Assembly: GCF_024706985.1 (NCBI RefSeq)
Contig: NZ_JAMCCX010000020.1
Location: 1 to 49,789 of the forward strand
Direction: 5' to 3'
From: Alicyclobacillus sp. SP_1
GTDB taxonomy: Bacteria > Bacillota > Bacilli > Alicyclobacillales > Alicyclobacillaceae
Length of the DNA: 49,789 nt
The position numbers and the translations under genes were made by a program. The notes below the pieces were generated by a model. The model ran no database searches, was not told the DNA's origin, and saw only the letters and a list, made by a program, of their open reading frames with translations. Numbering within the stretch: position 1 is the first letter of the stretch; each line of letters starts with the position of its first letter. Shown in pieces: positions 1-49,789 of this stretch.

Positions 1-71
1 CTGATTCGTCAACCCGCCAAAAATGCAGAGCATGACTGTCGCCTCCGACCATTGCGCGTTCTGTCGCAATC

Positions 72-120
72 CGGCCCTTTAGCCTAATAAGAAAGGGCTT
101 GAGCAGTAAATATTCATGCA
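72..120 (-). repeat. Dispersed two-part motif, copy A
   Basis: CGGCCC at 72-77 is followed after 33 bases by TATTCATGCA at 111-120. The same pair of blocks occurs at 892, 2122, 8440 and 9235 in the same orientation. This copy lies beyond the 3' end of protease copy 1, so if it works like the others it should sit upstream of a minus-strand gene lying left of the window. I see no clear -10 box in the first 70 bases. No other feature is visible in bases 1-167. Confidence 0.55.
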
Positions 121-167
121 GCTAGCCCTTATTCCGTGTTTGTGCTTCACTTTTATGAGTGAGTTCC

Positions 168-548
168 TTAGTCATTTTTATTTGTAATATCCATATTATC
201 TAAATCGATGATAAATCGCCCTGTAATTAGGATATCTAGGCCGATCAAGCCGTTAATATCCCAATCAATCTGCCCAAAGTCCAATTGCTTACTTGTCATG
301 AGGAATTCACCGAACTCCAGACTGTCAACAGTTTTCTCAAATGCGTAGTCCGTTCCACCAACACCGAAAGACCGATTTATGGGGTCTCCGATTTTAAAAG
401 CGATTCCTATATCGTCGACCGCATCGGACACGATGATGGTGTGAGCAGCTCCTGTATCAATCGCCATACGCTCAATAATTTTGCTTTTGCCCCTATACGT
501 GATCGTTAAAGAGGCAAGCAACAGCCCAGCGGAATATTCAATGCGCAC
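168..548 (-). CDS. Retropepsin-like aspartic protease, module copy 1
   Basis: This small single-domain protein of 126 residues has the retropepsin signature. A hydrophobic strand leads into Asp31-Thr-Gly-Ala, a glycine-rich flap-like segment (FGVGG) lies near residue 61, and the second hydrophobic-Gly block (GLIGLD) is at 100-105. Retropepsin-type enzymes act as homodimers, each subunit giving one Asp, and this chain is the right size for that. No signal peptide or membrane segment is seen, so it should be cytoplasmic. Its ATG overlaps the last 11 bases of the upstream partner gene, which suggests translational coupling. Two paralogous pairs lie at 7731-8359 and 8532-9156. The family call is firm from the motifs. 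The substrate is unknown. Confidence 0.8.
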   Translation of the reverse strand: MRIEYSAGLLLASLTITYRGKSKIIERMAIDTGAAHTIIVSDAVDDIGIAFKIGDPINRSFGVGGTDYAFEKTVDSLEFGEFLMTSKQLDFGQIDWDINGLIGLDILITGRFIIDLDNMDITNKND

Positions 549-789
549 TAAATCGACCCCTTAGACCTGGTCTTCGTCGAAGTTCAATAACAATTGAGTC
601 ACTGTTTGTATGGTAGACGAACAGTTTGTCCTTGCACTGCATTAGGGTTTTTGTAGCCTCATCATCAGGAACGCCACGTACCACCGCAACATCATCTACG
701 TACACGCTATCGTTTTCGATATGCGACGCTAGTTCCTCGACTAATACGAACTGATTAGGAAAGCTTTGACGCACCTCGGACCACTTCAC
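538..789 (-). CDS. Small partner protein of the retropepsin module, copy 1
   Basis: This is an 83-residue protein of unknown function that starts at GTG with a GGGAGGGG site 7 bases upstream. The three copies in the window share WSEVR at the N-terminus, an IE pair near residue 27, a YVD-D/E-VA block near residue 31, a FVYHT block near residue 60 and IVIE near residue 67. The spacing of these blocks is fixed. It is charged, has no signal peptide or membrane helix, and is always directly upstream of the protease with an overlap. It could be a substrate, an inhibitor or an adaptor of the protease. Nothing in the sequence decides between these. Confidence 0.75.
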   Translation of the reverse strand: MKWSEVRQSFPNQFVLVEELASHIENDSVYVDDVAVVRGVPDDEATKTLMQCKDKLFVYHTNSDSIVIELRRRPGLRGRFSAH

Positions 790-891
790 CCTAACCCCTC
801 CCTGTCAACTCTGCTAACTTAAAGGTACCACATTTAAGCAATCAACAGTGGCATCTTTGTTGCACTAAAGGTAGACCCTTCTTCAGGATTA

Positions 892-941
892 CGGCCCGAT
901 AGCGTTGGAACCCAGAAAATTCCTTGATCGATATTTATGCA
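892..941 (-). promoter_or_regulatory. Dispersed two-part motif, copy B, upstream of module 1
   Basis: CGGCCC (892-897) and TATTTATGCA (932-941) are separated by 34 bases. On the minus strand it lies about 105 bases before the GTG of the partner gene. A GGTACC-type sequence, possibly the -10 region, follows the GGGCCG block by 62 bases. The same layout is seen at copies C, D and E. The region 790-1021 holds nothing else I can identify. Confidence 0.55.
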
Positions 942-1021
942 CGGACGGGAGCAAATCCTGCTTCGAGTTCAGCCCCCTTTAGTTGAAGAACAAACTGCAG
1001 GGGGCGACCGAGAATGCTACA

Positions 1022-1798
1022 TCACCAGAAGCCACCATCGGAGTGAATAATTTGCCCGGTAATCCATTCGGACTCATCACTCGCAAGAAAAACGATTAAC
1101 TTTGCCACATCACGTGGTTCCCCAATTCGACCCATCGGGAATTTTGGCAATAAAAACTCTTTTAATTCGCTACTCATCCACCCAGAGTCTGTCGGTCCAG
1201 GATCTACAGCATTAACCGTGATTTTAAGTGGTGCCAATTCGAGAGCGACTGTTTCGGTAAAAGTGGAAATCGCACCTTTTGTTGAAACGTATGCCAAATT
1301 GCCCGGCTCAGGTGATTTGTCTTGCCCTGACACCATGTTAATGATTCGCCCACCATGTTTGCCCTCGATTTGGCGAGCAAAATCTACAGTTAAAAGACAC
1401 GTTCCTCTTACATTCACACTGTAATGGGCATCGAGAATTTCCGCACTAATCGAACGAAAATCCACGTCAACAGAATGTGTCGCATTATTAACAAGAATTG
1501 ATGGAGAACCTAATTTCTCATGAACTTCATCGAGCAGTTGTCTCGGGGCATCTGGTTGCGATAAGTCCAATTCCATCGATTCGCATCGGACTCCAAGGCT
1601 TCGGATCTCCTTCATCAAATGCTGTGACCAAGCGGAATCATCCTCAATGAAATACTTCATCTGGCGGTCATACCTTGACCAATGAGTAAAAAAAATATCT
1701 GCTCCTTCTCTGGCTAATTCTCGACATATTGCAGTACCAATTCCGTTTACTCGGCTAGCACCAGTAACAATCGCAATCTTATTCGTTAATCGTTTCAT
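1022..1798 (-). CDS. SDR family oxidoreductase
   Basis: This is a classical short-chain dehydrogenase/reductase of 258 residues. The nucleotide-binding motif is TGASRVNGIG at 12-21. The NNA motif is at 104-106. The catalytic Ser is near 157, with Tyr170 and Lys174 in the Y-x3-K signature. The start chosen is the ATG at 1798, 9 bases after an AAGGGG site; an in-frame ATG four codons upstream overlaps that site. The C-terminus ends in the usual GQ-x4-DGG segment. The substrate cannot be told from sequence; FabG-like and sugar/alcohol dehydrogenases look alike at this level. It stands alone between the first protease module and the IS110 element, with no co-directional partner close by. Confidence 0.85.
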   Translation of the reverse strand: MKRLTNKIAIVTGASRVNGIGTAICRELAREGADIFFTHWSRYDRQMKYFIEDDSAWSQHLMKEIRSLGVRCESMELDLSQPDAPRQLLDEVHEKLGSPSILVNNATHSVDVDFRSISAEILDAHYSVNVRGTCLLTVDFARQIEGKHGGRIINMVSGQDKSPEPGNLAYVSTKGAISTFTETVALELAPLKITVNAVDPGPTDSGWMSSELKEFLLPKFPMGRIGEPRDVAKLIVFLASDESEWITGQIIHSDGGFW

Positions 1799-2663
1799 AA
1801 AAAGCATCCCCTTTTTAGAAACGCTGAACAAGCACTATTGGAGATGTAGTTAACCAAACAAAAAAGACGAATACCGACATAGGCATTCGCTTGGCGTTTG
1901 GCATTTATAGCACATGACCCCAGCGTTCCTATAATGGTATGAGTGAATATGGACACAATTAACCCCTTCAACCAAAGGAAGCAACTATATCCATGCAGTT
2001 ACTCAGCCATTAAAGGATATCTCCCATTAAGGTCCATGCTCCTTCCGTACATCTCCACCACTATATGGTACCTTGTTAGGCGAATTTGGTAAAGAGTCAA
2101 AACGGATTATCTTGCACATTCCGGCCCATTACTGCAGTAAGCACGCCGAGTCCCTTAACCGATATTCATGCAGTGCCTACGCCTACAACATCACATCACT
2201 GGGGTTCCGAAATCGATCGTACATTTTCCGGACGACGTGATTGTTGCTTCAATCCAGGATTCTCCCACTAAGAATTAATGTTTTCTTCTATTTACTCTCT
2301 CATTCTCACGATTTCGCACCTTGACATTTTGAGAGGAATGCCGGAATGCTAAATGTTCCAATACTCAAACGGGTACTCGGTTGCAGGAACAGAGATTGGC
2401 GTTATGTGACCAATACGTGGAACAAAAATATGTTCGCACCTTTGGATGTCCACACGTTCTCTTGCGGTTTACCCTCCCATGTCACACTGGGTCTATGCCC
2501 TCACATTCCTTCGTACTACCTCTCAAGGGGTGGATGCCGTTTCTTGCTCCTTTACTGGGTCGTTGCCCTTATGGAATGGTTACTACGGCTTATCCGTGCT
2601 TCAGTTTGTCTTGGTAGGTCATCGTGTACAAGCGAGTCAATCGAACAAACGAGTTTAAATCGG
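1799..2663. other. Intergenic region with motif copy C and the IS110 tail
   Basis: No convincing protein gene is present in these 865 bases. The left part (about 1860-2180) holds motif copy C. On the minus strand, downstream of the motif, there is a GGTACCAT sequence and a GGAAGGAG site followed by a 12-codon ATG ORF at 1999-2037. The right part (about 2350-2663) directly follows the IS110 transposase stop on the minus strand and is probably the non-coding end of that element. The exact IS boundary is not visible. Longer open frames here do not resemble any family I know. Confidence 0.5.
2122..2172 (-). promoter_or_regulatory. Dispersed two-part motif, copy C
   Basis: CGGCCC (2122-2127) and TATTCATGCA (2163-2172) are 35 bases apart. 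This copy has no protease module attached. Downstream on the minus strand, a GGTACCAT sequence follows after 49 bases, then a strong GGAAGGAG site and a 12-codon ORF (1999-2037). It may be an orphan control region left after loss of a module, or the leader of something else. Confidence 0.5.
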
Positions 2664-3042
2664 TTAAGCTGCCATCTGTAGTTGGGACTTCCGAAGCGGT
2701 CCCAGTAAATCCTCAGCGTTGCATTGAACTTGCTTTGTCCCCAATGTGTGCAGGACACGTATCAGTTTCCCGCATAGTGCAATTAACGACTGCTTCTTCT
2801 TCAAGGGATTGCACGGTCGTGTCGTGTAATAATGGTGCAATGCCTTGAACTCTGGGTTCATAGCCACCATCGGTAGTATCGCCCGGAAGAGTAATGCCCT
2901 CAACCGGGAGCGTCCTCGTTTGGAGATGCCAGTTTTCCCTTTTCTCTTGCCGGAACTGTTCTCTTTCAGATTCAGTCCAGCAAGTCGAATGATTTGTTGT
3001 CCATGGTCGTATCCCTTTAGGTCGCCTACTTCAGCCAAGAAC

Positions 3043-3047
3043 CCAGC
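3043..3047. repeat. Target site duplication, left copy (CCAGC)
   Basis: This 5-bp sequence directly abuts the left end of the transposon and is repeated at 6621-6625 after its right end. Keeping one copy restores the IS110 transposase frame. Confidence 0.85.
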
Positions 3048-3103
3048 TGTTTATGCTCACATTAGATGACACCGTTGACGGCATAACTGCTAGAGATCTC
3101 TGT

Positions 3104-3160
3104 CGGTAAAGGGATGTTTTTGTTAGAAGCGTAGCGTAGAACAAAAACATCCCTTTACCG
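3104..3160. repeat. Perfect 21-bp inverted repeat with a 15-base loop
   Basis: Arms 3104-3124 and 3140-3160 are exact reverse complements, and the loop is 3125-3139. The left arm starts inside the TGTCGGTAAA internal repeat of the transposon, so the arms are two opposed transposase-binding-like sites. The stem is long enough to act as a cruciform or to block transcription entering from the IS110 side. A second weaker hairpin (arms 3230-3239 and 3258-3267) follows. Confidence 0.85.
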
Positions 3161-3229
3161 ATTGGGCAAATCGACTGAAATCTGTCTACATTTGTGTAGG
3201 ATGAAGAGGAATTTGTCGTTAATTGTAGA

Positions 3230-3267
3230 AAACGCCACTAGGACCGGGTAGGTTCCAAGTGGCGTTT
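3230..3267. repeat. Second hairpin of the transposon left end
   Basis: Arms AAACGCCACT (3230-3239) and AGTGGCGTTT (3258-3267) are perfect complements with an 18-base loop that can pair further inside. It lies between the 21-bp inverted repeat and the first transposon gene. It could insulate the transposon genes from outside transcription. No run of T makes it a classical terminator. Confidence 0.55.
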
Positions 3268-3344
3268 CCATTTGGCTGGACCACGGATGTACTGGTTTTC
3301 GAGGCCTCATCCGTATCCAAATCGACTGCCCTAAGGCAAGGTAC

Positions 3345-4013
3345 ATGCCCATCGTATGTCTCATTGGCCAACGTGTCAATTCAATCATGCCGGGTCATCT
3401 GAAAGATTGCTATCTATCTTTTGTGGCCTCGCTTCTCCCTGTAGACAGTCCTTGTATTCACTGCGCAAATCCGCGAACGCATGGTCATGGATTCTATCCT
3501 CGTGTCATCCATTTTGAGGACTTCAGTGAAGTCCTGTGTATTCATCGTCGCCATTGCCCTACCTGTCACAAGACTTTCGGTCTACTGCCGGAAATGGTTG
3601 CCCCGTACCAACGTGTTGCCATTTCGGTACAGGACGCCGTGGTGTCTAGGCTTGGCAGCGGACGGAGTTATGCCAAAGTGACCGAGTCCATTCCTTCTCC
3701 CTTGGGTCCACTATCTACGCAGACGTTGAAACGATGGTACGTTCGTGGTGCACAGCAGATTCAACGCATTACGGCCCGGTTCACTGCACTCGTGTTGTCT
3801 GCGGAACCAACGTGTCTCATCCCAAGTATTCCACACTCCGTTCGCGACCGCACCGTCTGCTTTTTCTATGCCATGGGCGAACAATGGCATGACGTCGGCG
3901 GGTACGGTATGAGCGCCGCATGGAACACACTCCGCACCATGGTCTACCTGTTCTCCCCATCGGTGTCGGTAAACAGGGTTTCGTATGGCCTTACACCGGG
4001 TCATTTTCCGTAG
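3345..4013 (+). CDS. DUF6431-like zinc-ribbon protein of the transposon
   Basis: This 222-residue protein carries two CxxC pairs (around residues 37-40 and 71-74) that look like a zinc ribbon, followed by a region with helix-turn-helix character. It resembles the DUF6431 proteins that accompany this type of transposase/ATPase pair. A role as DNA-binding accessory or target-selection factor is plausible but not shown. The start ATG at 3345 follows an AAGG sequence; a second ATG at 3387 is possible. The gene is the first of four co-directional transposon genes, and the gap to the transposase start is about 90 bases. Family assignment is by general resemblance, with moderate confidence. Confidence 0.65.
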   Translation: MPIVCLIGQRVNSIMPGHLKDCYLSFVASLLPVDSPCIHCANPRTHGHGFYPRVIHFEDFSEVLCIHRRHCPTCHKTFGLLPEMVAPYQRVAISVQDAVVSRLGSGRSYAKVTESIPSPLGPLSTQTLKRWYVRGAQQIQRITARFTALVLSAEPTCLIPSIPHSVRDRTVCFFYAMGEQWHDVGGYGMSAAWNTLRTMVYLFSPSVSVNRVSYGLTPGHFP

Positions 4014-4104
4014 ACTGCGCATTCATCCCACACAAAGTGATCTCTAGTGCGCACGCCGCGACACCTCAACAATGGGAATATCCCAAAAGCTGAGGAGAGA
4101 TTTC

Positions 4105-5532
4105 ATGAAGGACCATGAACGACGCCAAATCGCTCTGTTTCGCTATGAACTGATTGCACCACTCCTACAAAATGTACACCGTGGTGCACTGCAGGCACAG
4201 TTGGAACGAGCAGCTAGCCGAGTCTATGACATGCCAGGTGGGGACCAAAAACGTCTTTCCATTCGTTCGCTCGAGCGATACATGGCCCTTTACCGTAAAG
4301 GTGGGCTCGACGCTCTGTATCCCCAAGCACGTGATGACCGCAACCGTCCACGCGCTCTGCCACAAGCGGTGATTGACCGGGCGCTGGTATTGCGCCGTGA
4401 ACAACCGGCGCGCACGGTGGAACAACTCATGACCATGCTTGAAATGGAAGGGATGGTCCCGCCGGGCTTTTTGAAGAGAAGCACGCTGTCCGCGCACTTA
4501 CGAAAAGCAGGCCTTGCCCGTGCCAAAGCGATTCGCAAATCCCAAGTGTGGCAACGTTACACGGCCACGCGTGTCCACGAGGTCTGGCAAAGCGATGTCT
4601 GCGATTCGTTACGCGTTCCTGACCCGCACATGAACGGACAGATGCGCGTGGCCCGTTTGTTTGCGGTGCTTGACGACAAATCGCGGTATATCTGCGAAGC
4701 CTCTTACTTCTTTCGCGAGAATCTCCCGACACTCGAGGAGACTTTGAAGAGAGCGATTTCCAAATACGGAACGCCAGAAAAATACTACTGCGATAATGGT
4801 CCCGTTTTTCAAGCGACACACCTGACAGAGATTGCTGCTCGTTTGAAGTTCCAGGTGGTTCACTCTACCCAATACAAGCCCCAGGGACGCGGCAAGATTG
4901 AAAAATGGTTCGGGTATGTGGAACGTGCCTTTCGTCCTGAGGCAGAGTTGTGCGTGCGACAAGGAAAGATTGCGAACCTCGATGAACTGAATGCCTACTT
5001 CCAAGCGTGGCTGGAACCAATGTATCACCAACGTGTGCATAGTACGCTCAAAAAACGTCCCGCCCAAGCGGTACAGGAAGCTGGCCCACTGCGACTCGTC
5101 GACCCACTTGTCTTACAGCAGGCGTTTTTACGGACAGCAGAAGCAAAGGTAGACAAAACGGCCTGTATTTCAGTGCAAGGCAATACGTACGAAGTGGAAC
5201 CCGCACTCGTCCGTAGCAAGGTGCAGATTCGCTATGACCCCTACGATTTACGCGACATCCAAGTGTGGTTTGAGGGTAAGCGATATGCCAATGCGACGCC
5301 ACTGAAAATGCGTCGACACACCGATAAAAAGTTGGCTCACGACCAGGTTCCAGTCGATGTAGCCCATGACGAAACAGGCAGTTCATTTCTCGATACTTTG
5401 AAGGTACGAGACGAAGCGGCGCGCAAGGGTCGGGTGCGACCCACATCCTACAGCGGAAAGCGCGGTGACTCGAAAGGATTGCCAAGCATTTTGGGTGGAC
5501 GACGGACCCATTTAACCGTGAAATCCCTGTAG
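4105..5532 (+). CDS. DDE (rve-type) transposase
   Basis: This is the catalytic subunit of the transposon, 475 residues. An N-terminal helix-turn-helix region (about 1-150) precedes an rve integrase core with the complete DDE triad: Asp164 (WQSD), Asp230 (CDNG) and Glu266 (GKIEKWF), with 35 residues between the last two. A Mu-type C-terminal beta domain follows. The start chosen is the ATG at 4105, 7 bases after GAGGAGA. An in-frame ATG at 4072 has no such site and would add 11 residues. It should bind the element ends and join them to target DNA, with the neighbouring ATPase choosing the target, as in TniA/TniB or TnsB/TnsC. The core is intact, so the catalytic subunit could be active. Confidence 0.9.
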   Translation: MKDHERRQIALFRYELIAPLLQNVHRGALQAQLERAASRVYDMPGGDQKRLSIRSLERYMALYRKGGLDALYPQARDDRNRPRALPQAVIDRALVLRREQPARTVEQLMTMLEMEGMVPPGFLKRSTLSAHLRKAGLARAKAIRKSQVWQRYTATRVHEVWQSDVCDSLRVPDPHMNGQMRVARLFAVLDDKSRYICEASYFFRENLPTLEETLKRAISKYGTPEKYYCDNGPVFQATHLTEIAARLKFQVVHSTQYKPQGRGKIEKWFGYVERAFRPEAELCVRQGKIANLDELNAYFQAWLEPMYHQRVHSTLKKRPAQAVQEAGPLRLVDPLVLQQAFLRTAEAKVDKTACISVQGNTYEVEPALVRSKVQIRYDPYDLRDIQVWFEGKRYANATPLKMRRHTDKKLAHDQVPVDVAHDETGSSFLDTLKVRDEAARKGRVRPTSYSGKRGDSKGLPSILGGRRTHLTVKSL

Positions 5533-6194
5533 ATTCCCTTGTTTCCTTCCAAGCGCACAGCGAGGTCACGGCACGCTTGTTGTTTGCCGCAGAACACCGC
5601 CAACTGGCACTCGTCACGGGAGACACAGGCATGGGCAAAACGACAGCTGTGCGCGCGGCTATGCACCGTTTAGACAACGCACACTACCGCCCGATTTACG
5701 TGGCAAGCGCAGGACTGACGTCGCAGACACTCGTGCGTATCTTGCTTGAGAAATTACACATTGAACCTCGATTTCGTTACACCGAGAACCATGCGCTCGT
5801 GCAACAGGCGCTTGAAGATAACCATGCGGCTGGGCAACAAGTTGTGGTGGTGATTGACGAAGCGCATGACCTGAATCCACTGTTCCTTGGCCAATTGAGG
5901 TTCCTGCTCAATTTCCGAACCGACTCGTTCTCTCCGCTGTCGTTGTGGTTGGTGGGCCAAACAGAGTTACGCGAAACATTGCGGTTACGTGTCCTTGCTC
6001 CACTGGCCCAGCGCATTGAAATGCGCTACGCGATGACACCGATGACGCATGAAGAGCTGTCGTTTTACATGAAAGAACAACTGCTTCGAGTGGGTGAAGA
6101 ACGTATGGTTTTTGCCTCTGATGCCATAGCGCAGATTGCAAAGTTAAGTAAAGGCGTGCCACGTGTCGTCAATAGTATTTGCAAAGCAGCATGA
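5478..6194 (+). CDS. ExeA/TniB-like AAA+ ATPase, unusual start, early stop
   Basis: This is the AAA+ ATPase partner of the transposase. Walker A is GDTGMGKT and Walker B is VVVVIDEAHD. The reading frame is open only from 5469 and already encodes the family's N-terminal segment (HFGWTTDPF ... FQAHSEV) while overlapping the end of the transposase gene. No ATG, GTG or TTG lies between 5469 and the TTG at 5577, which would remove that conserved segment. An ATT start near 5478 or a frameshift from the transposase frame is needed. At the other end, TGA (6192-6194) interrupts a frame that continues for 25 more codons (LNVAMQGEQVVG ...) to 6272, where it overlaps the next start. The gene may therefore be defective or read through. 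Confidence 0.75.
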   Translation: MAKHFGWTTDPFNREIPVDSLVSFQAHSEVTARLLFAAEHRQLALVTGDTGMGKTTAVRAAMHRLDNAHYRPIYVASAGLTSQTLVRILLEKLHIEPRFRYTENHALVQQALEDNHAAGQQVVVVIDEAHDLNPLFLGQLRFLLNFRTDSFSPLSLWLVGQTELRETLRLRVLAPLAQRIEMRYAMTPMTHEELSFYMKEQLLRVGEERMVFASDAIAQIAKLSKGVPRVVNSICKAA

Positions 6195-6268
6195 CTGAAC
6201 GTGGCCATGCAAGGTGAGCAGGTTGTAGGGTTGACCCATGTGGAGAGCGCTTGGTTGGAGGTGAATGG

Positions 6269-6496
6269 ATGAAACGATTCGGAAAACTACTCTATGACGC
6301 GAATGTTTTGCAATGGCGATTTGAAGACAGTCAAGGAGCATGGTGGCTAAAAAACGGAGAGAGTGTAGCCTTTCATCTAGGCGACCGTTATTTGCAAGGG
6401 CGGATTGGACACGATGAAACCTGGCATATAACGCTGGGCGATGTCCGATTCATCCTAGATGCGAAAGAAGCCTACGCTGTCCGGATCGAAAGGTAG
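6269..6496 (+). CDS. DUF5348-like small protein of the transposon
   Basis: This protein of 75 residues is rich in Trp, Gly and Arg, with a beta-strand pattern like DUF5348 proteins, which are found behind this kind of transposase/ATPase pair. The ATG at 6269 overlaps the stop of the full-length ATPase frame (ATGA), as in translationally coupled transposition genes. Its function is unknown. The last 120 bases of the transposon behind it hold only the inverted internal repeats and the terminal repeat. Confidence 0.6.
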   Translation: MKRFGKLLYDANVLQWRFEDSQGAWWLKNGESVAFHLGDRYLQGRIGHDETWHITLGDVRFILDAKEAYAVRIER

Positions 6497-6620
6497 CTGG
6501 CGACCGGAGTCCGTCTATTTTTGGATGGGCTCCTATCCGCCATTTTCGCAAGAATGGACCATGAATTCCAGATGACAATGACAGTGGGAATTTCACCGAC
6601 AAACAATGCAAGCAGCAACA

Positions 6621-6625
6621 CCAGC
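6621..6625. repeat. Target site duplication, right copy (CCAGC)
   Basis: This is the right-hand copy of the 5-bp duplication flanking the 3048-6620 transposon. See the left copy at 3043-3047. Confidence 0.85.
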
Positions 6626-7540
6626 CAGCGTCGTCACACCCATCCCTGGCACACTCAGCATGTCTTGAGTGCCTGGAATCCGGCCAAGCAATTGTTCCAC
6701 TTGCACCATGATTTCATCACGCTGCCGGGTGAATAGCTCATACTGTTCTAGCAAAGCCGTCAGTTCCAAGCGAGCAGCCGTGAGCCCCTCTTTCAGACCA
6801 ATCGACCTTTCAGCGATTCTGACAAGCCGTTGGGCTCGTTTCATGCCGACAGCACGCTTTATTCCACCACTTTTCCACTGACTCACAATCCCACTGGCAC
6901 CTAGTGAGACAAGCTCCTGTGGAAAAGGACACTGACGCAGCGTAATGAGAGATGCTTTGCCTTCCCAGTCCTTGAACACCTCTGTGTATTCCGGAAAGAA
7001 CCGGTCAAGCCAGTTCTGAATCCGCCGCTGTACCTGACCCAAGTTCACCATGACCTTTTCTCTCAGGTTCATGAGGATTCGTAAATCCGCATAAACACCA
7101 GTTGGAAGTTTAGGCTCGGTGTATTTGCCGTCTTTCACGAGATTCGCAATGACCTTGGCATCCTTATAGTCGTTCTTCGTCGGCGAGTTATCCTCCAACT
7201 CTTTGCTCTTGTTGACGTGGTGCGGATTCACAAGCACGAATCGAACGTTTAAGTCTTGCATGAAGGCAGCTAACGGGAACCAGTAGTGTCCGGTCGGCTC
7301 AAAGCCAAAGACGATATCCGTCTTGCCGTGGAGCGGTTGCAACTCCTTCATCCACGTTACGAGTTTCGTCAGACCCTCATCATCGTTGTTAAAAACGCAT
7401 TCCTTACCGAGCTCAATCCCCCGGAAGTCAAGGGCTCTCGCGACATGCGTTTGCTTTGCAATGTCCGCTCCCACAATGATGGTAGCGTCGGTCATTTGTT
7501 GAATTCGTTGATTTTGCTTCTGCTGCATCTTATACTTCAC

Positions 7541-7720
7541 TTGAGCGTCCTCCTCAATTAGGGAATGAATGTCTACCATTCGGAACCCAGCATACAGGAG
7601 GCGCTCTTTTTGTTTCAAACCCGAAATTAATTCATTACAGGAATGGCTTCTAGCGTTTTCGTTTGGGTTGCAATTGAACACTTCGGCCCCATAGTTCAAC
7701 ATGGTTATCTCAAGGAAAGT
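7541..7720 (-). ncRNA. Candidate IS110 left-end non-coding RNA region
   Basis: The segment upstream of the IS110 transposase start has no gene. Its part at about 7595-7650 is clearly related to the sequence at about 13675-13735 next to a second IS110 remnant, including AGGAGGCGC and AAACCCGAAATTAAT-like blocks. Conservation of a non-coding end fits the bridge RNA that IS110-group elements encode upstream of the recombinase. The fold and exact ends were not determined. The RNA could also be coded in the other end (about 2350-2663), as in IS1111-type elements. Confidence 0.35.
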
Positions 7721-7730
7721 GAATAGTTAT

Positions 7731-8114
7731 TCACGAATGTTCTTGATAAACTTCCATCTTTGCAAGGTTGATAATGAAGTTTCCTGCGGTTAAAAGATCC
7801 AATCCGATTAGACCATGGATATCAACGTCCAACCGTCCAAAATCAACTTGAAATCGCTGGGCAATAAAGTTGTCAAATTGAACCTGATCAATTCGTTTCC
7901 TGTTGGCTACATCTCGACCACCAATTCCGAATGCGGTGACAATATGATCACCTTCCTCGGGACCTACATCCAAAACATTCTCGACAACGTCCAAATTAAC
8001 CCATGTATGTGCGGAGCCTGTGTCAATAATCATGGATTCAAGCGTTATGCTTTTCCGTTTGTGGGAAATCGTTAATGGAGACAACAGAATACCATTGACG
8101 ACACTTAATTTCAT
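7731..8114 (-). CDS. Retropepsin-like aspartic protease, module copy 2
   Basis: This is a 127-residue paralogue of the protease at 168-548. Asp31-Thr-Gly-Ser forms the active-site motif (IIDTGSAHT), FGIGG is the glycine-rich segment, and GLIGLD is the second conserved block. The DTGS form is closer to the pepsin/retroviral consensus than the DTGA of copies 1 and 3. Its ATG overlaps the stop of the partner gene by 4 bases. It has no signal peptide. The three proteases are well diverged outside the motifs, so this is not a recent duplication. Confidence 0.8.
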   Translation of the reverse strand: MKLSVVNGILLSPLTISHKRKSITLESMIIDTGSAHTWVNLDVVENVLDVGPEEGDHIVTAFGIGGRDVANRKRIDQVQFDNFIAQRFQVDFGRLDVDIHGLIGLDLLTAGNFIINLAKMEVYQEHS

Positions 8115-8359
8115 GAGCGAATTCCCCGAACCATCGGTTTCATGACGACATCCATTACAATTTTCTCGTTGGATGTATGGTAAATAAACTTATTTGCCTT
8201 TGCTGCCTTGAGTGCTTGAAGAGCTTCGTGAGAATCAATGAGAGGGCGGATGATGGCTACCTCATCCACATAAAGCTTTCCATCCTCTATGTGAGACTGC
8301 AAATCCTCAAGATAGACAAATTGGCTCGGGTACAATTCTCGAACCTCCGACCATAACAT
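8111..8359 (-). CDS. Small partner protein of the retropepsin module, copy 2
   Basis: This protein of 82 residues begins MLWSEVREL at the ATG at 8359. The open frame extends to 8503, but the extra 48 codons cover the promoter and motif copy D and have no counterpart in the other copies. A GGTGAT site precedes the start, as in copy 3. Conserved blocks are WSEVR, SHIED, YVDEVA and FIYHT. Its stop overlaps the start of the protease gene by 4 bases. Function unknown. Confidence 0.75.
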   Translation of the reverse strand: MLWSEVRELYPSQFVYLEDLQSHIEDGKLYVDEVAIIRPLIDSHEALQALKAAKANKFIYHTSNEKIVMDVVMKPMVRGIRS

Positions 8360-8392
8360 ACCTATCACCGTCCACCCGTTTTCATTTCTTGG

Positions 8393-8490
8393 ATTATACC
8401 ATTTTGCAATGATTAGCGAGTCAGTGCAATGTCGTATTACGGCCCAAATGTGCGATAACGGGCAACCAGGCAACACTGAATATTCATACA
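8393..8490 (-). promoter_or_regulatory. Motif copy D and promoter of module 2
   Basis: TATTCATACA (8481-8490) and CGGCCC (8440-8445) form the two-part motif, with 35 bases between them. On the minus strand GGTATAAT (8393-8400) follows the GGGCCG block by exactly 39 bases. The same 39-base distance to GGTACAAT is seen at copy E. TATAAT is a good -10 box. No good -35 box is present at the usual distance, so the upstream motif may be bound by an activator. Confidence 0.6.
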
Positions 8491-8531
8491 ACATACCCGG
8501 CATTTGATGCGTATTTCAAGTGTTATCTATT

Positions 8532-8915
8532 TTATCTACCCGATACTCGGTGAACCTCTAATTCGAACAAATCTAAGGTGAATCCGCCGACGCGTAGAAC
8601 ATCTAACCCAATAAGCCCGTTGATACTCTCTATACGTCCAAAGTCAAGCATCATTCCGTCAACGGAAAAATCGACGAATCGAATGCGATCCATGCGCCTA
8701 CGAAAACTGAAGTCATCGCCACCAACACCCTGTAATCGAGAAATCGGATCAGTAGGGCTGGGATTAATGTCAAGCACTTCGACCGCATCAACATGCAGTA
8801 TCGTTCGAACAGCACCAGTATCGACTACTACATCTTCGACAGTATGCGTGATTCCCAGATATGTAATCTCTAAAGATGCTGCAAGTAATCCGTTATCCAA
8901 TTCCTTAATGCGCAT
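8532..8915 (-). CDS. Retropepsin-like aspartic protease, module copy 3
   Basis: This is a 127-residue paralogue with Asp32-Thr-Gly-Ala (VVVDTGAVRT), a QGVGG flap-like segment and GLIGLD. The start ATG lies inside the last 11 bases of the partner gene, the same overlap length as copy 1. It is followed after 173 bases by the next module start. As in the other copies, no export signal is visible. The protease fold call is firm; the target is unknown. Confidence 0.8.
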   Translation of the reverse strand: MRIKELDNGLLAASLEITYLGITHTVEDVVVDTGAVRTILHVDAVEVLDINPSPTDPISRLQGVGGDDFSFRRRMDRIRFVDFSVDGMMLDFGRIESINGLIGLDVLRVGGFTLDLFELEVHRVSGR

Positions 8916-9156
8916 GATTGATCCTCAGCAACGGGTTAGGCATGATTTCAATTACAATTTCCGGATTAACAGTGTGGTAAACAAATGTATCCCCTGAGCA
9001 TTGCATGAGTACCTTCTTTGCATCTCTATCATCATGAAGCGGTCGGATGACAGCTACCTCGTCCACATACTGCTTACCGTTTTCTATGCGTGATTCTACG
9101 GCAGTAACCATCACCCATCGTTCGGGGTACAATTCACGTACTTCAGACCACAACAT
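8905..9156 (-). CDS. Small partner protein of the retropepsin module, copy 3
   Basis: This protein of 83 residues starts MLWSEVREL and shows the blocks SRIEN, YVDEVAVIRP, FVYHT and IVIEI shared by all three partners. A GGTGAT site lies just before the ATG. The N-terminal ten residues are almost identical to copy 2, while the middle differs. Its 11-base overlap with the protease gene argues for coupled synthesis of the two proteins. Confidence 0.75.
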   Translation of the reverse strand: MLWSEVRELYPERWVMVTAVESRIENGKQYVDEVAVIRPLHDDRDAKKVLMQCSGDTFVYHTVNPEIVIEIMPNPLLRINHAH

Positions 9157-9187
9157 TTAATCACCGCCCATGTCATTCCTCGAATTT

Positions 9188-9289
9188 ATTGTACCATTTT
9201 TGCGTGAACTCGGGGCATGCCTTCTTGCGCATAGCGGCCCGTTAGCCGCGCAACAGCTATCGCCTCACCATTGGATATATATTCACAAG
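9188..9289 (-). promoter_or_regulatory. Motif copy E and promoter of module 3
   Basis: TATTCACAAG (9280-9289) and CGGCCC (9235-9240) form the motif with a 39-base gap. GGTACAAT on the minus strand (9188-9195) lies 39 bases beyond the GGGCCG block, as in copy D. The frameshifted tail of the RelE-type gene now reads into this motif, which supports the view that the tail is not native coding sequence. Confidence 0.6.
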
Positions 9290-9610
9290 GGCGAGTTCCG
9301 TTACATCAAAGAAGCATAGGGTAAAGAGCTTCACTGCATGCACATGTGTTTGAGTGACTCTATATAGGCAACCGTACCAAGGGGGGTCCAAAGAGTAATA
9401 TACCTTGTGGCGACCAACAAGCACATGATATGTACCGAAATACTGTTCTTCGTTGGATGGCATGCTTGTTCCGAGGAGAGTAATTTTCTTTTCGATCTCG
9501 CGCATAAGCTTGCGACGATACTCCGATGTCTCATCTTCCGTGAAATGTAAACTCTCTGTGTTTTGCAAAAAGTGGAGCGACTCCAACGACCACTGTACTC
9601 GTTCAATCAT
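9257..9610 (-). pseudogene. RelE/ParE-type toxin with a frameshift in a G6 run
   Basis: The first 75 residues follow the RelE/ParE pattern, including LLGTSMPS, GTYHVLVGRHKVYYSL and an N-terminal helix pair. At the run of six G on the plus strand (9381-9386) the frame shifts. With one base fewer the protein would end YIESLKHMCMQ at 9331, which matches the usual RelE end (YIESLKH) and gives about 92 residues. As written it continues for 117 residues into motif copy E. RelE-type toxins cut mRNA on the ribosome. The shift could be real decay, phase variation or a sequencing error. The start overlaps the antitoxin stop by 4 bases. Confidence 0.7.
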
Positions 9611-9864
9611 TGCTCGATTTCCCCGCGCTCCAACATTTCAATGGCTTCCTCTGTGGAATATACCCGCCCAGCCTTAATATCTTGTTTAGCCCGCTCGATC
9701 GATGCCTTCAATTCCCGGTCTGATTCAATTTCCAATCCGACCTCATTCATTAAAGGTAACCGTGCTACAAGACACGGAGTCCCATCGACAAGAACAATGG
9801 TATTCTCGTCGCCAACGAAACGCTGAAATTCCTCAGCATCGGTTCCTTCAAGTCGTTTCAACAT
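9607..9864 (-). CDS. Antitoxin of the RelE-type pair
   Basis: This is an acidic 85-residue protein directly upstream of the RelE-type gene with a 4-base overlap, the usual layout of a type II toxin-antitoxin operon. The C-terminal half (KAGRVYSTEEAIEMLERGE) resembles the toxin-binding tail of Phd/RelB-like antitoxins. The N-terminal half should bind DNA at the operon promoter. An AAAAGGGGGG site lies a few bases before the ATG. The antitoxin is intact although its toxin frame is shifted. Confidence 0.7.
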   Translation of the reverse strand: MLKRLEGTDAEEFQRFVGDENTIVLVDGTPCLVARLPLMNEVGLEIESDRELKASIERAKQDIKAGRVYSTEEAIEMLERGEIEQ

Positions 9865-9892
9865 GTGGAACCCCCCTTTTCGTTGACTGCTT

Positions 9893-10000
9893 AAGACTTA
9901 TCATTGGCGCGTCCAAACAAAGAGAGTAAGCTGAAACCCAACACGGTCAGCCCTCCCACCAAGTAAGCATTGAGTGGAGACCTTATGATGCCAGCGAGTT
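9893..10000 (-). pseudogene. Possible hydrophobic peptide remnant
   Basis: Just after the lipoprotein gene, a minus-strand frame encodes about 35 residues ending LVGGLTVLGFSLLSLFGRANDKS before a stop near 9893. This is a typical membrane segment with a charged tail. The frame is preceded by a stop codon and lacks a good ATG, so it looks like the end of a lost gene or a TTG/GTG-started membrane peptide. Confidence 0.3.
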
Positions 10001-10008
10001 AATAACAT

Positions 10009-11151
10009 TTATTTTACTTCAAGCGGTACTGATGAGATGCCAGTTTGTCCGACGTCGTTTGGTCCCGCAAAATGCACATAGAACGATAAGTAACCATTGA
10101 ACGGGTGAACTGCTTTGAACAATATCGCTTTTCGGTACGGAGACATCCTCTCTTCAAAATCCTTCCTGAGATCTTTGTTACTATATCTGTTGGATGCGGC
10201 AGTTGCACTCACATATATCGGATAAGCATCTCCTGTTTCACGGACAACGAGCGTTTGCCCCGCTTTCAGACTCAAAGGTTGTGTGGAACCGCTCAAATTT
10301 ACTGTTGTTGACTTTGTATTGGACTTCACCTTGACATGTAGCGTATACAGTTTACTGTTCGGGATTTTATTAGGGTAATCAATCGAAACTTGCGTTAAAT
10401 TAACCTTATTGTCAAAGAATGAATATATAGACGGTGATGCACCTAGCACATGCGATTTTTGTATGAGTAAGGAATTTCCGTCTCGATAATTAACTCCTAG
10501 TACAATGGCATTGTTTACATCCCGATTCACCACTAATTTGGTGCTCCATCCACGCCCTTCCTGTGTCAATCTCACGATCTGCATCGTTTCTCCGCTCCAG
10601 TCACCTGGACTTACATTTTCAGCGAGCACTGCGTAATTTACATTCCCGATCTGGAACCACATGGGTTCTGCAAATGTCCCTTCGCCCATTTTTGTATGGT
10701 ACAACTGTTGCCACGTTCCATTTGCTTTATACAGTACATAGCCATTTCCAGAAGGTGGCATACCGCTATTCTCCGATTGATATTCAACGATTTTCAAGTC
10801 ACCATTATTGCTTAGTGTTTGAGAGACCATTGACTCATTCGTCGGCATATTTGGATGCCATGACGGACTCTTATCTGCGGGGTTAGACTCCCTGTCTGCG
10901 ACGCTTGAATTGCCAATCGATCCGTTGATAATTGTGGTGTTCGTCGGGATATTAGTAGGATTCATTAGCTTGAAATTTGTCACTGTCGTGTTATGGCTCG
11001 ATTGAACTTGTCCCCCAAGACTGTTTGACACTGTCGCCGCATTGGTTACATTCGCTGAAAGCGACGTATCGTTGCCTGTTGAGCCGCAGCCAGCAAGACC
11101 GCCCACAACGCTCATCGCCACACCTGCTGTTAGCCATTGCTTATATCGCAT
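10009..11151 (-). CDS. Predicted lipoprotein of unknown function
   Basis: This is a 380-residue exported lipoprotein. The start at 11151 gives a standard signal peptide (MRYKQW, then a hydrophobic stretch) ending in the lipobox LAGC at about residues 18-21. The open frame to 11280 adds 43 residues that overlap an IS remnant and would bury the signal. After the lipid cysteine comes a Ser/Thr/Asn-rich linker of about 90 residues, then a beta-rich domain with many Trp, Tyr and Gly residues. I do not recognise the domain. It stands alone, with IS debris upstream and the toxin-antitoxin pair downstream. Confidence 0.75.
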   Translation of the reverse strand: MRYKQWLTAGVAMSVVGGLAGCGSTGNDTSLSANVTNAATVSNSLGGQVQSSHNTTVTNFKLMNPTNIPTNTTIINGSIGNSSVADRESNPADKSPSWHPNMPTNESMVSQTLSNNGDLKIVEYQSENSGMPPSGNGYVLYKANGTWQQLYHTKMGEGTFAEPMWFQIGNVNYAVLAENVSPGDWSGETMQIVRLTQEGRGWSTKLVVNRDVNNAIVLGVNYRDGNSLLIQKSHVLGASPSIYSFFDNKVNLTQVSIDYPNKIPNSKLYTLHVKVKSNTKSTTVNLSGSTQPLSLKAGQTLVVRETGDAYPIYVSATAASNRYSNKDLRKDFEERMSPYRKAILFKAVHPFNGYLSFYVHFAGPNDVGQTGISSVPLEVK

Positions 11152-11332
11152 TCCCGATTGCCCCCTTCCACGAATCTGACGTAACAATTCTGCACAGCGT
11201 TTCATCCAGCTTGAGGAGGAGCCGTTTAGTAAGCACCTCAAGTTTCGCACCCGATTTGAGCCGATAGACCATTGGTACAACTGGGGTTTTCGGCGTTTTT
11301 ATAACGAAAAACACCCCCATTTTTCTAGTAGA

Positions 11333-11590
11333 ATGATGTTGACAGGACAACAATCTACGGAAAAGAGGACGTTTAGCCTTATGGTACGCGAACTTCAGCA
11401 CCAAGATCAACTTCAGTCTTTGATGTCTTCCTTCTCCAAGCACTACGGGATAGCACGGCTCCTGAAGCAATCGCATGCCAGCAAACAAGCGGGCGTCGCT
11501 GTCCTGGAGGTATTTCAGACCATCTTCAGTCTTGTGTTCACTCAGCGAAGCCTAAATCGTTGGCTCAAACAGGCTGGCTGTGCGGCATAG
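11333..11590 (+). pseudogene. N-terminal fragment of an IS4-type transposase
   Basis: The frame encodes SLMSSFSKHYGIARLLKQS and VAVLEVFQTIFSLVFT, which look like the N-terminal domain of IS4-superfamily transposases. Nothing of the catalytic domain follows. The exact IS family is uncertain. Confidence 0.5.
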
Positions 11591-11810
11591 GCGGCAAACC
11601 TGATTTCCGTACCATCAGCGATTTTCGTAGGAACAACCTGGAGCTGCTACCCCAAGTTGTTTCGGGACATCGTTGGAATCGCCTGTCGCCTGGGGTATGT
11701 ATCACCCGGACGCGTGAGTATCGATGGTTCGAAAGTCAAGGCAAATGCTTCTAAGCACAAAGCGATGTCGTAAAAGCACATGAAACAGGAGCTAGTCCCC
11801 CTTCAGGCAA
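11591..11810 (+). pseudogene. IS1182-type transposase fragment
   Basis: The fragment reads KPDFRTISDFRRNNLE and, after a frameshift, RDIVGIACRLGYVSPGRVSI and DGSKVKANASKHKAMS, the conserved N-terminal half of IS1182-family transposases. It carries a frameshift and an in-frame TAA (near 11772) before KHMKQE, so it is inactive. Confidence 0.6.
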
Positions 11811-11814
11811 CCTT

Positions 11815-12050
11815 GATCTTCTTTTGCTCTCGTAGGATCCGGTCGCCCCGCTTGTGCTTATTTCGCCAACGAAGGTGTGCTTGAATGGCGCGAGCCAACT
11901 CTGTATGGTTGCTGTGCAGACCAACTCGACGTTGTTTTTCTCAACTCAGTCTGCCACCTTCCGTGTTTGTGTTGAGAGAAGTTATCCAGGACGGTGTAAA
12001 GCCGGGGTCTGTCAAGTATTTTGTGTAAACTCATTTTCACGTGTGTTCGG
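11815..12050 (-). pseudogene. IS630-like transposase fragment
   Basis: On the minus strand, LYTVLDNFSQHKHGRW followed, with frameshifts, by KNNVELVCT and LARAIQAHLRWRNKH resembles the C-terminal third of IS630-family transposases. No intact frame is present. The fragment abuts an IS256-like remnant. Confidence 0.45.
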
Positions 12051-12054
12051 TTGG

Positions 12055-12190
12055 TTGTCTGCCAGCAGCCTCGCCATCCACACCCCCAGCACGTCTCTTT
12101 GTCCGTCGGGATCGATGCCGACGACCATGTAGGCAGCCTTGCTGTACCCGTTCCGTCAATGGCGGTGAGCAAACCACCGTCAAACACCGT
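12055..12190 (-). pseudogene. IS256-like transposase fragment
   Basis: One minus-strand frame reads KAAYMVVGIDPDGQRDVLGV, the block around the second part of the catalytic domain in IS256/Mutator-type transposases. Only about 45 codons remain. A short related sequence (GAGCAAACCATCGTCAAAC) recurs near 13209-13227, suggesting a second scrap of the same element. Confidence 0.5.
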
Positions 12191-12201
12191 GATCGGCTAC
12201 A

Positions 12202-12369
12202 CTATTGTCGCTCCTGAAATCTATTTCGAATAAATCCAAAATGGAAGTTTGTATACCGGAGTGTCTCGGCGATTGGACAGTTTGGGTAGAGTGGTGCTTC
12301 CGATCGAACTACGACGAATGATGCCATAACGAGCATAACAATAAGCATTGACGTGTGAGCCTTCTTGAA
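12202..12369 (-). CDS. Possible small exported peptide
   Basis: From the ATG near 12369 a 55-codon frame starts MFKKAHTSMLIVMLVMASFVVV, a plausible signal peptide, followed by a short polar tail that runs into the IS256 remnant. The ribosome site is weak and I know no homologue. It may be chance or the truncated start of a larger exported protein. Confidence 0.25.
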   Translation of the reverse strand, partial: FKKAHTSMLIVMLVMASFVVVRSEAPLYPNCPIAETLRYTNFHFGFIRNRFQERQ

Positions 12370-12495
12370 CATGCGTACCCGTATACGCAAGTAGATTTGA
12401 TGGTAATTTGAGCATAACGCAATCTGGTTTTAAAGATTCTCACTTATAGAACGGTTCATCGTGACAGGTCATACGGTATGATTTTTATCCCAAAA

Positions 12496-12825
12496 TCAGA
12501 TAAGCAGAATAAGCTTCTGTCTCACGCTCGACAGTACAGTTTCTGGAGCCGAACCAATATACGACGCTTCCCTCGCAAGCCAATCCACGCTTCGAGCGTG
12601 ATCGGCCAATACCACACCCGAGACAAGACCTTCTTCTAGCAAATTAACTTCAAACGGATATCCCTTTACTCGACTTGTAATTGGACACACAAGTGCCAGT
12701 CCGGCCGCCTCGTTGTAAGTTTTAGGAGATAGTACGAGGGCGGGGCGACGACCGGCTTGTTCGTGTCCTGCCTGGGGATAGAACTGAAGCCAGATGAAAT
12801 CCCCACGATCCGGAGTATAGGTCAT
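12496..12825 (-). CDS. mazF: MazF-type mRNA endonuclease toxin
   Basis: This protein of 109 residues has the MazF/PemK fold markers: GDFIWLQFYPQAGHEQAGRRPALVLSP at the N-terminus, with the RRPALV strand and its preceding loop holding the catalytic Arg, then the VCPITSR block near 47-53 with its conserved Thr/Ser. The family cuts single-stranded mRNA at short sites and stops growth when the antitoxin is lost. The ATG overlaps the mazE stop by 4 bases. The frame is intact and key residues are present, so the toxin should be active. Confidence 0.9.
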   Translation of the reverse strand: MTYTPDRGDFIWLQFYPQAGHEQAGRRPALVLSPKTYNEAAGLALVCPITSRVKGYPFEVNLLEEGLVSGVVLADHARSVDWLAREASYIGSAPETVLSSVRQKLILLI

Positions 12826-13052
12826 AGTAATTCCCGCCCCACCGTTCCAAAATCGGTCTCATCATGCCGATTGTCTGTCGTGATCTGTGTGACCAGATCC
12901 TCCAACGTGGATTCTTTCTTTTTGATGATGATCTCCCCATCTCGAAAGATCAATTCCACAACTTCTCCATCAGAGAGGCTCATTTCTTCAGCAGCCATTA
13001 CCGGAATTCTAATTCCCAAGCTGTTTCCCCATTTCGATACACGCGCCTGCAT
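12822..13052 (-). CDS. mazE: MazE-type antitoxin (AbrB fold)
   Basis: This protein of 76 residues starts with the MazE swapped-hairpin DNA-binding domain (RVSKWGNSLGIRIPVMAAEEMSL). The acidic C-terminal tail should wrap around MazF. An AAAAGGGG site lies 9 bases before the ATG. Its promoter overlaps a perfect palindrome (13072-13110), so the MazE or MazEF complex most likely represses its own operon there. The pair stands alone between IS remnants. Confidence 0.9.
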   Translation of the reverse strand: MQARVSKWGNSLGIRIPVMAAEEMSLSDGEVVELIFRDGEIIIKKKESTLEDLVTQITTDNRHDETDFGTVGRELL

Positions 13053-13071
13053 AGAAATGTCCCCTTTTCAC

Positions 13072-13120
13072 GTTCACACAAAGATATACATAGTATATCT
13101 TTGTGTGAACTGTTTGACCA
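13072..13120 (-). promoter_or_regulatory. mazEF promoter and 18-bp palindromic operator
   Basis: Arms 13072-13089 and 13093-13110 are exact reverse complements with a 3-base centre. On the minus strand TGGTCA (-35, 13115-13120) and TATACT (-10, 13092-13097) are 17 bases apart, with the -10 inside the palindrome. This is the classical place for autorepression. The start of mazE is 20 bases beyond the palindrome. Confidence 0.8.
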
Positions 13121-13319
13121 CTTCGGAAGCGGTGGATCTCGCCCTAAACGTGGTTGGAGCTAAGGATTGTAGGAGTGCAGGCATAGATTGATCACCTGCA
13201 GCTTTGAACTGAGCAAACCATCGTCAAACGGCGTGAGCGGCGCCCTCCCGATGAATGAATATCTCACTGCCTTGTCAAGGCCTCTTTTGCCACTAGGCCG
13301 ACGCATTTCTTGCCTGGTC

Positions 13320-13740
13320 CACCGATTCACAACATCCTGAGGGGACAGCCCCTTAAGGTCTCCGGGAGTCGGGCCTGCAAGAGAGGGGGCTCTCGTTGAT
13401 ACGGGCTATAATATCCACGTGCCACACTGTCTGTGATGACGGCCACATCCTTCGGATCACTCTTGGAGGGGAGGCTATCCCGGTTCTCCTTGCTCCGATG
13501 GGTCGTTATCGGGGTCACGAATACTACCTCGACACCCTTATCCACCCACCAGTTTGCTAAGTTGAACCCGTAGGGACCCGTCGGCTCCAAGGACCAACGT
13601 TTTCTCGGTGATTCTCTCCACGCGTTGATTCCGGGTGACCCTTAGATTATGCTTCATAAGTAGCGCCTCCTTGATGAGTTTTAAGGGCTCTCGACCCGTT
13701 GCACACTCATCATAAAGGAGGCGCGTTGATTTGGACAAAC
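13320..13740 (-). pseudogene. Degraded IS110-family element
   Basis: On the minus strand, frames carry NQRVERITEKTLVLGAD (N-terminal DEDD domain start) and, after a large deletion and frameshift, MEPTGPYGFNLANWW and KSDPKDVAVITDSVARG (central IS110 block). The upstream non-coding part (13675-13735) is related to that of the IS110 element at 7541-7720. Bases 13121-13319 show only scraps of IS-like sequence. Confidence 0.6.
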
Positions 13741-13789
13741 CCGAAAATTAATGCTAACAGGACTGATGACAAGATACGAAATCATGGTT

Positions 13790-14005
13790 TCAACCTGAAG
13801 GAGCCGTGTCTGCGAAAGGAACGGTTTTGCCTTCCGATTTTCCTTCCAAGGCGGATTGTCCTATCTCACGGTAAGCAATTAAAACCAAAGACTCGTCTAA
13901 CTCACCAGACAACTCCGCTTCAAATTGTTGAATCTTCTGAACTATTGACGGGTGTAAGTCTGCGAATTGATACGGTCCGAATGATTCCCTAGCGAACGAT
14001 GCCAC
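13790..14005 (-). CDS. Small hypothetical protein
   Basis: This protein of 71 residues uses the GTG at 14005, 8 bases after GGGAG; the frame opens at 14023. The middle (IQQFEAELSGELDESLVLIAYRE) is an amphipathic helix followed by a strand, a pattern seen in short Bacillota proteins of unknown function. The tail is polar. No partner gene is adjacent. Function not recognised. Confidence 0.5.
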   Translation of the reverse strand: MASFARESFGPYQFADLHPSIVQKIQQFEAELSGELDESLVLIAYREIGQSALEGKSEGKTVPFADTAPSG

Positions 14006-14271
14006 TCTGAACACTCCCTGCACAAGTTCATCTTGGAGACGACTCCATCAGCGTGCCCGATTTTCCCGCCTTTTAAAAGGATGTTACACCAAAAAAATCC
14101 GAAAACATGGCGGTATTTAGAGATGAAACCTCATATCTTCACAAGTTCATCATGTTCTGTCCAACAAATGTTGACGGATTCTACCCGGCGGACGTTTATA
14201 CTGAATCCTAAAGTGGTCTGGCTGCCCATTCCACTCGCCCATGGCTCGAAAGAAAGGGTGACCTCTGCACC

Positions 14272-15657
14272 GTGCAGTTTTCTCGTTCCACGAATTCCAG
14301 TTCCTCGGATTTAAAACGACGCTCATCGAAACGAATCCTTTGGGTTGGCTTCCTCCTGATGGTGGCATTGACTACGTACTCTACTGTGGCAGAGTGGTCT
14401 GGAATGGCCAGAATGCATCTGCTGCACTATGATTACGCATTCTTTTATCGCGCTTTTTTAGCGATTCTTCACCCTGCTTCCGCAGGTGGTAGCCTCTATT
14501 CACGCAGCGCAGAACAGAGCTTTATGCTGCGCCACGGATTTTTGCTTCTGCCTCACAACCAATACGTCTACCCGCCGCAGTTCGCTTTATTGTTCAGCCC
14601 ACTTGGGTTGCTCTCATTTTCTCAGTCCGCTCTGGCGTGGTTGACCTTATCCGTGTTTTGTTATGTTGTTGGAGTCTTTTTATTCATCCGACTTTTATTG
14701 CCTCAACTTCGCGGCATTCGACTATTTGCATTGTGGATGGTCATTGCCATTCTCACACCTGCTCAGATCGATCTCGCTGCTGGCAATGTCAACTCCATCC
14801 TCTTTGGTCTCGTGGCGATGTCACTCTACCTTCTCTATGTGCGCAAGCGCCCTCTTTGGGCAGGGCTACCTCTGGCGGTCGCGATTGTCTTCAAAGTGAC
14901 GCCAGCCGCAATCCTTGTCTATGTGCTATTGCGTCGGCAATGGAAGATGTTCTTTTCCACGTTGACCTTTACCGCCGTCCTATCTCTGCTGGACATCGCC
15001 GTTCTCGGCCCGCAGTCCCTGGTCTACTATGCACGCCATTTTGTCGCATTCGGACAGACGAGCATGAAAAATGGCCCGGCTCCTTACAACCAATCGATTC
15101 TCGGCGTGCTTGGCATGCTAACGAAACACCACGTCATGCTCTTGTCTCCCCGCACAGAGACAGCCATTTACATGGTATTTGCTGCGACATGCGGCATCCT
15201 CATTCTCTGGCTGACCCAGCGGACGCGCCAAAATCAGCGTTGGGATGTGGCACTCGCCAGCCTCACCCCACTCCTGTTTTCCCCACTCATTGAAGAGATG
15301 CACATGATGTTCGCCCTGCCGGCCATCTTGGCAACATTGGCTACTGCATTGGACACGAAGACAGAGACGACCCATCTTGCGCATCCTTCGGCGAAGAGGC
15401 GTCGTCAGTGGTCCCTCCGGACTCTTGTCACTCTTGAATTCCTACTCTTGTCGCTGCCAACCACGTTCTTGCTGAATTTTGTCACGCATCGTGTCCCCCA
15501 ACTCTTTTTCCTACACACCCAGATGTTTTGGGTCCTTCTCCTAGCGACCAGCACCGTGATGACTCAAATCCGCCGACCGCTCGCGACCACTTCTCGAGAG
15601 AGTCGATGGCTCGGTAATTCTCCCCACGCAACGGAACAAGAGCGAAGGGCTCTGTGA
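14272..15657 (+). CDS. GT87-like (DUF2029) membrane glycosyltransferase
   Basis: This 461-residue polytopic membrane protein has about ten hydrophobic segments. The first outer loop after TM1 carries DYAFFYRAF and the LPHNQYVYPPQFALLFSPLGLLSF segment, typical of GT87/DUF2029 polyprenyl-phosphate-sugar-dependent transferases (GT-C fold), with the conserved Asp in the loop after TM1. A KVTPAAILVY block lies near residue 200. Such enzymes add sugars to cell-surface glycans from the outer face of the membrane. The start is GTG at 14272, with a GAAAGGGTGA sequence about 14 bases upstream, so a start slightly further down is possible. It is not in an operon with its neighbours. Confidence 0.75.
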   Translation: MQFSRSTNSSSSDLKRRSSKRILWVGFLLMVALTTYSTVAEWSGMARMHLLHYDYAFFYRAFLAILHPASAGGSLYSRSAEQSFMLRHGFLLLPHNQYVYPPQFALLFSPLGLLSFSQSALAWLTLSVFCYVVGVFLFIRLLLPQLRGIRLFALWMVIAILTPAQIDLAAGNVNSILFGLVAMSLYLLYVRKRPLWAGLPLAVAIVFKVTPAAILVYVLLRRQWKMFFSTLTFTAVLSLLDIAVLGPQSLVYYARHFVAFGQTSMKNGPAPYNQSILGVLGMLTKHHVMLLSPRTETAIYMVFAATCGILILWLTQRTRQNQRWDVALASLTPLLFSPLIEEMHMMFALPAILATLATALDTKTETTHLAHPSAKRRRQWSLRTLVTLEFLLLSLPTTFLLNFVTHRVPQLFFLHTQMFWVLLLATSTVMTQIRRPLATTSRESRWLGNSPHATEQERRAL

Positions 15658-15758
15658 GAGTGCGCGGAAATTCTGCATCAACGGGCACAAGCCGACAGAC
15701 GAATCTCTCGCGTGAATGCTACACTGGAGAGAGTTTGATGTAGCGGGAGGATGTTTTT

Positions 15759-16628
15759 ATGTATCAAGAAGGATTTGTGAACGTGACGGGTGGACGAGTA
15801 TGGTATCGGCAGACAGGGCGTACGGGGAAGGCTCCGCTACTCGCACTGCATGGCGGTCCAGGCAGTTCCCATCTCTCGCTCTCCATTCTCGAGACGATTG
15901 GAGACGACCGTCCAGTCATTCTATATGACCAATTAGGATGCGGATTTTCGCAACGGCCAACGGATGCCTCGCTCTGGAGGATGGAACGATTTGTGGAGGA
16001 ACTGGCCACTGTTCGGAGCGTACTGAATTTGGATACCGTTCATCTCTTTGGCCATTCCTTTGGGACTATGCTGTTGGCAGACTATCTCATCAAAGAACAC
16101 CCTTCCGGAGTACAAAGTGCCATCTTTTCTGGCCCATGCCTCAGTGCAAAGCGATGGTTGGAAGACGCTCATCACTACCGGTCCGAATTGCCTGTTGAAA
16201 TTCAGGCCACCCTTTTGCGTTGCGAAGAGAGCGGTCAGACGAATACTGAGGAATACCGCGAAGCCAGTAAAGCCTATGAACGGCTCCACGTTTGCAGATT
16301 GGAACGCACACCAGAAGAGCGGGCAGAGAGCGCTCGAATGTTCGGTGCAGACGTATACAACGCCATGTGGGGACCGTCCGAATTTTGTGCCACTGGAAAC
16401 TTGCGAGACTTCGACTGTACTGCCGACCTGCACAAACTGGAAATGCCTTGCCTGTTTACCTGTGGACGATACGACGAGGCGTCTCCCGCCTCCACCGCCT
16501 ATTACAAGGCGCAAGTTTCGCGTTCGGAACTCCACATCTTCGAAAACAGTGCTCACGTGCCGATGCGCGAAGAGCCGGAAGAATTTGTTCGCGTCATCCG
16601 CGAATTCCTCCGGCGTCACGACGAGTGA
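15759..16628 (+). CDS. Proline iminopeptidase-family alpha/beta hydrolase
   Basis: This protein of 289 residues has HGGPG at 31-35 (oxyanion hole), GHSFG at 98-102 with Ser100 as nucleophile, Asp239 in GRYDEASP and His266 in NSAHVP, a complete catalytic triad. The HGGPG form is typical of the proline iminopeptidase (peptidase S33) group, which frees N-terminal proline from peptides; members also cleave other small amides. A cap domain lies at about 125-210. It is cytoplasmic, with no signal peptide. An upstream GGGAGGA site fits the ATG at 15759. Confidence 0.85.
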   Translation: MYQEGFVNVTGGRVWYRQTGRTGKAPLLALHGGPGSSHLSLSILETIGDDRPVILYDQLGCGFSQRPTDASLWRMERFVEELATVRSVLNLDTVHLFGHSFGTMLLADYLIKEHPSGVQSAIFSGPCLSAKRWLEDAHHYRSELPVEIQATLLRCEESGQTNTEEYREASKAYERLHVCRLERTPEERAESARMFGADVYNAMWGPSEFCATGNLRDFDCTADLHKLEMPCLFTCGRYDEASPASTAYYKAQVSRSELHIFENSAHVPMREEPEEFVRVIREFLRRHDE

Positions 16629-16735
16629 CGACTATAGGGGCCGCCGATGGACATCCTTATTCTTTCGGGTGCCCCTTCGTTCTGCAAGACGACCCAACTG
16701 GCCCCCGACACAAGAAACGTGGGCGGCCGTTCCAT

Positions 16736-17611
16736 TCAGCCGAGAAAACGGTGGCTTGGCAACCCAGGCACATCCGTGCGGTGGCGAAAGACACCACCCG
16801 CTCCCGGCTGATCCGCTCGTTCTGCGTCAGTGAGTCCCACTCGCGCAGTCGTGATATAGAGGTCCCGGTGCCCTGGGCCACCAAACGTGCAAGAAGTGAC
16901 ATGTGTAGCAGGCACCGTCGCAACGTCGAGTAGCGCGCCTGAACCAGGATGCCACTTAGAGACGCGTCCACCATCCCAATGCGCTATCCATATATTTCCT
17001 TCTGAATCTGCGGTCATCCCGTCGGGAATGCCAAACGCCGGCGGAATTTCGAACGACGATTTTAGCGGTCCCAATCGCCCTTCCTCTAGATAAAACTCAA
17101 ACGTCTGAACACAGCGCCTAGGCGTATCGATGTAGTACATCTCCTGGTGGTCGGGACTCCAAGCCAAACCGTTTGAAATCGTCACGTCGCCCAAAGATAA
17201 CCGTAGCGGACCAGAATTCGACAGCATATAAAGGCTCGCAATCGGTTGAGACTCCGTCATGTCCATCGTCCCAATCCACCAGCGCCCGCGCGCGTCGCAC
17301 TTGCCATCATTGAAACGAATTTGCTCCAAGTCAGTCTTTAGCGAGGTCACGGGAGTACGCTCGCCAGTCTCCACGTTAAGTTGCTGAATCTCTTTGCCGA
17401 GGGCAATTAAAATATGCTGATCGTCCTTCAGCGCCAGGGCGCTGACCATCCCTCCCACATCGAGACTGGACAGTCGTCCGTCTCGGCCGTCAATCCAATG
17501 CACGGTATGACCGAGAATATCGACAAAATACAACCGCGAAAGCCGTTCGTCCCAGACCGGCCCTTCGCCTAATTCCGCGCGAACATCTGCCACTAGTTCC
17601 AAACTCAACAT
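16736..17611 (-). CDS. SMP-30/gluconolactonase-family lactonase
   Basis: This six-bladed propeller protein of about 291 residues has the family blocks ELGEGPVWDERLSRLYFVDI (first metal ligand Glu), RFNDGKCDARGRWWIGTM (Asn and Asp ligands) and ISNGLAWSPD, DGMTADSEGNIWIA (later Asn/Asp ligands). It should open sugar lactones with a divalent metal. The start at 17611 is preceded directly by GAGAGG, so a TTG a few codons later is also possible. It is the last gene of a GH35-lacI-lactonase operon. In that setting it is the best candidate for hydrolysing galactono-1,4- or 1,5-lactone before the dehydratase encoded at 29522. Confidence 0.8.
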   Translation of the reverse strand: MLSLELVADVRAELGEGPVWDERLSRLYFVDILGHTVHWIDGRDGRLSSLDVGGMVSALALKDDQHILIALGKEIQQLNVETGERTPVTSLKTDLEQIRFNDGKCDARGRWWIGTMDMTESQPIASLYMLSNSGPLRLSLGDVTISNGLAWSPDHQEMYYIDTPRRCVQTFEFYLEEGRLGPLKSSFEIPPAFGIPDGMTADSEGNIWIAHWDGGRVSKWHPGSGALLDVATVPATHVTSCTFGGPGHRDLYITTARVGLTDAERADQPGAGGVFRHRTDVPGLPSHRFLG

Positions 17612-17704
17612 CCTCTCGTGTAAAACTCGCTGCCGGACATCCTCGCGCTCGGTGAAGCCCGATTGCAGTCTCAACTACGCGACCATGCTATCCTCTTGCC
17701 AGAA

Positions 17705-17760
17705 CGAATCCTGCTCTACGAATCCTGCTCTACGAATCCTGCTCTACGAATCCTGCGCTA
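17705..17760. repeat. Four tandem 14-bp repeats
   Basis: The unit CGAATCCTGCTCTA occurs four times head to tail (17705, 17719, 17733, 17747); only the last has one change (GCGCTA). It fills the gap between the lacI stop (17765) and the lactonase gene. It is short enough to vary in copy number by slippage. Confidence 0.9.
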
Positions 17761-17764
17761 CTCC

Positions 17765-18835
17765 TCATCCACACGGTTCAGAAAGCTGACTAAGCTGCCC
17801 TGCGGCAGCATTCAGCCCGTCAACCGTACTGCGCCGAATTTTGAGAACTGGCTCCAGTACCGTATGCTTGCGCACGCGGCGCTTTTGAATCAATTGTAAA
17901 AGTACTCTTACCGAGGTCTCCCCCAACTCTTTGCTGCGCTGAGAAATGGTTGTCAATTCAGGTGTGGTCGAGGCGGCCAGCACTGTGTCGTCAAAGCCGA
18001 CCACGGCAATATCGGCAGGAATGCGCAATCCGTGGTCAAATGCGGTCTTAATTACTCCAACCGAGACAAAGTCATTGACGCAAAAGACTGCAGTTGGCCG
18101 CTCTGGAAGCGCCAACAACTCTTCCATGCGGCGCATTCCACAACCAATCGAGAAGTCCCCGAGAAGCATCCACTCGGGTCGACTCGAGAGACCGTTGACC
18201 GCGAGCGTTTGCTCGAAGGCAGCAATTTTCTCCGTCGTGGCAGTAATCTCCGGTTCGCCGCCGATGAAGCCAATGTGGCGATGACCGAGATCGATAAGAT
18301 GTTGCGTTGCCAATTCGGCACCCCGATGCTCATCAATGAAAACTCGATGAAAACTGGAGCCAGGTAAATCGCCGTTGACGAGAACGATGGGAATTCGTCG
18401 ATTCAAGTCTTCTAATTCTTGAGCCAAGTCCGGCGGACAGTGCCGCTGATTGATACGTCCTCCGAGAAACAAAATCCCGTCCACCTGCTTCTCTCGCAAC
18501 AGCGCCAGGTATTGCGACTCGTACTCAAAATTACCATGCGTTGTGCACAAAAAGAAAGTATATCCTTTTTCTCTGAGTGCATTTTCTGCTCCCGTGAATA
18601 CTTCAGGGAAGAACGGGTTGTTGATGTCCGGTATGACAATGCCGATTGTCCCAGTCACTTTCTTCAACAAACTGCGGGCCAGTCCATTGGGCTGGAATTG
18701 ATATTTTTCGATTAATGCGAGAACCTTCTGACGTGTCGACGCTTTGACGGGAGCAGTTCCATTCAGCACCCTCGAGACCGTCGAGACAGAGACCTCCGCT
18801 TCACGTGCGATGTCATAAACGGTGACATCCAACAT
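17765..18835 (-). CDS. LacI-family transcriptional regulator
   Basis: This protein of 356 residues has an N-terminal helix-turn-helix (VTVYDIAREAEVSVSTVSRVLNG, residues 4-26), the hinge helix after it (LARSLLKKV), and a periplasmic-binding-protein-like sugar sensor from about 60. The operator is probably the LacI-type palindrome at 21514-21527 in front of the GH35 gene of the same operon. The start is ATG at 18835, 5 bases after GAGG and 20 bases behind the GH35 stop. The ligand is likely galactose or a galactoside, inferred from the neighbours. Confidence 0.9.
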   Translation of the reverse strand: MLDVTVYDIAREAEVSVSTVSRVLNGTAPVKASTRQKVLALIEKYQFQPNGLARSLLKKVTGTIGIVIPDINNPFFPEVFTGAENALREKGYTFFLCTTHGNFEYESQYLALLREKQVDGILFLGGRINQRHCPPDLAQELEDLNRRIPIVLVNGDLPGSSFHRVFIDEHRGAELATQHLIDLGHRHIGFIGGEPEITATTEKIAAFEQTLAVNGLSSRPEWMLLGDFSIGCGMRRMEELLALPERPTAVFCVNDFVSVGVIKTAFDHGLRIPADIAVVGFDDTVLAASTTPELTTISQRSKELGETSVRVLLQLIQKRRVRKHTVLEPVLKIRRSTVDGLNAAAGQLSQLSEPCG

Positions 18836-18855
18836 CTATGCCTCGCTCCAATCTG

Positions 18856-21501
18856 CTAACATAGGGAAGCCCTCATCCAATGATTTCGTCGGATTGCCTC
18901 TGTTCCCTCCCGGAAAATCTCGGGTCTTTCAATATATCCATCGGCGGTTGCCTGAATGAAGAGTCGAAGAGTAACGGCTTGCCTCTCTTCGAGCAGCGAA
19001 TTTTCCAGCCACAGCGCATCTGTGCGTCCCCCCACGAGGTGAGGAGACAACTGCGGTCCAAACCACAGTCTTCCAGCCAGGTGATGATCCAACCATACGT
19101 CCATCCGAGCGTTCTCCCCAGCCACTCGCAGATGGATGGAGGACAACACAGCCCTCTGGTGGATGGACAGTCTTCCGGTGACAAGATAGCGCTCTCCTGT
19201 TTTGACCGGAAGTGGCCACTGCACAGATGACTCCTGCACACATCTACCCTGCCAAACCTCTTCCCGGACGCGAGCGGTGTTCCACCCATGAATTGGTGCT
19301 TGAACGCATGGTTCTCCGTCCTTTGGGGGAGACACAGATATGTTACCGGAAGCGCTGTCTACCTCCTCTCCCGCCAGTTTCCCGCGGATGGCGTGGACTG
19401 AACCGAGTATCCCCTTCATCGATCCGAGCACCAAGCTCTGGCACGAATCGTCATGAAAATTGCTGTGACCCCAAGATTCCACCCAAATGTGCAACACATG
19501 GTTTCCCTCATAGACCTTCGAAAACATGCACTCAAAAGCCCGACCATCGCCCGCAAAGACCCCTTCGCAACGGTCATCGACGTACACCCACACAAGATCT
19601 GCAGCGCCCTCCACATAAATGCCTTGAACCGCCCCAGTCAAAGTCGCCTCGTATACGACCTGACCTTGATAGACACCGAGGAGGTCCATCGGCAACGGAT
19701 GATAATACACTATGTCTGCCAGTGGCTCGGTCTTCGGCAAGACCATCGCGCTACTCAACCAGGTGAGGCCCGGCAAACTCAGTGTCGAATCCGTCATCGC
19801 GGCCTCTTCCGTCCAATGGGTCGGTTGGGTGCCATCTGCCGAAAGCCCCGGAGTCAAAGACAGTTCCTGTACGCTTCCGTCCATGCCATACCAAGTTGCC
19901 TCGATTCCGTCCGAAGTAGCGTCGGCTCGAATCCAAAGAGTCCGCTCTGCTGCATCGTAAGCTATCTGACGAACCAGCGCGGAAGTAGACACACAACCCC
20001 AAGGCGAGACATAGGTGTGGCTGGCTATGCCCTCTGGCAAGACGACCACAAGGAGACGAAGACCTGTCTCCCACTCGCATTGGAAAAACTCGATACCCTC
20101 GCGGCAGACAAGGACAAAATCTCCGCTTTCCGAATCACTCCAAGCACTCTTATCCAGCGCCTCTCCGGTCGCATTCAGAATCCTCTGCAAAGGCTGAGAC
20201 AACTCCGAACCGCAGAGAACAGAATCGCCCGGTGTTGCTGCCAGTACGAGCATCGTAGCTCCGTCCGCCGCCGTATTTTGAACAATGGCCGCATTGGTCG
20301 AGAAGACAAGTTCCACCGCAGAAGTCCTGTTCCCTACATGAACTGAGTAGTTTTCGGTCATAACACCGTACGACATCGGCGCGATGGTCAGCGAACATGA
20401 CACGGTACCCAGCTGCTGCCCGGAAATCGTATGTAGCGAGTCTTGCAAGTTAAAGTAAAAACTTATTTTTTCTCGATCTCGCTGGATGGTTTGACGATAC
20501 ACTCGACCGTCTTCGCTGAGACGATCGGCGCCCTCTGCCCGTCCGTACAGAAAGGTGTCATGCGCGCTGTAAACAAGCTGGGTGAGCAGTCGATTTTCAT
20601 AGAAAGTGGCGCGTAGGCGCCCGTCCGCTGTCACCATGCCACCAAAGTCGTAATCGGTGGCGAGATAACTCGGCTTCGCTCGCCAATTGTTGATAGCTTG
20701 CCATGGTCCTCGGTGAATCCCGGACACCATGAGATATGGCGCGATGCCCTGAACTCCGGATGCCACCAAGCGACTCAGAGTCAGAGTGTCTCGGTTGGTT
20801 TCCATGGTCAGCGGGGCGATGTCCTGCGCTTCTAGGTCGCGTAGAATCGGGTTGTAAGCAGTGGCAAGAGCGGGATCTGCCGGATGTTGCGGATAAAAGT
20901 TAAACATCGGCAACAGATGCTCACTGCGACCAGTGGCGCCATCTAAGTCGCCTTGGCCAATACAAGCTGTGATGGGCACGTCCACGCCAAGGCGCCGCAT
21001 CATCCAAAACAGTGCATCCATGTACGCACGCGGGTTCTCGCATGGGAAGAAGTCCAATTCATTCTCCACTTGTACAGCCAAAACACATCCACCTCGGCTC
21101 GACAGATGCGGCAACAACACGGGGACAATCTGCTCATACCAATGCTCCGTCCAGTGGAGCCAAGTCGCATCGTACTGACGGACAGCCAAGCGCGCATCTC
21201 GATAGACCCACGCCGGAATACCGCCGCCATCCCACTCTGAGCAGATGTATGGGCCGGGCCTAGCAATCACGAACAGTCCCATCTCCTCACAAAGTGTCAA
21301 AAATGCGTCCACATCCGCATCTCCCGAAAACTGCAGGAGACCCTCTGAAGGTTCGTGAAAGTTCCAAGGTATGTAGACATCCACCGTGTTATAGCCAGCA
21401 ATCTTGACTTTCTCGAGGCGGTCTCGCCACTCCTGTTGCGGCAGTCGAAAATAGAATACGGAACTGATAAAGAGGAAACGGTCTGTGATTCGTCTCGTCA
21501 C
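18856..21501 (-). CDS. GH35 beta-galactosidase, first copy
   Basis: This is a cytoplasmic enzyme of about 881 residues. The TIM barrel (about 1-320) carries the GH35 blocks YNTVDVYIPWNFHEP, GLFVIARPGPYICSEWDGGG and QVENELDFF (acid/base Glu148); TMETNRD (Glu234) is the nucleophile candidate. The long C-terminal part is beta-rich, with galactose-binding-like and jelly-roll domains. I chose the GTG at 21501, 7 bases after AGGTGG, because the frame's ATG at 21528 overlies a LacI-type operator. There is no signal peptide, so it cleaves imported beta-galactosides. It heads the operon GH35-lacI-lactonase. It is distant from the second GH35 at 26829 and probably prefers another linkage. Confidence 0.85.
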   Translation of the reverse strand: MTRRITDRFLFISSVFYFRLPQQEWRDRLEKVKIAGYNTVDVYIPWNFHEPSEGLLQFSGDADVDAFLTLCEEMGLFVIARPGPYICSEWDGGGIPAWVYRDARLAVRQYDATWLHWTEHWYEQIVPVLLPHLSSRGGCVLAVQVENELDFFPCENPRAYMDALFWMMRRLGVDVPITACIGQGDLDGATGRSEHLLPMFNFYPQHPADPALATAYNPILRDLEAQDIAPLTMETNRDTLTLSRLVASGVQGIAPYLMVSGIHRGPWQAINNWRAKPSYLATDYDFGGMVTADGRLRATFYENRLLTQLVYSAHDTFLYGRAEGADRLSEDGRVYRQTIQRDREKISFYFNLQDSLHTISGQQLGTVSCSLTIAPMSYGVMTENYSVHVGNRTSAVELVFSTNAAIVQNTAADGATMLVLAATPGDSVLCGSELSQPLQRILNATGEALDKSAWSDSESGDFVLVCREGIEFFQCEWETGLRLLVVVLPEGIASHTYVSPWGCVSTSALVRQIAYDAAERTLWIRADATSDGIEATWYGMDGSVQELSLTPGLSADGTQPTHWTEEAAMTDSTLSLPGLTWLSSAMVLPKTEPLADIVYYHPLPMDLLGVYQGQVVYEATLTGAVQGIYVEGAADLVWVYVDDRCEGVFAGDGRAFECMFSKVYEGNHVLHIWVESWGHSNFHDDSCQSLVLGSMKGILGSVHAIRGKLAGEEVDSASGNISVSPPKDGEPCVQAPIHGWNTARVREEVWQGRCVQESSVQWPLPVKTGERYLVTGRLSIHQRAVLSSIHLRVAGENARMDVWLDHHLAGRLWFGPQLSPHLVGGRTDALWLENSLLEERQAVTLRLFIQATADGYIERPEIFREGTEAIRRNHWMRASLC

Positions 21502-21513
21502 ATTCACACCACC

Positions 21514-21527
21514 TGAAATCGGTTTCA
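21514..21527. promoter_or_regulatory. LacI-type operator upstream of GH35
   Basis: TGAAATCGGTTTCA is a perfect match to the LacI/CcpA-type consensus TGnAAnCGnTTnCA. It lies 13 bases before the preferred GTG start of the GH35 gene. It may bind the LacI regulator of the same operon, or CcpA. Confidence 0.65.
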
Positions 21528-21946
21528 TTCGCCATGGAATTTACGTCGTTGTCTTAATCAATTCTGGCGGACTGCATTGCAATTTGCAACCGCAACCACC
21601 TCTCGGCGAAATAAGACGAGAAATTATTTGTTCAGAAAAATATTGATATCTCGCAGCATTATGACTAATCTATACCTATACTCCCTAGATTTCTGCCTCG
21701 TCGATACAATGTCCTTCCAGCCACTGTTCTCCACTCTCTTGCAGAAGTCCATCGAGTGTCAAGGGGGAATGCCTATATTGTTATTATGAATTATTAATTT
21801 GAGGTATTCAACGGAAAGCTTATTGTTCCTCTCATTTCTGAGAACACACATCTTCGCCGGACTAGACAAAAGACGACGGCCTCGGCAAGCACTCATCGCC
21901 ACACCTCTGCTTTGGCCGAACGAAACGAAAGGGGTTTGACTCTTCC
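21528..21946. other. Divergent intergenic region between GH35 and GH2 genes
   Basis: These 419 bases separate the leftward GH35 operon from the rightward GH2 gene and must hold both promoters. The stretch 21600-21830 is AT-rich. I see no clear, well-spaced -35/-10 pair and no gene. A purine-rich AAAGGGG lies 12 bases before the GH2 start. Confidence 0.5.
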
Positions 21947-24154
21947 ATGGAAAAAAGTAAACGCGCCATCGTTGCGAAATCTGCTATGAGTGCGATTTTT
22001 CTCTGCGGAGCAGCAGCGCTGGTGGCTCCAGTCGCGTACGCGTCGCCGCTGTCGTATCACACGATCGACAACTTCCCGTCGCCGCACCTAGGCAAAACCG
22101 AACCGATGGACAGTCACATTGAGAACGTCGATGGCGTCAATGTCCTCTATCAATACGGCCAACCAGTTCCTTCTTTCGCGACAGATGGGTTCAAACAGCC
22201 GGGTCGCCAATTCATTTCATTGGACAAGGTGTGGCGGTTTCAAACGGATCCGACCGATGTTGGTGTCCTTGAAGGATGGGCTGACCCCGGATACAACGAC
22301 CAAAACTGGACGCCTGAGAAGATTCCCAGTTCCATGGACCTCTATGGCACAAAAGGCTTTGGGTCCACAGACGGCAGTTACTGGGGAAGTGGCGACTCCC
22401 TCTATGACGGATTCGCTTGGTTTCGCACGTCCGTTCAAGTGCCGCCAAACTGGAACAAAAAGTTCGTTCACTTGAACTTTCTTGCCGTCAACTACATGGC
22501 TTGGATTTATGTGAACGGTCAATTTGTAGGAGAGCATGAAGGTTCCAACACCGCATTCTCTTTGGATGTGAGTCGATACTTACACCCGGGGAAGAATGTC
22601 ATTGCCGTCCGAGTTTGGCGTCCGAATCCACACATGACCTTGGACCGTGCTGTTCCCAATGGTCGCGTCGACTACTGGCCCTATGGAGGCATCGTCTACG
22701 GCGCTTATTTAGAAGCTACGGACCAGATGAGCGTCAGCAAAATCTTGACGAACACTGGTGACCACACGTTGAACACGGACGTCGTTCTCTACAACCATGG
22801 TTCTAAGACTGCCACGCGCACACTCGTCGTCAATCCCGGAAAAGGTTCTGGAGGCAAGCCAGTATCTCAGACAGTCACCTTGGCTCCGCATTCGGTGCAA
22901 GTAGTCAAAATGACGTTCGCCATCCCGAAGGCACAGTGGTGGACAAGTTCCACACCAAATCTGTACACCGTCACCGCGTCCCTCTATGCACCAACCCCTG
23001 GGCCAGGGCCTGGTGCGCAAGCGGGATCGACCACAGGGACGGTCTATGGCCCCACGACCGTCGCTGGTGCATTGCAGCCGCCCGTTGGGCCAAATCCTCC
23101 TGCTGTACCGGGCGGCCCCGCACAGCCAGGACCGGTTGGAAAAGGCAACCCTCCACAGCCACCCACGCCGCCAGCCGGGCCGGGAGTTAAGCCCCTGGAC
23201 AGCTTGACGACGCACTATGGTATGCGCACCATCGGCATTGCCAACGACCATATCACGCTGAACGGCAAGCCCATCTTCCTGAAGGGGTTTGATTGGTACT
23301 CTGAATTCGGGAATGACGGAGAATCCATAACCAAGGCTCAATATCGAGAAGAACTGAGTGAAGTCCATAAATTAAATGCAAACTTCATTCGAAACAACTC
23401 CTATCCACGTGCTCCTTTTGTCTACCACTATGCCGACAGACATGGCATCATGGTCATGGATGAGGCGCCCAATATGTGGCTTAGTGGCAAAGGAGAAGAG
23501 CGACAACTGACTTACGGCTTGTCGAAAGCGTTAGTAGAGTCCATGGTATGGAACCACGAAAACAACCCGTCCATCATCCTCTGGTCGATGTCCGATGAGG
23601 TTCAACAGAACCATGGCTACTTCAAACGCTGGATGTCGCAATTGGTCGACGCAACCAAAAAGCTCGACGTGCAAAATCGACCCGTCACTTGGTGTGCTGA
23701 CCCGTGGCACTGGCATGGCGACAGTCTTGCAAGTGTTCTCGGATTGAATGAGTACTACGGCTATTTCTACAATACTAACCATCCAAAGCGCAACTACAAC
23801 TACTATCTCAGCCGCTTTCACAGCGAGTATCCGAACAAACCCATTTTGGTCACGGAAAATGGTAGTTGGTCGCTCAAAGGCAATGGGAATTCCGCAAATA
23901 CACCCGGCTCGCAAGAATGGGAAGCAAAACTCTTCCAAGAGAATTGGGATGTAGCACTGCAGAATGACTCTTTTGTAACCGGTTACACATATTGGGTTTT
24001 GAAGGACTACAAGACCCGCGGCGGATACAACCAGAATTTGAATGGATTTTCCACCATGGGCATGCTGTCCTTCAATATGCACCACAAGCGGCTCGTCTAC
24101 ACTGCTTTCAAAGATGCGAAGAACCCTATAGCCTACTCTTCCGTGGCAAAGTGA
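21947..24154 (+). CDS. Secreted GH2-family beta-galactosidase or glucuronidase
   Basis: This protein of 735 residues has a Sec signal peptide (lysine-rich start, hydrophobic core, AYA cleavage near residue 32). The order is a GH2 sugar-binding jelly roll (about 75-250), an Ig-like domain (about 260-345), a Pro/Gly-rich insert (about 349-414), then the TIM barrel. The acid/base Glu is in ILWSMSDE near residue 550 and the nucleophile Glu is in ILVTENGSW near 637. The motif HGIMVMDEAPNMWL is typical of the family. It is exported, in contrast to the two GH35 enzymes, so it acts outside the cell on a polymer or oligomer. The usual C-terminal lactase domains are absent. The exact sugar specificity is not decided. 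Confidence 0.85.
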   Translation: MEKSKRAIVAKSAMSAIFLCGAAALVAPVAYASPLSYHTIDNFPSPHLGKTEPMDSHIENVDGVNVLYQYGQPVPSFATDGFKQPGRQFISLDKVWRFQTDPTDVGVLEGWADPGYNDQNWTPEKIPSSMDLYGTKGFGSTDGSYWGSGDSLYDGFAWFRTSVQVPPNWNKKFVHLNFLAVNYMAWIYVNGQFVGEHEGSNTAFSLDVSRYLHPGKNVIAVRVWRPNPHMTLDRAVPNGRVDYWPYGGIVYGAYLEATDQMSVSKILTNTGDHTLNTDVVLYNHGSKTATRTLVVNPGKGSGGKPVSQTVTLAPHSVQVVKMTFAIPKAQWWTSSTPNLYTVTASLYAPTPGPGPGAQAGSTTGTVYGPTTVAGALQPPVGPNPPAVPGGPAQPGPVGKGNPPQPPTPPAGPGVKPLDSLTTHYGMRTIGIANDHITLNGKPIFLKGFDWYSEFGNDGESITKAQYREELSEVHKLNANFIRNNSYPRAPFVYHYADRHGIMVMDEAPNMWLSGKGEERQLTYGLSKALVESMVWNHENNPSIILWSMSDEVQQNHGYFKRWMSQLVDATKKLDVQNRPVTWCADPWHWHGDSLASVLGLNEYYGYFYNTNHPKRNYNYYLSRFHSEYPNKPILVTENGSWSLKGNGNSANTPGSQEWEAKLFQENWDVALQNDSFVTGYTYWVLKDYKTRGGYNQNLNGFSTMGMLSFNMHHKRLVYTAFKDAKNPIAYSSVAK

Positions 24155-24218
24155 ATTACTACAGACCCCAGGCACGAAACGCATAGCATAGCGTGGTCAG
24201 TTCCGGCTGACGACAAAA

Positions 24219-24265
24219 CCGAATGCGGCACCTGCTTCCATGTTGAGGAGCGGGGCCGCATTCGG
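24219..24265. terminator. Inverted repeat behind the GH2 gene
   Basis: CCGAATGCGGC (24219-24229) and GCCGCATTCGG (24255-24265) are perfect complements with a 25-base loop, between the convergent GH2 and SDR genes. There is no T-run, so it is at best a weak or factor-assisted terminator. The rest of 24155-24414 shows nothing. Confidence 0.4.
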
Positions 24266-24414
24266 CATTTGATGTCTGTTGGTTTGAATCCGGTTGGGCG
24301 TAGTCCGAGCCGACTGTCGCGCGAATACCGTCAGCCCACACCCCCTCCCGCCGAGCCTAAACTTGCGGCGTTCTGTAGCGCAAGGGTGCGCTCGGTGATG
24401 TCTCCTCACCGGGC

Positions 24415-25191
24415 TCACTCGGACACATAGAGTTGAGCTGAAACACCACCATCCAAGACAACAGACGTCCCCGTTATCATGCTGGCATCCTCAGATGCGA
24501 GAAAAACAGCAAGCTTGCCTACATCCGCAGGACTTACAATCCTCCCGAGAGGATGAAGCCGCAGCGTCTCTCGTTCTCGTGCCTTGGGATCTTCGACATC
24601 TTGCAACCAACGCTGGTAGTGTGGGGTATCCGTAAAACCGGGACAGATGGCTACGGAGCGAATGCCTTTGGGACCGTAAGAGAGCGCAAGACTTTTGGTG
24701 AATGCAACCATAGCACTCTTTGCTGCGGCGTAGGCCTCACTGTCTGGGAGGGTTGAAAGCGCGTGATTGGACGCAATGTTGAGGATAACTCCGGACCCTT
24801 GTTGCATCATCGTCGGCAGGACTTGTTTGGAACAGAGAAAAGCTCCCTTCAAGTCGACCGATAGTAAGTGATCCCATTCGGATTCTTCCATGTCCAAAAG
24901 AGGTTTGAACAACACAACCCCGGCATTGTTGACGAGCGTATCAATCCGACCAAAATTGTCAATCACACGCTCCACCATGGCCCGCACTTGGCGTCCATCC
25001 GACACATCCACTGGAATAAAAAAGCCACGGTTTCCCGAACGCCGCAACTGCTCTGCAGTCGCTTCGCCATGCTCTACATCAATATCTGCAATCAAAACGA
25101 TAGCGCCACGCAGAACAAACTCTTCGGCCACGCCTCTGCCAATTCCAGCCGCCGCACCGGTGACAATAACCACTTTGTCGCGTACTTCCAT
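24415..25191 (-). CDS. SDR dehydrogenase, candidate galactose dehydrogenase
   Basis: This protein of 258 residues has TGAAAGIG at 11-18, NNAG at 88-91, the catalytic Ser141, Tyr154 and Lys158, and the C-terminal GTSVVLDGG. Asp at the end of the second strand (IADIDVE) suggests NAD rather than NADP. The start ATG at 25191 gives the standard family N-terminus. The frame opens at 25269, and an ATG four codons upstream follows GGAGAGG directly. By neighbourhood it could oxidise galactose to galactonolactone, the first step of the pathway completed by the lactonase and the dgoD-kinase-aldolase operon. Sequence alone cannot exclude other sugar or alcohol substrates. Confidence 0.8.
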   Translation of the reverse strand: MEVRDKVVIVTGAAAGIGRGVAEEFVLRGAIVLIADIDVEHGEATAEQLRRSGNRGFFIPVDVSDGRQVRAMVERVIDNFGRIDTLVNNAGVVLFKPLLDMEESEWDHLLSVDLKGAFLCSKQVLPTMMQQGSGVILNIASNHALSTLPDSEAYAAAKSAMVAFTKSLALSYGPKGIRSVAICPGFTDTPHYQRWLQDVEDPKARERETLRLHPLGRIVSPADVGKLAVFLASEDASMITGTSVVLDGGVSAQLYVSE

Positions 25192-25442
25192 GAAGGCGAC
25201 CATCCTCTCCGCAATGCATCTATCCGAACAAACAACCAAGACGTGCAACCAAAACGTACAAAAAACCAAAACGACGCACTGTCGCTATTATATCATAATC
25301 GCAAATAACTAAATGTGGTTGAGACGGTAGAAACCCATGATTTCCACCCAACAGTTCTGAAACAATCCCCCTATTTCTGTAGCTCCCGCTCTCGCTTGCG
25401 CCGCTCATCGCGACCATCCCGAGAGCGGTCTCTCTCATCGGT

Positions 25443-26690
25443 TCAATCTTGAATGGATTTCGGTATAGCCACCGCTTCTGGAGATTGAAAGACGTGTTCC
25501 AGAACCAGAGTCGCTCCACCCAGTGGATAAATTAATTTGCCGAACTTCGATACGAGAACCTTGGTACTCTTTCCTGCATCCCCAAGTGCCCGATGAACAA
25601 TCACATCTTCAATATCCGGCAAAATCAAATCTGCCACTTCCGCCATCCCGCCGCTCAAGACAACGAAAAGTGGATTAAACAGGTTGATGAGCGTCGACAT
25701 CCCAATACCAAGATACCGTCCCGCGGACCGCAGTACGTCTTTACACAGTTCATCCCCAGAACGCGCAGCTTGGTAGATGGTTTGAATGGAAATACTGTTC
25801 TCATCCCAATGGTCGAATTGTGAAGAGAGAACGCTTCGCTCCCCCGCACGAAGCCGCTTTAAAACGCGGCGGACAATCGCTGGCTCAGACGCCATAACTT
25901 CAAGACACCCAAAGTTACCACAAGCACAGCGCGGCCCGTCTTCATCAACCGTGGTGTGACCAATCTGTCCTTCAATATGGGCAATACCGCGGTATAGTTT
26001 GCCATCAAAGATGATGCCCGCACCGATGCCATAGTCGACGACCATCGTGATGAACTGTCTCGAACCTGTGGCTACGCCTGTCCACAACTCGGCGAGCGCG
26101 GACGTATTGGTATCACTATCGACGTAAGTCGGAAGACCCATTTTGGCTTCCAAGAAGTCCTTTACAGGTACATCGTGCCAACCGAGATTCGGAGCATAGA
26201 CAGAATAGCCAGTGCCTGGGTGCACCACTCCATGCATCGCCACGCCAATTCCGACTAACAGCGAGCGCTCCACACGGCAGGAAGCAATCAGACTTTCGCA
26301 CATAGAGCAGACTTCGGTCAGTGCCAGCTCAGGCGTGACCCCTTCGGTCAGAGGGACCGTGCTTTGACCGATGACTTCCGAATTGAGATTGCAGAGGATG
26401 ACGCTCAGTTGATACGCGCCAATCTCTGCACCGAGGACATACCGACCGTTCGGATTAATCTCCAGAGGAATAGGCCGTCTCCCGCGACCACCGGGCGATG
26501 CAGTCAATTCTCGAATCCATCCTCCGACAATCAAGTCACTGACGATTTCTGATACAGATGGTCTGGATAAATCAATACATTCCGCAATTTCCGACCGAGA
26601 AATTGGCCCTCTTTCACGAATGACACGAAGTACGGAAATAATATTGAACTGCTTCATCATTTCAATATTCATCTTTTGAGCCTGCAACAT
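25443..26690 (-). CDS. ROK-family transcriptional repressor
   Basis: This protein of 415 residues has an N-terminal winged helix (about 8-75, RGPISRSEIAECIDLSRPSVSEIV) and a ROK sugar-kinase-like domain with the zinc motif CACGNFGCLE near residue 230 and the ROK signature before it. This XylR/NagC type binds free sugars and leaves DNA when induced. It is divergent from the second GH35 gene, so the 138-base gap is its likely control region. ATG at 26690 is 4 bases after GGAG; another in-frame ATG lies six codons downstream. Bases 25192-25442 behind it hold no gene. Confidence 0.9.
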   Translation of the reverse strand: MLQAQKMNIEMMKQFNIISVLRVIRERGPISRSEIAECIDLSRPSVSEIVSDLIVGGWIRELTASPGGRGRRPIPLEINPNGRYVLGAEIGAYQLSVILCNLNSEVIGQSTVPLTEGVTPELALTEVCSMCESLIASCRVERSLLVGIGVAMHGVVHPGTGYSVYAPNLGWHDVPVKDFLEAKMGLPTYVDSDTNTSALAELWTGVATGSRQFITMVVDYGIGAGIIFDGKLYRGIAHIEGQIGHTTVDEDGPRCACGNFGCLEVMASEPAIVRRVLKRLRAGERSVLSSQFDHWDENSISIQTIYQAARSGDELCKDVLRSAGRYLGIGMSTLINLFNPLFVVLSGGMAEVADLILPDIEDVIVHRALGDAGKSTKVLVSKFGKLIYPLGGATLVLEHVFQSPEAVAIPKSIQD

Positions 26691-26773
26691 AGAACTCCAC
26701 ATCCGATTTGTGTTTTTTCAATATCTTCATGTAGCTTCTTCATCATAAAACTGGCTAAGGGCCAAATCAAGAA

Positions 26774-26802
26774 TTGATTTTTCGTGTCAACAGATTTATT
26801 AT
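26774..26802 (+). promoter_or_regulatory. Promoter of the GH35-dgoD-kinase-aldolase operon
   Basis: TTGATT (26774-26779) and TATTAT (26797-26802) are exactly 17 bases apart, a good sigmaA promoter, 26 bases before the ATG at 26829. An AGGAGG site lies 7 bases before that ATG. It is in the divergent gap facing the ROK repressor gene. No clear ROK operator palindrome was found. Confidence 0.65.
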
Positions 26803-26828
26803 CACAAATAACAATAGGAGGCGAAGCA

Positions 26829-29417
26829 ATGACTACGAGCGTCCAAATAGATCGTCACAGTGTCCTTGTAGACGGTCAGCGGCTCCAGCTGGTCTCGGGA
26901 GCAGTTCACTATTTTCGCATTCCACGGGATGAATGGGAGTCTCGCCTCGATGACTGTTGGCAAGCTGGCCTTAATACCATTGAAACCATCGTTCCATGGA
27001 ATGTCCATGAATATCACGAAGGAAAGTATTGCTTCTCAGGCAACCGGGACTTGGCAGCATTCATTGACCTCTGCCATAGCCGCGGATTTTTTGTGATTGT
27101 GCGCCCCAGCCCCTATATTTGCGGGGAATGGGACAATGGTGGTCTTCCTTTTTGGCTGACGCAGAAGAGTGACATCGCCTATCGGCGGGCCAATCCCGTG
27201 TTTATGAAGTATATCTCTCGCTGGCATGAAGTGCTACTGCCACTAATCGTGTCGCGTCAAGTAAGCTCTGGCGGACCAATTTTAATGGTTCAGATTGAAA
27301 ATGAATACGGCTATTTTGGCGATGCGGACGAGATCGAATACATGACTTTCTTGCGCGATGAATTGTTGCATCACGGAGTGACTGTCCCTCTCATCACCTG
27401 CGACTTACCCGGCAACGGATGGCTCGTGGATGGGGCGACGAAGTGCGCAAATTTTGGTTCTAACTTCCGGGAGGGATTGCGTGTCTTGGCAGACGAACAG
27501 CCAGATGCGTTTCGCTTTGTCTCGGAATTGTGGCTTGCTTGGTTTGATCATTGGGGAGGAGAACATCACACACGTTCTGGCAGAAATGTAGGGAACGCGT
27601 TGAAGGAAGTTCTTGCTGCTGGCGGACACTACAACTTTTACATGTGGTCGGGTGGGACGAACTTCGGATACTACGGTGGACGTACCACAGACGACGAATT
27701 TGGTGCTTTCATCACGGCGAGCTATGACTACGATGCTCCACTGGGCGAGACGGGCGTCATCACCGAGAAATTTCATGAGTGTCGCCTCGTCAACTGGTTA
27801 GCACAGAGCTATCAGGACCTCTTTGTAGACAGTGACGAAACGCCTGTGACGTGGAGGGTGCCAGAGACTGACGTGCTTTTAACGGAGCGCCTATCTCCTT
27901 CTGGACGCACCATTTTTGTTCGAAATGACACTCCCAACACCGTCACTCTTCGTCTCGCGAACCATGATGATTCGGTACGCGCAAAGGCTGGTACGTTGCT
28001 CGCGGGAGAGACGCGCATCTTCTTATCTGACGTCGCGCTCAGTCCAACCGTGAAACTACGTCTCGCCACGGCAGACGCCTTCTTAAATTTGGGCAAGGAA
28101 CACCTCTTCTACGGTGAACCGGGCGACACGTACGAGTTTCATCTGACTGTGGATGGTACCGTGACGGTTTTATCAGGCACAGTGCCGAACGGTCAGGAAC
28201 CAGCCAGACACGCTGTCGGCGACGTGACACTCTACGTCTTTGCGAGAGAAGTCGCACGTTCTGTACGCGTACCGAAAGAACATGCCTCGTTTACCGTGCA
28301 AATGGACTGGAACCAATACGACCAACAGGAGGCCTTGCCCGCACTCTCCTTTGAACAGGCTGAAGTTCTCTCCGCCTTGGATACCAGGACGTCTGACTGG
28401 AAGTCGTCGCACCCACTTCCGCTCGAAGACTTCGGTGCATACCAGGGCTATGGCTGGTACCACACGTCGTTTGTCAGCGACGGCACGCCGACTCGCCTCG
28501 TTCTTGAATCCGTTCATGACCGCGCCACGGTCTTTTTAAACGGGCGCCGTCAAGGAGTGGTCGGAGCATTCGCCCCGTTCGCGCTATGCGATATCGAACC
28601 CACTCCGGGTGTCAATTGCCTCTCCGTCTTGCTCGACAATTTGGGTAGATATTGCTTCACCGCGCGACTCGGGGAACGCAAAGGGCTGCTTGGCAACGCC
28701 TACCTCGGCGGACACGAACTGGCGCTGCCCACTTGGACTCCGAGTGAGCTAGACGATGGAGCCCTTAATCTACGCATTCCTTGGGAACACGGCGAAGGCA
28801 TTTTGCTCCGAGTGTTTGGACTCGACACGACTCCCATCGAGTTTTATCTGCATGGCCACCTCATCTATAAACACCGTTCGTACAACGATGACGACCGCTT
28901 CTTTGAAGTCAACGTCACGAAGTGGTTGCGGCCAGGCGATAACATCTTGGAAGTCCGTCCCGCAAAATCGCTTGAACATGCACCCTCCATCAAGGCTGTC
29001 CGCTATGCCTTGGACCAGCAATTGACAGAACCGTGGACAATGGCAGCAGGTGTGGTCGGAGAGAGCGGCGATGTTGAGATTTCGACTCATCCGTTTGCCG
29101 CAATGTCTTATGGACCAGTGCCAGTCCCCGCCGAAAACAGAGTGGCGCCGCGCTTTTTCCGGAGCCATTTCAAACTAGCCCCCGCAGGGCCTACTGTGCG
29201 CAGGCATCCGGTCAAGTTGAAACTCACAGGACTCGGAAAAGGCTCTGTGTGGCTGAACGGACATCATTTGGGACGGTACTGGTCAGCGGGACCACAGACT
29301 GCACTGTACATCCCCGACAGCTATTTGTCTGAAACAGGTAATGAACTGTATATCTTTGATGAAGAAGGGCGTAGTCCAGACCAAGTCCATCTGCTCTACG
29401 AAGCACATTTTTCCTAG
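26829..29417 (+). CDS. GH35 beta-galactosidase, second copy
   Basis: This is a cytoplasmic enzyme of 862 residues. The TIM barrel carries LVSGAVHYFRIPRDEW (20-36), TIETIVPWNVHEYHEG, VRPSPYICGEWDNGG, the acid/base Glu159 in QIENEYG and the nucleophile Glu233 in VSELWLAWFDHWG, then the FYMWSGGTNFGYYGG block. The C-terminal half has beta-jelly-roll domains. All GH35 landmarks are canonical, so it should release galactose from beta-galactosides. The ATG at 26829, 7 bases after AGGAGG, is preferred over an upstream in-frame ATG. It leads an operon with dgoD, the kinase and the aldolase, which ties galactose release to oxidative breakdown. Confidence 0.9.
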   Translation: MTTSVQIDRHSVLVDGQRLQLVSGAVHYFRIPRDEWESRLDDCWQAGLNTIETIVPWNVHEYHEGKYCFSGNRDLAAFIDLCHSRGFFVIVRPSPYICGEWDNGGLPFWLTQKSDIAYRRANPVFMKYISRWHEVLLPLIVSRQVSSGGPILMVQIENEYGYFGDADEIEYMTFLRDELLHHGVTVPLITCDLPGNGWLVDGATKCANFGSNFREGLRVLADEQPDAFRFVSELWLAWFDHWGGEHHTRSGRNVGNALKEVLAAGGHYNFYMWSGGTNFGYYGGRTTDDEFGAFITASYDYDAPLGETGVITEKFHECRLVNWLAQSYQDLFVDSDETPVTWRVPETDVLLTERLSPSGRTIFVRNDTPNTVTLRLANHDDSVRAKAGTLLAGETRIFLSDVALSPTVKLRLATADAFLNLGKEHLFYGEPGDTYEFHLTVDGTVTVLSGTVPNGQEPARHAVGDVTLYVFAREVARSVRVPKEHASFTVQMDWNQYDQQEALPALSFEQAEVLSALDTRTSDWKSSHPLPLEDFGAYQGYGWYHTSFVSDGTPTRLVLESVHDRATVFLNGRRQGVVGAFAPFALCDIEPTPGVNCLSVLLDNLGRYCFTARLGERKGLLGNAYLGGHELALPTWTPSELDDGALNLRIPWEHGEGILLRVFGLDTTPIEFYLHGHLIYKHRSYNDDDRFFEVNVTKWLRPGDNILEVRPAKSLEHAPSIKAVRYALDQQLTEPWTMAAGVVGESGDVEISTHPFAAMSYGPVPVPAENRVAPRFFRSHFKLAPAGPTVRRHPVKLKLTGLGKGSVWLNGHHLGRYWSAGPQTALYIPDSYLSETGNELYIFDEEGRSPDQVHLLYEAHFS

Positions 29418-29423
29418 AGTCAG

Positions 29424-29446
29424 AGGCCAGCCTGCGGGCTGGCCTT
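29424..29446 (+). terminator. Hairpin between GH35 and dgoD
   Basis: AGGCCAGCC and GGCTGGCCT are perfect 9-bp arms with a 4-base loop, 7 bases behind the GH35 stop. Only a weak T-rich stretch follows, so it may reduce rather than stop transcription into dgoD. Confidence 0.55.
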
Positions 29447-29521
29447 GTCCGTCTTTGCACGGGAACACAACAGAAGACCTACGCGTCAGGGAATGTAGTC
29501 TGCCCGAAGGAGGACATCGGC

Positions 29522-30670
29522 GTGAAAGTCGAACGGATTGAAACCTTTTTAGTTCCGCCACGGTGGCTGTTTGCCAAGGTCACTTGCGATGACGGCACAT
29601 TCGGCTGGGGTGAACCCGTCGTCGAAGGCAAAGCGGAGACCGTTGCCGCAGCCGTGAAGGAATTGAGTGAGCATCTGATAGATAGAGATGCAGAGAACAT
29701 CGAAGACATCTGGCAGACCCTCTATCGTGGCGGATTTTACCGAGGCGGGCCTATTTTAATGAGCGCTATCGCTGGCATTGACCAAGCCCTATGGGACATC
29801 AAAGGCAAACGCCATGGTATGCCCGTACATCAGTTGCTCGGCGGTCTGGTGCGCGAACGAGTGCAGGTCTACAGTTGGATTGGCGGAGACCGCCCGCAAG
29901 ACGTGTGCGATCAAGCAAAACGTCAGGTGGAAGCCGGATTCCGAGCTCTCAAAATGAATGCGTGCGACGAATTGCACTACGTGGACAGCCATGCCAAAGT
30001 CGAAGCCGTCGCACAGCGCGTCGCTCTCGTTCGCGAAGCCGTCGGCAGCGGTGTGGGCATCGCGGTCGATTTTCACGGCCGCGTCCACCGCGCCATGGCC
30101 AAAGTGCTCCTTCGCGAGTTAGAGCCATATCATCTGATGTTTGTGGAGGAGCCCGTGTTGCCCGAGCACATGGACGCCCTCGCCAGCATCTCGAGCAGTT
30201 CCTCCATTCCCATCGCTCTAGGCGAACGTCTCTACAGCCGTTGGGACTTCAAGCAAATTCTCGCCAGCGGGTTGGTCGACATCATTCAGCCGGATTTGTC
30301 TCACGCGGGCGGCATCAGCGAAGTTCGTAAAATTGCCTCCATGGCGGAAGCATACGACGTCGCGGTGGCTCCGCACTGCCCACTGGGTCCCATCGCCCTC
30401 GCCGCCTGCCTGCAGCTCGATGGCGTGACCCCCAACGTCTTCATTCAAGAGCAGAGTCTAGGCATTCACTACAACACGTCCAACGATTTACTGGACTATC
30501 TCCAGGATGCAAGCGTCTTTACCTACCACGACGGCTTTGTACGCATTCCCGACGGTCCTGGCCTCGGAATAGATGTAAAGGAACCACTCATCCGGGAACT
30601 CGCGGCGCGAGGCCATGCATGGCACAATCCACTTTGGAGGCACGAGGACGGGACGGTGGCCGAATGGTGA
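29522..30670 (+). CDS. dgoD: D-galactonate dehydratase
   Basis: This enolase-superfamily enzyme of 382 residues converts D-galactonate to 2-keto-3-deoxygalactonate. Metal ligands Asp183, Glu209 and Glu235 and catalytic His185 and His285 are all present at the positions known for Escherichia coli DgoD, in VDFHG, FVEEP, ALGERLY and APHCPLGP. The start is GTG with a GAAGGAGG-type site 9 bases upstream. The next gene starts 7 bases before its stop. The pathway call is strong: positions and spacing of the active-site residues separate it from mandelate racemase and from other acid-sugar dehydratases fairly well. Confidence 0.93.
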   Translation: MKVERIETFLVPPRWLFAKVTCDDGTFGWGEPVVEGKAETVAAAVKELSEHLIDRDAENIEDIWQTLYRGGFYRGGPILMSAIAGIDQALWDIKGKRHGMPVHQLLGGLVRERVQVYSWIGGDRPQDVCDQAKRQVEAGFRALKMNACDELHYVDSHAKVEAVAQRVALVREAVGSGVGIAVDFHGRVHRAMAKVLLRELEPYHLMFVEEPVLPEHMDALASISSSSSIPIALGERLYSRWDFKQILASGLVDIIQPDLSHAGGISEVRKIASMAEAYDVAVAPHCPLGPIALAACLQLDGVTPNVFIQEQSLGIHYNTSNDLLDYLQDASVFTYHDGFVRIPDGPGLGIDVKEPLIRELAARGHAWHNPLWRHEDGTVAEW

Positions 30671-31623
30671 ACCAAGCCCGCACCACAGAGGTCGCGACGT
30701 TTGGGGAGGTGATGACCCTCTTCTATCCCACGACGGTCGATCCGCTTCGATTTGCCCACCGCTTCGCCAAAACGGTCGCTGGAGCAGAGTCGAACGTCGC
30801 TGTAGGCTTAGCCCGACTCGGTCATCGCGTGAACTACCTGACGAAGCTTGGCGACGACGAGTTCGGCCGCTTCGTCCACCATTTTCTGCGCGGCGAAGGT
30901 GTAGACACGCGTCATGTGACCTTTCACAAGACCGCACCCACCGGAGTCTTCTTCAAGCAGCGGCAGCCAACAGGGGACCCGCAAATCCTCTATTACCGCA
31001 ACCATTCTGCAGCGAGTACGCTGGCCCCATCCGACATCCCTGAAGAGTTCATTGCGAGTGCCCGCTACCTGCACCTGACAGGAATCACACCCGCGCTCAG
31101 TGCGACCGCGCGCGAGGCCACCTTCACAGCTGCCCAAATGGCCCGCGAACATGGCACGACGGTCGTGCTCGACCCTAACATTCGGCGCAAACTGTGGAGC
31201 GCAGAAGAAGCTCAAGAGACGCTGCTGAGGCTCGCCCAGTGGGCAGACATCGTGCTCCCCGGCATAGATGAGGGACGTCTTCTGACCGGACGAGACTCTG
31301 CAGAAGAGATGGCCGCCGAGTTTCTCAATGCAGGGGCACGCCTCGTCGTCGTCAAGCTCGGCCAAGACGGTGCATACTACCGCACGAACGACACAGCAGG
31401 CACTGTGCCAACCCATCCCGTTCCCACAGTGGTCGATCCGGTTGGCGCCGGCGACGCCTTCGCCGCTGGTCTGTTGTCCGGGTTGCTGCGCGAGCAGCCC
31501 CTGCCGGATGCGGTTGCTCTGGCGACACGCGTGGCGGCACGGGTCATCGAGTGGGTCGGAGATGTTGAAGGCCTGCCCACTTGGCAGGATATCACAGAAG
31601 ACAACGAACGGATCACCCGATAG
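30664..31623 (+). CDS. kdgK: PfkB-family 2-keto-3-deoxy-gluconate/galactonate kinase
   Basis: This ribokinase-fold kinase of 319 residues has TFGEVM at the N-terminus, the AGAESNVAVGLARLG block and the signature DPVGAGDAFAAG with its catalytic Asp near the C-terminus. It phosphorylates the keto-deoxy acid made by the dehydratase. The ATG at 30664 overlaps the dgoD stop by 7 bases, giving coupled translation; the frame begins at 30619. PfkB kinases of this type often accept both KDG and KDGal, which would let it serve the uronate side of the region as well. Confidence 0.88.
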   Translation: MVNQARTTEVATFGEVMTLFYPTTVDPLRFAHRFAKTVAGAESNVAVGLARLGHRVNYLTKLGDDEFGRFVHHFLRGEGVDTRHVTFHKTAPTGVFFKQRQPTGDPQILYYRNHSAASTLAPSDIPEEFIASARYLHLTGITPALSATAREATFTAAQMAREHGTTVVLDPNIRRKLWSAEEAQETLLRLAQWADIVLPGIDEGRLLTGRDSAEEMAAEFLNAGARLVVVKLGQDGAYYRTNDTAGTVPTHPVPTVVDPVGAGDAFAAGLLSGLLREQPLPDAVALATRVAARVIEWVGDVEGLPTWQDITEDNERITR

Positions 31624-31663
31624 AATGCGAGCCAATTTGCGGTACGAAAAGGAGTGAACAACC

Positions 31664-32323
31664 ATGAGTCGTTCCGAGGTATTGGAAGAAATCAGAACAA
31701 CGGGATTGATTGCGATTCTGCGTGGATACGCCGGACGAGCAGTGCCATCCATTGTGGAGAGTCTGATTGCAGGGGGCTGCAGAGCGGTCGAAGTGACCAT
31801 GAATTCGGAGTCTGCGGTCGATTTGATTGCCGAGCTGGCCGAGCGTTTTAAGGGGCGCGCGCGGATTGGCGCGGGAACCGTCCTGAGTCCACAAGATGCA
31901 GAGCACGCTATTCGCGCCGGAGCAGCGTTCCTCGTGGCACCGAACCTGAATCCGCAGGTCCTCCAGGTAGCGAATGCCAAGGGCTGTGCCGTCTTCCCTG
32001 GTGCTATGACCCCAACCGAAATTGAGCAAGCCTACTCTCTTGGTGCGGACGCGGTCAAAGTGTTTCCCAGCGACGTGCTCGGCCCTGCCTACATTCGGGC
32101 GGTGCGTGCGCCGTTGCCGAACATTCCACTCGTGCCCACGGGAGGCGTTTCACAGGCCAATGCCGCCGACTACATCCGAGCCGGAGCCATCGCCGTAGGA
32201 GTCGGCAGTCATCTCGTACCCAAAGCCGCGACAGATGGTACCATGCCGCAACTCGTGCAGACCGCGACAGAAGAGTTCCTCGCGGTCATTCAGTCCGCGA
32301 AGCGAGCCTTGTCCCCAAGCTGA
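31664..32323 (+). CDS. eda: KDPG/KDPGal aldolase
   Basis: This class I aldolase of 219 residues has Glu43 (RAVEVTM), Arg20 in LRG and the Schiff-base Lys132 in ADAVKVFPSD. It splits 2-keto-3-deoxy-6-phosphogluconate or -galactonate into pyruvate and glyceraldehyde-3-phosphate. AAAAGGAG lies 9 bases before the ATG. It is the last gene of the GH35-dgoD-kinase-aldolase operon, 40 bases after the kinase. By context it is a DgoA-type enzyme for the galacto form, but eda and dgoA cannot be separated by sequence alone. Confidence 0.9.
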   Translation: MSRSEVLEEIRTTGLIAILRGYAGRAVPSIVESLIAGGCRAVEVTMNSESAVDLIAELAERFKGRARIGAGTVLSPQDAEHAIRAGAAFLVAPNLNPQVLQVANAKGCAVFPGAMTPTEIEQAYSLGADAVKVFPSDVLGPAYIRAVRAPLPNIPLVPTGGVSQANAADYIRAGAIAVGVGSHLVPKAATDGTMPQLVQTATEEFLAVIQSAKRALSPS

Positions 32324-32331
32324 GAGGACGC

Positions 32332-32359
32332 GGCGGGCGGGCCTCTGGTTCCGTCCGCC
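32332..32359. terminator. GC-rich hairpin between convergent operons
   Basis: GGCGGGCGG (32332-32340) pairs with CCGTCCGCC (32351-32359), with one G-U pair, in the 66-base gap between the aldolase and GH88 stops. It could end transcription from both sides. No T-run follows. Confidence 0.45.
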
Positions 32360-32389
32360 TCCACCTTCTCTGACGGCTGAAAAGATGCG

Positions 32390-33553
32390 TCACCAAATCT
32401 CCGGCTCCATCGTCCCTCGAAGTCGCATCAGCGCCTCCACATAGAAGTAGTCCCCGTAAATGAGCGATGTGTTGACGTGTAAGTTTTCTGGAACATTAGC
32501 CGATGCATTCGGAACAATGCCTTCCGAAAAGTTATCCGCGCCCTCCCTACCTCCAACTTCTTGCTCATGCCACTGCACGTGGTGCCACAGGCGCTGTACC
32601 CACTCGCGACCGCGAGCAAGTAGGCTTCCATCGGACATCGCGTCCCCAAGGACCAACAGACCACAGGCAGCGATAGCCGCTGCAGAGCTGTCGAAAGCAT
32701 CGCTCGCTACCCCACGATGGTCAAAGTCCCACGGAGGCATGCAGTCCACTCCCCCAGCCGTCCAGGACGCATCGAAGAAATCCGCCAAGCGCCGCGATGC
32801 TCGTGCATAGCGTTCATCGCCTGTGTGCCGAAACTGGTGTGCCAGTCCGCATAGCGCCCAGGCCGCTCCGCGTGACCACGCGGAGTCTTCACGAGCACCC
32901 TGACCCGACAGCCTGCCAAGCCGCTGCCCCGTCTCCGGGTGAAACGCCACAATGTGCGCCGTCCACCCATGTGGATGGAGAAACTCGGCTAGCACGGTGT
33001 CCGCATGAGCATTCGCGATGTGCGAGAAGCGCGGATCTCCGGTGAAGTTGCTTGCAAAATGGAGTAGCGGCAAATTCATCAGACAGTCGATAATGGCCCA
33101 TCCTGCCATCTGCCGCGACTCCTCGGTGTTTCCCCAAGCGCGGAGAAAACGCCCGCGCAAATTGAAGCGACTAGCCAGTCGCTCGGCTGCGGTGAGCGCA
33201 TGCAAAGCCGCCTCGTGGTCAGAGGCCAGCCGATACTGTTGCACCGAGGACAGCGTAAAGAGAAAGCCAGCATCGTGATCGACCCTGGCATCAGCGCGCA
33301 ACACCCCAACCAAATCCGCTTCGCACCGCTCTGCGATTTGACGGTACGCGTCCAGTCCCAGATATCGATAACCCAGCCAGAGGAGCCCTGGCCAAAAGCC
33401 GCCGGTCCACCAGGAAGGCTCCGCCAGAACATACTCACCTCGAACCACCGCGTGCGGAAACTGCGACGAAATTCTCTGCAGCAACCGCTCTATTTTCCCA
33501 TTCGCATGGTCCAGCGCCAACGTCACCCAGTCGTTCTCTCCAGCCCGTTCCAT
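32390..33553 (-). CDS. GH88-family unsaturated glucuronyl hydrolase
   Basis: This (alpha/alpha)6-barrel enzyme of 387 residues has the GH88 hallmarks PSWWTGGFWPG (47-57), Asp94 in DHDAGF and Asp156 in GWAIIDCLMNLPLL, the two catalytic Asp residues of Bacillus UGL, plus DSAWSRGAAWALCG. It removes the 4,5-unsaturated uronic acid that polysaccharide lyases leave at the non-reducing end of oligosaccharides. The start is ATG at 33553, 9 bases after GGGGAG. It is the last gene of the transporter-lyase operon, 40 bases behind the heparinase-like lyase, a logical pair. The product would rearrange to a keto-deoxy precursor. GH105 is less likely. Confidence 0.88.
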   Translation of the reverse strand: MERAGENDWVTLALDHANGKIERLLQRISSQFPHAVVRGEYVLAEPSWWTGGFWPGLLWLGYRYLGLDAYRQIAERCEADLVGVLRADARVDHDAGFLFTLSSVQQYRLASDHEAALHALTAAERLASRFNLRGRFLRAWGNTEESRQMAGWAIIDCLMNLPLLHFASNFTGDPRFSHIANAHADTVLAEFLHPHGWTAHIVAFHPETGQRLGRLSGQGAREDSAWSRGAAWALCGLAHQFRHTGDERYARASRRLADFFDASWTAGGVDCMPPWDFDHRGVASDAFDSSAAAIAACGLLVLGDAMSDGSLLARGREWVQRLWHHVQWHEQEVGGREGADNFSEGIVPNASANVPENLHVNTSLIYGDYFYVEALMRLRGTMEPEIW

Positions 33554-33592
33554 GCTGGCCTGCTCCCCTTTCCGCAAACACATCTACTGCCG

Positions 33593-35509
33593 CTAACGCG
33601 TCTCGCCCTGTTCGACCAACGCGTGAAAGAGAAACGACACATCGACCTCCACAGAAGCGGGCAGAGGCACGCAGAGCCGATACGCCAAGCTCCCGTTTTC
33701 TAAAGGAATCGTCTCCACAAAAGGTTCTCCCGCAGACGAGGGTAGGTCTAAGCGGACGGCCCCAACGTCAACTCGCCACTCCACGTTGCCCGCCTGGACA
33801 ACGGGAGGTACCGTGCTGATAAAGCGCTCGACAACCTCTGCAGGCCGCTTTAACGACAGGCGGTCGCGCAAGGTCAGAGTGGCGGCCTCCGAATACAAAC
33901 CGGAGCGCGACGCCTCTGCTCCTCCAACACCGTTCGCACTTTCTGGTTCTGCCATCCGTGAAGACCGTTCGGCGCCCTCGATTGCAGTGGGCGATCCGCT
34001 GCGGCGCCACACAAACTCGCGCCGAAACTCCCTCACGGTTTGACTCCGGTAGGCTGCCGACAGGTCGAGGGAGAACGCGACTTCGGGACCATCATTTCGA
34101 TATTCCAACACCGTGGCCACTGCCTCGCGCCCCTGCTGTTGCTCCTCACCTGCGACCAATGGCACTGAGTGCCCGCGAGACGAGGCTTGCACCGTCTCAT
34201 AGCGCTGATCCGTGAAATAAGAGCGAGTGTACGGTCCTGCACCGAGATCGGCAAGCAAGGCATGGTGGCCCACTTGTATCAGAAAATGACCTAAGTCGTT
34301 GTGATTGTGCGGCTCGTCGTTGTGCCCACCTTTGCTAGCAAAGAGCACTGGGATTCCATGAGCATAGTGCCTCTCAAGCACCACGCCGAGATTTGAGAAG
34401 TATTCGTGCGCTTCGGGCAAAGCGCGGCCGAACAAGGTCTTGTCCGTCCACAACACATCGTGAATCGCCGCGGCCGGATTGTGGATGAGCGAAGCGGTCG
34501 TGGAAAGAGCTGGTACACGACTGCCAACGCGTTCATGCAATCGGTGCAGCAAGCCCGTAATGGGGCGAAAATGATGGAAGGCATCAGAAAAGTTGAGGAA
34601 TGTTTCAGACGTCATCTGAACGCGCGCTGGAAAGGATGCAATGGCACGAATGCGCTCGTCTTCCAGTAAATCCACTCCGCCCGCCGTGGCATCGCAAAGC
34701 ATTTCGGCAAAGTACACAAAGTAACCAAAACCGTATTGCCAATAGGACACTCCTTCAGAGCAGCCACCATCTTCTCCAAAGCCTTCGAGAAAAACCTCCA
34801 TCGCGGCGATGCACCGATACAAGCATCCGGCCAAACGCTCCCGGTCGTCCATCATCAACAGTGCCGCCATGCCCGTACCACCCGCAGTCACGGAGGCCCA
34901 GTTCATCGGAGTCCACTCCCACCACCAACGCTCCGGATGATGAAAGAGCGGGCGAAACAGACGTCTCTCCATCTCCGCGCGCACGCGAAACACGACGTAT
35001 GGGTGAAGTCGATGCTGCAGCGCGTTGACGACTTCCGCGAGCAGATAGGAGACTTCCGCAGCGAAGATGTCCGCGTGCTCGTCCGGTGGCAACCTGTGCT
35101 GAGACGCCGCTTCGACACACACCGGAAGGTGTGCGGGAGCCGCCCAAGAATACTCGTCACAGATGGCCCAAATAAGGTTTTCAATCGCCTCCACATCCAT
35201 CGCCTGCTCGTCCGCCAAAGCTTCCATGAACAGCACCATCAAATACTTCCGCCGCAAGAGCCACGGCCCTTCGTAGCGCTGCCGCTCGCCCGATGTTGCA
35301 AATTCAATGAAATCACGAAACGACAGCGCTGGAGGCGCCTCAGTCCGCGCCGCCGCTGCCAGCGAGCGGATATCCGTACATAGCGGAGTGTCTGACAACC
35401 ATGTGAGCTTTCGGGTCATCGTCCGGTGCAGATAACCTGCACGCGCCTCGCGCCACGAAGCAGGGTCGGAGAAGAGACTCTCATGCAAGCACGAAAAGGA
35501 TACAGTCAC
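33593..35509 (-). CDS. Heparinase II/III-like polysaccharide lyase
   Basis: This protein of 638 residues has an N-terminal alpha barrel (about 1-340) and the Heparinase II/III C-terminal beta domain starting at about 360, where FASKGGHNDEPHNHNDLGHFLIQ carries the conserved Asn/His residues of the catalytic centre. Such enzymes cut uronic-acid-containing chains by beta-elimination. No signal peptide is visible, so it should act on imported oligomers. The start GTG at 35509 follows AAAGGAG by 6 bases. The gene lies between the ABC permeases and GH88 in one operon. The substrate class (alginate-, heparin- or rhamnogalacturonan-like) cannot be read from sequence. Confidence 0.85.
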   Translation of the reverse strand: MTVSFSCLHESLFSDPASWREARAGYLHRTMTRKLTWLSDTPLCTDIRSLAAAARTEAPPALSFRDFIEFATSGERQRYEGPWLLRRKYLMVLFMEALADEQAMDVEAIENLIWAICDEYSWAAPAHLPVCVEAASQHRLPPDEHADIFAAEVSYLLAEVVNALQHRLHPYVVFRVRAEMERRLFRPLFHHPERWWWEWTPMNWASVTAGGTGMAALLMMDDRERLAGCLYRCIAAMEVFLEGFGEDGGCSEGVSYWQYGFGYFVYFAEMLCDATAGGVDLLEDERIRAIASFPARVQMTSETFLNFSDAFHHFRPITGLLHRLHERVGSRVPALSTTASLIHNPAAAIHDVLWTDKTLFGRALPEAHEYFSNLGVVLERHYAHGIPVLFASKGGHNDEPHNHNDLGHFLIQVGHHALLADLGAGPYTRSYFTDQRYETVQASSRGHSVPLVAGEEQQQGREAVATVLEYRNDGPEVAFSLDLSAAYRSQTVREFRREFVWRRSGSPTAIEGAERSSRMAEPESANGVGGAEASRSGLYSEAATLTLRDRLSLKRPAEVVERFISTVPPVVQAGNVEWRVDVGAVRLDLPSSAGEPFVETIPLENGSLAYRLCVPLPASVEVDVSFLFHALVEQGETR

Positions 35510-35611
35510 AAGACACTCCTTTCCCCCCGCTTCCACACAGTGAAACCGGGGTAAGAGACAGCCCATCTTGGTTCATCACACCCCAGCATCGGCACTCGGG
35601 TTACCAGCGTA

Positions 35612-36529
35612 TCAGGTGATTTTGCCGAGAACGTTAGAGCCTTCATAGAGATAGCGTTGACTGAAGAAGTAGACCAAGACCATCGGCACCGTGAGCAACA
35701 TACTGCCCGCCATAATGAGGTTCCACGGTGGTATTTGACCGCGATTTGACGTCTGCGTCATCATGTAAATTCCTAACGCCAGAGGATAGAAACGCGTCTT
35801 CGAGATGTAAATGAGAGGTGCCAGAAACGAACCCCAATTGAACGTAAAGGTGAAGACACCCACCGTTGCAATCGGTGCAAACGAGAGCGGCAGAATGATA
35901 CGTCGCCAGATACCAAAGAAACCGAGACCGTCAATTTTAGCGGCATCGTCCAGTTCCGTAGGGATGGACATCATAAACTGTCGCATCAAGAAAATGTTGT
36001 ATGCGTTGCCGAACAGCTGCGGAACAATGAGTGGCCAGAACGTGTTAATCCAGTGGAAGTAGCGAAACAGAATGAACGTCGGGATGATGGTAACTTCGTA
36101 GGGAATCATCAAAGTGGCTATCGTCATGATGAACAAAATACGCTTTCCTGGCGCCCTCAAGCGCGCGAATGCGAAAGCAGCCATCGAGGACGAGATAATT
36201 TGTCCGGCAATGCTCGGAACCACGATGATGATGGAATTCAGAAAGAACTGGCCCATATCGTGATTCGTAAAGATGGACACATACTTCCCGAATTCAAAAT
36301 GCGTCGGAATGAAGTGCGGTGGAAAAGACGTAGCATATTCATTGTTCGAAAGCGACGTGGTGACCATCCACAGGAGCGGAAGCAGCATCAAGACAGCACC
36401 AAAGACAAGAACCAAGTAGACAATGAACTTGTTGGCTGCGGCTTTCGCCAATTTGGCGCGCCGGTAATTGCGATTGTTTCGGTCGTTGTTGGCTGGCACG
36501 CCAGGCGTTGTGGTCAGTGTCTGACTCAT
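35612..36529 (-). CDS. Carbohydrate ABC transporter permease (MalG type)
   Basis: This membrane protein of 305 residues has six predicted helices; the first is at about 33-55. The cytoplasmic EAA loop reads ELDDAAKIDGLGFFGIWRRIILP, the docking site for the ATPase. It belongs to the CUT1 sugar/oligosaccharide importers and pairs with the permease just upstream; the ATG touches the upstream stop (TAATG). No ATPase gene is found in this window, so a shared MsmX-type ATPase is expected. Confidence 0.93.
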   Translation of the reverse strand: MSQTLTTTPGVPANNDRNNRNYRRAKLAKAAANKFIVYLVLVFGAVLMLLPLLWMVTTSLSNNEYATSFPPHFIPTHFEFGKYVSIFTNHDMGQFFLNSIIIVVPSIAGQIISSSMAAFAFARLRAPGKRILFIMTIATLMIPYEVTIIPTFILFRYFHWINTFWPLIVPQLFGNAYNIFLMRQFMMSIPTELDDAAKIDGLGFFGIWRRIILPLSFAPIATVGVFTFTFNWGSFLAPLIYISKTRFYPLALGIYMMTQTSNRGQIPPWNLIMAGSMLLTVPMVLVYFFSQRYLYEGSNVLGKIT

Positions 36530-37425
36530 TACCGCACCTCCCCTTCATAATAGACCCAAGATCTCGACCAGCGAAGAACAACGAGCGTCAAAGCCATGAC
36601 AAAAATGAAGAAAATCCAAGCGACGGCGGATGCGTAACCCATTTTGAAATAGCCAAAAGCTTCGTGATACAGGTACGGAACCGCCATTACGGCCGCTTTG
36701 TTGTCTCGCGCAATAATATACACTTGCGTAAATACTTGAAGGGCACCAATGATGCCATTGATCAGATTGAACAAGACAATTGGAGACAGCATCGGCACAG
36801 TAATCATCAGAAATTGCCGAATTGGTCCGGCGCCTTCCATCGCACTTGCTTCATACATGTATTTCGGAATACCTTGGAGGCCCGCTAGAAACAGCACCAC
36901 ACCACTGCCAGCCGCCCACACACCCATCAGAATCAGGCCCGGCTTTATCCAAGCGGGATCGACAAACCAAGCAGGCCCATGAATTCCAAACCACCCAAGA
37001 ATTTCATTGAGGATACCCGACGGGGCCAATATCCATTGCCAGAGAAAGACGACTGCGACAATGGGCAACGTTGCCGGAAGGTAAAATACCGTTCGGAAAA
37101 ATCGGCGCAAGATAATATTTTGATTGAGCAACACGGCCAGAATAAGCGCTACCACAATGGACAGAGGAACCAGAATCAGTGCATAGTACGCCGTGTTTCC
37201 CATGGCCAGCCAAAATTGCGACGGCCCAAACAACACCCGTTTATAATTGGCGAGCCCAACCCACTGAGCAGGTTGTAGCAAATCCCAATTGGTGAAGCTG
37301 AGCACCAAGGAGGCAAGGAGTGGCCCCATCAAGAACACGATGAATCCAATTCCCCAAGGGGTGAGGAATAAATAAAATGCTAACGTTTCTTTCGCCTTCA
37401 TCGACATTCCTCTCGCCGAGCTCAT
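36529..37425 (-). CDS. Carbohydrate ABC transporter permease (MalF type)
   Basis: This protein of 298 residues has six helices and an EAA-like loop (YMYEASAMEGAGPIRQFLMITVPML). The N-terminus TLAFYLFLTPWGIGFIVFLMGPL is typical of the MalF-type CUT1 permease. ATG at 37425 is preceded by AGGAGGAGGGG. It forms the inner-membrane channel with the neighbouring MalG-type protein and receives substrate from the lipoprotein encoded about 100 bases upstream. Confidence 0.93.
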   Translation of the reverse strand: MSSARGMSMKAKETLAFYLFLTPWGIGFIVFLMGPLLASLVLSFTNWDLLQPAQWVGLANYKRVLFGPSQFWLAMGNTAYYALILVPLSIVVALILAVLLNQNIILRRFFRTVFYLPATLPIVAVVFLWQWILAPSGILNEILGWFGIHGPAWFVDPAWIKPGLILMGVWAAGSGVVLFLAGLQGIPKYMYEASAMEGAGPIRQFLMITVPMLSPIVLFNLINGIIGALQVFTQVYIIARDNKAAVMAVPYLYHEAFGYFKMGYASAVAWIFFIFVMALTLVVLRWSRSWVYYEGEVR

Positions 37426-37522
37426 TTATTCCCCTCCTCCTGTACCAGTGATGTTCGCGAGTGGCGATGACCCGAGAGAGGGCGAGTGCCCATGGCACTC
37501 GCCCACCCGCTCGAGAGAGAAC

Positions 37523-38857
37523 TCAGTTGCCAGCGAGAATAGAGTCGACTTTTTTGGTCGCGGCTTCTGTAGCTTTCTTGACCGTGGTGGTACCATCCCA
37601 AAGTGGCGTGAAGTCTTCCGAAATGTCTGTCTGCATTTCGTTCCACTGTGGTGGAATCCGCGGCGAGAAGATATCTTGCTGCGACAGCTCCATTTGTTTG
37701 TAGCTGAGACCGTCCGGCAATGTCTTCACCCAAGCCGATACATCCGCCTTGTTCGCAGGAATGTCCTCGTGATTCGTGACAATCGGCATTTCTCCGGCCG
37801 CACTCGTCATAAACTTGATGACTTTGAATGCCGTATTCTTGTGTGCAGAACCCGATGCGATGGCCAGACCTGTACCCGCTGTGACCATGCTCGGATGCCC
37901 TTCTGGAGCCACTGGCACTGGAGCAATTCCGAAGTCCATATGCGCATTCGAGAAGGACGAAATATCCCAGAAGCCAGAGATACTCATCGCGTTTTTATTT
38001 TCCAAGAAGAGATTGTCGCGGTTAATGTCGGAACCGTAGTCTGCCCACTGCTTAGCATCCGGAGAGACGTGGTACTTGTAAATCAAATTCCAGTAGAACT
38101 GCAAACCTTTCCGGAATGCTGCACTGTCCATGGTTGCCTTCGTTCCCGCTTGGTTCACTTCATGTCCGCCAGCGGAGTGGGTGAACGCAAGATACTCAGG
38201 CCACCAGTTGTCTACGGCGCAACCCCATTGAACGGTCTTTCCATCTTTGACAATCGTCAATTTGCGCGCATCCGTGAGAAATTGAGACCAAGTCCACCCG
38301 GCCTTCGGATACGCCAATCCAGCTTTCTTAAACATCTTCTTGTTGTAGAATAGCGCGATATAACCGCCGCGGTCTGGCAGGGCATATAGTTTGTTGTTAT
38401 ACATATAACCACTCACATAGCCCTTGGAGTAGATTTGGTGAACGTGCATGTCTGCCTTTTTGACGTAGGACGAGAGACTGATGATGGCTCCTTTTGCAGC
38501 CAACGGTGCATAGTCTTGAGAGACTTCGACAATGTCTGGCGAGTCGCCACCCGCAATCATCGTCTCTAACTTTTCATCGTAGTTCGTATTCGGCAACAGC
38601 TTGACAGATACCGTCACATTCGGATGCGACTTAGTGTAGAGGTCAGCCCGCTCTTGATATGTCTTTTGGTCGAGCGAGGAGCCCCACATGGTCAGTACCA
38701 AGTGAATTTTCTTGGCCGACGAGGTCGTGGCGGCCGGAGTCGAACTGGAACTGTTCGACGTGTTGTTACTAGCGGCTGTTCCGCAACCGGCAACCAACAT
38801 GCCCACGCCAATGGTCGACATCGCCATGACTGAAACCCGTTTCATTCTTCGATTCAA
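37523..38857 (-). CDS. Sugar-binding lipoprotein of the ABC importer
   Basis: This extracellular solute-binding protein (family 1) has about 444 residues. The signal peptide ends in the lipobox VAGC, after which a Ser/Asn/Thr-rich linker leads to the two-lobed domain beginning KIHLVLTMWGSSLDQKTYQERADLYTK. A TTG at 38857 lies 4 bases behind GGAGGA and fits better than the ATG four codons on. The frame open to 38965 is too long. It captures an oligosaccharide and passes it to the permeases downstream. It opens the operon that ends with GH88. Confidence 0.9.
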   Translation of the reverse strand: MNRRMKRVSVMAMSTIGVGMLVAGCGTAASNNTSNSSSSTPAATTSSAKKIHLVLTMWGSSLDQKTYQERADLYTKSHPNVTVSVKLLPNTNYDEKLETMIAGGDSPDIVEVSQDYAPLAAKGAIISLSSYVKKADMHVHQIYSKGYVSGYMYNNKLYALPDRGGYIALFYNKKMFKKAGLAYPKAGWTWSQFLTDARKLTIVKDGKTVQWGCAVDNWWPEYLAFTHSAGGHEVNQAGTKATMDSAAFRKGLQFYWNLIYKYHVSPDAKQWADYGSDINRDNLFLENKNAMSISGFWDISSFSNAHMDFGIAPVPVAPEGHPSMVTAGTGLAIASGSAHKNTAFKVIKFMTSAAGEMPIVTNHEDIPANKADVSAWVKTLPDGLSYKQMELSQQDIFSPRIPPQWNEMQTDISEDFTPLWDGTTTVKKATEAATKKVDSILAGN

Positions 38858-39183
38858 AATTTCCTCCCCCTTTTCTTTTAAAAACAGCGAGTACACGAAC
38901 CAACGCCATCGACTCTCCAAAAAGAGACTTGAGAGAAAGCAGTCGCCCGCACTTTTCCCCTGCATACGCTTTCAAGCGTCCGAGAGAACGGCTCGAGATG
39001 AGCCCGTTAACAAGCGACCAAGGAATTAGTTATTGTTACTGCATTATAACGATAACATTGAGTCAATTCAACAAAAATTCTCTATCCTTTTCGAAAAAAT
39101 TTCTATGCCCATAGAATACCTCGATGACAATGGCGAAGCGACAACCCTCATGCCGCTTCGCCCATACCAATGCAGCAGACAAC
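38858..39183. other. Leader and intergenic region of the ABC operon
   Basis: This 326-base gap holds the promoter at 39043-39071 and a leader of about 170 bases in front of the lipoprotein gene. The leader shows no riboswitch I can recognise. The stop of the DUF5054 gene forms the other border, so the DUF5054 gene is likely transcribed separately. Confidence 0.5.
39043..39071 (-). promoter_or_regulatory. Promoter of the ABC-lyase-GH88 operon
   Basis: On the minus strand TTGAAT (39066-39071) and TATAAT (39043-39048) are exactly 17 bases apart. The spacer contains TGTTATCG running into the -10, and TTAT/ATAA half-sites surround AACG there, so a repressor may bind in this position. The regulator is not in the operon. 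Confidence 0.7.
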
Positions 39184-41331
39184 TCAGGTCGAACGCAGCA
39201 AAGAGACTCGAAAGCGATACCTCATATCTCCCTCAAACCACATGGGAAAGTTGGTTCCCCACACATTGTTGTGCAAATTGAAGTGAAAAATTCCTGGATT
39301 TTGGGCAATGGTTCGGTCGAAGCGGAGAAGTCCTGGAGCCCCGACTGCCACGAGAGGTGCATCGAGAGTCTCAATCAAGGCGCTTCCATCGGCCCCGTTA
39401 TAGCGAAGTCCTCGTCCAAGTGCATGTAAATTACGATTTCCACCTCTGACCACCTGTACAGGCGAAACCCATTCGCCCAATTTGTGCAGTTGCCAGTTGG
39501 TTGGATGGTCAACATTCAGTCCAAAGGAAAACCAACTAGCTTCGGGTAGACGATAAGCATCTTTGTGCAGACAATCGAGACGGATGTCGATTCGTTCGGA
39601 AGTCTTTGAAAATGCATATTCTACGACAACCTGCGCCGGAGCACCCGCATCGAGTGTCGCCCATTCCGGAAGTTGCAATTCTGCACGCACGATGTCACAG
39701 TCTCCCTGCTCCCAGCGCACGAGCCCACGAGCCACCGCCTCCACTGTGCGGTGATGCACTGGAGGTTCTAGGGACTCAATGCCCGGTTTTCCAAAGTCAC
39801 ACGTAATCCACGTCTCGTATTCCGTTCGTCCACGTGAGCAGTAGTCTTGATACCAGCGGCGGTAATCCTCTGCATCAAAGACCTCGTACGTATACACGCC
39901 AAGGCGAATGGCGCCCCCCGCCCAATCGCGTCCAGTCGCATCGCAGAGCTGCGATATCGCCCCGGTGTTGTCCCAGGTCGCGTCAAACAAGCCAAGAGAG
40001 TAGCTCTCTCCCGCCACCAGCGGCAGTCTTTTTACACTGGCAACCTCCGTCTCGGTTTGCGTCATCGTCGCCTTCCCGGTCGTCCTATCCTCAGACTGCG
40101 CTCGCGATTCGCTCACCAGCAACGCACTCGGACAAAGCGCCGCCAACGCCTCGCTCGCCTCCTCTTCCAGCTCTCGCGGCAAGGCTCGCATTGCCTTTGT
40201 CACATAGTCGCGCTGCTCCTGCCAAGATTGCTCTACAAACGAGTAGCTACACTTCTCGTCTCGAGTCTTCCGAGCCCAGTCGTAGACGTATTCACAGCCT
40301 TTCGGCGCGAGAACGACCGGTATTTTGTCAGCGCTCCGAGCCTGTCCAAAATCGCCTTTCGCATAGTTCACATAGTCCGTCAGGTAAGTCTTGATATCCA
40401 CGCCCCAGGTGTGCTCCGGCACGAGTAGCAGCCACTCGCTAAACTCCTTATAAATGGCGCTATCGTCCGCCAATTTCCCCGCCTCGAGCCAAGCATCGCG
40501 GCAGCGCAATAGAGCGCGAAATTGCGCAACCTTGAGCGGATCCGTCCCAATTCCATGAATCCACGTGTCTCCAATTTCCTCGCTGACGACTGGCAACTGT
40601 TCTTTGACCTTCCCCAGCTTTCGGGCAAAAGCGTCCATCGTGGATGGGCCAATTTCCGCGCCCGGAAACCGCACACCCAGGTCCGCGTACAGCGCATCCA
40701 AAGCCTCTGCAGCCTGCGGGCCATGGTTATCGTGGGTATGCGCAAAGACCAGAGCGTCCGGCAGACCCTCGATACAGAGCGCCTCCCCGTACGAGTCGTG
40801 GTAAGCCACGATGACCTCCGTGCCGTCTGCCGTGCGCCAGCGGAAAACGGGGGGAACCTGCGGTACGGCTGAACCTGGATTGACGCCAATGTGGAAAAAT
40901 TCCACTCCATTTTTCGCCAATAGACGCGCCACGGCCAACGTGTGCCCCGGTACGTCCGTCATTTTCGCGGCAACAGTCTGCTTGCCAAACCGCCTGTCGA
41001 GCTCTTTCGACAGCGACAAGCCAAACTCGAAGAGTCGTTCGTCTGCCAGTTCTGAATGCATGGTGAACGGAAGTGCGTGCCACGCGATTCGACCAGCCTC
41101 AATCGCTTCCTCCATCCGCTTTCGATCCGCTGCACCAGCCACTTTCAAGTAATGATGGATGAGCCAACTGCCCGTGGTCCAAAGAAATTCGCCGGGCCGC
41201 TGTTCTGCCAGGTTGAGCGCACGCGGAATGTATTCATCGACGTACGTCTGAATGACATTTTTAGCTAAATCAGTGAATCCGACGTCAAGATGGGTTTTGA
41301 AGATAACATGGACCCTCTCGATGCTCGACAT
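39184..41331 (-). CDS. DUF5054 / GH38-like glycosidase
   Basis: This protein of 715 residues begins with a GH38-type barrel. THLDVGFTD has the His14-x-Asp16 metal pair seen in alpha-mannosidases, and AHTHDNHGP carries further candidate metal ligands near residue 195. A long beta-sandwich follows from about 430. The overall layout matches proteins annotated DUF5054. It has no signal peptide. The ATG at 41331, 8 bases after AGGAGG, is preferred to the one two codons upstream. It lies upstream of the lyase/GH88 operon on the same strand, so it may trim side sugars from the same polymer. Activity is inferred only from fold and neighbours. Confidence 0.75.
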   Translation of the reverse strand: MSSIERVHVIFKTHLDVGFTDLAKNVIQTYVDEYIPRALNLAEQRPGEFLWTTGSWLIHHYLKVAGAADRKRMEEAIEAGRIAWHALPFTMHSELADERLFEFGLSLSKELDRRFGKQTVAAKMTDVPGHTLAVARLLAKNGVEFFHIGVNPGSAVPQVPPVFRWRTADGTEVIVAYHDSYGEALCIEGLPDALVFAHTHDNHGPQAAEALDALYADLGVRFPGAEIGPSTMDAFARKLGKVKEQLPVVSEEIGDTWIHGIGTDPLKVAQFRALLRCRDAWLEAGKLADDSAIYKEFSEWLLLVPEHTWGVDIKTYLTDYVNYAKGDFGQARSADKIPVVLAPKGCEYVYDWARKTRDEKCSYSFVEQSWQEQRDYVTKAMRALPRELEEEASEALAALCPSALLVSESRAQSEDRTTGKATMTQTETEVASVKRLPLVAGESYSLGLFDATWDNTGAISQLCDATGRDWAGGAIRLGVYTYEVFDAEDYRRWYQDYCSRGRTEYETWITCDFGKPGIESLEPPVHHRTVEAVARGLVRWEQGDCDIVRAELQLPEWATLDAGAPAQVVVEYAFSKTSERIDIRLDCLHKDAYRLPEASWFSFGLNVDHPTNWQLHKLGEWVSPVQVVRGGNRNLHALGRGLRYNGADGSALIETLDAPLVAVGAPGLLRFDRTIAQNPGIFHFNLHNNVWGTNFPMWFEGDMRYRFRVSLLRST

Positions 41332-41523
41332 CCGCATCGCCTCCTTTTAATTCGCAGAAATAACTTATTGTCCACATTGTACACGCTACCGCCGCACGGC
41401 CAAAGTCCTCCACCTGTATGCCCTCGGTATGGTGTCGACTGGCTCCGGTGTATGCTAGGAGCAGAGATACGGTCCAAGCATAAGCTAGGCGCTTCCTTAT
41501 AGTTCACCAAAAACAACGCCAAA

Positions 41524-42459
41524 ATGGAGATGAGTGCACTGGAACTCTATTTTTTAGGAACTGGCGCAGGACTGCCAAGCAAGGACAGAAATGTGACCTC
41601 CATCGCGCTTCGGATGGAACAAGAAACAGCTTCTTTCTGGCTCTTTGACTGCGGCGAAGGGACTCAGCACCAGATGCTCGCCTCACCGTTGAAGCCTGCA
41701 AAATTAGAGCGGATTTTCATCACACACCTTCATGGCGATCACGTCTTTGGACTCCCGGGCTTGCTCAGTAGCCGTGGCTTTCAATCTGGAACCGGACCTG
41801 TGACGATTTACGGTCCAACCGGTATTCGGTCCTTTGTAGAGATGTCCCTCGAGCTCAGTGAAACACATTTGCCCTACGCCGTAGAAACGGTGGAAATTGA
41901 CGAGGGCAGCGTGATGGAATGCCCACCTTTCACCGTTCACTGCCGCCGCTTAAATCACGGCATCCCCTCATTTGGCTATCGCCTCGAGGAGAAGCCGCGT
42001 CCCGGAGCGCTGCAAGACCACGTTCTGCAGGAATGGGGGATACCCGAGGGTCCACTCTACGGTCAACTCAAAGCAGGGCAGGACGTAGTCCTCGACGACG
42101 GTAGAATCATTCGTGCGAAAGATGTTCTCGGCCCCTCCCGGCCGGGTCGCATTATCACGATTCTCGGGGACACGCGCCCGTGCGCTGCCAGCGTCGCCCT
42201 GGCCGCCGACTCCACCCTGCTCGTGCACGAAGCTACTTATATGGTTCGAGATGCCAGTCGTGCTCTCTGCTATCATCACTCCACCACCGCAGACGCAGCG
42301 AATGTCGCGAAAGCTGCCAATGCCACGAAACTCATAGTGACGCATTTGAGCTCAAGATATCGAGCAGACGAAATGGACAACTATTTGGCCGAAGCAACTG
42401 CCATCTTCCCCAATACGCAAGTCGCACGGGATGACTTGTCCGTTCCTCTACCTGTCTAG
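41524..42459 (+). CDS. rnz: Ribonuclease Z (tRNase Z)
   Basis: This metallo-beta-lactamase-fold enzyme of 311 residues has HLHGDH at 68-73 binding two zinc ions and the family start LYFLGTGAGLPSKDRNVTS. HSTTADAANVAK and THLSSRYRADEM near the end supply the remaining ligands. It trims the 3' end of tRNA precursors. The ATG at 41524 has no clear ribosome site; GGAG within the second codon could serve a CTG or shorter start at the conserved ELYFLG. It is divergent from the DUF5054 gene and unrelated to the sugar operons. Confidence 0.92.
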   Translation: MEMSALELYFLGTGAGLPSKDRNVTSIALRMEQETASFWLFDCGEGTQHQMLASPLKPAKLERIFITHLHGDHVFGLPGLLSSRGFQSGTGPVTIYGPTGIRSFVEMSLELSETHLPYAVETVEIDEGSVMECPPFTVHCRRLNHGIPSFGYRLEEKPRPGALQDHVLQEWGIPEGPLYGQLKAGQDVVLDDGRIIRAKDVLGPSRPGRIITILGDTRPCAASVALAADSTLLVHEATYMVRDASRALCYHHSTTADAANVAKAANATKLIVTHLSSRYRADEMDNYLAEATAIFPNTQVARDDLSVPLPV

Positions 42460-42603
42460 GCAGAATAAATCGGGCCACGGCACATCTGTCCCCGTTTTCA
42501 CGCCGCTCTGATGCATAAGATGACAGCACAAGCAGGAGACAGAAACTAAAGGACACTTGACATAAAAGGCTCATCGAAAATGTGGGATTCGGGGGGAATA
42601 AAC

Positions 42604-43287
42604 GTGGCTCGATTCGAACGACTGCGCTGGGTGCCCATGCTCATCCGCGCCTACTATGATGCAGAGGCGCGCCTACGCAACCAGGCGGAGAAAGGATTTC
42701 CTCAATCCCCGGTCACCGAAGCACATCGCCAAGACACAGGTCGTATAGCGCCGAACGAAACCTCCACTCGTTCTCCCCATCACCCACAGGCCCGAAGAAA
42801 AGCGCGAGCGCGCATGTCCAGCCAGCGGATCGGCCAAAAGAGAACAGTCCGCGCGGCGCACTCAGGAAAACGCCGTCAGCCAGAAACGAGAACCAGCACC
42901 TCCACCGGAACGACGTCCACTCGTTCCACAGCATCTGGTTCTACAGCATCTAGTTCCACATTGTCTGGCGGCCCGCAGATCTACAGCAAGGCTCGTCTAC
43001 TCCGCGAACTGCGCGCGGCCAATCAAAAGCTGCGGAGTTTGGACGAAATGCGTCAGCAACTGAATGGCATTGGTCTATCACTTGAAGAATTTGGACGACG
43101 GCTCGACGAGTGGAGCGAGAAGTCCACGATGAGCAACAGCCAAGTGACGGCCCCGTCTCCGTTACCTAGGCGCGGCGATGAGACACTGGACGCCCCCCGC
43201 TATCCACACGGGCTCACCATGCAGCCGCAGCGTCCTATCAATCCTCACAGTGGCACGCATCCTCCAGTTCTTGCGCCAATGGAATAG
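42604..43287 (+). CDS. Hypothetical protein with a Ser/Thr-rich middle
   Basis: This protein of 227 residues uses GTG at 42604, 6 bases after GGGGGG; the frame opens at 42580. The N-terminal 25 residues are amphipathic (RFERLRWVPMLIRAYYDAEARLRNQ). The middle is basic and then runs into Thr/Ser/Gly repeats (TSTSTGTTSTRSTASGST). A short coiled-coil-like helix (LLRELRAANQKLRSLDEMRQQL) follows. I do not recognise the family. The layout suggests a disordered linker between two short helices. Confidence 0.5.
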   Translation: MARFERLRWVPMLIRAYYDAEARLRNQAEKGFPQSPVTEAHRQDTGRIAPNETSTRSPHHPQARRKARARMSSQRIGQKRTVRAAHSGKRRQPETRTSTSTGTTSTRSTASGSTASSSTLSGGPQIYSKARLLRELRAANQKLRSLDEMRQQLNGIGLSLEEFGRRLDEWSEKSTMSNSQVTAPSPLPRRGDETLDAPRYPHGLTMQPQRPINPHSGTHPPVLAPME

Positions 43288-43676
43288 CTTCAGCCCGCGC
43301 GAACAACGTATTGCAGGAGTTTCAACTCGGCCCGGGGGGTTGACCCACGACAGCGACGACATAAGGACGAACGCTGCCACGGCTTCGAACAACACCGCTT
43401 CGGACGGGCACCACCGTGCTAAGACGCCAATTGATTTCCAACTCTACGCAAAGGCACCTCATTCGCACTAAATTCCCAAGTTCATCATCATGCTCACTTC
43501 GCCGAATGATGCATCCTGACAGTCGAAACCACCCGAGATAGTTGATTGACAGTGCCATCTATCTACGTTATGATTCGCTCATATATCCGGATATTCGAAG
43601 GTATTGAAATTAACCAAGCCAATCGCACGGCTAAAAAGCCGGTGACTGACGATATAGAGGAGATGTACCAACATCC
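43288..43676. other. Intergenic region with the MFS gene promoter
   Basis: No gene of convincing quality is found in these 389 bases. The last third contains the promoter at 43546-43574. Open frames on either strand are short and without family features. Confidence 0.5.
43546..43574 (+). promoter_or_regulatory. Promoter of the MFS transporter gene
   Basis: TTGACA (43546-43551) and TATGAT (43569-43574) are 17 bases apart, a near-consensus sigmaA promoter about 100 bases before the ATG. A GAGGAG site lies 14 bases before the start. Confidence 0.8.
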
Positions 43677-44924
43677 ATGACGACAAAGGAACTGGGAATT
43701 CGGCCAAATCTACAACAGTTTTTATGGCTTGTCTTCAGTACCATTTTGGTCGGAATGACCGTTGGCTTGGAACGTACTGTGGTTCCTCTACTCGGTAGAG
43801 ACGTGTACCACATCACTTCGGCGACGCTCATTTTCGCGTTTATCATCGCCTTTGGCGCGACCAAAGCGATTTTGAATTTGGTGGCTGGTCATTTTTCGGA
43901 TGCCGTTGGACGGCGCCCTGTCCTCATCATCGGTTGGCTACTGGGCATCCCCATGATCGCACTGCTTTTGTTTGTTCACACATGGTCGGCTGTCGTGCTG
44001 GCGAACGTGTTTTTGGGTGCGAACCAGGCTTTCTCCTGGACGATGACCGTTACCAAGCAACTCGACCTTGTAGGAACTAGACAGAGAGGACTTGCGATGG
44101 GCATCAACGAAGCGACCGGGTATATCGGGGTAGCGATTTCAACAGTCCTGACTGGAATCATCGCTGCCCGCTTCGGGCTCGTGCAGGCACCTTTTCTCTA
44201 CGGTGGCGCGGTGGTTCTACTAGGATTTGGCATCAGCGTCCTCGTTATCAAAGAAACGCGCGAGCATATGTTGCAAGAGGTAAGGAATCGCGAACAGACT
44301 GGGGGTCAGACGGCGAAAGCCAAGGTGAGCGTTGTGCACATCGTGTGGACCACGACAATCGCCAATCCAACACTGTCCGCACTCAGTCAGGCAGGCCTCG
44401 TCAATAAGTTGGCGGACACGTTGGTGTGGGTGATGTTGCCCCTTTATTTGGCGCATTTGCGGCTGCCAATCGCACAGATTGGGTACATCGGCGGTATCTA
44501 TACGATGGTCTGGGGCTTTGCGCAGTTTGGCACCGGGGTTTTGTCCGATGTGGTGGGACGCAAACCGCCCATTTTATCCGGGATGACCCTACTTGGCCTC
44601 GGCATCCTGGCTTTCGGGTTGGGCCATTCTTTCCTTTGGTGGATGATCACTGCGGCGGTGATGGGACTCGGGATGGCGCTACTGTACCCCAACCTGAACG
44701 CCGCAGTGGCGGACGTGGCACCGCCAGAAATACGTGGTGGGGTACTCGGCGTATATCGACTATGGCGTGATGGTGGTTATGCCATAGGAGGCCTGTTGCT
44801 TGGTATCACCAGTCAAACGATTGGGATGCTGCACAGCCTGTACATGATCGGCGTAATTGTGCTGATCTCAGCACTGATCATTTTACTGCGTATGAAAGAA
44901 ACCCGTCTGAGCACATCTGAGTGA
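43677..44924 (+). CDS. MFS transporter
   Basis: This integral membrane protein of 415 residues has about twelve hydrophobic helices in two halves. The loop after helix 2 carries GHFSDAVGRRPVL, the major facilitator signature, and the second half repeats it as GVLSDVVGRKPPIL. The substrate is unknown; drug or metabolite export is as likely as sugar uptake. The gene has its own promoter and no operon partner. Confidence 0.88.
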   Translation: MTTKELGIRPNLQQFLWLVFSTILVGMTVGLERTVVPLLGRDVYHITSATLIFAFIIAFGATKAILNLVAGHFSDAVGRRPVLIIGWLLGIPMIALLLFVHTWSAVVLANVFLGANQAFSWTMTVTKQLDLVGTRQRGLAMGINEATGYIGVAISTVLTGIIAARFGLVQAPFLYGGAVVLLGFGISVLVIKETREHMLQEVRNREQTGGQTAKAKVSVVHIVWTTTIANPTLSALSQAGLVNKLADTLVWVMLPLYLAHLRLPIAQIGYIGGIYTMVWGFAQFGTGVLSDVVGRKPPILSGMTLLGLGILAFGLGHSFLWWMITAAVMGLGMALLYPNLNAAVADVAPPEIRGGVLGVYRLWRDGGYAIGGLLLGITSQTIGMLHSLYMIGVIVLISALIILLRMKETRLSTSE

Positions 44925-45116
44925 CCTGATTGCCACTCGGTGGGGATTTGCCGCCTGCAATCCAGACAAGTTTCCTCCATTCTGTCACGGGCTCTTGCCG
45001 CCACTGACGGTTGTTCATGGCCATGCGTGTCGATTCTATCGTGGCCATCTACAAACCGAAACATCCTCGATTCGAACAAACAGCGCGGTACCTCCGCTAC
45101 TGTGTCTGACTTTTGC

Positions 45117-45122
45117 TATAAT
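45117..45122 (+). promoter_or_regulatory. -10 box before the GGDEF gene
   Basis: TATAAT preceded by a T-rich TTTTGC lies 37 bases before the start at 45159. No good -35 box stands at 16-18 bases. Confidence 0.5.
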
Positions 45123-45158
45123 AGAGGCTGTCGAAATTTGCTCGAAGGATGTGAGCCG

Positions 45159-46067
45159 ATGGCAGTTCTTGCATCGCGGCTTGGAAACGACCGTTATCGT
45201 GAATCAATTTATGAAGACATACGAGACCTTGTCTTTGTCCTTCAGCACGACCGCATGCTCTTCCGTTACGAGTATATGAATCGTTCCGCCATGGCATCCT
45301 CTACTCTCGACTCAACAGCTTATGGAAAGACGCTTCATGAAGCGAATGATAAAAGTGTCGCAGATTTTCTCCAGCCCTTTTACGAACAATGCGCGAGCGG
45401 GCGAGACGCCGTCAGCTTTATCTATGAATTTGGGGGAGAGACCAGCCAGACTCTTCTCACACCCCTGTTGGACAACGACGGAAACGTCACCCACATTGTG
45501 GCCATTGTGCGAAATGTCTCCGGATTTGCCGACCAAGTAGAAGCATTTCGACATTTGTCCGAAACCGACTCACTGACTGGATTTTTCAATCGACGCGTGC
45601 TCTTAGACACTTTTCAGACATGGTCTCAAAAGGCGAATGACCTCCATCAACGTCTGGCCATTTTGGCCTTGGATACAGACGGGCTGAAGTGCATCAATGA
45701 TCAATTTGGCCACCGAATTGGAGATTTAGTTCTCATCGAACACAGCCGCCGGATGAAGCAAGTCGTCTCACCCCCATTCCCTATTTTCCGAATGGGGGGA
45801 GACGAATTTCTCGCGCTGTCCTTGGTCGAAAGTGAGGACCATGCGAAAATACGACTGTCCGAACTGAGACACGTCTGTAATCAAAGCTGGTCTCACGAAG
45901 GCATCTCTATTCCTATGGGGATGAGTGTCGGTCTAGCAACGTACCCAGACAATGGAACCGATTTCGGATTGTTATTAGACGTCGCAGACTTAAGAATGTA
46001 CGAAATGAAAAGAAGCAAGCAAAGTACTACCCCCACCATGGATTCAGAGAAGGACAGGCACGTGTGA
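45159..46067 (+). CDS. PAS-GGDEF diguanylate cyclase
   Basis: This soluble protein of 302 residues has a PAS-like sensor domain (about 15-130) and a GGDEF domain beginning DSLTGFFNRRVLLD. The catalytic motif is intact as MGGDEF near residue 212, so it should make cyclic di-GMP. The RxxD inhibitory site usually found five residues before GGDEF is missing (PFPIFR instead), which suggests no product inhibition at that site. No EAL domain is present. The start ATG at 45159 follows GAAGG by 10 bases; the frame upstream to 44940 is not conserved in character. Confidence 0.88.
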   Translation: MAVLASRLGNDRYRESIYEDIRDLVFVLQHDRMLFRYEYMNRSAMASSTLDSTAYGKTLHEANDKSVADFLQPFYEQCASGRDAVSFIYEFGGETSQTLLTPLLDNDGNVTHIVAIVRNVSGFADQVEAFRHLSETDSLTGFFNRRVLLDTFQTWSQKANDLHQRLAILALDTDGLKCINDQFGHRIGDLVLIEHSRRMKQVVSPPFPIFRMGGDEFLALSLVESEDHAKIRLSELRHVCNQSWSHEGISIPMGMSVGLATYPDNGTDFGLLLDVADLRMYEMKRSKQSTTPTMDSEKDRHV

Positions 46068-46130
46068 CTCGTTGAACTTGAATGCGGAGACGAGATGGCC
46101 TTACCGATGTGCTCCCTGGAGGCTACCTAT

Positions 46131-46535
46131 ATGAAGCAGATTGAAGTTGTCGGTGCTGTCATTGTGAATAGCGAGCGGCAAATACTGTGCGCATTGCGCT
46201 CCGCACATAGGTCGTTGGGCGGAATGTGGGAATTCCCGGGCGGCAAAATTGAACCCGGCGAGACACATCAACAAGCTCTAGTTAGAGAAATTCAAGAGGA
46301 ACTCGGCTGTCAGATTACAGTGGGACAGTTCATAACCGAGTGTTTACACGGATATTCTACCGTCTGTGTTCACCTTTACACGTATTACGCCACCATATCT
46401 TCAGGCTCACCTTCTCCAAGGGAACACGAGAAACTTGAGTGGAACCCTGTGATGCGGCTAGGCACCCTGCATTGGGCCCCGGCTGACTTACCCACAGTTC
46501 AAATGGTCATTCAAGACTTGTCCGGCACCGATTAA
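46131..46535 (+). CDS. MutT-type Nudix hydrolase
   Basis: This protein of 134 residues has a complete Nudix box, GGKIEPGETHQQALVREIQEELG, with the magnesium-binding Glu residues. The N-terminal strand (IEVVGAVIVNSERQILCALRS) and the WEFPGG segment are as in 8-oxo-dGTP diphosphatases of the MutT/YtkD-like type. It likely cleans oxidised nucleotides. The ATG at 46131 is 8 bases after GGAGG, in preference to the ATG at 46095. It ends 3 bases before the convergent helicase gene. Confidence 0.88.
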   Translation: MKQIEVVGAVIVNSERQILCALRSAHRSLGGMWEFPGGKIEPGETHQQALVREIQEELGCQITVGQFITECLHGYSTVCVHLYTYYATISSGSPSPREHEKLEWNPVMRLGTLHWAPADLPTVQMVIQDLSGTD

Positions 46536-46537
46536 TA

Positions 46538-49459
46538 CTACCTTATGAAGTCCATGAACAGGTCATGTGGAACTGGATGGCTTAGCTTCCAAGTGGTATT
46601 CATGGGCCTGTTCCCGTGACTCGAAACATAGTTGACTTCACCTAAATACATAAATGGCAATGTCATCCCATGCATTTTTTCGAATTTACGAATAAACAGG
46701 TGAATGTGAATGCCACGCTCATCGTGATGAACGTAATCTTGTCCGCGCTCCGATTCATGCGACGTCTGATTCGCACTTTGCCAGTGAAATGTCTGATTAT
46801 CAATAAATTGATCATGGTATCGCAAGTGCTCGGCCATCTTTTCGCCTTTCTTCAAGTTGATGAACAGTAAGTAGTGATTACGAACCTTACTAATTCCCTC
46901 CCTCCAACTCCCCTCTTGAACATTCGCTTGAAACAGAAAAATCAATTCGTTACGCGTATAGTTTTGGTAGAGAATCAAACTCGCTGTATTTCGAAAAAAC
47001 TCTGTTGGCCTATAGGTCCTTTGAAACTCGATTAACCCATACTCGAGGCGCTGATTCAAGTAAGCCTCGAATTCACTCCATAGTACCCTGATATTGTGAC
47101 TTAGATGGAAAGTGTCACCCTCCACAGCCCCGAAAATTACACCTTGAGAAGAAGTAGTCTCAGAGAGCCTTAGCATTGCTCTTTCGACATACGGTCGATG
47201 TCTCTCTTTACACACCACGTGCCCAAAGCGCTTCAGCAATCGACCGAGTACATCGTCGATTGTTGTCAGCCCATCATGACTCCGGACGCATTCTTGCAAA
47301 ATCACAAATTCATATGGCCATTTGAGGGGAAACATCTTCTCGAGACGTCTCACAGGGTGCAGATGCTCAATTGAATTAAGAAGTTGACGATCACGCTCAT
47401 TGGCGTCGCCCATTCGCTCCTTAGTTTCTACCCATGAATTATATCTTGAAATAAAAAAATACAGTCCAGGAGCATTCTCTGTGTACAAGAAATCTTCAAT
47501 TTCCGGAGGTCGTCCCAACAGAGAGCGAAACTCTCGATATAAGTCCATCAACATGTGATTGCGGTCGAGTCGGACTTCGTCAATTTTCTTTAGAATTTGC
47601 TCGCGCGAGACAGGCTCTAAATCTACTGCACAACCTTCTGGTAGATCTGCGAATTCGGTCTCAACCGCTACACGCAGCGAATCCTTGTCAAAGGCTCTGT
47701 GGTTAAATTGTCCGGACAAGGCTAGTGGCACTACAAAGGATTTTTGATAGTTACCAATAAAGTCAAGAACCGTAACATATTCCTTATTCTCTGCTTTTCT
47801 CAACCCGCGGCCTAGCTGTTGCAAGAAAATAGTCGCAGATTCTGTAGGTCGCAGAAACAACAGTAAATTCACCTTGGGAACGTCGATTCCTTCGTTAAAA
47901 ACGTCTACTGTGAAAATAATTTGCAATGAATCCAATGGGTCCTCTAAGCGACGAATAACGTCCCGGCGAACATTTGGAGAATCTCTTCCAGTCAATACCG
48001 CAGAACGATATCCCCTCAGATTAAACTCTTGAGCCATGAACTCTGCGTGTTCAATCGTCGCGCAAAATCCAAGCGCAATACGCCGGTCGCCATCATGTCC
48101 GAATGTTTCCATCATGTCAATCACGTATTTGACACGTTCGTGTGTCCGCAAGGCCCGAACCAAAGCATGTTCATCAAATTGCCCCCCGCGCTGTTCGATA
48201 TCATCATAGTCTACGGTCGGATCGGCCAATCCGAAGTAATGAAACGGCGCTAGAAGCCCCCCTGCCAGAGCATCCCGGAGACGAATTTCATAAACCAGGT
48301 TATAGTCGCACAGCTCTAACACCTCTCGGCCATCCATGCGCTCCGGCGTCGCGGTTAACCCTAAAAGAAATTTGGGTTGGAAGTAATCCAACACGGTTCG
48401 ATAAGTTTCAGCTTGCGCGTGGTGAAACTCGTCCACCACAATGTAATCAAAACGATCCCGCTGAAAAAGTCTGAGATTCTCCTCTCGATGCATGGTCTGT
48501 ACCGTGCTGAACAAGAAGGGCTTCTCCCACTGACGTTCAGTCCCGGTAAATTTTCCGCACATGTCGACGTCCCCAAAGACATTAACAAACGTGTTTTTGG
48601 CGCCTTCCAACAACTCATCTCGGTGGGCCAAGAACAGCAAAGATTTTGCCTGGAAAGCCTGTGCGTCAAAGGCGGATAAAAACGTCTTCCCCGTTCCAGT
48701 TGCTGCAACAACTACGCCCTTTGTGTTACCATCCATTCGCGTCCGTTTCAATGCAGCTAATGCGGATTTTTGCATCTCGTTTGGCGAGATGTTCGCCTCA
48801 GCGGAAGATTGGGCTGAGTACGCCAGTTCCAGTTCTGCGACTTCGTCACAATTCTCTTCTCTGAAAACCAGGGATCGCAGTGGTGAAGGATCTGCAGTTC
48901 TTGTGTACTGTCTTTCCTGATGGTATTTCTCTTCGTATATGGCCAACAGTTCGTCTGTGACAGGTTGCGAGTGACTATTAGTCCACAATTCTTCGAACTG
49001 ATTTCCAGCACTGGAATATACAGAAATATGCGACGCACTGGGGAGCTTTACATTCCACTCGTGGCCCGAACGGAGAGCTGAGTTGGACAGGTTAGACGAA
49101 CCAATGATAACTGTGTTGAGACCTGAATTTCTTTCAAAAAGATACGCCTTTGTATGAAAAGATTCGCGCTCTGCCACAAACATTTTTAGTTTTACATTGT
49201 TCAGAGAAGTACGTTTCCTTAATGCCTTGGGCTCCGTGATATGCAAATAGTTCGTGGTCAGAATCCGTACCGGAGTTTGCCTGCGTTCGAGTTCCAGAAA
49301 AGACCGCCATAATAATTGCAATCCTGACCACTTCACAAAACTAACCATGAAATTAACACTGTCCGCAGTTAACAATTCGAATTTCAACGTCTTAAACAAA
49401 TTGTAGTCCTCAGGTCCGACTGCGCGGTTGCTGATAAAGGCAGGGTGGGTAAGATACAT
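46538..49459 (-). CDS. PLD nuclease / SF2 helicase / DUF3427 protein, 5' end lost
   Basis: From the first remaining ATG this is 973 residues. The N-terminal phospholipase-D-like domain has FHTKAYLF (His102, Lys104) and IIGSSNLSNSAL. The SF2 helicase has Walker A AATGTGKT at 252-259, a DEFHHA box, TATPERMDG and the QLGRGLRKAE motif VI. The DUF3427 domain is at about 780-973. The same frame stays open upstream of the ATG to about 49655 and codes family-like sequence (FDDIVELSQQVRSFLRE, then PIPLFPGMYL) but no start codon is found, and at about 49620 the sequence changes to an IS-like end. So the first part of the gene has been removed. Related proteins occur in anti-phage and mobile contexts; function here is inferred. 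Confidence 0.8.
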   Translation of the reverse strand: MYLTHPAFISNRAVGPEDYNLFKTLKFELLTADSVNFMVSFVKWSGLQLLWRSFLELERRQTPVRILTTNYLHITEPKALRKRTSLNNVKLKMFVAERESFHTKAYLFERNSGLNTVIIGSSNLSNSALRSGHEWNVKLPSASHISVYSSAGNQFEELWTNSHSQPVTDELLAIYEEKYHQERQYTRTADPSPLRSLVFREENCDEVAELELAYSAQSSAEANISPNEMQKSALAALKRTRMDGNTKGVVVAATGTGKTFLSAFDAQAFQAKSLLFLAHRDELLEGAKNTFVNVFGDVDMCGKFTGTERQWEKPFLFSTVQTMHREENLRLFQRDRFDYIVVDEFHHAQAETYRTVLDYFQPKFLLGLTATPERMDGREVLELCDYNLVYEIRLRDALAGGLLAPFHYFGLADPTVDYDDIEQRGGQFDEHALVRALRTHERVKYVIDMMETFGHDGDRRIALGFCATIEHAEFMAQEFNLRGYRSAVLTGRDSPNVRRDVIRRLEDPLDSLQIIFTVDVFNEGIDVPKVNLLLFLRPTESATIFLQQLGRGLRKAENKEYVTVLDFIGNYQKSFVVPLALSGQFNHRAFDKDSLRVAVETEFADLPEGCAVDLEPVSREQILKKIDEVRLDRNHMLMDLYREFRSLLGRPPEIEDFLYTENAPGLYFFISRYNSWVETKERMGDANERDRQLLNSIEHLHPVRRLEKMFPLKWPYEFVILQECVRSHDGLTTIDDVLGRLLKRFGHVVCKERHRPYVERAMLRLSETTSSQGVIFGAVEGDTFHLSHNIRVLWSEFEAYLNQRLEYGLIEFQRTYRPTEFFRNTASLILYQNYTRNELIFLFQANVQEGSWREGISKVRNHYLLFINLKKGEKMAEHLRYHDQFIDNQTFHWQSANQTSHESERGQDYVHHDERGIHIHLFIRKFEKMHGMTLPFMYLGEVNYVSSHGNRPMNTTWKLSHPVPHDLFMDFIR

Positions 49460-49620
49460 ACCAGGAAAAAGCGGAATGGGTTCGGCGTCATAACGATAGT
49501 GTATGTAATGTAGCGGCGATTCTAATTCGATGTCAACACCAGTCGATACAACTTTCTCACGGAGGAAACTTCGAACCTGTTGCGACAGCTCAACAATGTC
49601 ATCGAAGCGTTGACTATCTA

Positions 49621-49789
49621 GGGGCTGCTGAATAAACTAAAAACCCTGTTGCAGCAAGGATTTCGGGCACGATTTGTCGAATTAAAGTGCATGGATTTTG
49701 AGCGGATTGAGCAAAAAACCGTGCACTTGGGGGAAGGACATTGTACGCGAATCATCAGGATCAACAAATACTTCCAGGAGACTTCTTTT
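49621..49789 (+). mobile_element. Partial insertion sequence at the right edge
   Basis: From 49621 (GGGGCTGCTGAATAAACT) the sequence no longer fits the helicase gene and reads rightwards as an IS-like end. An ORF begins at the ATG at 49691 (MDFERIEQKTVHLGEGHC) and runs off the window. The end sequence resembles those of IS4/IS1182-type elements, but the family cannot be fixed from 169 bases. It truncates the 5' end of the helicase gene. Confidence 0.45.

Follow-up and report, generated by a model that had tools for sequence, protein, structure and literature searches.

Bacilli are usually taken to metabolise galactose through the Leloir or the tagatose pathway, and the question raised by this locus is whether it encodes an oxidative route in addition. 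The window, the whole stretch of DNA analysed, is the complete 49,789-bp contig C20 of a 3.4-Mb draft genome, and its genes were assigned with Pfam and NCBIfam. We consider it likely that the cluster encodes the oxidative, or De Ley-Doudoroff, pathway for galactose, which beta-galactosidase-type enzymes would supply and which is accessory beside galTKE. The GH35 and GH2 enzymes, placed in their families by sequence, would release galactose, which a short-chain dehydrogenase/reductase (SDR) would oxidise with NAD to galactonolactone; an SMP-30 protein would then open the lactone. DgoD, recognised by family and residues, would convert galactonate to 2-keto-3-deoxygalactonate, to be phosphorylated by a PfkB-family kinase and split by an Eda-type aldolase into pyruvate and glyceraldehyde-3-phosphate. 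This kinase and aldolase may also take KDG from a neighbouring glucuronide-type operon.

Gene content and layout

All genes named in the original prediction are present within 16736-32323 by Pfam and NCBIfam matches, and the same stretch holds LacI and ROK regulators that the prediction did not mention. The pathway enzymes fall in three strand blocks, and the GH2 gene forms a fourth. The first block, on the minus strand, comprises GH35a (18856-21528), a LacI-family regulator (17765-18835; Pfam LacI and Peripla_BP_3), and an SMP-30/gluconolactonase-family protein proposed as D-galactonolactonase (16736-17674; Pfam SGL, 246.7 bits). The intergenic stretch that follows the lacI stop and precedes the lactonase start contains a 14-bp unit repeated 4.1 times at 97% match (17704-17761). 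The GH2 gene (21947-24154, plus strand) encodes Pfam GH2 N and C domains, and its product is probably exported, because the N-terminus is hydrophobic as judged by eye. A second minus-strand block carries a ROK-family regulator (25443-26702; Pfam) and, 251 bp away, the SDR, a proposed NAD-dependent D-galactose 1-dehydrogenase (24415-25191; Pfam adh_short_C2, NCBIfam, and clade placement).

The last block, on the plus strand, encodes GH35b (26784-29417), DgoD (29522-30670), the PfkB kinase (30664-31623), and the Eda-type aldolase (31664-32323). The PfkB start (30664) overlaps the dgoD stop, and the 104 bp that separate GH35b from DgoD contain a GC-rich hairpin with a perfect 9-bp stem (29424-29445, plus strand), so it is not certain that the genes from GH35b to Eda are transcribed as one unit. 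The divergent gap between the ROK and GH35b genes contains a 17-bp perfect inverted repeat (AAATCAA-GAA-TTGATTT, 26764-26780), a candidate operator that is unique in the window, with no second site at fewer than three mismatches. Sites with one mismatch occur in AT-rich DNA of loci L082 (2301) and L179 (9881), and we do not claim a shared operator; the L082 site falls inside a ROK gene, near its start. Scans for promoters (11 vs. 10.2 expected) and terminators (21 vs. 15.4 expected) gave numbers near chance.

Both predicted GH35 enzymes match Pfam GH35, but GH35a is divergent, its match (181 bits) covering residues 18-197 only, with the VQVENE region aligned. GH35b (GH35 315 bits, plus BetaGal domains) aligns to 4mad through the QIENEYG and SELW..WFDHWG regions and is, by these matches, an ordinary beta-galactosidase-type GH35. 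The genome has one more GH35 match, its third, on contig C35 (L189, 1520-2032), behind a LacI-type regulator gene.

Elsewhere on the contig, 3345-7702 and 12496-12825 carry transposase genes (rve/Mu-type, IS110) and genes for a DUF6431 protein and a PemK/MazF-type protein, and this left part is mostly AT-richer. A PLD-ResIII-Helicase_C-DUF3427 protein of helicase-nuclease type is encoded at 46538-49459. Convergent to the aldolase gene is a glucuronide-type operon (32390-41337), of which the minus-strand genes at 32390-38965 encode a solute-binding protein (SBP), two ABC permeases, a heparinase II/III-like protein, and a GH88 unsaturated glucuronyl hydrolase, followed by a DUF5054/GH38-like gene. 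The GH88 hydrolase matches 1vd5 at 180 bits, and the Pfam GH88 and Hepar_II_III_C matches are both slightly below their cut-offs.

Proposed steps from galactonolactone to pyruvate

The identity of DgoD as a D-galactonate dehydratase is certain as far as sequence can establish it: the protein scores 665.7 bits against the NCBIfam equivalog PRK14017 (cut-off 311) and 507.9 bits against 3rr1. In the latter alignment D183, H185, E209, E235, and H285 are all present, and these we take to be the five active-site residues that the original prediction reported. For the kinase, aldolase, lactonase, and SDR the family assignments are sound and the substrates putative. The best NCBIfam model for the PfkB protein is the KDG/KDGal kinase (238 bits, under the cut-off of 400), and the protein also matches the PDB KDG kinases 1v19 and 1wye; we propose it as a 2-keto-3-deoxygalactonate (and KDG) kinase. 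The aldolase, a candidate KDPGal (and KDPG) aldolase, passes the NCBIfam eda cut-off (185.1 vs. 156.05), scores 164.5 against the KDPGal aldolase model PRK09140 (under its cut-off of 207), and matches the KDPGal aldolase 2v81 at 109 bits. At E ≤ 0.001 the window Eda and the window PfkB protein each find only themselves in the draft genome, although a distant kinase could escape such a search. Because they are the only ones detected in the genome and lie convergent to the glucuronide-type operon, the two enzymes probably handle KDG from that operon as well.

The lactonase aligns to regucalcin (4gnb) with conserved GE.PVW, RFNDGK, ISNGL, and IPDGM stretches, which presumably hold the metal ligands. 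It is 45% identical to a homologue inside the dgo run of L178 and 46% identical to one in L147 that lies away from dgoD. A lactonase tree, built without L103 (a fragment) and without L071, L100, and L153 (outside the ORF filter), was dropped as support for a galactonolactonase role: the placement was ambiguous, among homologues away from dgoD. SMP-30 proteins are present in two of the five loci that carry relatives of the window SDR (kin loci, described below), none of 20 loci from the class (L111-L130), and 11 of 80 named loci. From gene linkage, a galactonolactonase role is plausible.

A dgoD-linked SDR clade in Bacillota

Judged by itself, the window SDR reads as a generic SDR: among the NCBIfam matches listed, the broad "glucose 1-dehydrogenase" subfamily is the only name over its cut-off (241.7 vs. 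215). The 60 near relatives contain no close orthologue (best 46%), and the best four occur in a different gene context. Among the named dgoD loci examined (the best 80 of 594), two from Bacillota have a related SDR inside the dgo gene run: L082 (Bacillus sp. FJAT-49711; 53% identical), arranged as ABC genes-GH36-SDR-Eda-DgoD-x-PfkB, and L088 (Mammaliicoccus sciuri; 45%), where a sugar porter accompanies ROK-SDR-PfkB-Eda-DgoD. The L088 porter is, by NCBIfam, the glucose transporter GlcP (860 bits, cut-off 750).

A profile of the window, L082, and L088 SDRs, biased in being partly built from dgoD-linked members, was searched against 398 genomes of the class (E ≤ 1e-70, scoring at most six SDR candidates per genome). 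Of the 32 matches, spread over 30 genomes, four reached 348-480 bits and, after a gap, the remainder fell at 276-239. The four strong matches belong to the own genome and to G341, G396, and G202, the last three being outside the set from which the profile was built. When their positions were compared by eye with those of DgoD, each of the four proved to be no more than 6 kb from one, vs. none of the 28 weaker matches within 58 kb, several of these being in genomes that lack DgoD. In L178 (G341) a ROK gene accompanies the run SBP-ABC-ABC-x-SDR-DgoD-PfkB-SMP30-Eda, and in L180 (G202) SDR-PfkB-Eda-SMP30-DgoD is divergent from ROK-SBP-ABC-ABC-LacZ-type GH2. L179 (G396) has PfkB-Eda-DgoD, with the SDR and ROK genes ~5.5 kb away beside a Peripla_BP_4 sugar-binding protein, and a lactonase is absent from that stretch. 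In two of these other genomes the dgoD-linked SDR is thus accompanied by an SMP-30 lactonase, and sugar transporters or galactosidases also occur beside such SDRs.

When the window SDR is compared pairwise with the ORFs called in the loci, its five best matches are the five dgoD-linked SDRs, and six SDRs outside the ORF filter score no higher against it than does L132. In a tree restricted to SDRs of at least 100 bits, with the long-branch rows L064, L080, L092, and L172 left out, the window SDR and these five form one clade (support 98/95). N142, F186, H191, and Y255 occur in all six members and in none of the 26 others. All six members, and two of the 26, have Asp at residue 113, where the remainder carry Asn. 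In L178 and L082, Thr-Arg at 36-37 takes the place of the acidic D36 found in the window SDR, and the cofactor may differ there. Three Rhodanobacter loci (L067, L085, and L092) have Eda-DgoD-SDR-SMP30 runs with distant SDRs (28-31%) that lie outside the final tree and perhaps represent a separate recruitment.

A ROK homologue is encoded in all five kin loci vs. one of 98 other dgoD loci (L112), and the window ROK protein is 54% identical to the one beside the SDR in L179. Galactosidase matches occur in two of the five kin loci vs. none of 39 others, both matches being the queries themselves (LacZ of L180 and GH36 of L082; GH42 was not a query). Outside this contrast set, the Anaerolineae locus L097 has a 28% GH2 match ~9 kb from dgoD. 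A tie between galactosidases and SDR-clade dgoD loci is therefore no more than suggestive. Linkage to dgoD makes it probable that the SDR is part of the pathway, as its galactose dehydrogenase; recurrence in or near dgoD runs of other class genomes strengthens this step of the De Ley-Doudoroff reading. We read dgoD loci with the clade SDR, the window among them, as galactose loci, and those without it as mostly galactonate loci. DgoD itself is encoded in 70 of the 398 class genomes and the dgoD-linked version of the SDR in at least four, as scored from at most six SDR candidates per genome. The original prediction that the route is unusual in Bacillota thus applies to the SDR-bearing version, but not to DgoD.

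We hold at about even chances a wider proposal: that the window SDR belongs to an unnamed clade of dedicated Bacillota D-galactose 1-dehydrogenases (SNHxxxTLxD...CPGF...H), accompanied by ROK in six of six loci, by a PfkB-type kinase, and by SMP-30 in three of six; that the kinase and aldolase form a node common to galactose and glucuronides; and that beta-galactoside/glucuronide polymer could be taken to pyruvate through one enzyme pair, with the Leloir pathway in parallel.

Alternatives, genome context, and known systems

On contig C105 the genome carries galT, galK, and galE side by side, and all three score over their curated cut-offs (galT 177 vs. 102.1; galK 489.4 vs. 385; galE 431 vs. 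262.3). The oxidative route is therefore additional, and replacement of the Leloir pathway is rejected for this genome; the contrast that the original prediction drew with a Leloir-using norm in Bacillota is only partly valid. As a counterpoint to the favoured reading, the organism can use the Leloir pathway, so no metabolic gap forces an oxidative route. The one same-genus genome searched encodes galK, but its best DgoD match is at only E 9.5e-9, and searches for a lactonase (threshold 1e-20) and for Eda and GH35 (threshold 0.001) found none there. Because these are lacking at such thresholds, the gene cluster appears to be accessory. A galactokinase is present in G341, whereas G202 has a match below cut-off and G396 none; of two further genomes, G004 has it and G011, which encodes DgoD without a linked SDR, does not. 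Over the whole class, 214 of 398 genomes have a galactokinase over cut-off. With none over cut-off in the other 184, and none in G011, we rejected galactokinase absence as statistical support.

The main substrate of the SDR and lactonase might be an aldose other than galactose (L-arabinose, D-fucose, or glucose), with galactose secondary. Sugar-1-dehydrogenases can be promiscuous, the L-arabinose dehydrogenase and lactonase of Burkholderia ambifaria converting galactose too (PMC11219438), and the broad "glucose 1-dehydrogenase" name and the GlcP-type porter of L088 point the same way. However, the linked dehydratase is DgoD, the kin loci carry GH36 and LacZ-type GH2, and no second sugar-acid dehydratase was noticed on looking through the ORFs listed, without a family search; we regard this reading as unlikely. 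A pathway for imported galactonate only, comprising DgoD, the kinase, and the aldolase, with the SDR and lactonase as unrelated neighbours, would agree with most dgoD loci examined, which are without the clade SDR and in several cases (by eye) adjoin an MFS-type transporter. The window dgoD, however, is flanked by GH35b and PfkB rather than a transporter, and in five further loci dgoD is accompanied by an SDR of the clade, which renders a galactonate-only function rather improbable.

The remaining alternative assigns the kinase and aldolase chiefly to the glucuronide route (KDG), with the SDR as KduD. In its favour are the adjoining GH88 hydrolase and heparinase-like protein, the detection of only one Eda and one such kinase genome-wide, and a KduI on contig C42 (411.9, cut-off 250). 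In that stretch (L186, 60-1451), however, KduI already adjoins a partial SDR that best matches KduD and stops at 167 aa, 60 bp short of the end of the locus; KduD models are outside the best 25 of 184 families for the window SDR, and DgoD yields KDGal, not KDG. On these grounds the identification of the SDR as KduD was rejected, and the reading as a whole is highly improbable. Shared handling of KDG and KDGal by the kinase and aldolase is nonetheless likely.

As for known systems, the E. coli dgo operon likewise combines DgoD with an Eda-type aldolase; it serves galactonate uptake and has a DgoK-type kinase, whereas the window has a PfkB kinase, SDR, lactonase, and galactosidase-type enzymes. 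SMc00588 of Sinorhizobium meliloti is, we assume, an SDR. In related rhizobia, too, an SDR adjoins dgoD; these SDRs differ from the window SDR (36-40% identical) and form a separate clade, and galactose dehydrogenase was therefore probably recruited more than once. The De Ley-Doudoroff pathway is known in proteobacteria and archaea (PMC3687685; PMC5507952; PMC11219438), and gal/SMc00588 is described as its galactose dehydrogenase gene in S. meliloti, where lactose/beta-galactosidase genes feed this step, as proposed here (PMC3687685). Rhodobacteraceae and Halomonas resemble the window in combining pathway enzymes with an alpha-galactosidase and a CUT1-type ABC transporter, or with a COG3386 lactonase, DgoL being proposed as such in Halomonas dgo loci; they differ in being Gram-negative, in having IclR or DgoR regulators, and, for Halomonas, in the reported lack of orthologues of known galactose dehydrogenase (passages of PMC5507952). 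Within Bacilli, dgoD and a galactose dehydrogenase are named in expression data for Bacillus licheniformis CGMCC 23967 (passages of PMC9960700), and dgoD and eda receive a passing mention for Enterococcus faecalis (passages of PMC6042284); the passages of PMC6353982 contain no such mention for Bacilli. Among the open-licence papers listed as matches, none, judged by its title or the start of its abstract, is a study of Bacilli with this set of genes or with this SDR.

The pathway is thus known from other bacteria, and what seems new is a version with a little-known dehydrogenase. NCBIfam names this SDR generically, and with an SDR clade that can be recognised, the oxidative route could be annotated in genomes of the class. 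Of the three further class genomes in which the SDR is linked to dgoD, two lack a galactokinase over cut-off, one of the two having an adjoining LacZ, and in such genomes the oxidative route could be the main route of galactose use.
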